Below are positions 1 through 64,000 of a DNA stretch of 64,000 nucleotides, one piece after another; the stretch's first letter is position 1, and the number at the start of each line of letters is the position of its first letter. The DNA lies in NCBI GenBank assembly GCA_964023275.1, contig OZ029923.1, forward strand, positions 10,182,238 through 10,246,237, written 5' to 3'. The notes under the pieces are model-generated. The model saw only the letters and a list, made by a program, of their open reading frames with translations. It was not told the DNA's origin and did not search any database. This stretch comes from Norana najaformis. Taxonomy: Eukaryota > Annelida > Clitellata > Crassiclitellata > Hormogastridae. Position numbers and translations under genes: made by a program.

Positions 1-1649
1 GACCTTGAACTTATTGAAGATATACATAATGCAGAGTGGAATCGATCGAAGACGATGTTAGCATCAGGTTTATTTTTATAGCGAGCTTCGAAACCCCAAA
101 AAGATTGTTTACTGTGTTCATTGATTTGACCCATCGAAAGTGAAGTAGCGCGTTTTATTTATTTTGAGAGCGTGTGTACATTAGTATCTGGTGTTTTCCA
201 GACATTTATTCCGAGAGCGTGGTTGCTGAAACTAGGCAGCAGCATCATTCTTGCTATTCCTGGATGAAGTCTGATCGCTAACCGCCAGTGGTCGGGTTTT
301 AGCGTTCGCGGCGTTGTGTCGGGTTCGGCATTTTGATATCCTTCGATGCAGGGCTAAAACAATTAGCGGACAATTCGCTGGGTTGTAAGGCTGTCGGCAG
401 ATGGCGGCTCGGTCTTTTGATGTGCCTCGCTCGAGTGAGTGGCGTGTTTGTGGATCGGTTTCGGTCGCTAGGTGGCGGGGTCGGGGTGAGATTTCTAAGG
501 GAGGCATCTCGGCAAAGGTCTTTCTGCCCGGTGGTAGAAGCTAGCTCCAACTGAAGTTACTTCCTTCCCGCAGGGCTTTCCCTCGCACTGGTTCAAGGCG
601 TACTTTTCCTATCCAATTTGCTCCTGCTCATAGGTCTTTCTCTCCCGCTGGTTTGGTCTGTCTCTCATCGAAGAAGCATTTCCTATCTTTCTACCACAAC
701 CTATCCTACCAGACCATACCGTATCCTATCTCCTACCTTCTTCATAACCTATCCTATCCAATCCTATGGGGAGAGATATAGAGAGGGAACGGAGCGGCAG
801 AGGAGACAGACAGACAGACGGAGCGAGAGAGAGACGGACAAGCAGAGGGGGAGAGAGACACGAAGACGGAACAGCAGTGGAAGAGAGTGGGGGAGATAAT
901 AGTGACGGAGAAGCAGAGTCGGAGAGACAGACAGAGAAGGAGAGATACGAAGACACAGAGGCAGACGGACTGAGGGAGTAACGGACCGAATGATGATTAA
1001 GTAAATGGGAAACCAGAGCAAAGACCAGACATCGCTGGAATGTCGGCAACTTCCGCGCCTTTTCCTTCGTAGATCGTTAGTGGCTGTCGAAATGGAAACC
1101 GTGCTCCGTCCTCGGTTTGCATTCCTCGAGTTCCCTTGGCCACTCCCCAGGGCCGCTGCTGTCTGATTAAAGGCCACGCGATATACGATAGCTGAGGCTC
1201 ACCATGATCTCGCCAATAAACAATCACAGTTCTCGATATCGTCGGTTGGTTAGGCGGGCAGTTAGTTCACTCGGTCATTCATTCGTTCGTTAATTCTTTC
1301 GTTCATTCATTTGTTCACTTCAGCCAGCCTGTTAGTCAGACAGTTAGTTCTCTGGTCGGTAGGCCAGTCACTGTAATTCAGTCAGCCAGTCAGTCAGTCA
1401 GTCTGTCTGTCAGTCTGTCTGTCAGTCAGTCAGCCAGTCTTTAATTCATCAAAATTCAGTTATTCTATTCCTAGAGAGGTGTGTTACGAAGAGTATTATC
1501 TTTACCTGTATGATTCTGGGGAGTTTCAACAGGGGTACATAAACAGATCTGTTACTGTTACTGTGATATTTTACATTTTACCTTTACTGTTACCTTTATA
1601 TATTACATTGCTGTCATCTTTCTTATTACATTACCATCATCTTTCCCAG
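1..1649 (+). other. Upstream KIF3A intron with simple-sequence tracts
   Basis: No exon was recognised before the acceptor at 1648-1649. The stretch holds a CCTATC-rich tract near 690-760, a purine-rich GAGAGACAGACGG-like tract at 770-980, and a degenerate CAGT/GTCT array at about 1320-1440. The open frames here are compositional and contain no kinesin motor sequence. It is therefore read as the intron that precedes the neck exon. Confidence 0.6.
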
Positions 1650-4600
1650 GTTGCCAACGTTGGTCCGGCCGATTACAATTACGATGAGTCGATCAGCACA
1701 TTACGTTACGCAAATCGAGCGAAGAACATCAAGAACAAGGCGAGGATCAACGAGGATCCAAAGGACGCACTCCTCAGACAGTACCAGAAGGAGATCGAGG
1801 ATCTGAAGAAGAAGCTCGAGGAAGGAGGAAATCTCAGCGGTGAGGATTATTACAAAAACATCCTATTGAAATTTGATCAAATTCGAGGACTAAAGTTGAT
1901 GGAGGCATGTAATAATTGAGCAATTACATTATATTACCTTGCCTTACCTTATTGTTGCTTTGCCTCACCCTCTTTTAACATACCCTGCCTTATTACCTTG
2001 CCTTACTTTACCAAACCAAATTTTACTTTACCTTACCAAATCTTACCTTACCGTGCCGAATTTGTTCTAAATTTCATTTAAATCTCTTAATTTTTGCAAT
2101 GTACAGGTCTTGACGAGGAAGGCTCAGAGGACGAGGAGGAGGAAGGGGAGGATGGTGAGGGCCGACCAAAGAGGAAAAAGAAAGGTGGTTGTCAGTTTCG
2201 TATTTTATTATTGGTTTAATATTGCTTTGGGTTCAGCGGGAAGTGTTGAACATTTTGGTGAAAACCACATATTTTCGTTATAAATTTTTTCATAGTTTAT
2301 CATAAATATTGATAAGCTACAATTATTTAATATATACAAAATGTGCGGAAAGTTTTGAAAAATCGTGAGTTAAGTCCTGCCTAAAGTTTTGATGTCTGGC
2401 TTACATTATGTAGATTTTTTACAAGCTAAGTTAGTTGTGTAGCCTAAAGTTAAACATGAGACGTTTTGAATTATGTGTATGAAAATTATGCATGAATTAG
2501 TTGTGACATATTTTATGCGTAAGGACCTTCTGAAGCGATTTCTCACTTATTGACTTCTCTGACTTTGTTAGTTAGTTAATTAATAACTTCCGCTTTGTTA
2601 GTTAGTTAATTAATAACTTCCGCTTTGTTAGACTACCCCAAGCAAATCCCTATGAAACTATTTCTGGCATGGTGCATCGACGTATGCGTATCAACTGATG
2701 GTGCACTAAAGCCAAGCCACAATCAGGTCAGTTTTTGATGTTAAGCTTTGCCTACATTGGTCCCACTTGCTGGAATCATCTCCCTTGAGAATTGCGACTT
2801 GAGCTCCTCTCTCTCTCACCCTCTCAGTGTTCTGCAGGCACCTGAAGACTGTACCATTTAACAGTGATTTTACTTTTTCGGGTTGGAAGCACCTCTGTTG
2901 AGTTTATCCTCTAAGAGGCGCTTTATAAATCTCAAAGTACAATTACATTTACAATGTTGCGAGGGTTTTGTCTTACATGATCATAATTCTGTTCTTGGTG
3001 GATTTTAGGTCGATCAAAGGGGCTGTCAAAGGAGAAGATGGCTGAGATCCAGGCACAGATCGATGCGGATCGAAGGAAGTTGGCCTCACAGAAGGACATG
3101 GAAGAAGAGGAGAAGAGGAAGGTCGAGGAGGACCTGACTGCAAAGGAAGCAGAACTGGCAGCAGCTGAGTGAGCAGTCTCTGATATCAAACTATCCCTTG
3201 CAGTGCAGTACAATACCATAGCATACAGTACAAGACAGTACAATACTGTAATTGTAATTGTAATCACAAATTTGTATAGCTTCACTTCACAAGAAACTAA
3301 TCAGAGACACTCTCTGCACTAGTATTAACAATGTTGAATATCGTTAAGAATGTAACATTCATCTGTTAGTAAACATTGCTCAGATAACTAGAAGAGTCAG
3401 CTGTGACATGCTTGAGCACACACGCAGAGCAATACCAACAGATTCCCAACTAGAGTTGAAAGATGACAACATGTTCACAGTTCCTGAACTCCACCCATAT
3501 CCCACCACCACCCACACCATTAATGTCTAGATACAAAGTTGTCACAAACATTTACAGAAATTGTGGGCTGATATTTTTGACACCTCTTTTGAATATATTA
3601 GGAGTGCACTCGGCATTGATTTAGTTTTTTGCTAAAGTTTCGAAAACATGCCCAGGAGTCGTTTCTCTTGGACCCACGCAACCACTGGTGATGGTTTTTT
3701 ATTGTAGGAATGAGCAGAAGGAGCTGATGCGTAGACTGCAAGCGATGGAGAAGAAGATCATCGTTGGAGGAGAGAATCTTCTAGAGAAAGCCGAGGAACA
3801 GGAACGACTGCTCGAAGAAAGTGCCAAGGAACTCGAACAGAGAAAGTCAGCTGCCGAGAAACTACGCAAGGAGCTTGAGGAAAAAGAGGTCTCTTACCAT
3901 GATAAATTGGTGCAGTTGATGCCTTGTGCATTAGTCACCAACACTATTGAAGTTGCTAGTTACAATTACAATAATAACAGAGGCGTGGAGTTCATTTCTG
4001 AATTGAGGTGTTGTAGCTCAGCTGTCTCTGTGAAATGAACACAAGACTCTCTTCTTTTTCAGTGTCTCTCTAGCAGTATCCAGCACCGCAATTATTGCCG
4101 CTGTATTCAAAGGCACATTGTGACAACTGGGACGAAATCTGACATTTCAGAGATCAATCATTTTCTACATCTGACCTAATTTTTCATTTCCTGAGGGGAT
4201 TGTTTCTACCACAGAAACAATATTAATAACATAATAATAAAAATAGACAGCCAGTAGATAGCGATGATAATGACATGTGTGATGATGATGATACTGCTCG
4301 AGAGACAATGATATTCTTATGAACAATTTTTTGGTCGTTGTTGAGTAGCAAGAGCGTTTGGATATCGAGGAGAAGTACTCGAGCATGCAAGAAGCAGCGG
4401 CTGGCAAAACGAAGAATCTCAAGAAAGTCTGGACGATGTACATGCAGACGAAAGCAGAGGTACTCTTCTATCTTCATACATGCACATATATTCATTTATA
4501 TGTGTTATTTATTTATTTGTTTAAAGCGCTTATTAAAACTCAGAGTTAGTCAAATGAATCTGAAGCGCAAATTAATGTTCGCTAGTAGCCAAGACGGTCA

Positions 4601-4697
4601 TGCACGTCAGAGTTAAATTAAATAGTGGGTCTCAACAAGTAATTTAAATATATATGTATATACACATGCATATATGTATATATAGAGAGAAAAAGAG

Positions 4698-4734
<37 letters not shown>

Positions 4735-7499
4735 TAGCATGCAATAGAGTAGGACATGGTAGGGTTTGAAAGGGTAGGGTCAGTAAAGTAGGAAGGGTAG
4801 AGTAGTGAAATTGAGAAGGACAGGGTTGGAAAAGTAAGAATCTAATCTAATCTGATGACTTCTATGATGCCATTATCATAATGCCCAAGGCATCTGCTGA
4901 TGGTTGCCTCATGTCAAAATTGCAGCCAAAAATCATTATCCGTTGGAGAAGCTGGGTCAAATTCTGATAGGGTTGGGGTAGGCTAGGGTAGGGTAGGGTA
5001 AGGTAAGTAAGAATGGTAGGGTAAGTAAACTAGAAACATGGGGAAGTAAGAAGGATATGGTAGGGTACATTCATTCATTCATTCAAAGCGCTTGTGGTGT
5101 GTATCTTGTAGGGCCACTACGAATCAGGTCAGATAGGAAACGTAAGAAAAGTGTGGTACATTAGAGTTGGCAGGCAGGTACAGTAGTAGGGTATGCAAAG
5201 TAAAAAGGATAGAGTATGGAAGTGTAGGTTTGAGAAAGTAAGAAAGCTATGGAAGGCCAGAGTAGGACAGGTTTGTGTGGAATAGAGTTAGGGAAATTAA
5301 GAAGGAGAGTTTAGGGCCGTCGCAAGCAAAATGGTGCAGGGCAGTGGAGTAGGATTACACTTGGGGTCGCTTACTTTCTTCCTTACTTATGATTAGTTAT
5401 TTACTGACTGACATACTGTGCGCATGTGTCGTTGTTTAGATCGCGGATTTGCAGCAGGAGCACCAGCGAGAGATGGAGGGATTGTTGGAGAACGTTCGGC
5501 AGCTGAGTCAGGAACTCCGGCTGCAGATCCTCATCATCGACCAGTTCATTCCTCCCGAATTCCAGGTACGTCTTCTTTGTTCCGCTAAAACGTGACTTCG
5601 TTTTAATCTAATCCAGTCTCATCTAATCCTGTGTGGTGGTCTGATTTAATATTTCCCTACTCTAATCTGATCTAGTCTAGGAATCTGATTTAGTCTAATG
5701 TGATCTGATAATCTAATCCATACTAATCCATCAAAATCTAATCTAATCCATAATAATCTAATATGATCCAATCCATCCTTGTCTACTCCATACTAATTGA
5801 ATCATAACTATTTTAATGCAGTCTGAACTGTCTTAATCTTATCAAATCTAATCCATATCAATCCAGGCTGTTACAGTGTGATCTGATATGATCCCATCCA
5901 ATCTAATCTAATCTAGTGTAACCTGATAAGATTAAGGTGGATGTATGGATTCATGAAGATCAGTGATTCAGCTTAACTATAGTTTCACTTGAGGTGACCA
6001 TCAATAGATGCTTTTTGCATTATGATAACAGCGAAGAAGAAGCCGTTAGATTAGATTCGATTAGGTTAAATGTGATAGCCCCCACCAAATGATCGGCTGT
6101 GTTTCTGTGGGCAGGAGATGATCGAACAGTACGTCAACTGGAACGAGGATATTGGCGAATGGCAGCTCAAGTGCGTCGCCTATACAGGCAATAACATGCG
6201 CAAACAGACTCCATCTGCAGATGACAAGAAGAACAAGGTCTTGCACTCTCTCTCTCTGTGGTGTGGTGGTGGTGGTGGTGGTGGTGGTGGTGGTGGTGGT
6301 TGTGGTTGTGGTTGTGGCGGTTGGTGGTTGTGGCGGCGGCGGCGATTATGGCAATAACATAATTTAGATGATGATGATGATGATGACGACAAAGATAATG
6401 AGATGATGTTGTTATCTCGCTGGTCTTAGTCTCAGGAGCCTGACATGTCGCACAAGTATCTGGCCTATACAGCATCAGGTGCAGCCGAGGGTCAGAGGTC
6501 GCAGTCGAACAAGAACAAGTCGGGCCGACCAAAGACGGCCGCCTCGTCGAACAAGAGCAAGATTGCCAAAAGGTAAATCGCTCGAGCTGCCTCGGCAACG
6601 ATGCTACTTCGTCCAGCGTTCAGAAGTGGCTGCCGTTTTTCCTGTACGCTGTCAAAACAGTGAATCCCGTTGTTATGAAGAACCAATTAAGATGTTTGAG
6701 TAACTTAATTGGATGTTGTATGATGTAAAGTATTTACTTAGTACTTAGTCCTTCCTATGCAGGTCTGCGCATCGGGCAACGCAGCTTCTCCATTCATCTC
6801 TGTTGACCGCTAGTCTTCCTGCCTCGTCCCACGACATCTCCAGACACCCAAGGTCGTCTCTGATCGTCTCTGGACAGTTCTTCCTTGGTCTTCCCCTCCT
6901 CTGTTTCCCTTCAGGAATCCAGTTCATTGCTTGATTAGCTCTTCTATCTCTGTTCATGTGAATTGCTTGTCCCATCCATTTCAGTCTTCTCTTTCTGATG
7001 ATATTCTCCATATCCTCTTGTCTTGAACTTTCTCTTATAGTTTTATTTATATCTTATCATGTCACGAAATGTAAAGTAATGTGAGATAAGAGAAGATAGT
7101 GTAAGGTAAGATAAGGTGGGGTAAGGTAAGTTAAGATGAAATAAGAGGATAAAAAGGAAGCCGATGTAAGATTACGAAGATTGGGATGTGCTCAGGTAAG
7201 TTAAGGCAAGGTGAGGTAAGATCAGAAAACTAAGGAAAAAGGAAGCTAAGTCTCTGGAGTTTGGGGTAAGCTAAGGTATGGTAAGGTTAAATAAGGTAAC
7301 ACTAGATAAGGTAAGGTGAGCTAAGGTCAGGTAGAAAAGAGTTTAAGGTAAGGTGAGGTGAGGTGAGGTAAAGTTAGGTAAGATAAGGTAAGGTAAGATA
7401 ATGAATCATACTGGGAAAGGTTGACTCAACCGGTACTTAAAATTACTTTCATTTATTTTCAGGAAGAAGGAAAGTTCGGCCGACTATGGGCTCAACTGA
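1650..7499 (+). CDS. KIF3A: Kinesin-II motor subunit KIF3A, 3' half (nine exons, 5' end outside window)
   Basis: KIF3A is a plus-end motor subunit of heterotrimeric kinesin-II, which drives anterograde intraflagellar transport in cilia. The exons are 1650-1839, 2107-2184, 3009-3168, 3708-3888, 4349-4459, 5440-5565, 6115-6237, 6430-6572 and 7463-7499. All introns are GT-AG and every phase joins. They encode the last 382 residues. The first exon holds the end of the motor ([20 protein letters not shown]) and the neck ([20 protein letters not shown]). The acidic hinge and KRKKK stretch follow, then a coiled coil ([20 protein letters not shown]). The tail carries [20 protein letters not shown], matching vertebrate KIF3A from memory. 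The tail end is basic, low-complexity and diverged, stopping in SSADYGLN. The P-loop and most motor exons lie upstream of position 1. KIF3B is the alternative, but the GPADYNYDE and [14 protein letters not shown] stretches favour KIF3A. Confidence 0.95.
2715..2960 (+). repeat. CR1/L2-like LINE 3' end in a KIF3A intron
   Basis: The broken reading frame gives [11 protein letters not shown] followed by [11 protein letters not shown], the typical C-terminus of CR1/L2-clade reverse transcriptases (GPTLWNSLP...). It is followed by AGAGGCGCTTTATAAATCT and a short (TTACAA)-type tail. The copy at 54785-55020 has the same layout and tail, so they belong to one family. It is a 5'-truncated, decayed copy. 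Confidence 0.65.
4675..4735. repeat. (GA)n microsatellite
   Basis: A run of AG dinucleotides follows a TATATG-rich stretch in the KIF3A intron. Confidence 0.9.
4835..4975 (-). repeat. SINE-like family F copy, AATCT tail
   Basis: Shares CTTCTATGATGCC...CAAGGCATCTGCTGATGGT with copies at about 56920-57020 and 41523-41600. In the opposite orientation it reads TTTCACTTGAAGTGACCATCA...GCGCTATAGAAGTCA and ends in (GATTA)n. No tRNA-like promoter was found in the visible part. Confidence 0.55.
5590..5935. repeat. Degenerate (AATCT)n array
   Basis: About 350 bp of diverged AATCTAATC units lie in the KIF3A intron, next to a family F SINE-like copy at 5980-6065. The array probably expanded from a SINE tail of the same sequence. 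Confidence 0.7.
5978..6065 (+). repeat. SINE-like family F copy
   Basis: Contains TTTCACTTGAGGTGACCATC, a ATTATGATAACAGCG block and the tail TTAGATTAGATTCGATTAGG. The same blocks occur near 9017 and 34885. Confidence 0.55.
6257..6400. repeat. (GGT)n and (GAT)n microsatellites
   Basis: A GGT/TGTGGT run at 6262-6345 is followed by a short GAT run, just upstream of the penultimate-coding-exon acceptor at 6428-6429. It shortens the available polypyrimidine tract. Confidence 0.85.
6745..7030 (-). repeat. LINE reverse-transcriptase C-terminal relic
   Basis: An 88-codon open frame reads [20 protein letters not shown], then a [11 protein letters not shown] stretch and a W-containing tail. This is the conserved C-terminal tail of LINEs often annotated as 'endonuclease-reverse transcriptase' (RRLRWLGHVLRM...GRPKTTWRR). 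Only the end of the element is present, antisense in the last KIF3A intron. The fragment at 52035-52412 is a related tail. Confidence 0.75.
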
Positions 7500-8230
7500 A
7501 TCAAACGCCTTGTGACAATCGACAGAGATAAAGCAAATTTTGTCAGCTCTACTGTCCATTTATTATGCCACTTGTTTACGATTACGCTACGAGTTCCTTT
7601 TATTACTTTACGATCTCAGACATAGTCAGCCTTTGAGAGACTCTTATGTAGGCACTGCTTTATTTTGGCTACGTTTTCTGTAATGTTATTTTCACATTTC
7701 TAACATGTTTACGTTAAACTGTGGCCATGTAGTAACGTTAGGCATAACATGTAACTAGGCATACTTGGGCAGAGCATTGGATTTATGCAGACTGTAATTC
7801 TGTAAATGTGTATTTACACTGATTGTAATTCTGCAAAGGTGCACTTACACAAACTGAAATACTGTAAATGCATGTATGGAGATTGTAATTCTGTAAATGT
7901 GCATTTATGCACACCATGATTTTATGTAAATGTGCATTTGCACATGCTTTCTGTTAAAAGTCATTTAGATGTGCATTCTTACTTGTTTGTAGACGTACAT
8001 GTGTGCATTACTGTGTTGTGCTTTGCTCGTGCATTTCTACTTCATTCTTGTCTTTCTTTGTCAGATCGATCTTCCACTGTGCGCTCATACAAATCTGTTT
8101 CTGTGATGGCTGTTATGTTTCTCGCAAATCATTCCAACGATTTATGTGGATCCTTAGATAACAGCACTGTTCAGAGGATATTGAAAAGCATTGTATAAGT
8201 TCTTTGATGAATACATATAAGTGTGCAACA
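7500..8230 (+). other. KIF3A 3' UTR with about 40-bp imperfect repeats
   Basis: This follows the KIF3A stop. Between about 7780 and 7960 the motif ATTCTGTAAATGTGCATTTACAC recurs about five times at roughly 40-bp spacing, in steadily diverging form. A variant poly(A) hexamer AATACA lies near 8207. The UTR end is inferred, since no transcript is available. A SINE copy begins at about 8285. Confidence 0.4.
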
Positions 8231-8282
8231 CAGGACGATCAAGCTGTTCCTCCATCCCATACTTCCATGATATGCTGTAGCT

Positions 8283-8480
8283 TGGTAAATGTAAATAATG
8301 TAAATGTTAAACGGTTTTCAATAGCGACCATATGGCCTCGACCCTGCTCATTTTTCAATGAATTTTTGGGGTGAGATCCTTCACTACCACTGTCCGTTTG
8401 AATGTGTGCCAGCCCATTTAAGGTGCCCGTATATACGGACGGTGGTAGAGCGAAACTAAAATCTCTGGTAGATGTGTTAT
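8283..8480 (-). repeat. tRNA-derived SINE family A (partial copy)
   Basis: Shares blocks such as ATAGCGACCATATGGCCTCG, CCCTGCTCATTTTTCAATGA, GAGATCCTTCACTACC and CATTTAAGG with copies at 14560-14750, 29065-29340 and 62305-62590. The tRNA-like head is missing here. Confidence 0.7.
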
Positions 8481-8499
8481 AGTCAGTCCTTCTTCATTC

Positions 8500-8690
8500 A
8501 GGGATAGACTGTCGTGCAACCTGAGACGTGAACTTCTTCTTTTTCTGCCTCTGTTTCATCAGCGGTTGAAGACTGTTGTATTCGATCGTGGTATGTGTTG
8601 TCAGGTCGGGAGCAGCTCAGAGGAATTTTTGGAGAGGCGCTATATAAATCTGCATTTAAAAATTACAAAATTACAAATCATAAACCCATG
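8500..8690 (+). repeat. LINE/SINE 3' tail with GGCGCTATATAAATC motif
   Basis: The segment ends in GAGAGGCGCTATATAAATCT followed by AAAATTACAAAATTACAAAT. This is the same terminal module as the CR1/L2-like ends at 2715 and 54785. Confidence 0.5.
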
Positions 8691-9016
8691 ATAACGCGAA
8701 TCATTATGACTTGGATCTGATAAAATTACTGTATATGGCGATCACAGAATAGAATTGGCTTTTGAAACTGACTTTGTTAGAACCTGATCTCGTTATGATA
8801 TGGCTCTCAAAGACAGCTTTCTAAGGAGCTTCTGTTGTAGGTACAAAGTGTACACTGTAATGTTCTGTAAGACATTGTCTGGCAATATTTCGTATTATTA
8901 AGGAATATTCTGTAAATCAGTTTCACATTTCTCTGTGACTTTGTGTGCGTTATAAATTTCTCGAAATTAACTGCCTTGTTCTTTTCGATTTCCAACAGGT
9001 TTTGAATTTTTGCAAC

Positions 9017-9090
9017 GGTTTCACTTGAAGTGACCATCTATTGATTATGATAACGGCACTAAAGGAGTCAGTGGATTCTATTAGTGGGTG
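9017..9090 (+). repeat. SINE-like family F fragment
   Basis: Shows TTTCACTTGAAGTGACCATC and ATTATGATAACGGCACTAAA, as in the other family F copies. Confidence 0.5.
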
Positions 9091-9400
9091 GGCGGGCGGG
9101 CGGGCGGGCGGGTGGGTGGGCTTGGATGGATGCATGGATGGATGCATGGATGGAAAGTGGTATGGAGTGAGGGATGGATGGGTGGATGCATGGATGGATG
9201 GAGGGACGGAGGGAGGATAGCGTGATAGTTGAGTGGGTAGGTAGAGGGAGGAAGGCAGGGAGGAGGGAGATAATAGGAGTTTGTTGAGGGATGCATGGTT
9301 GACTGGATGGCGGGGTGGGCGAGTAGACTAGTGAATGGCTACAGAGGTGGATGGATAGATGGACGGACGGTTGAATGGATGGATATATAAGCAGAAACGT
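9085..9400. repeat. GGGC/GGAT-type G-rich minisatellite
   Basis: Diverged four-base units GGGC, GGGT, GGAT and GCAT run for about 300 bp. The (GGGC)5-type core near 9088-9115 is strongly G-rich on the + strand. Confidence 0.85.
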
Positions 9401-9409
9401 AGGTAACTA

Positions 9410-9980
9410 AGTACATGTCTTAATGAGTGATTCGATTTAATAGATCGATTAGCAGCAGATCATTAGATTGTTCGATCCATGCTGACACAGACAGTAAGAC
9501 GGCCTCACGCAAGCATACACAGAGTGACAGAAAGATAGAGATTTGCTATTCCCCAAACCCTGCGTCCACCCAACCCTCTGCGTCCAGAGGGTGTAAATCT
9601 GCCGGGCATTGTTTTCCCGCCTCCCAGCCAACAACAAAGGCCACACGCGTGTCCTAAGGCCCCTCGCAGGGCGATTTGTTTGCCCTTCTTAGTCTTGTTT
9701 TCCCTCGAGGCCTCAACCTTCTGCTTTCGGACGCGGTCGGTAGGCGGCAGTAGAAACAGCTTCGGTGACAGATTGAACGCAACGCCGTCGTTTTAGATTT
9801 ACGTACCCAGCGTAACGTATCAACAAACACCCGACGATTATGTCTAGAAACACAAGACATTAACGAGGCCTGATTGTGCGTGGCAGTATCGCCAAGTGTT
9901 TAAGCACATCGTGTGGCCATCAGGACGGTTAACCTTTCCTGACCTCACAGTCTTGGGTAACGAGTTTTGGTATGATCAGC
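9410..9980. other. Intergenic stretch, nothing recognised
   Basis: Open frames on both strands are short and overlapping, with no splice-consistent coding signal, RNA gene or named repeat. The base composition is more balanced and GC-richer than its surroundings. Confidence 0.4.
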
Positions 9981-9982
9981 AA

Positions 9983-10960
9983 TTAGTAGTAGTTCCAATT
10001 TTTAACGACATCTTATGCCATCAAAGGCCGTTGACGTCGCCCTCCTAGGCGCTCAGTCAAAACAAAATCGATAGGCAAAAGGGTTCAGTTCCAGGTCAAG
10101 ATCCAAAAGTCAGACGGAGAGACAGAGTTGCAGCTTTGGGGCATGGTGTTTGGGGTTGGAGAGGAGAGAGGGATAAGAGGAAGAAGGGATGTCAGGATAG
10201 GATCTGTGAAAGAGGAATGTTTTCAGCTTTGAGTGAAAGGCCGATGCAGAAATTGCAATTGGTGGAGCATCGGTGAGTTTGTATGATGGGTCAGAAAACT
10301 GTCGCAGTTCTGGGAGGAGTGGGGAGTAACGTTCTGACCGCACTAGCATCTGCTCTTTCTAGACATTACTTTTATGTGGACACTCGCATGTGAGTCCGTG
10401 ATGGAGGAGAAATCAGGTATAAAACGACCTGGCTTATGCACGAGCTAGGGAATTCTCCGCGAAGTCGCAGGTATAGCTGAGGTCAGCCTGTTGTATTCAG
10501 TTATCGTGAGTATTGGTTTGAATATCTATCGTGATTAGCGAACTGTGTATCAACCAGAGGTGCACAAACTGACTTTTTTAAAAGAAAGAATTCTGGTGTT
10601 TAGATTTTATTTTTTTCCGGACGAATTAAAGAGAACAATGCATAGAATGCATAGTTTTTATTAAGAATTCAGCTTGAAAAGGTGAGCTTAAATCGACGTT
10701 AACGACCCTAACAGCCGTAAGGCATCGCTAAACGTTGAAGACGAGAACTTCAAATAAAGCGCTTTGAGTAGACGCCTTTTAAATATTTTTCTCTCATTCT
10801 ATAAATTGACATTATTTGCCGGCTTCAACTAATAACTCCGCCACTGCTTTGTTTGGGGGTAGCGCCAGTCCCAAGCCTTGATAAAGGAGGAGGGCGACGG
10901 CAATGGCCTTTGATGCCATAAGTTGTCGTTAAAACTGAGGAACTACTGCTTCAACTAATT
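9983..10960. repeat. Fold-back repeat pair 1 (about 70-80 bp arms)
   Basis: The left arm (about 9983-10055) is the reverse complement of the right arm (about 10866-10955). Shared blocks include AACGACATCTTATGCCATCA, AAAGGCCGTTGACGTCGCC and CTCCT. The interior holds a LINE-like fragment at 10085-10370. The arm sequence belongs to a wider family (GACGTTAACG...GCCATAA..TGTCGTTAAA) also seen at 10690, 10985, 12250, 27200, 27560 and 27790. A non-autonomous DNA element is the likely origin. Confidence 0.6.
10085..10370 (-). repeat. CR1/L2-like LINE C-terminal relic
   Basis: A minus-strand open frame includes AFHSKLKTFLFHRSYPD, matching the conserved FKSxLKTHLF end of CR1/L2-type reverse transcriptases. 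Related decayed stretches occur at 12375-12570 and 32540-32700. Confidence 0.6.
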
Positions 10961-10969
10961 AGGTAAGCA

Positions 10970-12362
10970 GGTTTGCTTACGTATGGTAAAGTCGACGTTA
11001 ACGGCCCTGGCAAGGCTTTCTGCCATAACATGTCGTTAAATCCTGAAAACTACTGCTGTTATTAAGGTTTAATGGCGAGATTTGGAAGCATAAAGATGAT
11101 TCAAAAGCCCGACCGCCTCTGAACGAAGCTTAATTGCATTTCAATTACATAAAAGTTTCTTCCTGCTTACCGATTTTGTTTCGACTGAGTGCCTGTGAAT
11201 AAGCTGTTTCCCGCGACTTAGCTTTCGTAATGCACTGTAGAAATCTCGAGCTTACGATTACGATTACCTTAAAAGCGCGCAGTAAATTAAAAAATAGCAG
11301 ACTCAGCATTTCTTCAGAGTCCAAGAAATTCAAGTTGTGAGAACCAGCTTACTGACAGGCAAGAGCATCCAGGGTTACAGAGAGCGGAAGAGGCAGAGGC
11401 AGAGGGTCATGACCCATGCTCAAAAATCTTGTGGCAGATTTGCCTCATTCACGACTGTGAGCGGAAAGATTCAAAATTTTTGAGCGAGTTTAAGTTCGGA
11501 TTCAGAAAAAATTGATAAGAAGAGAAAGAGCAGAGAAAGGATATTTTAGGAATATATGCTAATCCGCCTATAAATTTATTCCGATTTGATTTGGAGGCCT
11601 CGTTACGCTGCCCCAAGAATGGTTTGCGTGATGATTGCCCATTTACAAACTTGTAAAGTAAAAACGGTATGATAAAATCATAAAAGTCTGGGAAACGAAA
11701 GGAAAGTTGATACGAATCCAGAAAACTAAAACCGGTTATCCAAAAAAGTTAGAGACTGAAAGAGTTTGCAAAACGACAGAATTTATCTTCTTACTAAAGC
11801 CTCAGTAACGTAAAATCGGCCAATACGGTTAGGTAGGGGCCTACCTTACTTGTGATATCCTTTGTAAACTGCCGGACCCGCGCCACTGCTATGAACCGCT
11901 GACCTCTGCGTTAACAACAAGGGTTTAAGAAATAGGTTGCTTAGGTTTAAGGTTTTCAAAAGGCCAAAAACCTAGGAACATAACAAATAAAATTTTTAGG
12001 TTTTTTATTTTTTAGAAATGATAAAGAAAATCGGATTTTGAAAATATTTTTGGTTGAAGCATAAATTGTAATTAATTAACATCGGGGCTATTGCAAAGTT
12101 TACGCAGCTTATGCTCTACCACCGCGCATGAGTCACTAGACTCAGAGATTAGATGTCGGTAAACAATTGAAACCATTACGTAACTGAAATACAATTAAGC
12201 TTCGTTCAGACGCGGTTAGGCTTTTGAATCATCTATACGCGTCCAGATCTCGCCAGTAGACCTTAATAACAGCAGTAGTTTTCGGGATTTAACGACATAT
12301 TATGGCAGAATGCCTTGCCAGGGCCGTTAACGTCGACCTTACCATACTTTAGTAAGCAGATG
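10970..12362. mobile_element. Fold-back / MITE-like element with about 185-bp terminal inverted repeats
   Basis: The left arm 10973-11155 and the right arm 12172-12360 are inverted copies with about 85-90% identity by eye. Matching blocks include GTCGACGTTAACGGCCCTGG, CAAGGC, TGTCGTTAAATCC, AAAACTACTGCTGTTATTAA and CGTCTGAACGAAGCTTAATT. The 1-kb interior has no transposase-like frame. The arms share a core with fold-back pair 1, so both look like non-autonomous members of one DNA-transposon family. Target-site duplications could not be fixed by eye. Confidence 0.7.
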
Positions 12363-12374
12363 AAGATGTCCATT

Positions 12375-12570
12375 GATGGCCAAGGACAAGAAACAAGAGT
12401 CAGGCGGACAGACAGTCAGAAGGCTATGTTGGATGTTATTTGAAATTGAACCGGAAAGTGAGATAAGGGGAAGAGGAAGAATCGATAGAATTTGTGAAAT
12501 TGGAGTATTTTGAGTTTTGAGTGAAAGACCTGTAAGGTCAGTAAATCTGAATCTTAGGTGCGAAATGAGT
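12375..12570 (-). repeat. CR1/L2-like LINE relic
   Basis: The minus strand translates to FHSKLKTLQFHKFYRF in a decayed frame, similar to the 10085-10370 fragment. Confidence 0.45.
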
Positions 12571-12829
12571 GCATTGCGTGAACACCTTGCCCAGGATCGT
12601 TACGCCAGTCCGCTCAGCAGGCTCAAACCGGCAATAGTTGCGTTATTTATATTATTTGTGTATTTATTAAGCGCCACTACCTAATGACAAAGCCTCAGTC
12701 GATGGCGCCGAGCAGTTGAGAATGACGGACTTGTTCCTACACAGTAACTGTCTGAGGGAAGGAGGCTAGAACCCGCATACCAGTACTCCGAGTTACAAGG
12801 CAAATGGTACAAGTGTTACCTGGTAAAGC

Positions 12830-13085
12830 TGTGCTATATAAATTGAATGGATAAACGAATGAATGCATGAATAAATAAATGAATCTCATGCAAAACTAAG
12901 CGCCATACCCCATCAGTAACTTTATAATAATAATAAAATGCTATCTTGCTATCTTGTAAAGCTGCGTTATATAAATTGAATGATGGATGCATGAATAAAT
13001 GACTGATTGAATCGCATACAATACTAAGCAGTGATACCCCTCCCCTATCAGTAACTTATTATAACAATAAAATGCTTACTAGTAG
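12830..13085. repeat. Imperfect tandem duplication of about 125 bp
   Basis: Blocks TGTAAAGCTGCGTTATATAA, ATTGAATG, GCATGAATAAAT, ATCAGTAAC and CAATAAAATGCT each occur twice, at about 12830-12950 and 12955-13080. Both carry the GCKNTATATAAATTGAATG module found at the ends of LINE/SINE copies. Confidence 0.6.
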
Positions 13086-13149
13086 GCTAAATATAGATTT
13101 TTAAATTTTCATCATTTTTCCTGAAGTATGAGTGATCCCTTAGTAATAA

Positions 13150-13295
13150 AAATTTAGATTCGTAATCGTAAACTCGAAATTTCTAAAGCGCTACTTAAAA
13201 GCTAAGCGCATGGCACCAGCTTATTCACGAGCGCTGCGTCAGGTCCGTGGGGTTGTCCAACGATGCCATGTCATAGGTCATTATTATGGCGCTCT
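13150..13295 (-). repeat. LINE 3'-end family B with (TTACGA)n tail
   Basis: Read on the minus strand it ends in TTTCGAGTTTACGATTACGA. The blocks GGTGCCATGCGCTTAGCTTT and GTGAATAAGCTGG recur at 24040-24235, 32398-32600 and 33055-33170. It lies directly upstream of the luqin exon. Confidence 0.6.
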
Positions 13296-13360
13296 ACCCA
13301 ATAGACCACCCTCCGGCATAATTGCGCAACATAATTTAGGCCCTACTTTCTTTTGTTTAG

Positions 13361-14007
13361 TTATTGGAATCGAGAGAAATGGCTTCTCAGGTCGTCTGCC
13401 TGTCTTCCGCCTTCCTACTGATCCTTCTGGCGCTCGTTCCACGCGATTCGGTCCAGCAGGACTACTGGCGACCCCAGGGACGGTTCGGCAAACGGGCAGA
13501 TAGGGTCGACCCTCCGTTACTCGCTGCTCTCCAGGAAGGTAACCGATCAGCAGTTGTTATGGTAACCGAATCTCTTATGACACTGTAGTTATGGTAACCA
13601 AATGTCTTCTGACACTAGTTACGATGACCAACTGTCTTCTGATTCTGTAGTTATTTTATTCAAATCTCTTCCTCTGCGGTAGTTTTTATAACAAAATCTC
13701 TTCTGATACTGTAGTTATAGCAACAAAATATCTCTTTCTTCCATTCCTCCATCCATCAGTTCCTCCCAAACACCCTACCTTTTTAACTCCATTACTCACT
13801 CACTTATTCTCTCCATCCATCCACCCCTTCTTACTTACCCACTTGCCTGCAAAACCAACCCACCTATCCACCCATCCCTGGACACATTCAAGTCACGATT
13901 CAAGACACATCTTTTTAGGATATCTTATGACTGTAGTTGATTTTTGAACCCCTGTACAGCGCCCTTTTCTTCGGCCTCGACTGTGCTACGGCGCTATATA
14001 AATTGTC

Positions 14008-14071
<64 letters not shown>

Positions 14072-14267
14072 GCATTCGTAATACACTGATATTGCAGAGC
14101 TGTTGCCGACGATGAGTTTGAGGCAGCTTCACAGTAAGCTGGCAGTCTACAAGAAGCCTCTCTCCAGCGAGCACTCGATCGAGGCAGTCGGCGCTCTTTG
14201 TCTGCGAGCGGCGGCACATCAAAGCTACCGATGCTTCCGGTTCGTGTCTTACTCTGTCAAGACATAA
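13361..14267 (+). CDS. Luqin-type (WRPQGRF-amide) neuropeptide precursor, two coding exons
   Basis: Secreted precursor of a luqin (LyCP/ACEP-1 type) neuropeptide. The coding exons are 13379-13538 and 14098-14267; GT-AG borders and phase 1 join to a 109-residue protein. Residues 1-26 form a signal peptide (hydrophobic core AFLLILLALV). The predicted peptide is QDYWRPQGRF (27-36), followed by GKR (37-39), the amidation and dibasic cleavage signal. N-terminal Gln may cyclise to pyroGlu. The C-terminal region has two cysteines, C88 and C99, ten residues apart, a spacing I recall as typical of luqin precursors. WRPQGRF-amide is shared with mollusc luqins; receptors of this family are G-protein coupled. 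The ATG is the first after a good acceptor (TTTCTTTTGTTTAG, ending 13360), implying an upstream non-coding exon that I could not place. Confidence 0.9.
13850..14090 (+). repeat. CR1/L2-like LINE 3' end with (ATT)n tail in the luqin intron
   Basis: The frame LDTFKSRFKTHLF, then CGGCGCTATATAAATTG, then a (TAT)n tract of about 65 bp mark a LINE 3' end with a microsatellite tail. It stops just before the second luqin exon. Confidence 0.75.
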
Positions 14268-14554
14268 GTACCGCAGTTTATTTGTTTTTTTACTTTACGT
14301 ATTCTCATCCCTTGATCTGTTTATTTACGGAAAGTCCTGCGATGCACTGGGCCCGTGTCCTGGACCTTGGGATTCGTCCTTTGCCGACTCAAGGACCTAA
14401 AGAAAATGAAATGAGCACCTGCCCTACGTCTCACTTGTGGGATGTGATCTACTTATTTAAGTTTGAAATAATTATGACTTTGCATAAGCACGTTTTTTCC
14501 ATGTATGTCTGTAGGACAGTTGGATATTTTATTAAATTGGTGTAATAGAGTGAT

Positions 14555-14760
14555 GTCCACCTCTGTAGTGTAAATGTACACGTTTTTGTATAGCGACCAC
14601 ATAGCCTCTATCCTGCTCATATTTCAATGAAGTAATCGGGGGAGATCCTTCACTACCGCTGCTCGTTTGAATGGGTGCCACGCCGTTTAAGGTCCCCATT
14701 TACGGACCGTGCTAGCCAGAAATTTAAATCTGTAAAATAAGCTACGATTTTTGTAATGAA
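14555..14760 (-). repeat. tRNA-derived SINE family A (partial copy)
   Basis: Shows TATAGCGACCACATAGCCTC, GGAGATCCTTCACTACCGCT, CGTTTGAATGGGTGCCACGC and AAGGTCCCCATTTACGGACC, in the same order as the other family A copies. It lies about 300 bp after the luqin stop and may sit in the 3' UTR. A canonical AATAAA follows at 14882-14887. Confidence 0.75.
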
Positions 14761-14769
14761 ATGTGCAAT

Positions 14770-16320
14770 TGAGGCGACTCTGGTAGCGGATTGTTATTGT
14801 TCTTTTTGGGTTTGGTAAAACTTACCCGTTGACACGAATCAGCGTGGCTGTCTAGAATTGGATTATATTTAATTGGTGTTCAATAAAGGATCTGAAATCT
14901 GAAATTGTATTTATAACACGATCAAGTGAATGAATCTGATGCGACAGACGAGTGTACACAAACAACTTGAAGACACAATTGTTATTACATTTTACTTCAG
15001 AGTGAGAAAAATTTTATTGTGCAAAACTTCTGCTCAAAGAATTTCCGGATTAACTTTGAACGTTAGTCAGATTCAACAAACTCCTGCAAAATATTGTATA
15101 AACGGATCACTGGAATGTGGTAATGAGTTTTTAAAATACACGTCAGTTATTGTAATTTCACCGGCAATTCTTTTTTCTGGACACCGTGTGCTTTACCATA
15201 TCACTCTTGAACAGGTTCTCTTCCGGACGCAGCTTTTGTGCGGCGCCGCGAAATTTCGGAGACTTAGATTTACATAACATTACATTAAATAACATTACAC
15301 CTGCTTTACATTACCTGCGATTATTTTCAGAATAACGAGCGATGAAGGAGAATCCTTTGACGATACTTTCACCGCTTAAGACTATGTCTGTCCATTAATG
15401 GTCATCTGTCAAAGAGAGTGATTTCAATCACCGCTGCCAGTTTCGCAACCTCGAATCTACCACGACTACTGATGGATTCGATATCGCAGACTCACAATTC
15501 ATTTGCCATCTCTGTAGCTTTTCTGATACCTTGAACGTACTTTGGAAACATGTTGTTCAGATGTGAAACATTCGACCACGTTGCAGTGATGATTTCAACT
15601 TCCCCTTTTTGTAAATCAACATTGAAGACGGCAACATGTTGTTCAGCTGCTAAAATGTTCATTGTACTTTTATCTACTTATTTATGTTAAGATTTTGTCC
15701 GTGTTTAATTATATTTAAGACTTTTCCTGTGTTATTTTAGTCATTTAAAGACATTATCCACGTGCCAATGTTATTTAAGATTTTATGCATTTGTTGTTTA
15801 CTTATTTGAAGACCTTATTGTTTTATGTAAGACCGTTTCCATTTGTTATAGGCCTATCATTTATTTGAATACCATTTTATGTGTCATTCATTTTAAGATC
15901 TTTTCCATGCATTGGTCTTTTTTAAAGACCTTATCCACGTGTTACGTAAATTCGTTGAAGTTGTATGCACTGAAAGACGGATGTTTTGCGTAAGTCTACT
16001 CTCTATACATCCATCCTTTTATCATGAATTGTGATTTTGGGATTGCAGGAAATTAGAATGCAAAAGAATCTACCTCAAAAACTGTTTTCTATTTGTCGTC
16101 AGTTTCTCGTTATTTATCTCGTTTACTGATGTCTTTGGTGTAGAATATACGGATGAATTGTTAATTTTGTCTTGAATTGCAAAGTAAGTCGTATTTTCGA
16201 GATTTCTACAATGCCAAAAGAAAGCTAACTCTAGGGAGCCACCTTATTCATAGGCTCTCAGTCAAAACAAAATTGATAGGCAATTGAGGTCCGGCTCGAT
16301 TTAAGATTAAGATCTAAGGG
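14770..16320. other. Intergenic AT-rich DNA, no gene recognised
   Basis: Short open frames only. At 15690-15960 a loose repeat of TTATTTAAGACCTTTTCC-like units recurs about seven times at 35-60 bp spacing. Otherwise nothing is recognisable. Confidence 0.4.
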
Positions 16321-16339
16321 TCAGGCAAGTAGATAGTCT

Positions 16340-16725
16340 ACGTTACATAGGTCTTCAGCATCATTATCATCAACAACAACAGCATCATTATCATCAACAA
16401 CAACAACCTGATCAGCAGCACCAGTATCATGATCATCATCGTGATCATCAGCATTATTATAATCATGATCATGATCTTCTTCTACTTCATCATCATCGTC
16501 ATCATTATAATCATCACGAACATCATTGTTGTGAACACCATCATTATCAGCAGCAGCAGCAAGAGGATGATATCATCATAATTATTGTGATCATCATCAT
16601 CATGATGATGATGATCATCATCATAATGTTCATCATGATCTTCATCATCATCATCCATCCATCCATCCATCCATCCATCCATCCATCTATCCATCCATCC
16701 ATCTATCCATCCATCCATCCAATCT
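16340..16725. repeat. (ATC)n / (CATC)n microsatellite cluster
   Basis: Diverged ATCATC units run to about 16640 and are followed by (CATC)n with CTAT variants at 16645-16720. Open frames here are low-complexity artefacts. Confidence 0.9.
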
Positions 16726-16811
16726 GCGACATGAGCTTGTCGTTCTTTGTTTTTGTCACTTTTAATGAAATGGTCTTCACTTTTCTCACCCGCTATAAGT
16801 GATGGAACTTT

Positions 16812-16812
<1 letters not shown>

Positions 16813-16892
<80 letters not shown>
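16813..16892. repeat. (TA)n microsatellite, about 38 units
   Basis: An uninterrupted TATATA run. Confidence 0.95.
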
Positions 16893-16893
<1 letters not shown>

Positions 16894-17569
16894 TGTAGAA
16901 TAATGTCAGAGGCAGGTCTATTGTCCTGAGGAATATGCTGCTCTTTTCTTTTTTCTGCTTTTGCGCTGCCATAGCTCAAAAAACAGCCAGTAAGCCGACT
17001 AATGGATGGTATCTATTCTATTTATATATATATTGTTATTGGACTAATATATGCATATGATCAGATTATATATATATATATACATTTTCGTGTGGAAATA
17101 TGTATCCGATTTCTTCGATATCTCTATATATCTATTAGACGTCAATTGCAAATGCAACCAGCCAGTCAATCCAATTGTTTTGGCGAAAATATGGAGCCGG
17201 AGGCTGCGTCGTGTGAGACCGTTGTTTGCCTATCATCTGGTCATCGACTAGGGTTCGTTGGAGTACGATTTTCCCGCCGTGGCTCCCAGGGGCGTGCGCA
17301 TGAAACGAACGGAGCAACTCGAAGAGGGAAACATTTCTGATGAACCGAAGCATCTGACGTAAGATTGGAGCTTTTTGGACGCATCTAGGAGGGTCTATCG
17401 ACGATGGAACGTGAGCGCGAGTACGATCGACGTCTTCGGAAAGTATTGACTACTGATAGATAGATTTCTCACTGTTTGGATATCCATAGGTCACGAATAG
17501 TTGTCGGGATTTTTTAGAAGTTATTTATTGGAGTGTACTTCGAACCCTCTTGTGTATCTAAGTGAGAAG

Positions 17570-17725
17570 ACTGTGTGTATATGTATGTATGTATGTGTGC
17601 ATGTATGCATGTTTGTATGCATGCATGTATGGATGGATGGATGGATGCATGTATGTGTGTATGCAAGCATGTATGCATGTATGTATGCATGTATGCATGT
17701 ATGCATGGATGTATGTATCCGTTAA
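17570..17725. repeat. (ATGT)n/(GCAT)n/(GGAT)n microsatellite
   Basis: About 150 bp of ATGT units with GCAT and GGAT interruptions. Confidence 0.9.
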
Positions 17726-17894
17726 TCCATCCATCATTTATCCATCGATCCATCAATTTTTCCATGCATTCTTCTATTCCTACGTTCATTCATTCGCTAC
17801 TTTATTCATCCAGAACCCCAGGAAAATCTCGTACTTAGAGTCATCTGGCAACTTGTCCGCCTTGATTACTTTCCTCCTGGGTTCAAACCCATAA

Positions 17895-18065
17895 TAGACG
17901 TATTCATACATACATACAAACATAAAAGTATACACGTATACATGCATACATACACACTCATACAAAAAATACATACATGTACATACATACACGTATACAT
18001 ATTCATACATACATACATATATACAGGTATACATACATACATGCATACATACATGTACATGTGTA
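17895..18065. repeat. (ACAT)n microsatellite
   Basis: About 170 bp of diverged CATA units. The sense is opposite to the 17570 array, so the two could form a hairpin. Confidence 0.9.
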
Positions 18066-18579
18066 AAAAGTTTAAAATGTAAAATATTATGATTACGATT
18101 ACGAACTTCTCTGTGTAGCGAAGGGGCGATGAAATCTTTACGCTTAACAAGATTATGAATTTGATCTGACTAATTAGACAACGATGAACAATTTTAAACG
18201 AAGACGATAAAAATTAACGTATTGAAAGACGTTAGTAACAAAGGCCTTTAGAAAACCTGCGCCCGCGTCAAAGGCCGAGAGGTCGAAATGTTTTCCCTCG
18301 TTAAAAAGTCACCGCTCTGCTATGTGCGGCGCCTTTCACATCGTGCCTTGTACGCATGGGTACATAATCCCAAGACACAAGACTCGGTACAGAACACGAG
18401 TGACTTGTTGTAGTCCTTGTCGTGTTTGCATATTCGAGCGAGTGTCGATACTCGAGCAGTTTTGGCATTCCCAATGCTTTTGACACGATGGCCATTTTCT
18501 CATGCACCTTATGAATTGTGTTTCCAGATACAAAATTACATTTTCGTAAACGGTACTTTGCGTATATGTAATGTATATA

Positions 18580-18700
18580 TCACCAAATTTTTTAGCGCCA
18601 CACGAAAGCTGCGCCAGGTAGACCAGGTTATTCACCAGCTCTTCAAGCACGGAAAAGCAGGTTGCTTCGTCACTTTCGGTCAGAATCCGGGGACATGAAT
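18580..18700 (+). repeat. Dispersed repeat family D copy
   Basis: The blocks AGCGCCACACGAAAGCTGCG, CAGGTAGACCAG, TTCACCAGCTCTTC and TCGGTCAGAATCCGGGG recur at 56245-56400 and partly at 32860-32940. The origin is unknown; it may be a SINE body. Confidence 0.5.
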
Positions 18701-18708
18701 GGAAAATG

Positions 18709-18840
18709 GGCATTTACCGAGTATGTTCAGAGATATGAGCATGAAGCGAGGATATGCTCAGAGGTATGAGCATGTAGCGAGGATATGCTCAGAGATATGA
18801 GCATTTAACGGGGATATGCTCAGAGATATAGATGTCGAAG
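18709..18840. repeat. 31-bp tandem repeat with palindromic core
   Basis: Four units start near 18724, 18755, 18786 and 18817, each exactly 31 bp apart. Each carries TGCTCAGAGATATGAGCA, whose outer TGCTCA and TGAGCA are inverted copies. Confidence 0.8.
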
Positions 18841-18884
18841 CGGTCCTGTAATACGCTGCGGTCTTTGAGGGTAGATAGCCAGAT

Positions 18885-20540
18885 CTAACTTCTATAGCGC
18901 CGTTGTCCAAATGCTCAAGGTACACATGTAAATGGATCGCTTTTTATAGACTATGAGAAACGAGTTGAAAGGTAACAAGTTTCCCGAGGCGCAACAAGTA
19001 CTCTGCAGTATCAAATCAGGTAAACCTGGCTGTCAGTACGGGCTACAAATTTCCACAGATACGTAGTCGACTCAACTCAAAATAAGTACGCCCACGTTGT
19101 GTATTGTTGCTTTTGCCACGGGTTAATTCCTCTTCTAGGGTTTCGTAGGGGATTAGTATTCTTCCATTTTCAACTGTTGTGTTTTTTGACGATTAATTCA
19201 TTTTTCAGGGATTTAGAGTCAATATGAGACTTGGTACTTTTCCAGTTTTAACCGGGATTTTCAATTCGACCGAGAAAACCCGGCCACCCAAGTAAACATT
19301 CCTTCAGAGGAGACTAACGGCTAAATTTATAGGTACAAAGAGATAACAGCGACGGTTCCACACAGCTACCAACGTATTCCATCCATCCAGTATGTACATA
19401 TGCCTTTCCCTTACTCCTTCAGTCTCGCTGCCACTTGGCATCGATCGCTTGCTCCCACTTGTTTGACCATCCGGGTGTTACCCATCCTAAAATATGTCAT
19501 CCTTATCATTTCTCTCTGTCCGCTGCACACTTACCGCTTGTTTATGTGTGTACCTGGATATTTCACAGCGCCTTTAGGACTTCCGATGGTAGCCAGGAAT
19601 CCTTCGAGTCAAACTGGTGCACGATTTTTACTCGGGGCGCGATTGAAAGTTTTTAAACACAGACCTTGGTTCTGAGTTGAGGCTTACAAAAGTAGCCGTG
19701 AAACCTTCGGGTAAAACTGAGACATCGTTTTCAGACTATGCATACTCCGGGCACAGTTGCAAGTTGTTATGCAGACCTTGGTTCTGTAGCTGAAGCTTAA
19801 GACCCGGTAGTTAATGTAGACACCTGAATATGTCTAATGATGCTTGGCTTCAGGTCGATTTGCCCATTGTTCAGTGAATCGCGAAAGAATGTTGGTCGAT
19901 GGCTTTTACAGTAGCTTTCGTGCTTTCCTTTCAACGCGCTTTGTAGTTTTTTCTAAAATCTGTAGGTAGATAGGATCTTCTTTACCGACAGTCGTTGAGC
20001 CGCATTAGACTTAGGCAGTGGACGGTACATTGATCGGATTGGCATACAGCGTGACGTTTTTGAAAATCAGGCACGGAAAGAAAATGGGTCTACACCAAAG
20101 GCTTTCTCGCTCCGTTAATGAAGAAGGAGATCAGATTATTCGCTTCATTTAATGCGGAAGCAGTGACGCATTAAATAACAACAGGTAGGCTGGAGCAGTA
20201 ATTCTGTTTGCATCTGTTATTATGTTGATAGTGGTATTTTATAGTAACTAAGCTACAAAATCTTTTCTGTAGCATCTGATGTACTGTAGTTGCTTCATTA
20301 GCACACGATAGTTGGGTATAGTAGTTTCATAATAATACACTTTTTGTTCATTTCGTTTGCACCCGATGTTGTTAAGTAGTCATTTCGTATTCTTTTCCAT
20401 ATTTTCATTTTGCTTATCATTATTGAAGAATCACGATACTCTTTTCATCATTGCGTTTGGCAATTGTATCTTAGTTTTAAGCTGTCCCGGCATTTCTTTG
20501 ATAGCTGTATTTGCTGATCATTAGGCGTGATATAAGCTCA
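18885..20540. other. Intergenic DNA, no gene recognised
   Basis: A fragment resembling SINE-like family F (ACTTCTATAGCGCCGTTGTC) is at 18888. At 19588-19800 a segment of about 105 bp (GTAGCC..GAAACCTTCGGGTAAAACTG ... GCAGACCTTGGTTCTG) is present as two imperfect tandem copies. The 91-codon frame at 19400-19675 overlaps this duplication and shows no family features. Confidence 0.4.
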
Positions 20541-20554
20541 CAGCCATTCATCAT

Positions 20555-21105
20555 AATACCTCGATTGTATTACCTGCGCCGGTACTCGTGCCTTTGTTGC
20601 TATCTGGACTGCTTTACCTGCACACACGTGTGTGATAAAACGGTGATGGCACTACCTTTGTTTAACGTCGTTCAGGTTTCTTAATCTGTTCGTCTATTTG
20701 TGACGACACCTTGACAATTGCTTTACCTACGATTTACGCAGTGTGGCACCTTGATTGCTCTATCATCCAAGTATTCGTGTTGACACCTTGATTGCATTAC
20801 CTACGAGTCAGGTATTTTGACACCTTGGTTGCGTTACCTGTGAGATACGCAATATGGCATCTTGATTGCTCTATCTGTGAGGTACTTATACTGATACCTT
20901 GATTGCGTTACCTGCAAAGGTAGGTATTTTTACACCTTTGTTGCTTTATCTGCAAAACACGCATCTTGACACCTTGACTAGGTAACCTGTGTAGGTCGCA
21001 TGCTGATATCTTGCTTAATGTTACCCGCGAGGTAAACGTGTTGACACATTGATTGAGTTACCTGTGCAGTAAGTATGTCGATACCTTGATTGCGTTACCT
21101 GGGGG
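20555..21105. repeat. 37-38 bp minisatellite directly downstream of the K2P channel gene
   Basis: The unit contains CACCTTGATTGCGTTACCTG. Copies begin at about 20708, 20746, 20784, 20821, 20858, 20895, 20933, 20970, 21007, 21045 and 21082, a strict 37-38 bp period. More diverged copies precede them from about 20557. The array ends about 15 bp from the channel stop codon, so it would form the 3' UTR of the minus-strand gene. Confidence 0.85.
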
Positions 21106-21118
21106 CGCCGTGCCCTCT

Positions 21119-24100
21119 TCAACTTTGCCCTTCATCCTTGAGTAATCCGAGCTTCTGTCCGATCCACTTGCACTTGTCCTTGACCTCTTCCTGCATCAGG
21201 TTGAAGCACATAGCGAGCAGCGACAGTCCAAAGGCCAACCATAGAGCGCAGAGGACAAGTTTGGCCTCGGACGCCCACTCCTTCATGTCCGTACCCGGTA
21301 CGATGTCCCCGAACCCGATGGTACTGAGGGTGATGAAGCAGAAGTATGATCCTGTCCAGAGATCCCACTGTTCCCAGACGGCGAAAAGGGCCGACCCGGC
21401 AAATAGATACCCGCTGATAATGATAAGGCAGATGGATATGGGGACCGTGACCTTGCCTTCCTGTTCCTCCTCTTCCTCATAGTCGAACGGGTCGTCAAGA
21501 TAACTAAGCGGCTGGTCCTGGATGAATTCCTGAAAGTCGGCGAGCTCCGGGTCGTCCGTCGGAGACGCAATGTCGATAGCCACGGAATTGAGACTGTGCG
21601 CGCGACGCTTGGAAAGGATCCCTCTACGGTGGTGGTCGTTCTGCAGACGCCCGTCCTCGGAAACTGTTTCAGTCTCTCCCTCGGAGGAGACGCTGTCGCT
21701 GACCGCAGTTACGAAGGACTCCTCCGAGCGGTGGAACGGAGACCGAACGATTCTGGCCGGAGTTACCCCGACCCTCGCATCGAGGTTTCGCGACTCCGTT
21801 GAACACTCGCGTTTGGGTCTTCCAGATACGACCCGCTTAGTCGACCGCTCCAAATTGAACTCATCATCTGCAGGGCTCCTGCGAGACTGCAGAGACTTTT
21901 TTGCAACTTCCGTTTGTAGCAATTTCTTCCTGGGTTCAGGTAGCTTATCGGTTTTTCGGTCTGGAGTCTTCTGCTTCTTTCCTGATTCCTCTTTGTCGTG
22001 CCGACCCGTTCGCTCCTGGCGTTCCTGCGCCGCCAGCTGTTTGGTGTACTCGATCAGCTTCCTCCAGTTTGCCTGGGCCCTTTGCTGGGTGTTCTCTCGT
22101 GTCGCCGGAGACTTTGGATTAGCACTGTTCGCTGCGGATGGCGGCGCTTTAACAGCAGCTGCAGCAGCTTTTGTTCTCCAACGCTCGTTCGACACGCTTC
22201 GCTTGTTTCCCTCTGACCGACCTGGGACGCTTTGCGCCTGACGATGATATTCAACGTTGCGGCTCTTCGGAGCGTCATGGTGTGGCTTTACGGTGAGCGA
22301 CCGGACTGGAACTCGTGGGACTCCACTCGACGGAGGAAACCTGCTCGGGCCGAGTTCCTCAGAGGGAAATTCAGGAAGGGACGGATCAGAGCGGCAGTGC
22401 GGAGCCCCGTCGCGAAAGTGTTTGGAGTCTCTTTCATTGCTGGAGTCGCCGCGAACAATGTCCGTTTCTTTCGCGGTTTCGAATAGATGGAATCCGTTGG
22501 CGATGTGGAAGGATGGTGTCCGGGCTCGACCGACGTTGACCCGATCCTCTCTGAGGCGCGGTTCTGACCGATGGGACCTGGACCCGGAGGAATAGTCCGT
22601 AGTGTCTTCGACAATAGCAGTTTCCCGGACTGAGCTGCCGTCGTCATTGCTGATGTCCCCGAGGATTGCGGTCTCGCGAACGGTCTCCACGGAATCCCTG
22701 TCCACCGAAGAAAGCGAGATCCCAGAGATATCTTCGTCGTTTTCTTCGTCCCCCTGTTCGTCATCGTCATTGTCATCATAGTCGTCGACGTCAACATCGT
22801 CAGTCCGATGTGAGGCTACGCTCGATGTTGGTGAGGAAAATGAGGCGCAAGGGAATGTCTCGGCAGAAGAGGGTCCGAACGGGTTGTCACGGTTATCACA
22901 GTGTGCCTCCAAAGTAAATCCTGGGTTGTCGTCCCCATCAGGAGCTCCACCGACCGCCCTAGGAACCCCAGGGTCTTTGAGCCGGTGGACCGAATCGTTA
23001 TGCGACCTGGAATCGTCGTCGTCACCATCCCCATCTCCGTCCTCCTCGAGGTCCTGCGGTAGGCGAAACAGCATTTCGGAATGCATGCTGAGAAGGATGT
23101 TGCGCTGGGCGGCGAGTTCGCGTCTACGGCGGAGTTTTAGTCGTTCTCGTTTGCGCTTGCGTTCACACTTCTGACAGCAGATGATGTCGCAGCAGATGCG
23201 TTTGTAGAAGAGGCGGAAGCAGTCGGCTAGGAAATTCCCGATGTTCGACAGGTAGAGGAAGGTTAGCGGGATACCGATGAGAGCGTACAGGATCGTCAAC
23301 ATCCGACCTTGATTCGTCTTCGGAGCGATGTGGCCGTAGCCTGTTGAAAACATGGAAACAAATGTAATGTAACGCAATAGGCCTACAGTTCAATGTGAAT
23401 CAAAGTAATAATATAATGTTATGCACTGTTCTAATCTAATCTAACATGGAAAGAAATTAAAACTAATCTAATCTAATCTGATCAAATCTAAAAAGGAGAA
23501 ATGCAAACTAATATAACATGAAAATATTGTAAACTTGTCTTTTCTAATCTAACATGAAAAGGAAATGTGAACGAATCTATTCTAATCTAACATGGAAAGA
23601 AATGTAAACAGTTTACGGAAATGTAAACTGATGTAATGAAAGGAAATGTGAAGAGCTCCCATGTTCCATGGCGAAACCTCGAGGAGGCACTGTCAACATA
23701 CTACATTGCAATCTAATCGAATTTAAATCAACTAAAATATATTCGAATCTAATCCAATCTAATCTAGAGACTCAGACAGACATATGTAGACAGAATCAGA
23801 GATTGAGGCAGAGAGAATGCAGTAATGAGACAGCTTTAATCTAATCTAATCCAATCTATACACTTCTATGGTAGCCTATCGCAACACAACTCAATCCAAG
23901 GTCGCTTCAAAGTCAAATCGCAGTTAATGTTAGCGATTTAGGTTGGGCCAAAATCCAAAAGATCAGACAGACCAGAAGGATGATGCTACGGTGGATAAGC
24001 CATTTGGAAACATTAAGTTTTAGTCTGAACATGAATGGCAGCAGAGATTCGTATTCGTAATCGTAAACTCGAAATTTCTCAAACGCTCCTTAAAAGCTAA

Positions 24101-25228
24101 GCGCAGGGCACCAGCTTATTCACGAGCGCTGCGTCAAGTTCGTGGGTTGTCCAAAGATGCCGTGTCAAGAACCATGTCCAGTTGCCAGAAGACCAGAGAG
24201 AGGCGGCTATGGTGGGTTGTGAATCAACTGAGCTGCACAAACTGTAAAATAGTTCTTTGAGCCAATCGCAGGAAGCAACCATGGGTATTAAGTTTTACCG
24301 ACTTCATTTTTTTAGCTTCGGCATATGAGGGCGGGTGGCCAGTGCTCTTCCTCGCCGTCTGGTCTTCCCACCGACAGTGTACCGTCAATGCAGCCATTTT
24401 ATAGCTAATTTCGCTAGAGGGCACAAGTGGAACAGAAATCCCAAAACACCTGTCTGCCCTAGCGTGAATTTAAAACAGTGATTGAGGGTTCAAATTCCGC
24501 TAGAGCAGAAATAATAATGTAGAGGAAAGACAAGAAGGTCATATCGCAGCTTGATTGACAGCCTGTTGGAGAATGTCATGTCATATCATGTTATGTCATG
24601 TCAGGTCATGTCAAATCATGTTATTTACTAGGTCCATACCAATAGTCGTTATGACAGTGACGGCGTAGAGTATCGCTCCTGCTAGAGACCACTGCAGAGC
24701 CGATTCATCCATGTCATCGTTGCCATCCCAGCCCATATCCTTGACAGCGTCCTTCACCTGGACCTGGAATTCCGTGAATTTCCGTTTCAGCGTCTCGTTG
24801 AGCCCGTCGACATCTATCAAAACTCTCCTTGAGCTCGGCTCTACTTTACCGAAACCAGGTCCCCCGCAGCCTTGCCTCACGATGTCCAAGATCTCCTGAA
24901 TCTTTGTCTCCTTGAACCGGATGACGTTCAGCTTGACCTGCTTCTCCTCTGGGGCTTCGATAGCGCGAAAGAGGAACCCGCCCATGATCGAATAGGCGAC
25001 GACCATGGCGGCCAGGCCGACGTGAGAGAAGAGAAACGCCGCCAGCTGTTTGCAGCAGTTGACGACCTGCTGTCGCTGGCGACGGCGTCTCTCGCGTCGT
25101 TCCTCCTCTTCCATACTCTTCAGGGTCCACCAGGCCGAGGGGGACGTCAGCGCTAGTCCGCTCGCCTGCTGAAAGACGACCGACCGCAGGTTATGACCCC
25201 ACGGAACGCCGGTAGCGCATGACGGCAT
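21119..25228 (-). CDS. Two-pore-domain (K2P) potassium channel with very long M2-M3 loop
   Basis: K2P channels carry background K+ current at the plasma membrane. The exons are 24640-25228 and 21119-23340. The single intron splits the first selectivity filter (TTI|GYG) with GT-AG borders and phase 1. The predicted protein is 936 residues. Features in order: an Arg-rich N-terminus (44-53), M1 about 70-92, an extracellular cap with C121 and sequon NET 144-146, pore 1 TTIGYG 194-199, and M2 ending near 240. A basic cluster (KRKRERLKLRRRRE) follows, then a cytoplasmic loop to about 825. M3 is at about 828-850, pore 2 is TIGFGD 870-875, then M4 and a short 25-30 residue tail. The layout of long loop and short tail resembles TWK/TRESK-type channels. 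The ATG is the first in a GC-rich exon, but the frame stays open upstream, so the true start may differ. Confidence 0.93.
24040..24235 (-). repeat. LINE 3'-end family B, (TTACGA)n tail
   Basis: Shares CGTAATCGTAAACTCGAAAT, TTAAAAGCTAAGCGCAGGGC, ACCAGCTTATTCACGAGCGC and TTGTCCAAAGATGCC with the 13150 and 32398 copies. Confidence 0.65.
24240..24520 (-). repeat. tRNA-derived SINE family E
   Basis: A reverse copy of the 39655-40010 element. Blocks such as ATGGGTATTAAGTTT, TTTAGCTTCGGCATATGAGG and GGTGGCCAGTGCTCTTCCTC match it inverted. The B-box-like stretch is GGGTTCAAATTCC on the + strand near 24488. Confidence 0.6.
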
Positions 25229-26980
25229 AGGGGCACCGCGGCACTGACTTCCAGCAAAAGGAGACGCGTACCGCCGGTAGCCCCCGGCGGCTCAGACCGA
25301 AAACGACCGAGACTCCTCCGTCCTGACCGGAAACGGTAGCCCGCCTCAGACCGGAAGTTTAAAACGTCGATGCACTGCTGGCGACCCCCCAGTTTCCGAT
25401 CGTTGGTAGACGTCCCTCTTGTGCATTGGACGAGGGCTGCTATTTAGATGCCGTTTCCAAGGCGATGACGGTTTTCAAGACGACTAATAGGGTGCCACTT
25501 CCAAGGCTATCACTATGGTACCAATTCCAAGGCGACGACGATTTCCGTATCCAAGACAACGAATAAGATATCGTTTAAAGCGACGACTAGGATACCGTTT
25601 CCAATATGACGGTCGGAGACGGCATTACATCTTCGATATGGCGCTGTTACCAAGGTAACGCGTAACCATAACGACGACGAAATCGAAAAGTCGTGGGCTT
25701 CCTCCTTCTTCTCCTCCTCCTCCTCATTCGGCTGCTTCTAACTCCATCGTTGACATCCGGTAGATCCCTAAACGTTAAGGTAAAACACAAAGAACGGCCT
25801 CACATTCCCCGAACCTCTCCACCAGGACACGGGTCCGCAACGTCGGGCTGTCGCACGTGTATGGGCGCTTCGGCCCGGAGATCTACTTCCACCAACTAAC
25901 ACACGCACGCACGCACGCAACCCTCAGATGACAGCGAAATCGTGTGTTGAATTTTCGTTTTTTTCAGACGTCCTAGATACCTATCGCCCGGCGTTGTACT
26001 GACATTTGCCCGGGCCGCCGCCAGCTCCCAGCCGGGAAACAGGTGTTATTTTTAATATTTCCTCCCCAAACTCAGCCCACTCCTTGCGGCCTGCTCCCTC
26101 TGTGACGTCATAATACCCAGCTAGTCATTCCCCGCGGTGTAGCGCACTGCGCAGTCTGGCTTGTGCCAAGGCTGCTGGTGCGAAGCCAAATCAGGCCCGT
26201 GCGAAAACCTTCCCGCAAAAAAATGTGACTGGTTCGCGTGACCAGATGCTGAAATTTGTTTCTAAAAATAGAACTGTTCTATCGAAACCGTTTCCTGGCA
26301 CTTCGCTTGTCGAAATCATATTTCGTCCTAACTCCACGGACTGCATTTGTACAGACTGCTTGAGGCAGCTTTTCCCACTTGCTCTTGATTCCTAAGGAAA
26401 CTTTATCATCAAGGCAACAGAATAATTTAAAATGCGCCTCATTATGTCGTGTCAGAAGTGGGAAAGTTGGGGAATTATTTTCGCCCCGGAACCGATATGG
26501 CACCACACCAGCTCTTCTTCCCACGCTGCCTGGCCGCAAGTTACTCTTTACCTGGCCACGAGGGAAATGGAAGTCGCTCGCGGAGGTACGGCAATCTACG
26601 GGATGAGGTATACCTGCGGGAGATTCTAGTGCCTGATCCCTTCCGATGCGGCCCAAGAACTCCAACTTGCGAACGACTCGACGATCCGACACAGAAACAG
26701 CGAAAAAGATTTCTGCGCCGGAGTACACAATCTGTTTCAATTTCGTCTGGCCAGTTTCACGCTAATTTAGGGCGCCAATCTTTGATATCACACCAAAGGT
26801 CGTGCAAACTGCTCAAAGGTCATCGCTATACGCGTAGAAACGCAACAGCGAGCGAGCGAACGAACGGAGAAGCCGGAGTATAAATCACGAGCGCCCCTAG
26901 CGGCCGGTGTGAGGAAGAACGATCGAGGAGGAGAGGATGACAATGATTAGCGGCGTTCATTGGTTTATGCTGGCAGTTGG
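25229..26980. other. GC-rich flank of the K2P gene, possible promoter region
   Basis: GC- and CpG-rich compared with its surroundings. A degenerate CCAAGGCGACGACG-type repeat of about 35-40 bp runs from 25450 to 25640. Several overlapping open frames at 26279-26883 on both strands reflect base composition and I do not call them genes. A TATA-like box (AGTATAAATC) at 26876-26885 points to the + strand. The frame downstream of it (ATG 26943) stops after 34 codons. Confidence 0.4.
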
Positions 26981-28400
26981 ACGATGTATACACTTCACAG
27001 GTTGCTGCCCGGACTGCATCGTGTTACTTGGAAGACTCTGCGAATGATTGTCTGATCAAAGCAGTAAATAATGTGGCCAAAAACATCGATATTATCGACA
27101 CCTTTTTACAGGGTTACACTCTCGCTATAAAAGTATGCCCAGCTGTGCGGGGAAAATAGAATGGATGTCGGTGTCATAATCATAGGTTAAGGCAGAGTTC
27201 ACGTGAAAGCTCCTGACAGCCGTAGGATGTCGCTACCAGTGAATAATAATACTGCCGTGCGTGAAATCTCACTTTTATCCAGCTTGTATTTTTGTTAGTA
27301 GTGTCTAGAAACATTGTTATGTTGCATTTATTAAGCGAGCAAGTTCTGTAAACCTTCAGCACAAGTTCAGCGAATCTGAGGTGCTGAGCAAATGTCAATG
27401 AAAGACTTGTTCAAGGTCCCTAATGTACCGAAAACTAGTAATCGACTGCAGATGTTTCTGACATCTCTTCTAAATCTCCTGACATAAGGAGTTTTATTGC
27501 TCTTAATTAAAAACCATAAACGAGAATAATGAAATAAAATTGTGTAATGTAAAGTGAGATATGGCCGACGTCTGCCGCCCTGCAGGAAGCCACGAGATGT
27601 CGCTAAAACTGGGTATTTGATATTTCACTTGAGTTAATTCTTCAATTGCACTTGCGAAAATAATATCTGAAATTAATACACGCTAATGGTCGCAGAAGTG
27701 GAAGTAGGTAGTGAAAAGATCAAAAGTATATCTTTAAGTATCTCTATAAGTCACCGCAAAGTCAGTTTAAGTTTGGATCAGTTGTTAAAGTCGGCTTCAA
27801 TGCCCTTTGCAGCCACAAGATGTTAACAACGGAAACTATTATTATGCAATATGCATGTATGTATGCATATAAGTAAGCATATAAATGCATGTATGTATGC
27901 ATATAAGTAAGCATATAAATGCATGTATGTATGCATTAAACATTTACTTAGGGCCTTGAAAACTTTATTAATTCGTTTATTTATTCAGAACATTTTTATA
28001 GCGCCTATTTAAGACATCCACCCAGAGGCGCCCCATCCCGGCCCCGGGGAAAGACAACAGAGTTGGTGAAAGGTGGGTGTAGCGTCCATAACCATAGCGA
28101 TACAAAGCTCCAAAGAGACGCCAATCCAGGCCCAACCATTGGAAGGTACTAGCGTTGCCGCTACACTAGTGTTTTCTTTTAGCAGACCTGACTGTAGCGA
28201 TGCACAAGCCCGTCTGGCTGTCTGTCAGCGCGTATCTGTCGGTTCGGCTGCGTGGCTCTCCTGGCGGCCGGATGAAGAGCTAAAGGAAATTCCGCAACGG
28301 CTCGAGGCGACTGATATTGAAATAGTTGAGCGGCTCAAGTGGATGGTTTACAAGCGAAGAAGATAGTGTCAGACCTGTCGGCATGATTGTATATGATCCT
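26981..28400. other. Intergenic DNA with fragments of the fold-back family
   Basis: Three diverged cores of the fold-back family (GACGT..GCC..GCAG..CCACGAGATGTCGCTAAAA) lie at about 27190-27240, 27560-27620 and 27780-27840. Two TGCATGTATGTATGCATATA stretches follow at 27850-27940. The 97-codon frame at 28073-28366 has no family features and I leave it uncalled. Confidence 0.4.
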
Positions 28401-28424
28401 CGCCTAACGAGCATATGTCACACC

Positions 28425-28900
28425 CCGAGGTGAGGTAAGGTAAGATAAGATATAATAAGGTAAGGTAAGTTGAGGTAGGGTGAGTAAAGAAGGGTAAGGT
28501 ATCGGGCAGGGTAAGGTATGGTAAAGTAATGTAGAGTAGGATAGGGTATGGTAAGTAATGGTAAGGTAAGGTAATGTATGATAGGGTAGGGTAGAGTAAG
28601 ATATGGTAAGGTAAGGTAGAGTGAGTAAAGAAGGGTAAGATAAGGTATTGGCCAGGGTATGGTATGTTAAAGTAATGTAAGGTATGGTAGGGTATGGTGA
28701 GTTAAGGTAAGGTAGGGTAGGTAGAGGAAGGTAGGTTGAGTAAGAAAGGATAAGATAATGTATATGGTAAGTTAAGGTATGGTAAGTTAAGGTAGGGTAG
28801 GGTAGGGTGAAGTGAGCTAAAGGTGACGTAAGGTTAAAGTCAAACCTATGTGAGGTAAGGAGTAGGTGAGGTAAGGTTAGGTTAGGTAAGAATAAGGTAA
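28425..28900. repeat. Degenerate (GGTAA)n array
   Basis: About 470 bp of diverged GGTAAGGTAA/GGGTA units. The minus-strand open frame across it is low-complexity. Confidence 0.85.
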
Positions 28901-29064
28901 ATAAAACCACAATAAAATTATATAAGATGTAAAATACATTTATTATGTGTGTATGTATAAATATGTATATACTGTATGTCCAAACCTCTACATACATGTA
29001 CATGTCAGTCCAAGTTAGCTACATTGGTTCGTTTGTATAAACTGTTGATCTCTCTTTATGAACA

Positions 29065-29400
29065 TAGAGTTGCATAGCTGGCCTGGTTAGCTGCGTTGGC
29101 TAAAGAGCACCTCAGGGCGCCTCTGCGTATGAGGATGTCGGCTCGCTTACCGATAGTGGCTCATTTAAGAGATTTTAATCTCGCGCTAGCACGGTCCAAA
29201 CACGGGAACCTTAAATGGCGTGGCCCCATTCAAACAGGCAGCGGTGGTGAAGGATCTCACCCCACAAATTCAATGCAGAATGAGCAGGGTCGAGGCCATA
29301 CGATCGCTACATAAAACCTATACATTTACATTTTACCTGATTAATTCATTGCAAAATGAGCACAGTCGAGGTCATACGTTAGCTAAAGGAAATTCATTGT
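29065..29400 (+). repeat. tRNA-derived SINE family A, near-complete, with partial second unit
   Basis: The tRNA-like head GGCCTGGTTAGCTGCGTTGG (29076-29095), followed by CTAAAGAGCACC, resembles an A-box region. A body shared with the other family A copies follows to a TACATTTACATTTTACC end at about 29336. A second copy of the last 60 bp (TTCATTGCAAAATGAGCACA, GTCGAGGTCATACG) follows in tandem. Confidence 0.75.
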
Positions 29401-29424
29401 AGGCAATTTTTATATAGCCCTATA

Positions 29425-29460
29425 TAAAGTGTGTGTGTGTGTGTGTGTGTGCGTATGTGT
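29425..29460. repeat. (GT)n microsatellite
   Basis: A short GTGTGT run. The next 300 bp hold CACACA/CGCACG stretches and no gene. Confidence 0.9.
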
Positions 29461-30025
29461 GACATGCAAGCAGCTGTTTTGGAAATCTGATAGATCGGTC
29501 GAACTTTGGTTGCTCGCGTTCGTATCAGCTGGTGAGGTCTCTACTCTTCGCTCAACGATTATGCAAGTTATAGCTGAAGATGAGTGAACCAGTCCATGCT
29601 GACGTCACACACACATACACCCATACATACGCACGCACGCACACGCACACACACAACTGTTAGTCTTCTCTCGAACCTTGGAGGTAGATTATTTTTATGC
29701 TGCTACTCTCGTCTTGGCCCACATAAAGTTAGGCAGACTTCTCATAACTGTTTATAATATTGCATCGGTTTTTATGACACTGTTCTACTTATTTTACTTT
29801 TTATAAGCAATGTTGTTGTAAAGTGTGGTCGTTTGTCTCGAGTTAATAAAGATTACTTACTTACACACGTTACATGTTACATTTAGACATATCCAAATGC
29901 AACTGACAATCTACGCATGTATATATATATTAGTATTACGCATGTTATGTGCGATACATATCGCAGAAATGAACTCTACTCACATATATATGTATATATC
30001 TATGCACGAGATTTACGCAGAATAT

Positions 30026-30577
30026 TGATATATATAATTATATATAGATCTATATGAAATTATATAGGGACCTTCATATAAACTTATTGTATGCATATGT
30101 ATATATAATTTTTTATATGGATAATAAAATATTTTCACCTAGAGCTGATGTATTCTTCCATATCCCTAAACAACCTGTAACAATATATGTTGAATCGGCC
30201 CGACCATATATATACATATATACATAATTATATATAGATCTATATGAAATTATATAGGGACCTTCATATACACTTATTATATGCATATGTATATATAATT
30301 TTTTATATGGATAATATATATATAATATGTATATATATATTATCCATATAAAAAAGTATATATACATATGCATATAATATATATATTATCCATATAAAAA
30401 ATTATATATACATATGCATATAATAAGTGTATATGAAGGTCCCTATATAATTTCATATAGATCTATATATAATTATGTATATATGTATATATATGGTCGG
30501 GCCGATTCAACATATATTGTTACAGGTTGTTTAGGGATATGGAAGAATACATTAGCTCTAGGTAAAAATGTTTTATT
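30026..30577. repeat. Long imperfect palindrome (about 195-bp arms) plus direct repeat
   Basis: The left arm (about 30123-30320) and right arm (about 30380-30577) are inverted copies. Shared blocks are CCTAGAGCTGATGTATTCTT, CCCTAAACAACCTGTAACAA, TTGAATCGGCCCGACCATAT and TATAGGGACCTTCATATACA. The spacer is a shorter nested inverted piece of the same sequence. A direct extra copy of the inner part precedes it at 30026-30122. The palindrome would fold into one long hairpin. No coding frame is present. Confidence 0.85.
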
Positions 30578-31019
30578 TTCTAAGCTATTTACAAACGTAA
30601 CAAGACTCGCAGAGAAAAAACCGTCGACCTCAGGTGGCGACAAAAAGCACAACGTCCACCAAGAGACGATGACGAAAAAAGGCTTGCTGCACACACAGTC
30701 ACGTCAGAAGGGGACATGACGCTGGTGCTTCGTGCAGCTGTGATGGCGCTGTGCAGACCTTGGCTCACTGCATCCATGGTCGATGTCTGTCTGCAAACAC
30801 TTTTCATAAAGCAGGTGATGAAGCTTGCAACTGGCTGGGCATATAAGAATATATATATATACATGTGTATACGATAAACCAGATATAATTATATGAATAC
30901 ATACATACTGTATACATGTGTGTGCGCCCCTCAAATATATGTGTATATATATAAATTTGGCAGAAATTTGGTTTGAGATTTTGGCTCCACTTGTGTCCCT
31001 AAGATTGCTTAGCTACAAA

Positions 31020-31230
31020 ATGAGCATACACACACGCACACACACACGCCTACACACATCACGCATACACACACGCACGCACGCACACACACACGCCTAC
31101 ACACATCACGCACGCACACACACACGCACGCACACACACACGCCTACACACATCACGCATACACACACGCACGCACGCACACACACACGCCTACACACAT
31201 CACGCATGCGCACACACGCACATACACATA
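31020..31230. repeat. About 52-bp (CACACG-rich) minisatellite, four units
   Basis: Each unit carries CACACGCCTACACACATCAC. Units start near 31038, 31086, 31134 and 31180, mixed with CA/CG dinucleotide variation. Confidence 0.8.
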
Positions 31231-31899
31231 AAAATAAACGAATATGTATATACACACATATGTTTGTGTGCGTGCGAGTGTGTATGTGTGTAGGAGTGTG
31301 TTTAGGTGTAGGTACACTGCAAAAAAATTCCGTTTTATTGCGAGTATTTTAACCGTTTTTTTACGGTTCAGTAACCCCGTTTTCAGCTTACGGGTAAACG
31401 CCCGTTTTAATTTATGCCTTTCGGGTTATTTTGGCCGCTATTCAGCCTACTTGCATTGTTCGTAATTTGTATGCATGTGTGCAAAATATAGTTCGTGTAC
31501 AACCGTGCAAACTAGCGAGTCGAACATTGTAAAAACAATTATAGAAAGTAATTAAATATCTTTTAAATGATGTAGCATTAGCTACAGATAAAAATAAACA
31601 CGAAAACACGATTATAACATAATCGATACTTTCTGAAGAAACCGCATTACTCAAAGCAAACTGCGCAAGGATACGCCGTATTTGTCAACCCCCAATCAAC
31701 GCGGCGGTCATTTCGAAGGCTTCACTGCCTCAAAACTGTTTGTGACATGCAATAAGACATTAATAAAACAAAAATACAGTGATTGTCACACTGGCGGACA
31801 AATAAGCGAACACTTAAATATATAAACATGCTAAGTGTCATCACTCTGCGGCTAATAAAGAGTTGAATAGGTGTTTTGAGCATTGGTTACCAAATATGT

Positions 31900-31990
31900 A
31901 ACGTTAGCTCACCTTGTTGAGCTGCGCGAACGTCTGTACAAGATAATAGATAAAAGTATAAGGTTCGCGGTTCGAATCCCATACGTCACT
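31900..31990 (+). repeat. tRNA-like sequence, probably a SINE head or tRNA pseudogene
   Basis: GTAACGTTAGCTC...GAGC followed by GCGGTTCGAATCCC and ACGTCAC gives a plausible acceptor pairing (GTAACGT with ACGTCAC, one mismatch) and D-arm pairing (GCTC/GAGC). The T stem does not pair cleanly and the anticodon arm is unclear. I therefore do not call a functional tRNA. Confidence 0.35.
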
Positions 31991-32397
31991 TTTTCAAATT
32001 CAATTTTAAACTTATTTACAATAAAACTTACTGATATTGTCAATAATTTCTTCACAAAAGAAATTTTTATTATAATCATTATGCTATGCAGCAAATACTA
32101 AATTTTAATAAGACACACATCTCACTGACACAGGGACAAATAAGCGAACTCTTAAATAGATAAGCGTTCAACAAGCGCACGCGCGTGATTTTAGGGAATA
32201 GATATTGAAAAATGAATTATCACATCAGTAAATATAATAGTCTGGCATGCACTGCCAAATATAACTAAAGCTGCTACGTTATGGTGTCTCTCAGAGTTGG
32301 GCTGGCTTATCCAGCGGATTTTCTTTATTATGATTCACTTGAAGACCATCGACCGAAGTCTTGGGCAATAAGATAGAGGCACTATAAAAGTCATTCG

Positions 32398-32700
32398 ATT
32401 AGTAATCGTAATCGTAAACTTGAAATAACTAAGCGCTGCTTAAAAGCTAGACGCAGAGCACCAGGTTTTTTTCCAAGCGCTGCACCAAATCAGTGGGATT
32501 GTCCAAATATGCCTTGTCAAACACCAAGTCCGTTTGCCAAAAGACCAGCGAGAGGAGGTTAGCTGTTAAGGTGGGTTGTTTGAGTTGAGAGAAATTGGAA
32601 GGCAAAGGATGCGATGAATCAGGGTGGGATTTCTTGAAAATGCCAGACTTCAGTTTTGAATGAAATACTTGAGGAGTAATAGATTAAGGGCCTTAGACGG
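32398..32700 (-). repeat. LINE 3' end, family B, with RT C-terminal remnant
   Basis: The minus strand reads from an FHSKLKSGIFKK-like remnant (near 32650) through the family B 3' UTR to the tail TTTACGATTACGATTACTAA. This copy links the family B 3' end to a CR1/L2-like coding end. Confidence 0.6.
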
Positions 32701-33054
32701 CGGGTGAAGTGATCAACGGAAGGCCGGAAGGTTTAAAGGAACAGAGAATTTGCGAAATTCAGGAGAGCGATCGTTGAGGTGCAGTGTACATGTAGTGTAT
32801 GGAATAGAATAGAGAACCCCAGTATTTGTAATATTATGTATGTGGTTAACCGAACATTTTTCAGCGCCACACAAAGCCACGTTAGGAGGACTATCTTTTA
32901 TATCGTTTGGTCAGTGTCGGGGCAGGTCAAAATCCTAGGGCTAAGCCAAGAAGGAATGACTAATAGCAGTATACGGGCTAATAAATAAGCCTTGGCTCAC
33001 TTAGGGAGCCAAATATTAACTGCACAACATAATTTACCTGCTATCTCGCGAATA

Positions 33055-33170
33055 CTTTGGACAATCCATCTGATTTGACGCAGCGCACGTGAATAAGTAG
33101 GTGCCCTGCGCTTAGCTTTAAAGTAGCGCTTAAGAAATTTCGAAATCTTAATCTGGCGATTCTCGAGTAC
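33055..33170 (+). repeat. LINE 3'-end family B fragment
   Basis: Shows TTTGGACAATCCATCTGATT, GTGAATAAGTAGGTGCCCTG and CGCTTAGCTTTAAAGTAGCG, inverted relative to the 32398 copy. Confidence 0.55.
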
Positions 33171-33776
33171 TCGTGAAAGTAGTTATTCCAAAATATTAGT
33201 TGTCGGCAGCCTAAAAATCTGTGAAATTTTGGATATAACTTTTATAGGTAAGAAAGTAAAAGTTTTGCAACATAATCGAGTGCTCATAAATTTAGTCCAA
33301 TTATAATAAAAGAATTTCATTTTATCAATGCAATGGTGAACTATGTTAATCGCGCATGGATACAAATATGTAATGTGGTTATTGTTGGATGGCGTATTTA
33401 TCTCTTTATGACTCATAGCCTGACCGGCCAACAGGCGGCGGGAATTTGAGGCTTCTTTCTTCGGTAGAACATGGAGGGATTGAACACATAATTCTGCGAT
33501 TTATGTTGCAAAAGGAACACGAGTAAGTTTTGCTCTTTATTATAATCATATTAGCTTTGTGTCTCACACAATTACGATAGACTTTGTAGTCAAGAGGCTA
33601 AACTGTTACGAAGATATAATATATGTGTATGCAAACCCACGTGCACATAGCATAGGCACACAAAGCACGCTCCACACACACCTTGCACACATACGCACGC
33701 ACGCTGGGGCAGATTTTTCTGACAGTTTGCTCATACTGTGTGGTTTAGGTTGACTGGGCGAAATACACTGTCTGAC

Positions 33777-34268
33777 TTTACTCAGAGACTGCTGTACGTG
33801 ATTCTTATTAAGCATAGATTAGTTCTTTAATATTTACTATCATCGTAAAGTGTAAACCAAGTGGCACAGTAACCAAAATTCTTTGTCTGTTTTAATCGCC
33901 TTCCTATCAGTGGTAGACATGTAGTTTTAAAACAATGTATCTGAAAAGGTATGTATTGCATTGTAAGTTAGGCCGGGTTTTTCCATTTATTAATTGCAAT
34001 AAAGCCTTTTCTGTATTGTAAGTTTACTCAGAGATAGCTGTAAGTGATTCTTATTAAGCGTAGATTAGTTCTTTAATATTTACTATCATCGTAAAGTGTA
34101 AACCAAGTGGCACAGTAACCAAAATTCTTTGTCTGTTTTAATCGCCTTCCTATCAGTGGTAGACATGTAGTTTTAAAACAATGTATCTGAAAAGGTATGT
34201 ATTGCATTGTAAGTTAGGCCGGGTTTTTCCATTTATTAATTGCAATAAAGCCTTTTCTGTATTGTAAA
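33777..34268. repeat. Near-identical 246-bp tandem duplication
   Basis: Copy 1 (33777-34022) and copy 2 (34023-34268) differ at only a few positions by eye. Both begin TTTACTCAGAGA and end TTTTCTGTATTGTAA. The duplication lies in the intron between the proposed 5' exon (donor at 33523) and the coding exon at 34330, and looks recent. Confidence 0.92.
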
Positions 34269-34329
34269 GTTTGATGGAATAGTGCCATGTGACTTGACAT
34301 TGTTTTCATCAATTGGAATCTGTTTGTAG

Positions 34330-35130
34330 GATGTCGTCAGTCGAAAGGAGATGCAGGAAAATGGGCATATGCACACTCACATCATGTGTGGTAGGTTCTA
34401 ATCTCTTAGTCTGGTTTGATTTTACCGCTATGTACTACCAGTTTTGATAGCTTGCAGATTTTCATGCATAGAACAGTATGTCTTTCAGGTACATTTTGTT
34501 ATTCAAGCTGTAAAGTTGTCTTTTTCATGTTTTTTCAAACAGCCATTTAATACTTGTTTTATAAATATGAATATATAAAAGGACCCCTAACCAATAACTG
34601 CATTTTAGGCCAATATTGCATTCATTAGAGTGGATGACAGTGTATTAGATAATTCCGGGTAACTGGTTTTTTAGTTCACAAAGCACTGCATTAGCTTATC
34701 CATGTGTCGGATTCTCGAACGTTCTTGGTAGCTTGTCCTACACTTTGGAAAAGTAACCTAGTTCAATTTGTCCTGTCAATTCTTTGATGTATTTCACATC
34801 CACTTAAGACTCATTTGTTTCACCTTGAAACTCTCATTGACCTAACTATTTTGACATAGCTTCTCCAGTGGTCTTTGAATTCAGTTAGGATTTCACTTAA
34901 AGTAACCATAACAGATGCCTTATGATAATAGTGCTATCAAAGTCATTAGATTAGATTAGGTGTACTGTTTTGAAAAGTACTCTGGGTGATATTATTTCTA
35001 ATTTGCAGGAGATGACATGGTCAGAAGCGATTACTATGTGGTGATTGATCAGCATGCTCTGGATCCATGTGGCTTCATGACTGCAATTACCGTTCTCTTT
35101 GTCGCTTACTACATCTTCAGTGCAGTATAA
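34330..35130 (+). CDS. Small spliced gene, predicted 53-residue single-pass membrane protein (unrecognised)
   Basis: The exons 34330-34390 and 35009-35130 join with GT-AG borders in phase 1. From the ATG at 34351 they give MQENGHMHTHIMC, GDDMVRSDYYVVIDQHALDP and a hydrophobic end (CGFMTAITVLFVAYYIFSAV) before TAA. This resembles a short tail-anchored or single-pass protein with a 32-residue hydrophilic N-terminus and a transmembrane segment at the extreme C-terminus. A good donor (CACGA|GTAAGT) ends a possible 5' non-coding exon at 33522. Joined to 34330, this leaves upstream ATGs in other frames, which weakens the start choice. The exons could instead be the last two of a longer gene. I do not recognise the family. 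An AT-rich stretch follows, possibly a long 3' UTR, with AATAAA near 37004. Confidence 0.5.
34885..34972 (+). repeat. SINE-like family F copy
   Basis: ATTTCACTTAAAGTAACCAT, GATGCCTTATGATAATAGTG and the tail CATTAGATTAGATTAGG, in the intron of the small membrane-protein gene. Confidence 0.55.
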
Positions 35131-37030
35131 CCTGATACCACTGTGAACATATTGGAATTTGTCCTACAGTAAGAAGAATTTCTAGTCTGCTGTTATGTCA
35201 ACTGTAACAATTTTTAAACTTCGTATCTATGCTCTGGCTGTATCGAGCCATATTTTAATAATTGTATTAGCAATGCATTTCCTTTTACAGTAAACTGCCC
35301 TAGTTGTGTAGACAAAAACACTTTTATGTTACCACAGATTTCACTGGTCAACAAATTTTCAAAAAAGTCTTTTGTTTCCTTGACAGTTTTATTTTTCCTT
35401 ATCTTTTATAATGATGTGATTATAAACATGACTTGATTCTCCAGTACTGAAAGTACGGGCTTAAGATTTTATTACATATATTACACTAAGTTCAATAGTT
35501 AAAAAGAAACGTTAAAGCAGATCTGCACTAGAAATTTTATTTAAAAATTATTTAAATTTAAAAATAACACTTCTAAGTTTTTGTATAATAGTTTTAAGTA
35601 ACGATAAATGACAATTATTTGGATGACCATATATTTCATTAGATGACAAATTCTTCTTTGCCTATCACTTGCACTCTACATCAGGGGCATGTCTCGCCAC
35701 AGACCAGCCATCAGGGGCATGTCTCGCCACAGACCAGCAACTAGTCTGCTAACACAGCAGAACCCTACTTTCCATGATACTTGCTTTCCATCACTGAGAT
35801 GTCCTGGTGGAAACGTGAACGCTGTTCACCACTAACTGCACCACAGTTTTCAAGGAAAAGTGCAAATGAGAGAGTGTAGAAAGTCAATATTCAACAGCAT
35901 GTTATGTATAAGAGTAATTGCAGAGTATGAACATTATTATTATGGTCAGTTATGTTATTTTGTATTCTTATAACACCACTATGTAAAATATGTATCTGTA
36001 AGGTAGATACACATGTAGCACACCATGCAATATCAGAATCCACCAAGGATATCTTACATTTTCAACGGTTAAGGTTGAATTTGATTAATGATACACTGAT
36101 GTGTGGCTACACCACCTTGTTTATGGTGGTTATACCGAATTTGCTTTATAATGTTGGGAAGGGGCTATAGTGATGATGATCGGTTGTTTACTGCAAAAAT
36201 GTTTTTTCTGTTTCAGTGCCCTCACCAAAAATCCTTCACGAGGAACAAAGTCAAAGTTTCGGAATGTTCCACTCACTGTTCTGCATCTCATCAGAACTTT
36301 TGACATTAAGCTAGATTGTTCATCACGAACTGGATTACGAACTAACTATTGTATTTGGTTTATCGTTTCATTATGGACAAATGTTGAACAACATAAACAA
36401 TTAGACATACTTTGTCTTTATTTTTGTTGTAGCAGTACCGTCTCACAGTTATTGTTATTATAAAGTGTATTTTAGTATTGTTACGATGCTGCTTGAAATA
36501 TGTGCTTATAATTTTATGTTGATTTAAGTTGATGTGATGTATTTTATGAATACTTCTTGCAAACTAAAATCTAATTTTCAATGTCATCATCATTCTAGTT
36601 GTTTAACATACAGGCTGTAAAAAACAATACTTTGTAAGGCATTAGATGGGATGTCAGCAGTGAAGATTACCCCTTCTTATGTCCACTGTGGTCTGCTTTT
36701 AATAGACTACCCATGGTGAATTTGAATTCGTAGAAACTTCTTTGATTTTCTCAAAAAGCTACATCTTGATGTAGTGATGTTCTTATGTATATTTGAGCAT
36801 TGTTTCATATGAATGTATTTAAAAAAACTCCTTACAATAGCCTGATCGAGTTTGCCAGTGACTGCTAATCTCATTATGTGTAACAAGCTATATATATATA
36901 TATATATATATATATAATGTTGATAGACGTTATTGAAGGGTCAGAAACTGTAAATGTATGAGAAGTGACATTTAATACAAGGCCCTTGACTTTTTCAAAA
37001 AGCCAAATAAACCTTTAATAAAAGGTCGTT
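35131..37030. other. AT-rich stretch, probable 3' UTR or transposon interior
   Basis: No coding signal was seen. A 25-bp unit (CATCAGGGGCATGTCTCGCC) is duplicated at 35680-35735. A (TA)n run lies at 36890-36915. The open frames at 35952-36463 overlap in different frames and show no family features. Confidence 0.4.
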
Positions 37031-37789
37031 CACAGTCAAAAAACTGTGATATAATCATAATTTAAAGACCATTTTCCGCAAGATTATTGCAAATCCCCGT
37101 ATAATTGAGGAATATTGCCGTTAATAAACGGGCATAGGTCGTAAAAATACGGGGAATGGCCCTACAATATACAGAAAATCTCCGTAAAAATACGAAAAAT
37201 GAACCGTTAATAAAAGGCCATTTACCGTAAAAGTACGGTGCTAAACCGTTTATAACAGGCCATTTACCTTAAAATTAGCGCAAAATCGCCGTAAAATTTA
37301 GGAAAATTACCGTAAATAAACGGGCACCCCGTCGTAATAAAACAGGAATTCTCCGTTGAATAATACGGGGACTACCCGTAAAATGACGGGCCGCCCGTAA
37401 TTGAGAAGAAGGGTCGCCCGTAATTTTACGGTGAATGTCATGGCAACTCTGTTGACGTGTCATTTAACCGTAAATTTACGGGTAATTTCTTACAGTGTAT
37501 GTGTGTAGGTGTGTGTCCCCTCATAAATTTGTGTATGTGTGTGTCCTTCATATACATATATTATACATATATGTTTGTTCATATACATATATACATATAT
37601 ATATATACATATATATACATATATATATAGGGGACGAGCAGTTTCAACAGGTGGTTCCACGTGCGGGCCGATTAGGAATTCCTTCGGAAACACTAGACTG
37701 TAGGTGAAGCGCCAAATAATAATGATGGCCTTCAAGTAACGATCTATACAGGTAAAACCTTGAGCATGCACAAGGGAGTCGACATAGTG

Positions 37790-38410
37790 GGGTTTAGGGG
37801 ACCTCGACTACCCCTGGACAAGTTCCAGGCTATTAATATATCATAACAGGGGTTTAAGTGGTTCAGAAGACATGTAATCTGTGTTAGAACCACTGGTAAT
37901 TAACCTGGAATGCATAATAGCCAATCCTCCCTAGCCTCTTCTTATATGCTGTGACAGTGTTCCACTGAGACAGAACTATCATCCAAACTATTCCACAAGT
38001 CTACAACTCTAGGACTAAAGAATTTCTGCCCTAATGTTCTTTTCGGTTTCTTAAATCATTTTATGTATACGGCCTCGAGTCGCCTTGTACGGTGCTAGTT
38101 CAGTGAACCTCTCCTATTGCACTGTTTCCTTTCCAGTGATGAAGCTTCAGGTCTGCGCTACTTCTTCTCTCGAATGTTCAAACTTTCTTCATAGCTCAGA
38201 CCCTTGTAATCCCAAACCAATTTGGTAGGTCTCCTCTGCACTTTCTCCGGTTGTTCTGTTTCATGTTTCAGATATGGACTCCATACCTGGATGCAGAATT
38301 CCAACTGGGGCCTCACCCGTGATATGTATAGCCTCAGTTGGCTTAATGTATCCTTGTTTCTGCTGGCTAGTGTCCTCTTGATCTTACTGGAAAGACGAGT
38401 GAGTTAGTCT
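37790..38410 (-). repeat. CR1/Jockey-type LINE, C-terminal RT domain and 3' end
   Basis: The minus strand from about 38400 reads IKRTLASRNKDTLSQLRLYI, then SRVRPQLEFCIQVWSPYLKH and EKVQRRPTKLVWDYKGLSYE. This is the classic LINE segment VRPxLEY..pVWSPYLKKDIDKLEKVQRRATKL. It decays downstream. The 3' end (AGTGGTTCTAACACAGATTA on the minus strand) recurs at 62995-63065. It is a truncated, inactive copy. Confidence 0.8.
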
Positions 38411-38424
38411 TTTCCGCTGCACAT

Positions 38425-38580
38425 CGCCTTGAAGGTTTTGCACTTATTGCCTTGAAGGTTTTGCACTTATTGCCTTGAAGGTTTTGCACTTATTGCCTTG
38501 AGGGTTTTGCACTATATTGCCTTGAAGGTTTTGCACTATATTGCCTTGAAGGTTTTGCACTATTTTGTATAGCTCCCCTA
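38425..38580. repeat. 23-25 bp tandem repeat
   Basis: The unit TTGCCTTGAAGGTTTTGCAC is present six times: the first three spaced 23 bp, the later ones 25 bp because of an added AT. Confidence 0.88.
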
Positions 38581-38599
38581 CGTAACGTGCGATACTATT

Positions 38600-39650
38600 G
38601 TCTATTAGCACTGGATCTGTAATCAAAAGATTGGAGTGCTTTAATTTCCTCCAATTTGACTCGAAAAGCAAGCACCCCTAAATCAAATGTGCATGTGAGG
38701 AGTCCCTCTTGAAAAGCTGCAATATATAATTCTGTGAATTTATTTTGCAGGTTTATGAAAAAACTGAAACCTTACGAAAGTCCGACGTTAGATTAATAGC
38801 TTTTTGTTTTTGGAAGAAATAAAAAAGCCAATATTTCTTCATATTTTTGTTTTAAAATAAATTCTAATTATGTAACACTTCGGCGATAGCGATGTTTAAG
38901 CGGATCCTACTGCGCCAGCCGGTGTCGAACTCTTGTCTTGTCTTGTCTTCAACCGTTCTCGAACCGAGGACTGGCTGCACCACGGTCAATTTTGTGCCAT
39001 GTACTTCTGTCTCTTGTCTCCTGTAATAACTGGTCGATAATTTAGACTTGAAGTTATAGATTCGTGTCATCTTGGGTCCTCCTCGAGCTCGAGATCCAGA
39101 AATTGTGCCGTGGATGATCTCTTTCTCTAAGCAGTCTCCGCTCTTTCATAGCACATGCCCGAAGTTTGAAAGCTTCCTCTTTCATGAATCGAACCCAGAG
39201 TTAGAATATTCTATGCACCACCACTGTTCTGTTTACTTCATCTGGAAAATATAATAAAACCTAAAAGTCTCCAAAATCTAGATACATAAATAATGAGAAA
39301 TGTATCAGTCGACTGCGCTTCACAATTGCATGCTCAAACAACGATCGTCATAACCACGAGCCTAGAACCCTAACACTCACCCTTGCAAGGCGAGCACCCA
39401 TCCACTTCGCTTGATCAACAACTCCTTTGGGCGCATCCTTTGGCTCAGCAGCCAGGCGCAGTGTCGGATGAATTGATACGCTGCTGAATTCGACTCGGAT
39501 GATGAAGATGATGAAGATAGGCCCCGCTGCTGTGTGGCAAGTGATGCTTGGCGTCGATAAACAAGGGTTCTAAGAAAACAAGCTGTCAGGTAAATCAACG
39601 AAAGAATATCGATTCCAACTTTCCAAGACCAAGTACGCATAACACAACAT
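38600..39650. other. Intergenic DNA, nothing recognised
   Basis: Only short frames on both strands. A (CTTGT)3 run lies near 38933. No splice-consistent coding or RNA gene was seen. Confidence 0.4.
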
Positions 39651-39654
39651 AATG

Positions 39655-40010
39655 TGGAATAATCTAGTGGTTAGAGAGCTGAACTGTCAGTCGTAAGGTC
39701 AGGAGTTCAAATTCCCCAAGCCAGAAATTTATTTCGAGATTTTGGCTCCACCTGCGCCCGTATACAGCTCAGCTATAGAATGAGTACACTGACCGTACAC
39801 TGTCAGTGGAAAAAATCACGCGGTGGGAGAGAAAACTGGCCGCCAACCCTCATATGCCGAGGCTAAGAAATTAAGTCGCTAACACTTGAAACCTATGGCT
39901 GCCTCTACTTTGCGTAATTCCTCATATGCGGAGGTTAAGAAAATGAAGTTGCCAAACACTTTATCTCCATGGCAGCCTCTCGGGCTAGCTTAAGGAACTG
40001 CTAGAAATAC
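39655..40010 (+). repeat. tRNA-derived SINE family E, near-complete
   Basis: The head TAGTGGTTAGAGAGCTGAAC (39665-39684) matches a polymerase III A box. GGAGTTCAAATTCCCC (39703-39718) matches a B box. The body includes GAGATTTTGGCTCCACCTGC, CTGACCGTACACTGTCAGTG, CATATGCCGAGGCTAAGAAA and GGCAGCCTCTCGGGCTAGCT. Copies lie at 59705-60085 (+) and 24240-24520 (-), with a fragment at 30955-31030. Confidence 0.75.
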
Positions 40011-40234
40011 AATATTTAATGCATATATATGCATTAAATATTATATATATAGTTGCATACATTTGCTATAGTTGATATATATATAAATTAGATTTAAAAT
40101 AAATCATATCAGATTAAGATTGAATCATATCTTTAAAAGATCAAATAAGTTTTAAATCGATTAGATAGGATCAGATTAGAACAGCGAAACACCTGATGCG
40201 AATCTGAAAGAGTGAAAATTAAAAACACAGAAAT

Positions 40235-40305
40235 TATTAATATATTATTATTATTATTATTATTATTAATTTTTGATATTATTATTATTATTATTATTAT
40301 AAAAA
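40235..40305. repeat. (ATT)n microsatellite
   Basis: Two ATT runs are separated by TTTTTGAT. Confidence 0.9.
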
Positions 40306-40395
40306 ACTCGAAATGGTCTCGCAAACACAGTACAGAACTAAAGGAAAACTGCCAAAAGATCCTCTCATAAGATCCTCTTGTCCTCCGCCTCTTCC

Positions 40396-41078
40396 TCAGG
40401 AAACTACAGCCACGGACTTGGAGCAAAGTAGCAAGACGTCCTTATTCCCTTCGATGGACCGTGACCGGTGCGGATCGGACGGACATCCTGCTCCTCCAAC
40501 TCCCTCCTCTTCGCCGTCGCCGTCGTCTGTTTCGATGGCGGCTGCGTCCTGGGCTTCACTGGTCCGAGCGCCGGCGTCTCCTCGACCTTGACTCGCCGGC
40601 CGACCTATGTCAGGCGTTGCGGCTCCTTTATCTTGAGGACCGGTTGGGACCCGTCGGCAGGGTCTCGTCGGCCAGCTCCAGGCTCGCTCCGTTTCTTTAA
40701 TCTTGGTTACAGGCGCCGCCTTCTCTCCTTCTTTAATTTCGGCTGTAGGCGCCTTCTTCTTCATTTTATTATTGTCGATGAAGACCTTAATTTGCGACTG
40801 GATACGCTCGCTCGTTGCATTGAGTGCTAGTTCTGAGATCGTGAATTCGTCTGACTGCCTCTTCTGAACTAATTCCTTCAGGTCTCGTCCGTGTTTTCTA
40901 CTGTTAACCTTTGTTAATGCTTCGTCTTGACTGAAGTCAATCGCTTCTTCTTCCACCGATGGAAGGTCACGCGGAGACACCTGTTCTAGGTCAGGCATAA
41001 GACAAGGGAGATGACAAGGAAGCGAAGAAGCATGGTCTCTGGTAGAATGTAAACAACACTGAATTGAGGCTGTCTTCC
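40396..41078 (-). other. Open frame of unknown origin joined to a LINE remnant
   Basis: About 225 codons stay open on the minus strand: an acidic-basic stretch (SQDEALTKVNSRKHGRDLKE), a KKKAPTAEIKEGEKAAPVTK segment, then a Gly/Asp/Arg-rich end. Composition is more coding-like than in neighbouring DNA, but no domain or splice pattern settles it. Its 5' side runs straight into the LINE remnant at 41079-41300 in the same frame. It may be an unrecognised part of that element or a chance frame in GC-rich DNA. Confidence 0.3.
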
Positions 41079-41310
41079 GGCCGGTGATTGTTCTCTGGGA
41101 TTGCCAATCTTCGCTAAAATCTGGCTCCAAGAATGTGCCGTTGAAAGCGACTGCATTAAAGCGCTGGATAGCGATGGAGAGGCGCTGGAACAGGAAAGAA
41201 GTCTCCCTTTTGTCTCCCGACACTTGGATAAGTAGCGACCAAGTTTTTTTATGAGGCTAATGCCTTCCTGATTTGCGGGGCCGAGAGTCTCGAAGGCCAG
41301 AGGGACAAAG
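41079..41310 (-). repeat. Non-LTR retrotransposon C-terminal remnant
   Basis: Two minus-strand frames give FVPLAFETLGPANQEG plus ISLIKKLGRYLSK, then KRETSFLFQRLSIAIQRFNA followed by VAFNGTF. I recall this as a very common C-terminal end of invertebrate LINE reverse transcriptases. One frameshift separates the two parts near 41215. The (ATT)n run at 41323-41391 abuts its 5' side. Confidence 0.65.
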
Positions 41311-41321
41311 CAGTGTGTCGA

Positions 41322-41322
<1 letters not shown>

Positions 41323-41391
<69 letters not shown>
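41323..41391. repeat. (ATT)n microsatellite, about 23 units
   Basis: An uninterrupted TTA run. Confidence 0.95.
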
Positions 41392-41392
<1 letters not shown>

Positions 41393-41522
41393 CCCGAGGT
41401 ATATATGATCCCTCAGTATTTCAGAAATTCTCAGGAGAATGAAAATATTCTGGGACGGCTACACATCGTCAAGATCTGGCGGAGCATAGTACCGTGGAAG
41501 ACAAGAGTGTTAAAGAGCTTTT

Positions 41523-41600
41523 TTATTGTTAATTAACTTCTATGGCGCCGGTGTCTAATGCACAAGGCATCGCCCTATGGCACCCCTAATAAAGCCATTC
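41523..41600 (-). repeat. SINE-like family F fragment
   Basis: TTAACTTCTATGGCGCCGGT and CACAAGGCATC, as in the 4835 and 56920 copies. Confidence 0.45.
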
Positions 41601-41819
41601 AAGTCAACACCAGTCAGAAAGAGGAACAAAGACAGCCCGACGGAGTAGGAGAGAGATATGTACTTGTTTACGAATGGCGAATGTTTCAACAGGTCAGCCA
41701 AGTCTCGTATCAACACCTGTTGGATTTCCATGAATTGAGGCTCACCGGTGGTCGCACTTGGAACTGTACTCAATGCCAGTCCCAAGCATCTGCTCAAAAG
41801 CATTATTGCTGTGTGGGTG

Positions 41820-42012
41820 TATGTATGTGTGTACATATATTTGTATGTATGTATGTATGTGCGTGTATGTAAGTATTATATATATATATGAATGTATGTA
41901 TGTACGTACGTACGTTTCCATGTATGTATCTGTGTATCTATGTATGTATCTATGTATGTGTATATGTGATCGCTGTATGTATGTATGTATGTTTGTATGT
42001 GTGTATGTGTAA
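41820..42012. repeat. (ATGT)n microsatellite at the downstream edge of the LTR element
   Basis: Diverged TATG units with GTAC variants. A similar ATGCATGTATGTATGCATGT stretch lies at the other edge of the element, at 50331-50350. Confidence 0.85.
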
Positions 42013-45000
42013 AACTCATCTCGCAGTCTGCTATGGTGCTTAATGTTACCTGTTGTCCGATTTCAATGAGCTCTTCTGAACTCTGTAAGGGGGGAATCTT
42101 CAAATTACGGTTGTATTGTATTACTGTATTGTATTGCATGTTAGTGCATGTATGTGAGTGTGTATGTATTCTGAGTGCATACTTACAGATATATGTGTGG
42201 CTCTCACGTTCCACTATCTGGGCAAGAATCAAATCTAATGGCGTATGATTCTCTCTTCCCAAGAACAGGAAATTAGGAGTTCTTTGGGTAGCTTCATGTT
42301 CCGTCGACCGATATGCCGCCATCACATATGGTACATGAACGTCCCAGTCCTTCTGTCGTTCCGATACCACTTTCCCGATCATCATGTTCAGGGTTCGGTG
42401 AAACCTTTCGATCATTCCGTTGCCCGACGGCCGATAGGGAGTCGTCCGTATTTTATCAATCTCCATCAGTTTACACAGCTCTTTGAACAGAGCTGATTCG
42501 AAACACGGTCCTTGATCCGTCAATATCTGGCGTGGCATACCGAATCGAGAAAAGACGTGCACCATTAGAGTTTCTGCAACAGTAACGGCCTCTTGGTTTC
42601 TAATAGGTAGTGCTTCAGCCCAACGAGAGAAATAATCTATCGCGGTCAGGATATATTTGTTCCCTTTGCTGGATACCGGGTGTGGTCCAGTAATATCAAT
42701 TCCAAATCTCTCCATTGGCTCACCTACCAGCGGACTCTGCAAATAACCCTGTCTTGGTGGCTTTTCTCGTCTATACCGAGCACAGCGATCACAACGTTGA
42801 CAAAACCGTCTAACATCGTTCTTCCAGCCTGGCCAATATGCCCGACGTTGTAACTGGCTCATGCTCTTACGGATCCCAAAGTGTCCTCCAGCGAAACTTC
42901 CATGCGTCAATTCAAGCATCTCCTTTCGTCGAGATAAGGGTACGACCAACTGATAACGTTCAACTTGCCCGGTACTGCCTTGAACCCAGACTCTGTGCAG
43001 CACGCCTTGGAGCACTGTCAACTGATTCCAGTTGCTCACCAATACTTTGATTTCTTCGCAAGAAGGCGAGAGTTCTTGTTCGGTTGGATGGTGATTGGAC
43101 TCCTTCCAACTAAGAACTGGACCAATACTACGATCGTTCTGCTGCTCTCTTCGTAGAATCTCTTTAGTCCAACCAGCTTCCTGGCCTGAATTTCCATCGG
43201 TCAAATCTGCGGGCGGTACCTCTTCGATAGGACGTACCCACGCCGCCTCTCCCATCAATCGTTTACTGTCGTCTTCAATACACTGTCCTTCAGACGGGCC
43301 CCGGGACATGGCATCTGCATTCCCGTGTTTTGTCCCTGCTCGGTGACAAATTTCTAAGTCAAACTCTTCTATCGTCTCCAACCATCGAGCCTGCTGACCA
43401 ATCGGTTCCGGAGTTCTGCGCAACCACTGAAGCGCGGAATGGTCCGTCCGCAGGAGGAATTTTCTGCCCAACAGGTACTGACGGAACTCTTTGAGAAAGT
43501 AGACCACAGCTAGCAATTCTCTTCTGGTCACATTATAATTTCGCTCTGCCGACGATAATAGTCTGCTTGCATAGGAGATCACTTTTTCTTGTCCTTCCTG
43601 CACCTGTGATAACACCGCTCCGATGGCATAAGCGGAGGCATCCGTGTCCAATATATACTGCCCATCATCGTTGGGTAGTGCCAATACTGGTGAAGTAACA
43701 AGCCTTCGTTTTAGTTCCTCGAAAGCCTCTTGGCATTCATCGGTCCATCGAAACGGAACATTCTTCCTAGTAAGGAAGTGGAGCGGTTGGGCAATCACCG
43801 CGAATTCTGGTATGAAACGTCGATAGTATGAGCAAAGTCCTATAAAGGATCTCACTTGTCGCAAGTTCCGAGGAACGGTCCAATCTTCTACAGCCTTGAC
43901 CTTATTCGGGTCTGTGGCTACCCCTTCATCACTCAATATGTGTCCAAGGAACAACACTTTCTGCTGAAGCAGGTGGCACTTGGATGGCTTCAGTTTGAGG
44001 TTATACTCTCGTAGTCTTCTGAACACCATCTCTAACCGTCGCATATGTGTCTCTACATCCCTGGAGAACACAATTATATCGTCTAGATAAACTAGACAAA
44101 TATCGTAATTAAGTCCAGTCAAGACCAAGTTCATTAACCGACAAAACGAAGCGGGGCTATTACACAATCCAAATGGCAACACTCTGAATTGGAAACTTCC
44201 CCTTCTTGTCACAAAAGCGGTCTTATGCTTGTCTCTCGGATGCAGGGCCATCTGGTGGTACCCTGACCTCAGATCGAATGTACTATACCATCTGGCTCCT
44301 CCAAGTGTATCCAAACTCTCACGGATTAGAGGTAACGGATGGGCGTCTTTGCGCGTTTTAAGATTTAACTGTCTGTAATCTACGCAAAAGCGCATACTGC
44401 CATCTTTCTTCTTTACCATTACGACATTGGATGCCCAATCCGACATTGATGGCTCCACAATTCCTTGGTTCAACATATCTTCTACCTGACGATCAATCTC
44501 TGGCAACATAGAAAGCGGCTGTCGTCTCAGTGGTTGACGAACAGGTTTCTCTTGCTGGGTATCAATCTCATGCTGTATTATCGAAGTAAACCCATGGTCA
44601 CTCTCACTCAGCGAAAACGTTGTGCTGTAGGAAAGCACTAACTCACGTAACCGTCTCCGCTCGTCCTCTGAAACGTCAGGTGGAACCTCTTCCCATAATC
44701 GTTTCAGGACCTGTTCTGCTTCAGGTTGGTTCGGCTGCTCTGTCACTCCGGTCACCATACGGATCTTCGAAGATGTCTCTTCAGTATTTTTGTGCTCTTC
44801 CCCGAACTGTTTAGCTTCGGCATCAATCAATTCAACACGTTCCAACCAACATTCGGTCCTTTTCTTTACAACCGAGTTTTTGTTCCCAACGTTCAACATT
44901 CTTATCCACACTTTCGGTTCCTTTCCTGTAACCAAGGTGCGTCCTATCATCAGGTCTGGTGTCAGTTCCGCTGGCACGGTGGTCCAGTCTCCGTTATCCT

Positions 45001-48000
45001 CTCGGAAATGCGGATATACTACTGATGCCGGAACGTCAACCTCGCTTCTAGGAGGAACTACAGTGTCTTCCTGAACGACTACTCTTCGGCACATAGATTC
45101 AGCAACGGCTTCTTTTAGAGGGATTCTTTCGCTCCCTAACCATACAGACCGACTAGCAAAGTCCCATCTAGCCTGATTACTCTCTAGCCAGGACAATCCC
45201 AAGATCACTTCGGTCACTTGGTCTGTCACTAAACATGGTAACTGGTACAATTTCTTTCCAATACGAATCTCCAGCGTAGTTTCACCGTCCACTTTTATCT
45301 CGCTTCCGTTCGCAGCTAAGAGACGCTGCTCCGATGGTGTCAACTCGGTGCTCAGTACAAGACGTCGTGGCACAAGTGACATCTCACTCCCTGAATCCAT
45401 CAGACAATGAAGTCGCTTCCCTTCTAGTCTAGCGACGACATAAGCCATCCTGCTACCCTTGACCAAGCGATTCTGAACTTCCTCTTGGATGTGTTCTGCT
45501 TTAGGAGGTTCATTGTTACTGCTTTCTCTACCCGTTTCGGAAACTCGTTGAGGACAAAACCTTTTTATGTGCCCTTTTTGTCTACAGATGTAACACTCGA
45601 TATCAGGGTTTCTCAACCGTCCTTGCGGAAATAACCGTTTCTGCGTACCGTTCGTATCGGTTTTCCGTTGACCATCAGCGCCTCCTTCTAAACCGCCCTC
45701 TCTCTCTTGCGGTTTTCCCGGTACAAGACTGGGGTCTTGCTTACTGGTAAATCGCCCAATTTCTTTAGACAGATTCTTAATCTCCCTTTCGAGATCATCT
45801 AAACGACGATTTTGTTGCTCGTCGGCAACCGAGGATTTCCGATCCTCTCTTGTAACTTTAATTCGGCCATGCCTACGGTCAATATCAGTAGCCTGTGATG
45901 AAGATCGACCATAAGCGTCTAATCGAACGGCGTGCTTATACGCAGCCTCAAGGTTATCTGGTTCTTTCTCTCGCACCTTCTGAGCCAAATCTTGGTTAGC
46001 GAGCGCATCAATGAACGCGTCGCAAGCAACCGTTTCGACAATATCGCTTGTGGGTCCCGGATAGGCCAAAGCCATCAGCCTCCTTATTTCCTGCACTACA
46101 TTGCTCAAGCTTTCTCCTGGAGCCTGTCTGTAAGTGCGAAGTTTCATTCGATAAAGACTGGTCTGGTCTTCGGATCCGTATCTGGCTTTAAGCCTTTCAA
46201 CGAGTTCATGCCAGGTTACGTTTTGGTGTGCACCCATATCCCACAACAGTTGAGATGCGGGCCCTGTCAGAGCACACATTAATTGGTCTGCTTTCTCTTG
46301 GTCACTCCATGCGTTACAACGAGCACAGACTTCGAATTTCGCCAAAAATGCGGCAACCGCCGTTTTTCCATCATATTTTTCAAGTTTAATTCGTATCCCT
46401 CGGTCGGTCGCCTTTCCGTTTCTCTTCTCAGTAATACGCGTCTTTTCCATACGCTTTTTATAATTCCTCGTAGTTATCTCACGATCACTTGGTTCACTTT
46501 CCTCTGCACTACTCAATGTAGACCGATGGTGGTCGGTTACATGGCCCTCGGAATTCCCGAAATCTGCCACTTTGACTTTAGTACGAAATCTCTGGGAACT
46601 TTCTCCGCTATCCGTACGTCTCCGGGCGCGGTCGCCAATATCACTCATTCTGAGTTTTTGGGCTCTGTCAGGTTTATTTTCCGAGCCGCTGTCGGCGTCG
46701 CTTTCCGCCGTCTTCATGCCCAAGTGGCTACGTTCTTTGAACTTAGTATTCTGGCCTGCAGAGCGTCGCTCTCGTGTCGCTTCCCAAGCAGAAAGATCTC
46801 TGTCCGTTTCTCGGTCTTCGCAGCGTCTTTCGTATTTGACGGGAGCTCCCGAGGCAAACGTATCTCTCCCGGTTTCTCGGTAAATCCCGCGTCTCTGACT
46901 TTCGCGGGACATTTCCCGAGCTTTTCGACCAAAAGCATTTCTGTCGTTTTCCGGGTACTTTCCGCGTCTCTCACTTTCGCGGGACCATTCCCGTTCTTTT
47001 CGATCAAAAACCTTTCTACTGGTTTCCGGGTTTCTCCCGTGTCTCTGACTTCCGCGGGACCTTTCCCGAACTTCCCGACCAATTGTCTCTTTGTCGGTTT
47101 CCGGGTACTTTCCGCGTCTCACACTTTCGCGGGATCTTTCCCGATCTAATGTCTCTCGGCCAAACTTCTGGTAAGACTTGCGTCTTTCACGTTCACGAAC
47201 TATCTTCAGACCAGAATTTCTGTCACTCGATACTGCATCTCTGTCTGTCTCTGAATCGGTCGCGCCATCTGACGAAGATTGTCTCACATCAACTTCGTAT
47301 TTTTCAGGCAGAAATCGCCTCCACAATTTTCTCGACTGTCCGTCCTGAGAAAGTTCTCGTTTCTCTGGGTAACCTTGGCTCCGCGAGTTTCCCGAAACTT
47401 CGGCCTTCGGAAATCTCTGTTCCTTCTCTGGGAACACTCGGCTCCGCGACTTTCCCGACAATTCGCCTTCGGAACATTCTTCACGTATCTCTGGGTAACC
47501 TCGGCTCCGCGACTTTCCCGTAACTTCATCCTCAATGTTTCCTCGGCGATCTTCCGGGTTACCTGGGCCCATAGGGTTCCCCGAAATTACGCTTCGGATC
47601 ACGTCTGAGGGTTGAGCCGTTAGAACTGACATTTCTTCCAGCCTGTTACTCAATGTTATCACAGTCTGCCGTAGGTAAGACATCTCAGCCATCCAGTCCA
47701 TTTGATTTCTGGTGGAACTGCCATGGTCTTGGTCAGCCACCCGCGAACGCACCTCATCATCGTAACACCAACGTATCCCAAAAGTACTTGTTTCCTTCTC
47801 TCTGCATATAGGTCGCGGTACTCCAACCTGTTCGAATGCTCTTGGCATACCTCCGACGATATTCTCGTGTATATAATAACTCTGGTTGTCCTCAGCCATT
47901 TCTGTCATCCATGGGACCATTCTTGAAAACTTTTCGTAACCCGCGAGAGAAAACAAATTTCTCTCAAGATCTCTCTGCGTCCCAGCTTCCGTTTCAATTG

Positions 48001-50329
48001 TAATAGGCGCGTCTTGCGCAGATATTTCTTTACACAACGTTCGCGTATCTGGAAATATCTTTGGGCGAGCACCTCGGTAGTCCACACTTGCCTGCTCAAG
48101 GTGGGGATTATCATCTGACTCGTCATCTGCATCTTCAAGAACTTCCTCTGGTCTACGGAAAGAAAACGCTGGTACCCCACTTCTGGTACCACTTTGTGGC
48201 GTTTTCGGTCGGGCTAACTGTCCACGGGGTGGGGGTAACTCTAGCCCAGTTCTACGCTCAGAGCCACCCGCCTCACTGCCCCTTGCACTCTCACTGTACA
48301 ATGGTCTTCCCGTATCATCTCTTCCCATACTGTCTGTTCTCTCCAAGGAAGGCCTAGGATAGGTCGCTTCCCTAAGGGAATCAACACTGTAACTCTCGGT
48401 CTCGGGATCCGACTTTGCCTCTTCCGCGGTCGCCGGATGGGCAACGTCCTGAGGATGGCCTTTACTCAGAACAGGGTTCGTTCCTTTACTGGCAATAGTC
48501 GTTCCCTGTCTCCGTGAGGACTTTCTTGTAACTACCATTCTACATCTTGTAACTCTCCCGTTACCGCCAATATTTTCAGGCACCAGTCGTTTTCTCGGTC
48601 CCGGGAACAGGGAAGTCTCACAACGAGCCTCTGTGTCTTTCCACCCTAGGCACAAGGATATTGGGCGACACATCTTCCCACTATCTCGCTCCATTTCCGT
48701 GTATAGGATTTCCGGAGTAAGTTTCTGCACCAGATCTCTGTTGGCAGTTATCAACCAACAGTGCTTCAGGGGATAGGATACCCCTATGGAACACTCAAGA
48801 GAAGGTCCCCTCTTTAACCTTCTGTAAAACACACCAACCTTCGTACCGACCTACGCACGAGGGGGCCCTTCCCCGTACTTCAGTCAGTCCTCTGATCAGT
48901 GTGTGGCGACAAGCATATAGAGGAGTCGGTATCTTCCCGTTTCGACTCCGGTGTTATCGGGGAACCGACCCGGACTATGATGTACCGGGTATTTTCTTGG
49001 TCTGCGTTGTTTCCGGTCTCTTACGTACCGGGACTCTACTTGGTCTGCGTTGGTTTTTCCGCGGGTCTTCCCGTATCCCGCTCTCTGAATTTCGACCGGG
49101 AGAACCGCGGCCGCAACTTTACCCGAGTTTCGCACAACCTGTTATGTTCCAACTATCGTGACTTACTCGACCGTCTCGCGACGTTCCAACAAGGCGGGCC
49201 CAAACCCTGCGGATCAACGCGGAGCCAGTCAGAAATCAGACAGATTGGTTTGTTTCGGTTGCGTCTTCCTCAGGAGCGCACGGACCAATTTCTAAACGGC
49301 ACGGGTTTCTGTCGTACGGCAAATGCTACCCCGGGTTCACACAGACCTGTTTACTCGTATTTTCCCCGAGCCTCGCTCAGCGGCTGTTCACCAACTATCG
49401 TGACCTACTCGACCGTCTCGCGACGTTCCAACAAGGCGGGCCCAAACCTTGCGGACCAACGCGGAGCCAGTCAGAAATCAGACAGATTGGTTCGCAACGG
49501 CTGCGACGTTCCCGGGAGCGCACCGATCCGATTTTTCTCTTACGCGGTCAAAGGGGTAGCTTCCGCACTTTCCCACTTGTTTTACACAGACCTGTATTTA
49601 TTTCTTTCGAACGGGGTCTTTCCCCGGGTTCTGTCCAACCGCTCACCGTCGTGACCCAGGCCGCTTCGCGATCTACGGTAGAGCCCTAGCTCCACTCGGA
49701 TCGGCGCCGTCAGCCCGAAGCCAGACAGTGATTATCTCGGTCGTCCCGCCGGGAGCGCACAGATTAGTCTTTTCCGCGGACTCTGCCGTCCGTATATTTT
49801 ATCGTAACCGGGACTGTATCGATCACGGGCTTCTCCGGACGTCACCCTCGTCCGTATATTTTATTTGTATACGCTATGAATTCGCTCACAGAACGATATC
49901 AAAACACTGTAACTCGTATATGTGAAGGCACGCATCCATCCTTCACGTCTATAGCAAATCACCATGCGACACGGTTTATTCAACCCTCGTTTCCTATTGA
50001 CATCGGGTTGCTTATATACTAGCGCTTACGATAGAACGTAAATAAAGGTGTCTAAAAGTGCTCGATTAAAACAAACATCTAGAGACCTATAAATTAAAAC
50101 AATTATGTGCATTATATAACTAAAAATAAACTAAGAACTTTGCTCGGCCTAAATATTATACTATTATTATAATCAGCTTAAATTTAATAAAAAATAATTT
50201 ATAAAAATTCTACACATGTAACGCGGCCGAACCGAGCACATAAGCACAGCATTTAATGGCTACCTAAAGCGCGTCATAATTACTCCCGCCTTCTACCCAA
50301 CAGGCTTGTCTTGTGGCCGATCCGCCACA
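41870..50329 (-). mobile_element. Ty3/gypsy-type LTR retrotransposon (fossil; nearly whole, about one break)
   Basis: One minus-strand gag-pol frame covers 48832 to 41876, about 2,300 codons. Parts in order: a long Arg/Glu/Ser-rich N-terminal region with short repeats (about 47600-46700), a gag capsid-like region (about 46420-45900), a CCHC zinc knuckle (about 45600), an aspartic protease (about 45400), reverse transcriptase (about 44530-43900), RNase H (about 43680-43400) and integrase with an HHCC zinc finger and core (about 42900-42400). An LTR-like stretch at about 49900-50329 starts TGTGGCGGATCGG on the minus strand and has TATA- and AATAAA-like motifs. I found no second LTR, so the copy looks incomplete at its far end. 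The long unbroken frame suggests a fairly young insertion; without an LTR pair no age can be computed. Confidence 0.93.
49155..49500. repeat. Direct repeat of about 100 bp in the LTR element leader
   Basis: The block CTCGCGACGTTCCAACAAGG ... GCGGAGCCAGTCAGAAATCA occurs at about 49160-49250 and again at about 49398-49490, nearly identical. It lies between the LTR-like stretch and the coding frame. Confidence 0.8.
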
Positions 50330-50331
50330 TA

Positions 50332-51190
50332 TGCATGTATGTATGCATGTAATTATCTATGTACAGTATATATGAATATAGCTATCTAAGCAGTATATGA
50401 TAATATACTGTTATCGTGATTTTCAGCGTCATCGTCATCATCGTCATCATCATCATCACTTTTCCCGGTGTAGGAAAGCTTCTTCATGATAAAAATATAC
50501 AGGATTATAACGCTAAATAACAAATCTATTATGTATTAATATAATTATATTTATTATTAGAAAATAACAAATACTAACGTTTATGGCGTCTTATGCGGAA
50601 GTCATAACGAGGCATAATTAGACATAGAAACAAAGTTTTTTAAAATATTGACACCGTTAACCAAAAAAAAAATACAAATGCAGCGGATCGTCTAAGAACC
50701 TGAGAGATTATAAGCGTTGCAGCTGTCTTCATCGCTTCTTGGGTTCGTCTAAGACCCGACTGGGTAGCGTCGATCCGTTGTGAACACTGAGGGTAAATTG
50801 TTTTTCTCTTCTCACTCGTTACAGAGTAGGCTCACTGGTGAATTCAGAAGTTTACAAAGGAAACAAATTACTATGGCCATAAAAAACCTTCCCGGAAACT
50901 TTATAGCATTTCTAGCCATCGGGAGTTTTCACAATTGTAGTTTTAGATCACTAAATGTTTTGGGAGTTTTGTCGTCTCAAGGATATTTTTGTTTCTGTGT
51001 GTCCCAACTTTTTTCTTTCATCATATCCCAAAAATTCACGTTCAACATTTTCATTCTGATTTCAGTTTTATGGCGTGTACAATCTTCAAACATGTTTGAA
51101 AAAATCATGAATATTGGGGAGACGTAAGCAGAGATATCCATTCAACATACGCGCTGGGATTCAATCCCCCATGCCCAACAGGAATCGACA
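50332..51190. other. Intergenic stretch between the LTR element and the adaptor gene
   Basis: Holds (ATGT) and (CATCAT) short tracts (50340-50460) and an AT-rich interval. The 115-codon + strand frame at 50780-51127 shows no family features. The region may include the 3' UTR of the minus-strand adaptor; TTTATT (AATAAA on the minus strand) occurs near 50549. Confidence 0.35.
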
Positions 51191-51193
51191 AAA

Positions 51194-54100
51194 CTAATTC
51201 TTTTGTTTGGTGAAAAGCCGGCCAAGCACAAATCCATTTCCGCCAGCGTCCTTGAAGAGCGGGTGTTTCATGTAGTAAAGGATGACGTTGTGAATTGTTT
51301 TGAAGTAGTGATGTCCGATGAAATAGGAACCGGTTTCGGTGAGCCGGATCTCAAAGTGGTAGACGTGGTCGCCCTGCTTTATGGAAAGGACAAGATGACC
51401 GGTCTGAAAAAGCAAGAAAATAATAATGTTCATCGTCATGATCTTCAAAATCGTCACTCGTCATGATCATTGTACTGATCATCGTATTGATCATCATCGT
51501 GATTTTCATAATCATCAGCATCGTTATGATCATCGTCATGATCATGATCGAGGCCAATGACCACGATAATCATTTGAAAACTTAAGAAGACAATGACAAT
51601 CATCACCTCCATGATATTTATTGGCAGCCGACCATAGTAGAGTAGACCAAACCAGACTACATTAGACGAATGCAACTGAACAGAATCGAATAGAATAAAT
51701 TAGAAAATAGAACATATTAGAATAGAATGGAATAGAATGGAATAGAAAAGACAAGAAAAAAGTGAAGAATAATAGAATAATAGAGAACACAAAAGAGATT
51801 AGAATAAAAGAGAATAGAGTAAAAGAGAATCGAACAAAAGAAAACAGCATAAGAGAACAGAATAAAAAATAAAAAAATAAACGAGAATAGAATGAAAGAG
51901 AAGAGAATAGAATAGAAAAGTGAAGAATAATACAATAGAATAAAAACGAATAGAATTAAACAGAATGGAATTGAACGGAACGGAATAAAGAATTAAACCG
52001 AACAACACAGACCATAATAGAAATATTTTCCTCAACGGATGAACAGCACATCACCGCTGGCAGCGAAAGATCTTGGGAGTCACGTGGAGAGACATGGTGA
52101 GGAATGAGGAGATCAGGAGAAGAACGGGAATGGAGAGAATTGAAGAGATGATGAAGAGAGCAAGACTGCGATGGTTGGGACACCTGCACCGCATGGATGA
52201 GGACAGAATCCCAAAGCAGGCAATGGACTGGGCCCCAGGCGGGTGGAGAAGGAAGAGGGGAAGACCAAAAAAGAGCTGGAAGAACACAATCACAAAAGAC
52301 CTCACAGATGGAGGACTGACGTGGGAGGAGGCTGCCAGAGCTGCTCAGGACAGAGAAGGATGGAGAACCTGTATCGCCCAATGTGCGCCAGCACGTGGAG
52401 GGACTAAGGTCTAAGGATGAACTCTTTCAGAATACAAACCGCGTTGGCACTTTCTCGAACGAGGAAGTCCGACTGGTTTCCCGTCTTAAGGAGTGCCTCA
52501 CACTCCGCTCGGCCGAGGACTCCGAAGCTCCAGGGAGCATAGGGCGGCATCGCCTTTCCACTGATCGTCTTCGAATCCGGCTGTAAAAAAACACAACATT
52601 AATTGAACTAAAATTGCTTTTAATCAAAAGCCATGTTAATAAACCTAGTCAAAAGAAATTTACTTTTTGAATGTAATTATTATTGGGCATGGTAAGATAA
52701 AATCAAAAATGAAAAGTAAGGAAGGAAAGGAAAAACAGGGTAAGTTAAGGTAAGGTGAAAAAAGTAAGGTAAGGTATTGTAAATCAAGGTTATAGCTGTA
52801 GAAACGTAACTTCAGGTGAAGTACTATGACGCAAGGGATGGCAGGTAGGTAAGAAATTATACAGGTAGGCAGATGGATAGAGAGTAGAGAAAGTAGCTAG
52901 ATAGACAGATGGATGTGGTGGCAGGTAGTCAGTCAGAGCTTACTGTGATGATCCTCCAGTAGTCAGCTGGGACCCAACCGATGGCGTTTCCTGTTGTAAT
53001 GAACCACCAGAGGTCCGTAGTGTAGAGCAGGTGCGCCCTCTGGTTCCTCTTGAAGGGCAGCGTGCTGTCGCCGGAGCTCTTTCGGTCTCTGACGGCAAGG
53101 ATGCAGACATTCGGCACATCTCCCTTTGGCAGCTGTACAATACAGTCGTAATGAGTCAACGATGGATTGAGTGAATGAATTAATGAAAGAAAATATGAAT
53201 GATGGATGGGTGGACGAATGCAAGAACGAGTGAATGGATGGATGGGTGGGTGGGTTAATGGGTGGCGGAAGGATCAACCGAGTGGGCGATTGAGCGAATG
53301 AGTGTGTTAGCGAGAGTGAGGGCACGAGTGAGGGAATGGTTGAGTGAGTCATTGAACCAATTATTCAATGATTGAATGACTCGATGACCGAGTGAATGAA
53401 TTTCGCATTTTTCGAGTGAGGATAGAAAGACTCCATTCATTCATTCATTCATTCATTCATTCATATAATCGTTCAGAAATAATAACTAAAAAGAAATGAG
53501 TGACTGCTGATACACATTGCAGCAGACTTCACATCTGTCAATTACAGCCGTTGCTTTAGAAACCGTTGCTATAGAAACCGGTTTGTTTTCATGCACTCAT
53601 TCGCTTCATCCACTGACCTCCTTCTTCGACAACTTGACGTCCGGTGAAGACGGACATTTCTCTGGTGTTTGGCTCGGCGGCATAGGAATCAAAGTACGAT
53701 GGGGAAAATCTGAAATGTATATCATATTTGGTTAGGTTTATGTAAAATCTTATCTAATATGGTCCAATCGAACCTAATGTGGTATGATTTAGACTAGTCT
53801 GGTCTAAACTAGCCCCAAGTCTTTTCTAGTCTAGTCTAGTCTAACCTAATCTAGTCTAGTTTAATCTAACCTTATCTAATCTAGAATCTGGAAGAATCTG
53901 AACGTTAGCTTTTGAGTAATTCAAGTCAGGTAAATTTAGCTACATCTTGACTACAACTTAACTAAAAGTGAACTTTTTAACTCTGGATACATGGATGGGA
54001 ATAGGAATAGACTAGATGAGGTAAGGATTAAACTATGCAGAATAGACTATAATATACTGGAGTAGATTATACTAGAATGTACGAGTCTGTAGGAGGCTAT

Positions 54101-55798
54101 ACTATACTAAAATGGACTGGACTGGATTAGACTACAATAAAGTAAATTGTAATATAACATAATAAACTAGAGTAGATTAGATTGGATCACAATACTAGAC
54201 TAGACTAGACCAGACTAGTCTAGACTAGACTAGACTAGATTAGATTAGATTAGAATAGATTAGATTAGCTCATTTGTACTCGACATCATGGCAGCGTCGA
54301 AGATTCCTCGTTGCACTTTCTCCGAATCCTCCTCCCTTTTTGCCGGGGGTTTGGGAGTGCTTTCGGCTAAGTCAGACATCTCAAGGGCTGGTTCCGGTAT
54401 GAGGACCTCGGCCTTCTCCGTGATCTCGGACTCCCTTGCCTGTCAAAATAGATCTGGTTTAGAGGATCTGAAAAGGAGCTGTAGGGGAGGAGCAGAAAGA
54501 GGACGACAAGAAGGAGGAAAGATGAGGAAAGTTAGAGGAGAGTTAGAAGAAGAAGAGGAATAAGAAGAATAGGCAGACAAAAAGGAGAAATGTGAGAAGA
54601 AATAAGAAGGAATAAGAGGACAAAGAAGAGAAGGAATTGTAGGAATGTAGGAGGAGGGAGGAGAGGAGGAGAAAGTCTCGTTGGCTCTGCTCCATCATAC
54701 CTCTGGGACTTCTGCATTTCGGTCTCCTGGGTTCCAGGCCGTAGCACTCTCTGGTCGGCCTCCCTTGGGCTCCTGACTGTCCCTCGTATGCGCACTGCAA
54801 CAGCTCAGTCTAGAAGCTTTGCCTATCTGGGACCTACAAGCTGGAATCGCCTTTCCCGAGAGATGTGGCTCGAGTTCCTCATTTTGTCCTTTCCTTAGTT
54901 TCAAGCGCCTGAAGTCTATTATTTCGCAGTGGCCTCATTGGTTCGGGTCAGGAGCGCCCCTGGTGAGTTTATTCTTGAAGTGGCACTTTATAAATGTCAG
55001 ATTACAATTACAATTACAAAGAAAAGGCAAACAGCAGGAGAAGAGAGGAGGAGGAAAGGGAACAGCAAGATGAACAAGGGAAGAAGAGGAGCAGGAGGAG
55101 GAGCAGGAGGAGGAAGGGAAGGGAAGCAAAAGATGAGAAAGGTGTCAATAGGCTGTGAAAAAAGATGAGAATGTTGTTATTGTGTAACTAAATAAATAAA
55201 AACAAGAAACAAATAAACATTAATTAAAACAAACATTAATTAATTAATATTCAAATATTTATACAATTTTTTATTAATTAAAATAAATAATTGAAAAGAC
55301 CTTGAACTTGGCTTCTTCACGTGGTCCAATCGAGGTGCGAGGCGGGACGATCGGAGCAGGTCTTTCGTCTTCATCCGATTCATCAGGGTCAAGCGTCGGC
55401 TTCAGCCAATCACAAGGCTGCGACGACTTCAGAAGCACGACATCGGCATACACGGCTGAAGTCACTTCGCGTCGCTCTCTGAAGAAAGTGCAATCGAAAC
55501 TAAAGGATCCGGATCCGTTCTGATCGGATCAGATCTCTTCTGATTCTGATCTAATCCGATCGGTTTGAATTACATGTAACTTGTCATACACAATAGATGG
55601 AGCTAATATAGAACGAAAATCTCTTCAGTTAACGATATATTGATGATAGTGATGATGATGGCGGTGGTGGTGGTGGTTGTCGTGGCTGTGGTGATGGTGA
55701 TGATGATGACATCGTGACCCATGAATTTTGCAGGCATGTCCAGATGAGGATGGTGATGATGGTGATGATGGTGGTGATGATGATGATGGCGATGGTGG

Positions 55799-55847
<49 letters not shown>

Positions 55848-58800
55848 CAGTTGTTGCCATTACAAAGGCGAGATCTTGATCCTCCTTGTCCTCTCTTTGA
55901 GCAAGTAAGTAAGTAGACTTTATTAGCGCGAGATAAATGCCCATACTTTACAGCAAATTGCACAGGAAACAATGAAAAACTAGCACAATGTTAGTAAAAG
56001 CGATATATTATAACCAGTCATAAAAATCTTATTTAAAGTACAATTGGAGAGAAAATGATAATATAAAAATATACGGTTCCAGAGAAAGCTAATATCAGTT
56101 GTATTGAAGCAATCAGGAAAATTCCATCATAATTCAAATCACTAAACTCCATCATAATCTGCTAAGATCTATTCCACTCCTGGACAGATTTGTCCAGCAT
56201 TGAAGACATACAGTATTCAAATTCGAAGACTGTTGCTGTAAATGTAAATATCTGAAATTTCTTTGCGCCACACAAAAGCCGCGTCAGGGAGACCAGCTCT
56301 TCGCCGGCGCTACATGAAATCAAGTCTGTTTGGCCAGTTTCGGTGCCAGGTCAGAATCCGCGGTCGGGGGTCAGGCAGGGGGTCAGGCCGGGGATAGCGC
56401 GTGTTGCTATCCCTGAAATTATCGATTATGGTGGTCATGGGATGATGCAGATCATTTACATTACGCCTCTAGTAGAAAAGCTTCTCAGTTAACAAGTGCT
56501 GGAAACGAAAGATAAAGAGCAGGTGGATCAGTAGATTATAAATACGACATCGATGATGATGAAGATGAAAATTACCTTTTTTCTCTGGCGACGATTTCGA
56601 CCTCGACATAATTCAGTTTCGAATTGGAACTCGGTTGCAGTTTCAACTTCCGGGCGTTAGGTAATCTGCGCACGTCACATACGTCACATTTAGGTCAGGT
56701 TAGGTCAGGTAATGTAACGCGCTTCATGGTTACTTAACTAAGGTCAGGTCAAGTAAGGAATATCACACGACAGTAAGGGAAGATAATGTAAAGACAAGAC
56801 ACGGTAAAATGAGGCAAGGAAATGCTAGTCAAGGTAAAGGATGGTATATTATGGCGAGGTAATTCAAGGCAAGGTAAAGCAAGAACAAATGAGACATGGT
56901 AGGCTCATCTTACCTAACCTAATCTATTGACTTCTATAGCGCCGTTATAATGAGGCACAAGCCATCAGCTGATGGTCGCTTCAAGTGAAACTATATGCAA
57001 AAAATGCAATCCGTTGGAGAAGCCAATAAAGGTAAGGCCAGGTAAGAGTGCCAGGCAAAAAAACGGTAAGCTGTGATATACAGACCCACTCGTAATGTAA
57101 ATTTTCATTTATGAAGCGCCAAAGGAAGGCCACGCTTCAGTTGCAAATATGGCGCTATCAAAGTTACAAACGAAAGAGTTGACCTACACTTCTTCGTAGT
57201 CGTCATCTGGTGTCGGTTTCTTTGATTCAGCTTCCGGTTCCGGTTGAGATTCGGGTGCCTTCCGGAAGCCGTTTTCCTTTCCTAAGTCAAGCAAGAACAG
57301 GAACGGCAGGAACTCGCAACAAGAAACATTAATTAGAAACTTAACAAAAACAATAAGGACAACTAAAGTGAGAACTGAAAGAAAAATTAATACAATACAA
57401 TGTAATACAAACGAATACAAAGTAATGCATTAGGATTTAATACAATGCAATACAATACAATGCAATACAATACAATGCAATACAATACAATGCAATACAA
57501 TACAATGCAATACAATACAATGTAATACAATACAATGTAATACAATACAATGTAATACAATCCAATGTAATACAATCCAATGTAGTAGCCTATAATACAA
57601 TGTAATACAAATGCCAAACAAAGCACTAAATGCATTGCAATACAACCTAATAAAATACCATACAACATAATACAATAAAATGCACTGTGATACAATGCCA
57701 TACAATTCAATGCAATGCGTTACGATTTAATGCAGTACAATACAATACAAGACAACTGTGATCCATTGTTACCGGATTTCCTGTCACTGCCCTCGACTGG
57801 TAACGTTTGTTTCTCTGCGTTTGTTATCAATTCAGTTGACCTATTTTATAGAAAATCAGACAATTAAACGAAGAATTAATGGTTGAGTGAATGAATGATT
57901 GAGTGAATGAAAGAATGGTCAGCCAGTTAGCCAGCTGATTAGCTGGCTAACTGGCTGGCTGGCTAGTTCTTTTAATAGTTAGTTGACTAACTAATATAAC
58001 ACAGCTGACTGGCTGGCTGTGTGATTGACTGACTGATTCATTCATTCTTTTTGTTCAATTGTTCATTTATTCCTTTGTTTGTTCGTTCCTTTATCTATCC
58101 CTCCTTCCCTGCTTACCTCCATCCTTCCATCCAGATTTGCATTATACTGTACTGCATCCATCCGTCCGTCCATCCATCAATCCGTTAATCAATCCATCCA
58201 TGCACTCATTCATCCATCCATCTATTAATGCTTGCCTTGTATGTATGTATGGATGTATGTATGTATGCAAGTATAGGTATCTGGCTATTTATAAAGCGCC
58301 TTTTAAGAATCTCACAAAGGCGTAAAACTAAACTATCTTATAGGTCTGAAAATGTGCAATTCAATGCAGGTTCTCTTTTCTTGCTTTGCTCTATCTTGCC
58401 TCTTCTCTTTACCTTGCCTTGCCCTATCTTGCCTCCTATCTTTACCTTGCCTTGCCCTATCTTGCCTCCTATCTTTACCTTGCCTTGCCCTATATTGCCT
58501 CCTATCTTTACCTTGCCTTGCCCTATCTTGTCTCTTATCTTTACCTTGCCTTGCCCTATCTTGCCTCCTCTCTTTACTCTGCCTTGCCTAGTCTTAAGCA
58601 GACGAACTGACTTACGATGGTGGGATCGTAACGACATCTGTCGGCGATGCTTGGAATTGACTCGCGATTGCCGGCAGCTTGCCTTGTACATGCGGCAAGT
58701 TTATGATTTGCTACCGTCATGTAAAACACACATGAATACAGGTCACATAAGTGCTGTCGTATACTGTCCACTATATCATAAAATTTGGAAGATCATAAAT

Positions 58801-61800
58801 TGATGATGTTATGGTCGAATCTGTGTGATTAAAGGCTTAGTCGCGTACAAGTGATTGGTCTACAATCAATTTAGTAGCCTACATTTAGAACAGGCGATTT
58901 ATAACGCCGGCGCCTTATCGCGAATGATATAAAATGAGAGAGAGAAAGAGAGAGGGAGAGAGAGGGAGAGAGAGGGAGAGGGACAGAGACAGGGACAGAG
59001 ACAGGTTGAGAGAGGTATAGAGCAGGCAAGGTTGTAGCTAATCGGAAACAACAGAGGAGTTCCACAGAAGGGACATTTTGCCGAACTGGCACTCAGATGG
59101 GTATCGCAGAATAGGCTAGTGCCGCTAGTTACCACTATTACCACTACCGCTACCGCTGCCGCCACCCCACCACCAACTACAGCACTACCACTGCCACTAC
59201 CAATACCACTACCATTACCGCTACTACTACCACTACTACTCCTATCACCACTACTACCACCACAACTGCCAGCACTACTAGTACCACACAACTACCATTA
59301 CTACTACTAGGCTACTACTACTACTACTACTATTGTTGTTTAAAATAGTTATTTTCTTGCTGTTCTCTTACTTTACCTTATCTTACCTCTTACCGGACCT
59401 TTAAACGAAGACTCAGATTTGTGGCAAAACCTACCAAGCAGAATTCGTCAATGTTTTTCTTTCTCTTTTCCTCTTTTCTTGCCTTCGAGGCAAAACCACC
59501 AACCTTACCATCTGAACAGAAGAGCATCAGTCAAATATTACGTAGCTGGTTTGGCCCAAAGACGTATGCATTTTTAGACCCTTAGACAAAAGCCTAAAAC
59601 CCTATACACGATTTAACCATTCCGCCAAGGCCTAACAGCTTGTTCACAATAAACGTATCGTGAATCACACACAAAGGCCTTAAACCTATACAATGAGTAA
59701 AACATAAATCTAATGGTTAGCATGTTGGACTGTCAACTGAGTAATCGAGGGTAAAATCCCCGCCAGTGCAGAAAATTGTTCCCAGATCTCTGCTCCCTTT
59801 TGCGCCCTCTAGCCAACTCGGATATGAGGAGTACACTTGAAAACGCACTTGTTTAGATCGGTAGGATAGCCGTGTCATCAGCGCTTTTGAGAGGTACTTG
59901 AAGAGCGCTATATAATTGCTTGTTACATTACATTACTGACCGTAGGCTATCAATGGGAAGATCAGGAAGCGAGAGAGAAGATTGGCCACCCTTCCTTTTG
60001 TGCCAAGGCCGAGAAAATGAAGTCGCTAACGCTTCCAACCCATGGCTACCTCAGGGCTAGCTTAAGAGACTGCTCTTCTTAAACTTCTAATGTATACATG
60101 TATAAATACATACGTGCATGACATGTATTCTGTAAACGTGACCAGCTGTCAGTGATAGCACAGGGTTGCAATTTTTGGCAGATATGTATTAAAGTTTATG
60201 TACAAGCCTCTTTTTTTCAAGTTATCCACGCACATCACAGAGATCTGTCTTTGTCAACAAATGCATTACTTACATATTTACTTATGACACATGTTGAAAT
60301 ATGACTGCAATGCCTATCTATTCAAAACACTCCCCCACATACCCCGTGCAGTCACACCCGCTGTCTATGTGGTATTTCCCAGTGCGTCATTGCGACTCCC
60401 ACATAACCATAAGCTACTAATCCCTGCTTAACATTAAACGATTATCACATCGGGTTCGTACATCTCTACGTATTCCCAAAAAATCAGCTCACTAACATAT
60501 GCATACATACATACATACATACACACGTGTATACAAACATACATACATACGTACATACATACATACATACGTACGTACATACATACATACATACATATAC
60601 ACACAAACATGCATGCATACATATATACACCACATATATCAAGATATAATTAGATTGAAGAACATGGATACAGTAGTCAGTTGATTCACCTGGCATTTCC
60701 GGTATGACTACTTCCGGCTTGCTCTTATACACTTCCGACCTCAGGTGTTTCTATGGCGACAGAGAAAGACGTGATATGATTTGAAGTTGAAACGCTTCAG
60801 TGAATTTGAGTTATATTGAATTTAATTTATTAAATAGAACATAATATAATTTATAACATTATGTGACAGTGGAATAGGATAGAATAGATAACATTAATTT
60901 ACACTGGAAGAGGAAAGAATAGAATAGATAACATCAATTAATATTGGAATGGAATGGAACAAATTACATTAATTTGTTTTGGAATAGAATAGAATCGATA
61001 ACATTAATTAACACTGGAATAGAATAAAACAGATAACATTAATTTACATTGGAATAGGATAGAGTAGAATAGAAAACATTAATTACTAGTCGAATTGGTT
61101 GGAATGGAATAAATCACATTGATTTACATTGAAATAGTTCCGAACAGCATAGTGCAGGAGCGAATGAATTAGAACAGAACTGAATAGAATGGAATAGAAT
61201 AAAATAGAATAGAGTACATATATGATTTGCCATTAGTGAGTAAGTAGCATCGTTGAACTAACTCTGAGTAGACCGAGATTCTCGGACGAAACCTCCTTCG
61301 ACGTTTTCGATTCATCCGACCAAGTTATTTCAAACGAATACAACTACAGAGGACAAAAGAACATGTAACTTAAGGCAGTTCAGTGCATAGTTAAATGATG
61401 TACTATGTCATGTTATTTAATGGTCTGTCATGTTATGTTATGTTATGTTATGTTATGTTATGCTGTGTCATGTCATGTTATGTTATGTTGTGTTATGTTC
61501 TGTTATGCTGCGTTATGTTACGTTATGTATTGTTATGTTATGTAGTTAGCGGTTAGCGGTAGTTAGCGGTAGCGGTTATCTATGTAGTGTTTTTCTATGC
61601 TATGTTATTATAAGTTATGTTATGTAGTGCTACATTATGATGCTTAGTCATTAGGTAGTGACGATTAATAAATGCAGAAAAATAGTAATGATGATTTATG
61701 TTAGGCTATGCTATTTACTGCTTCATAACAGACTTAAATGACAGAATGTAGGCCTACTGTAATTAGCTGTAATGCGATGGATCGTAATGCGATAGATAAT

Positions 61801-63655
61801 AGCCAGAGGGAGGGACGCAGGCAGGCAGACAGTCACGGATGCAAGCAGGGAATCAGTCAAAGAGGCAAGCGGGCAGACAGGCAGACAGGCAGACAGGCAG
61901 ACAGGCAGACAGTCACGGATGTCACGGGAGACAGCGAGACAGACCGAGCCAAAGAGACAGAGTGAGTAAGAAAGAGACGAAGAGAGACAGGGTAAGGGGT
62001 AGAATGAGACACAAAAGAGAAATTTTAAATATGTATGACATTGTATGTACTTCCTGAACGGAACTCCGTGTGAAACTTGTCAACGAAACTTGGGCAAACA
62101 GACCGACAGCGAGAAGGCAGCAATTACAAAGTACTGATAGAGGGACTCACTGGCAACTCATTTACGAACCCAGCCAAATGTGGGTCATGACCTAGTTTAA
62201 GTTTCCAAGCGGATGTATTTCACGTTAGCTCTTTAATTTATTTTCTCAGACCGAGTAACTTACTCCGTCCGACGTGCCATTCGTGCATGAGGAGTCGTGG
62301 TGTAGCATGGTAAATGTAAATGTAGATGTACACGGTCTTCTATAGCGATCGTATTGCCTCGACCCTGCTCTTTTTGCAATGAATTAATCGGGTGAGATCC
62401 TTCGCCACCGTTGCCCGTTTGAATGGGCGCCACGCCATTTAAGGTCCCCGTGCACGAACCATACTAGTCCGAGATTTAAATCTCTCAAAATGAGCCACTA
62501 TCGGGAAGCGAACCGGGGATCCTCACGCATAGAGTCTCCCTGACGTACGCACTTACCGAAGTAGCTAACTAGGCCAGTTTGTAGCTGAGTGCCTAATAGT
62601 GTTAACATTATAAGAAGTGTTAATATTACGTACCAAAGTCAACACTGTATTATTAAATCTCATAATACACACAATAACAAATGCCATCATACTAAATCAC
62701 ATACCAGGTGATTGATGTGTTTCGTTAAAATAAAAGCATGAATAATAAATGGCATTAACAGAGCATAACTTAGCAAACATACATCTCATAACTTAACCTA
62801 ACATAACATACCTAGCATAACACTCATAACATAACATAGCATAACGTAACGTAACAAAACATAACATGCATGACATATCATAGCATATTATAGCATACAT
62901 AACATAGCATAGCATAACGTAACATAACAATTTACCGTGAGGTAACATAACGTGGCATAACATAGCATAGCATAACACAACGTGACGTAACGTGACATGG
63001 GTTCTAAGTGGTTCAGGAGACATTTAATCTGTATTAGAAACACTGCATTAGAACCGTTATATTTCATTATATTGAACTACATTGTATTGTATTACGTTAC
63101 ATTAGCTTGTCATCATGCAATACTGAACCACTTACGAGTTGTTTCCTGCCCTCCGTGGCTTTCTTGACGCCAGTACAGCTGAGCCCGACAACGAACTTCG
63201 CCGACATTCTACGGCGTTCCCTACTTCGGACGCGTTACCTGAACGAGGCAGTTCCACCCGTCTGACTATTTCTTACACAACCCTGAAACACTACAGCCGA
63301 ACAAAAGTAAACACACTACGCATTGTTTTTTCTTTTCTCTGTTTTGTTCTCTCCTGGTGTTTCTTTCAGTTTTGGCCTTTAACGCTCAAGTACCGAACGC
63401 ATAATTACACGTAGATCTGTCATGTAAAACGGTTATTAACTTTTCCTATGCAGCAAGCGGCCGCCTGCATAGATTAGGCCTATTTCTGTCATCAGCCTAG
63501 TGCCCTGCGGGGCCCGCATACGCTGGCACGATAGTTGAATACGCGGACGCTTGAAAACAATCAGGTACGTCTACTTACTTTGATACCAACCAGCCGTGAC
63601 TCTCGAGTCTGAGTGTCGTTCTACCGTAACGATAGACAGGTCGTTTCTTTCAAAT
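51194..63655 (-). CDS. SH3 / tyrosine-motif / SH3 / SH2 adaptor protein (5' end outside window)
   Basis: Cytoplasmic phosphotyrosine-signalling adaptor by domain content. Exons in coding order: 63579-63655, 62151-62191, 61263-61343, 60690-60750, 57188-57281, 56576-56665, 55301-55478, 54280-54439, 53618-53709, 52944-53132, 52440-52580, 51194-51403. All twelve have GT-AG borders and matching phases, giving 470 residues. Residues 1-42 look like a diverged SH3 (FERNDLSIVTVERHSD, GWYQ, AGFV). Four tyrosine motifs follow: EVYKSK (Y74), DDDYEEV (Y115), LNYVEV (Y137) and AVYADVV (Y158). A proline motif PIVPPR is at 190-195. A second SH3 spans about 296-352 (TLPFKRNQRAHLL, DLWWFI, GWVPADYW). An SH2 spans about 370-465, with FLVRES (R396 should bind phosphate), and the protein ends soon after. 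A C-terminal SH2 after SH3s recalls Nck; the tyrosine-rich linker recalls SLP-76/BLNK. I cannot assign either. The shortest exons and the 54280 donor are least certain. Confidence 0.75.
51420..51560. repeat. (ATC/GATCAT)n microsatellite
   Basis: Diverged ATCATCGTC units in the intron just upstream (minus strand) of the last adaptor exon. Confidence 0.8.
51660..51990. repeat. Degenerate (GAATA)n array
   Basis: About 330 bp of AGAATAGAATAGAA units. The several minus-strand frames here are artefacts rich in Phe, Ser and Tyr. Confidence 0.85.
52035..52412 (+). repeat. LINE reverse-transcriptase C-terminal fragment, long open frame
   Basis: The + strand reads HRWQRKILGVTWRDMVRNEE, then RRRTGMERIEEMM, RLRWLGHLHRMDEDRIPKQA and a GRPKKSWKN tail. 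This is the conserved end of 'endonuclease-reverse transcriptase' LINEs. It has about 125 codons without a stop and is therefore younger than the other relics here. It is antisense in the adaptor intron and ends about 30 bp from the SH2 exon at 52440. Confidence 0.85.
53160..53470. repeat. (GAAT/GATG)n degenerate microsatellite
   Basis: GAATGA, GGATGG and CATT units in the intron between the second-SH3 exon and its upstream neighbour. It includes a clean (CATT)7-type run near 53433-53465. Confidence 0.85.
53735..54275. repeat. Degenerate (CTAGT/ATCTA)n array
   Basis: TCTAGTCTAGTC and GATTAGATTAGA units fill an adaptor intron right up to the donor of the 54280 exon. Confidence 0.8.
54785..55020 (+). 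repeat. CR1/L2-like LINE 3' end with (TTACAA)n tail
   Basis: The frame SFAYLGPTSWNRLSRE, followed by GAAGTGGCACTTTATAAATG and TTACAATTACAATTACAAAG. It is the same family as 2715-2960 and lies in an adaptor intron. Confidence 0.7.
55630..55855. repeat. (GAT)n/(GGT)n microsatellite
   Basis: GATGGTGATGAT units with a clean (GAT)15-type stretch at 55798-55845. Confidence 0.9.
56245..56400 (+). repeat. Dispersed repeat family D copy
   Basis: TTTGCGCCACACAAAAGCCG, CAGGGAGACCAGCTCTTC and TTTCGGTGCCAGGTCAGAAT, matching 18580-18700. Confidence 0.5.
56915..57035 (-). repeat. SINE-like family F copy, best preserved
   Basis: CTAATCTATTGACTTCTATA, GCGCCGTTATAATGAGGCAC, CATCAGCTGATGGTCGCTTC and AAGTGAAACTAT in order. 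It lies in an adaptor intron. Confidence 0.6.
57425..57610. repeat. 15-bp (ACAATACAATGCAAT)n minisatellite
   Basis: About ten units of 15 bp with GCAA or GTAA variants. The minus-strand frames over it (HCIVL repeats) are artefacts. Confidence 0.9.
57885..58280. repeat. GGCT/CATC/ATGT simple-sequence cluster
   Basis: CTGGCTAACTGGCTGG-type repeats at 57930-58035, CATCCATC units at 58120-58235 and ATGTATGT at 58240-58270. Confidence 0.8.
58380..58590. repeat. 33-bp minisatellite
   Basis: Six units of TATCTTTACCTTGCCTTGCC + CTATCTTGCCTCC, with few changes between units. Open frames on both strands are repeats of this unit. Confidence 0.92.
58930..59010. repeat. (GAGAGG)n purine tract
   Basis: GAGAGAGAGGGAGA units in an adaptor intron. 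Confidence 0.85.
59125..59330. repeat. (CCACTA)n / (ACT)n microsatellite
   Basis: TACCACTACCGCTACC units end in an ACTACTACT run. Confidence 0.88.
59705..60085 (+). repeat. tRNA-derived SINE family E, with inserted GCGCTATATAA module
   Basis: Same order as the 39655 copy: ATGGTTAGCATGTTGGACTG (A-box-like), a degenerate B-box region, CCAAGGCCGAGAAAATGAAG, TCGCTAACGCTTCCAACCCA and CAGGGCTAGCTTAAG. A segment ending GAGCGCTATATAATTGCTTG (59880-59925) interrupts the alignment in the middle and looks like a separate repeat tail. Confidence 0.65.
60500..60630. repeat. (ACAT)n microsatellite
   Basis: ACATACATACAT with GTAC variants, just downstream (minus strand) of the adaptor exon at 60690. Confidence 0.9.
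60830..61215. repeat. Degenerate array with units of about 55-60 bp (AACATTAATTTACATTGGAA)
   Basis: The phrase ATAACATTAATTTACATTGG + AATAGAATAGAAT recurs about six times between 60890 and 61140, over an (AATAG)-rich background. Confidence 0.65.
61425..61545. repeat. (GTTAT)n microsatellite
   Basis: TGTTATGTTATG units. The related arrays are at 62795-62990 (complementary strand) and 63770-63820. Confidence 0.9.
61815..61990. repeat. (GGCAGACA)n purine-rich repeat
   Basis: A clean GGCAGACA run at 61870-61910, inside a longer GA-rich stretch. A second GGCAGACAGTCACGGATG copy follows. Confidence 0.85.
62305..62595 (-). repeat. tRNA-derived SINE family A, near-complete
   Basis: The minus strand begins with a tRNA-like head (CTAGTTAGCTACTTCGGTAA region, 62550-62575) and a B-box-like GATCCCCGGTTCGCTTCCCG (62502-62521). 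The shared body follows to CATTTACATTTACC at 62310. It lies in an adaptor intron. Confidence 0.75.
62795..62995. repeat. (ATAAC)n microsatellite
   Basis: CATAACATAACATAGCATAACG units. Confidence 0.9.
62995..63065 (-). repeat. LINE 3'-end fragment (same family as 37790-38410)
   Basis: GGGTTCTAAGTGGTTCAGGA and GACATTTAATCTGTATTAGA match GGGGTTTAAGTGGTTCAGAA / GACATGTAATCTGTGTTAGA at 37848-37890. Confidence 0.6.
63136..63238 (-). other. Possible alternative first exon of the SH3/SH2 adaptor
   Basis: On the minus strand an acceptor-like TTCAG precedes 63238 and a strong donor CTC|GTAAGT follows 63136. An ATG at 63207-63205 opens MSAKFVVGLSCTGVKKATEG and then RKQL, ending in phase 0. That phase matches the exon at 61263-61343 (LYSFEITWSDES...). 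The joined sequence up to VIPEMPGK has a faint PX-domain look. Using it would skip the first SH3. It cannot be inserted between 63579-63655 and 62151-62191 without breaking phase. Confidence 0.35.
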
Positions 63656-63764
63656 CTGAGTTCAGTATCTAGTGGGGGAAACTATTGACAGGTGAATATT
63701 TTTCACCCCTGTGACCTGGATTCGATTCCTGCTAACCGAACGTAAAATTGCCAAATGGATTGCA

Positions 63765-63830
63765 CTGGAATGTTATGTTATGTTATGTTATGTTATATTA
63801 TGTTATGTTATGTGTTGTAATATGATGTTA
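63765..63830. repeat. (TGTTA)n microsatellite
   Basis: TTATGTTATGTTATG run. The remaining 170 bp to the window end show nothing recognisable. Confidence 0.9.
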
Positions 63831-64000
63831 TTTGAGAAAATGTAAGGGATGTATGGGCCGAATTATATTTTCAATGGGAGATAGTTTGAACCAGTGGGAA
63901 GAAGACCTATGGGCTGGAAATGTATCTTCAGTGAGATATCTCCCAGTGGGGTAAAGACCTAACGGCAGGAGCGAAATGAATGGGAAATGTAAACCTACCT

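Follow-up and report, generated by a model that had tools for sequence, protein, structure and literature searches.

A minus-strand gene of 14 coding exons

The window (the whole stretch of DNA that was analyzed, 64,000 nucleotides in length) contains on its minus strand one intact-looking gene, which extends from 63207 to 51194 and is composed of 14 coding exons (Table 1). The coding sequence is 1608 nt long and comprises 535 codons and a stop. All 13 introns of this model have GT-AG borders, the phases agree at every join, and there are no internal stops. The introns, together with pieces of a kinesin motor domain and of a K2P-type channel elsewhere in the window, suggest that the DNA comes from an animal. 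The preliminary description of the locus had chained 12 exons in phase; the in-phase chaining holds in the present model, but the number of coding exons does not. A search of the 535-residue model against the window returned 14 rows, which corresponded only to its own exons.

Table 1. Coding exons of the predicted PX-SH3-SH2 gene and a stretch upstream of it (positions in the window)
Feature	Position	Strand	Remarks
Coding exon 1	63136..63207	-	24 codons in phase 0; carries the ATG and the beginning of PX
Coding exon 2	61263..61343	-	PX; reads LYSFEITWSDES...
Coding exon 3	60690..60750	-	PX; holds YKSK (Y59) and the PxxP motif IPEMP
Coding exon 4	59435..59511	-	PX; basic stretch EEKRKK and IDEFCL; missing from the first model
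Coding exon 5	58616..58710	-	C-terminal part of PX, QIINLP...PTDVVTIPP
Coding exon 6	57773..57840	-	Linker
Coding exon 7	57188..57281	-	Linker with DYEEV (Y180)
Coding exon 8	56576..56665	-	Linker with NYVEV (Y202)
Coding exon 9	55301..55478	-	Linker with YADVV (Y223) and PIVPPR (aa 255-260)
Coding exon 10	54280..54439	-	Linker
Coding exon 11	53618..53709	-	Proline-rich linker
Coding exon 12	52944..53132	-	SH3 domain in a single exon, phase 0-0
Coding exon 13	52440..52580	-	First half of SH2, FLVRES
Coding exon 14	51194..51403	-	Second half of SH2 and stop codon
Stretch read earlier as N-terminal SH3	63579..63655	-	Unsupported

The first model of the gene had 13 exons, one of which was a micro-exon of 22 nt (58637-58616), and it gave no PX match in Pfam or in the PDB. 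It was replaced because a scan for the missing half of the PX domain revealed the micro-exon to be the tail of a 95-nt exon; the same scan pointed to exon 4. The domain searches in Pfam were run with the first model as a whole and, for the 14-exon protein, with the new part. Codon usage was assessed for the first model by a test trained on 180 codons from the SH3 and SH2 exons. The test is a weak one, with frame 0 scoring best in 4 of the 10 nontraining exons and being the sole stop-free frame in 6 of them. The mean for these 10 exons was 0.29 bits per codon, compared with -0.40 (standard deviation, 0.46; 95th percentile, 0.36) for 393 open intron windows.

Introns of up to 1.8 kb with numerous simple repeats and a PX domain that scores below the curated Pfam cut-off would be compatible with a chance assembly of exons from two genes or from a gene that has decayed. 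Such an origin is nonetheless quite improbable for 535 stop-free codons with canonical splice sites throughout, in which domains run on across exon joins and tyrosine motifs of like form are found on three separate exons. The locus looks like a real, intact gene.

A predicted, diverged PX domain at the N terminus

The N terminus encoded by exons 1 to 5 seems to be a diverged PX domain of the "organizer" type represented by p47phox and NOXO1. The PX profile search that had been proposed for the locus produces on these exons a Pfam match (residues 53 to 106; E value of 5.9e-4) of 20.8 bits, which is just below the cut-off of 21.6 bits. The match appears because exon 4 was added and exon 5 was taken at its full length. 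When the PX stretch was searched against the PDB (177,635 distinct sequences), the first 4 of the 10 rows up to an E value of 10 were p47phox, p47phox, NOXO1, and p47phox, with E values of 0.025, 0.049, 0.06, and 0.094, each of which is marginal when taken alone. The p47phox and NOXO1 matches are colinear with the PX stretch across about 120 residues. The unrelated ribosomal protein S17 stands directly behind the fourth organizer match (E value of 0.13), and the other rows consisted of S17 again (0.19), antibody Fab (0.39 and 1.3), a fifth organizer chain, from p47phox, in eighth place (0.46), and an RNA polymerase subunit (1.0).

Comparisons with shuffled sequences gave a score of 78 for the PX stretch against the PX domain of p47phox (shuffles, 25.8; standard deviation, 4.4) and of 68 against NOXO1, each reached by none of 5000 shuffles, figures that are biased upward because exons 4 and 5 were chosen partly by their likeness to p47phox. 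With the same bias, these two exons alone scored 58 against p47phox (0 of 5000 shuffles) and 30 against NOXO1, the latter being no better than shuffles (274 of 5000), and a profile made from two organizer references gave an E value of 1.9e-6 for the real stretch, with none of 2000 shuffles doing better than 0.7. The scan in which exons 4 and 5 were picked scored them at just 34 and 31, and the row that came next scored 30; the exons were retained on the fit of their phases and splice sites, which is support independent of the likeness to p47phox. In the N terminus of the first model, a PX domain was seen by neither the Pfam search nor the PDB search. Its 102 residues already resembled the first half of an organizer PX domain: the local score against NOXO1 was 46, which 5 of 2000 shuffles reached, and the score of the first 62 residues was reached by 1 of 2000; against p47phox the score was 31, which was reached by 161 of 2000 shuffles for the 102 residues and by 79 of 2000 for the 62 residues. 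In coding length and in phase, exon 1 equals exon 1 of human NCF1, in which intron 1 starts after c.72 (PMC12418599).

The alignments place R42-R43-F44 of p47phox opposite V42-S43-S44, and the conserved R43 of organizer PX domains is absent. The p47phox residues K79, R70, and R90 matter in lipid or anion binding; K79 and R90 are matched by K74 and R88, and R70 lies opposite no basic residue. The PxxP motif of organizer PX domains is retained. In TKS4, R43 lies in the conserved, lipid-binding region of the family, and the R43W mutant, which is presumably misfolded, loses its placement at the plasma membrane (PMC7663256). Because a serine occupies the position of p47phox R43, the predicted domain would be a PX without the usual 3-phosphoinositide pocket. 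It probably does not bind 3-phosphoinositides in that manner, and it may act more via proteins or via general basic charge.

Another frame of exon 4, GWWFCLEGKKRG (59504-59451, minus strand), was the top row of the scan, with a score of 52 and identity to SH3A of p47phox at 8 of 12 positions. This frame is flanked by two stops, and the likeness was judged to be a coincidence because the PX frame of exon 4 fits both the phase and p47phox.

The stretch upstream of exon 1

The preliminary description began the protein with an SH3 domain upstream of the present exon 1, and this part of it did not hold. The stretch matches SH3_9 with an E value of 0.17 and 12.2 bits, compared with a cut-off of 30 bits, and has zero matches in the PDB up to an E value of 10. 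A three-frame scan of 57001-64000 on the minus strand returned no SH3 row, a silence that is weak evidence since the split PX exons were missed by it too; its sole row was CDC45 (E value of 0.26). A stop codon in the frame of exon 1 begins 30 nt upstream of the ATG. Each of the three AG sites in this interval would have to be joined in phase 2, and the end of the upstream stretch is in phase 1.

One phase-compatible AG site does exist inside exon 1 (63158), and a join to it would give the layout originally described, namely, SH3, tyrosine motifs, SH3, and SH2, in a scaffold of the SLP-76/BLNK kind that has no PX domain. The tyrosine linker and the C-terminal SH2 domain would suit such a protein. 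We nevertheless regard this layout as very improbable, given that the first SH3 domain is below the cut-off in every search and that the join deletes the start of a PX domain whose alignment with p47phox begins at the fifth residue. The upstream stretch is possibly a 5' untranslated exon.

A linker with a repeated tyrosine motif

Residues 130 to 356 form a linker of 227 residues in which there are only three tyrosines, Y180, Y202, and Y223, each on a separate exon. All three have the form Y-x-[D/E]-V, with EEV after Y180, VEV after Y202, and ADV after Y223. Four tyrosine motifs had been assigned to the linker; DYEEV, NYVEV, and YADVV are indeed located there, but YKSK lies inside the PX domain. 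The PPR motif that had been ascribed to the linker is present in the predicted protein as part of PIVPPR. For the pattern Y-x-[D/E]-V, which was defined post hoc, once it had been seen, shuffles of the same composition contained three copies in 0 of 200,000 cases and two or more in 81 of 200,000; three copies of YxxV were found in 28 of 200,000. Of the linker residues, 12% are proline and 20% are acidic; the linker contains further PxxP motifs in addition to PIVPPR and would be expected to be disordered.

The SH3 domain and the C-terminal SH2 domain

The second of the two SH3 domains in the preliminary description was recovered, as exon 12 alone matches SH3_2 with an E value of 1.8e-5 and 24.7 bits (cut-off, 21.8 bits); within the whole first model, the domain reaches 21.3 bits, just below that cut-off. 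The SH2 domain, which is spread over exons 13 and 14, had an E value of 3.4e-15 in Pfam (first 13-exon model). It was correctly described as protein-terminal and as having the FLVRES arginine: FLVRES starts at residue 458, and the stop codon closes the second SH2 exon. The domain also carries an arginine and a histidine at the positions found in Nck1. The FLVRES arginine and this second arginine and histidine are residues that hold phosphotyrosine in SH2 domains. In a three-frame scan of 50901-57300 (minus strand, stops as X), the SH3 domain was found with an E value of 0.0055 and the SH2 halves with 0.031 and 0.00031; the other rows, FAM76 (0.26) and ZrgA (0.79), were taken as chance. Neither the model nor the three-frame scans contained a second SH3 domain that would make up a tandem pair, although one that is split or strongly diverged could escape such searches.

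Among the best 60 of 172 rows for the SH3 domain, the top matches were Nck2 (24.9 bits; E value of 1.7e-4), Abl, Src, spectrin, and intersectin (23.2 bits), and TKS5 and p47phox scored 21.4 and 19.5 bits, respectively. For the SH2 domain, the chains with the best single match among the best 60 of 250 rows (phmmer) were those of Grb2 (49.9 bits) and Nck1 (49.1 bits); RasGAP (68.1 bits) and many SHP2 chains rank at least as high in that set through the sum of their two SH2 domains. By BLASTP, the SH2 domain is identical to that of Nck1 at 31 of 93 positions (58.2 bits) and to that of Grb2 at 27 of 76 positions (50.4 bits).

It could be argued from the protein-terminal SH2 domain with its identities to Nck1, and from Nck2 as the first SH3 match among those best 60 of 172, that the gene encodes an adaptor of the Nck or Grb2 type in which the other domains were replaced and the PX domain is incidental. 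We consider this to be unlikely. The SH3 scores from Nck2 through Abl, Src, and spectrin to intersectin fall within two bits of each other, the SH2 scores of Grb2 and Nck1 are level, and two thirds of the protein consists of the PX domain and the linker. Neither the SH3 scores nor the SH2 scores single out one family as the source of these domains. Searches of a viral contig collection with the SH2 domain (116 aa) and of a genome contig collection with the 535-aa protein yielded 10 and 12 pattern matches, respectively, with 0 confirmed in each case, which says little since the records are viral and prokaryotic.

Relationship to known scaffold and adaptor families

Nck1 and Nck2 share with the predicted protein the order of SH3 followed by SH2 at the extreme C terminus. 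They have three N-terminal SH3 domains and no PX domain, whereas the present protein has one SH3 domain, a PX domain, and a long linker. SLP-76 and BLNK have a linker with tyrosine motifs, proline motifs, and a C-terminal SH2 domain, as is the case here, which is a likeness of layout; however, they have neither a PX domain nor the SH3 domain that is present in this protein.

The p47-related organizer family has five mammalian members, in which at least one SH3 domain comes after a PX domain (PMC7663256). This N-terminal PX-then-SH3 order is common to p47phox, NOXO1, TKS4, TKS5, p40phox, and the present protein. The PxxP motif in the PX domain is likewise kept, and the linker tyrosines resemble the tyrosine sites of TKS4. 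The serine at the R43 position is a difference. A C-terminal SH2 domain is mentioned for none of the five mammalian organizers in the accessible part of PMC7663256, and the term SH2 is absent from the main text of an animal-wide survey of Phox subunits (PMC2121648). In the open-license literature (titles, starts of abstracts, and term counts), no description of a PX-SH3-SH2 protein was recognized. To our knowledge, no organizer carries its own phosphotyrosine-reading domain or is itself recruited to phosphotyrosine sites. The earlier statement that the protein fits no known family is half right in this respect: the SH2 domain is unusual, but PX followed by SH3 is the layout of the p47-related organizers.

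The closeness of the PX domain to p47phox and NOXO1, the NCF1-like exon 1, and the reported occurrence of p47phox-like genes outside the vertebrates, including in limpet and sea anemone (PMC2121648), raise the question of whether the gene encodes a true NADPH oxidase organizer, i.e., a p47phox ortholog that has gained an SH2 domain and activates a Nox enzyme. In p47phox, which has two SH3 domains, the tandem pair binds a C-terminal proline-rich autoinhibitory region (PMC7663256). A single SH3 domain was found here, which by itself cannot build the tandem-SH3 groove of p47phox; the autoinhibitory region was not recognized by eye, and the equivalent of R43 is lost. Furthermore, TKS4 and TKS5, from the same family, are described chiefly as scaffolds (PMC7663256). 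An oxidase-activating ortholog is therefore unlikely. Since the searches returned no tandem SH3 pair and the equivalent of R43 is missing, the protein is filed as a variant of the organizer family with an added SH2 domain, and not as p47phox.

A possible phosphotyrosine-switched scaffold

We lean, with moderate confidence, toward one gene for a scaffold that is switched by tyrosine phosphorylation; its predicted product displays in an open frame an organizer-type PX domain, a linker with the repeated tyrosine motif and PIVPPR, one SH3 domain, and a C-terminal SH2 domain, in that order. The part that follows the PX domain is best read as a tyrosine-motif scaffold with SH3 and C-terminal SH2 domains that may read its own linker, and the best reading of the whole, as predicted, is a Grb2/Nck-like SH2 domain placed on a scaffold of the organizer family.

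By analogy with p47phox, TKS5, and TKS4, a closed state held by the SH3 domain, a Src-type kinase, and SH2 docking can be proposed. p47phox is closed by its SH3 domains on the proline-rich region, by which the PX domain is masked; TKS5 is thought to open upon phosphorylation by Src; and in TKS4, tyrosines are phosphorylated by Src and a pYEEI motif binds the Src SH2 domain (PMC7663256). In the resting state of the present protein, the SH3 domain might hold a proline motif, either PIVPPR or the PxxP of the PX domain, and so mask PX. A Src-type kinase would then phosphorylate the three linker tyrosines, and the phosphorylated linker could dock one type of SH2 domain, either that of a partner or the protein's own in trans, leading to clusters. 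Docking would free the PX and SH3 domains, and the complex would be placed at the membrane. Its own SH2 domain would also let the protein be recruited to phosphotyrosine sites.

A more far-reaching possibility, which we consider doubtful, is that the protein represents a sixth kind of p47-related organizer, with a PX domain lacking the lipid pocket, control by phosphotyrosine, and an SH2 domain of its own that reads the three Y-x-[D/E]-V motifs in trans, such that tyrosine kinase signals would cause a membrane or oxidase scaffold to self-assemble. Organizers such as p47phox, NOXO1, and TKS4/5 place oxidases and the actin machinery at membranes. An organizer bearing an SH2 domain, if true, would join organizer scaffolds and tyrosine kinase signaling in one molecule and would mean that the organizer family acquired, in one animal lineage or another, a type of reading domain new to it.

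Neighboring elements in the window

An unbroken open reading frame of 2324 codons of a Ty3-type retroelement occupies 41879-48850 (minus strand), with matches to Gag, protease, reverse transcriptase, RNase H, and integrase in one frame and with a three-copy repeat of 75-nt spacing inside it (46865-47147). An ungapped search of 40500-51000 detected no direct repeats of at least 60 nt placed as LTRs around this reading frame. Between it and the PX-SH3-SH2 gene are two 136-nt direct repeats (49149-49284 and 49391-49526) that are 90% identical and spaced at 242 nt. Two open stretches, at 52043-52414 (plus strand) and 6748-7053 (minus strand), look like C-terminal portions of non-LTR retrotransposon proteins; the first of these sits in the intron that splits the SH2 domain, near the donor site of exon 13.

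Pieces of a K2P-type potassium channel were found at 21122-25291 (minus strand). They include an open stretch of 756 codons in which a pore-like GYGH motif lies close to the beginning and Ion_trans_2 is matched at 656-735, from which the loop between the pores seems to be more than 500 residues long. Upstream of this stretch, 24614-25291 (minus strand) has a weak Ion_trans_2 match (E value of 0.0015). The final part of a kinesin motor domain, presumably of the KIF3 type, lies at 1377-1916 (plus strand; Pfam E value of 4.4e-5, below the cut-off).
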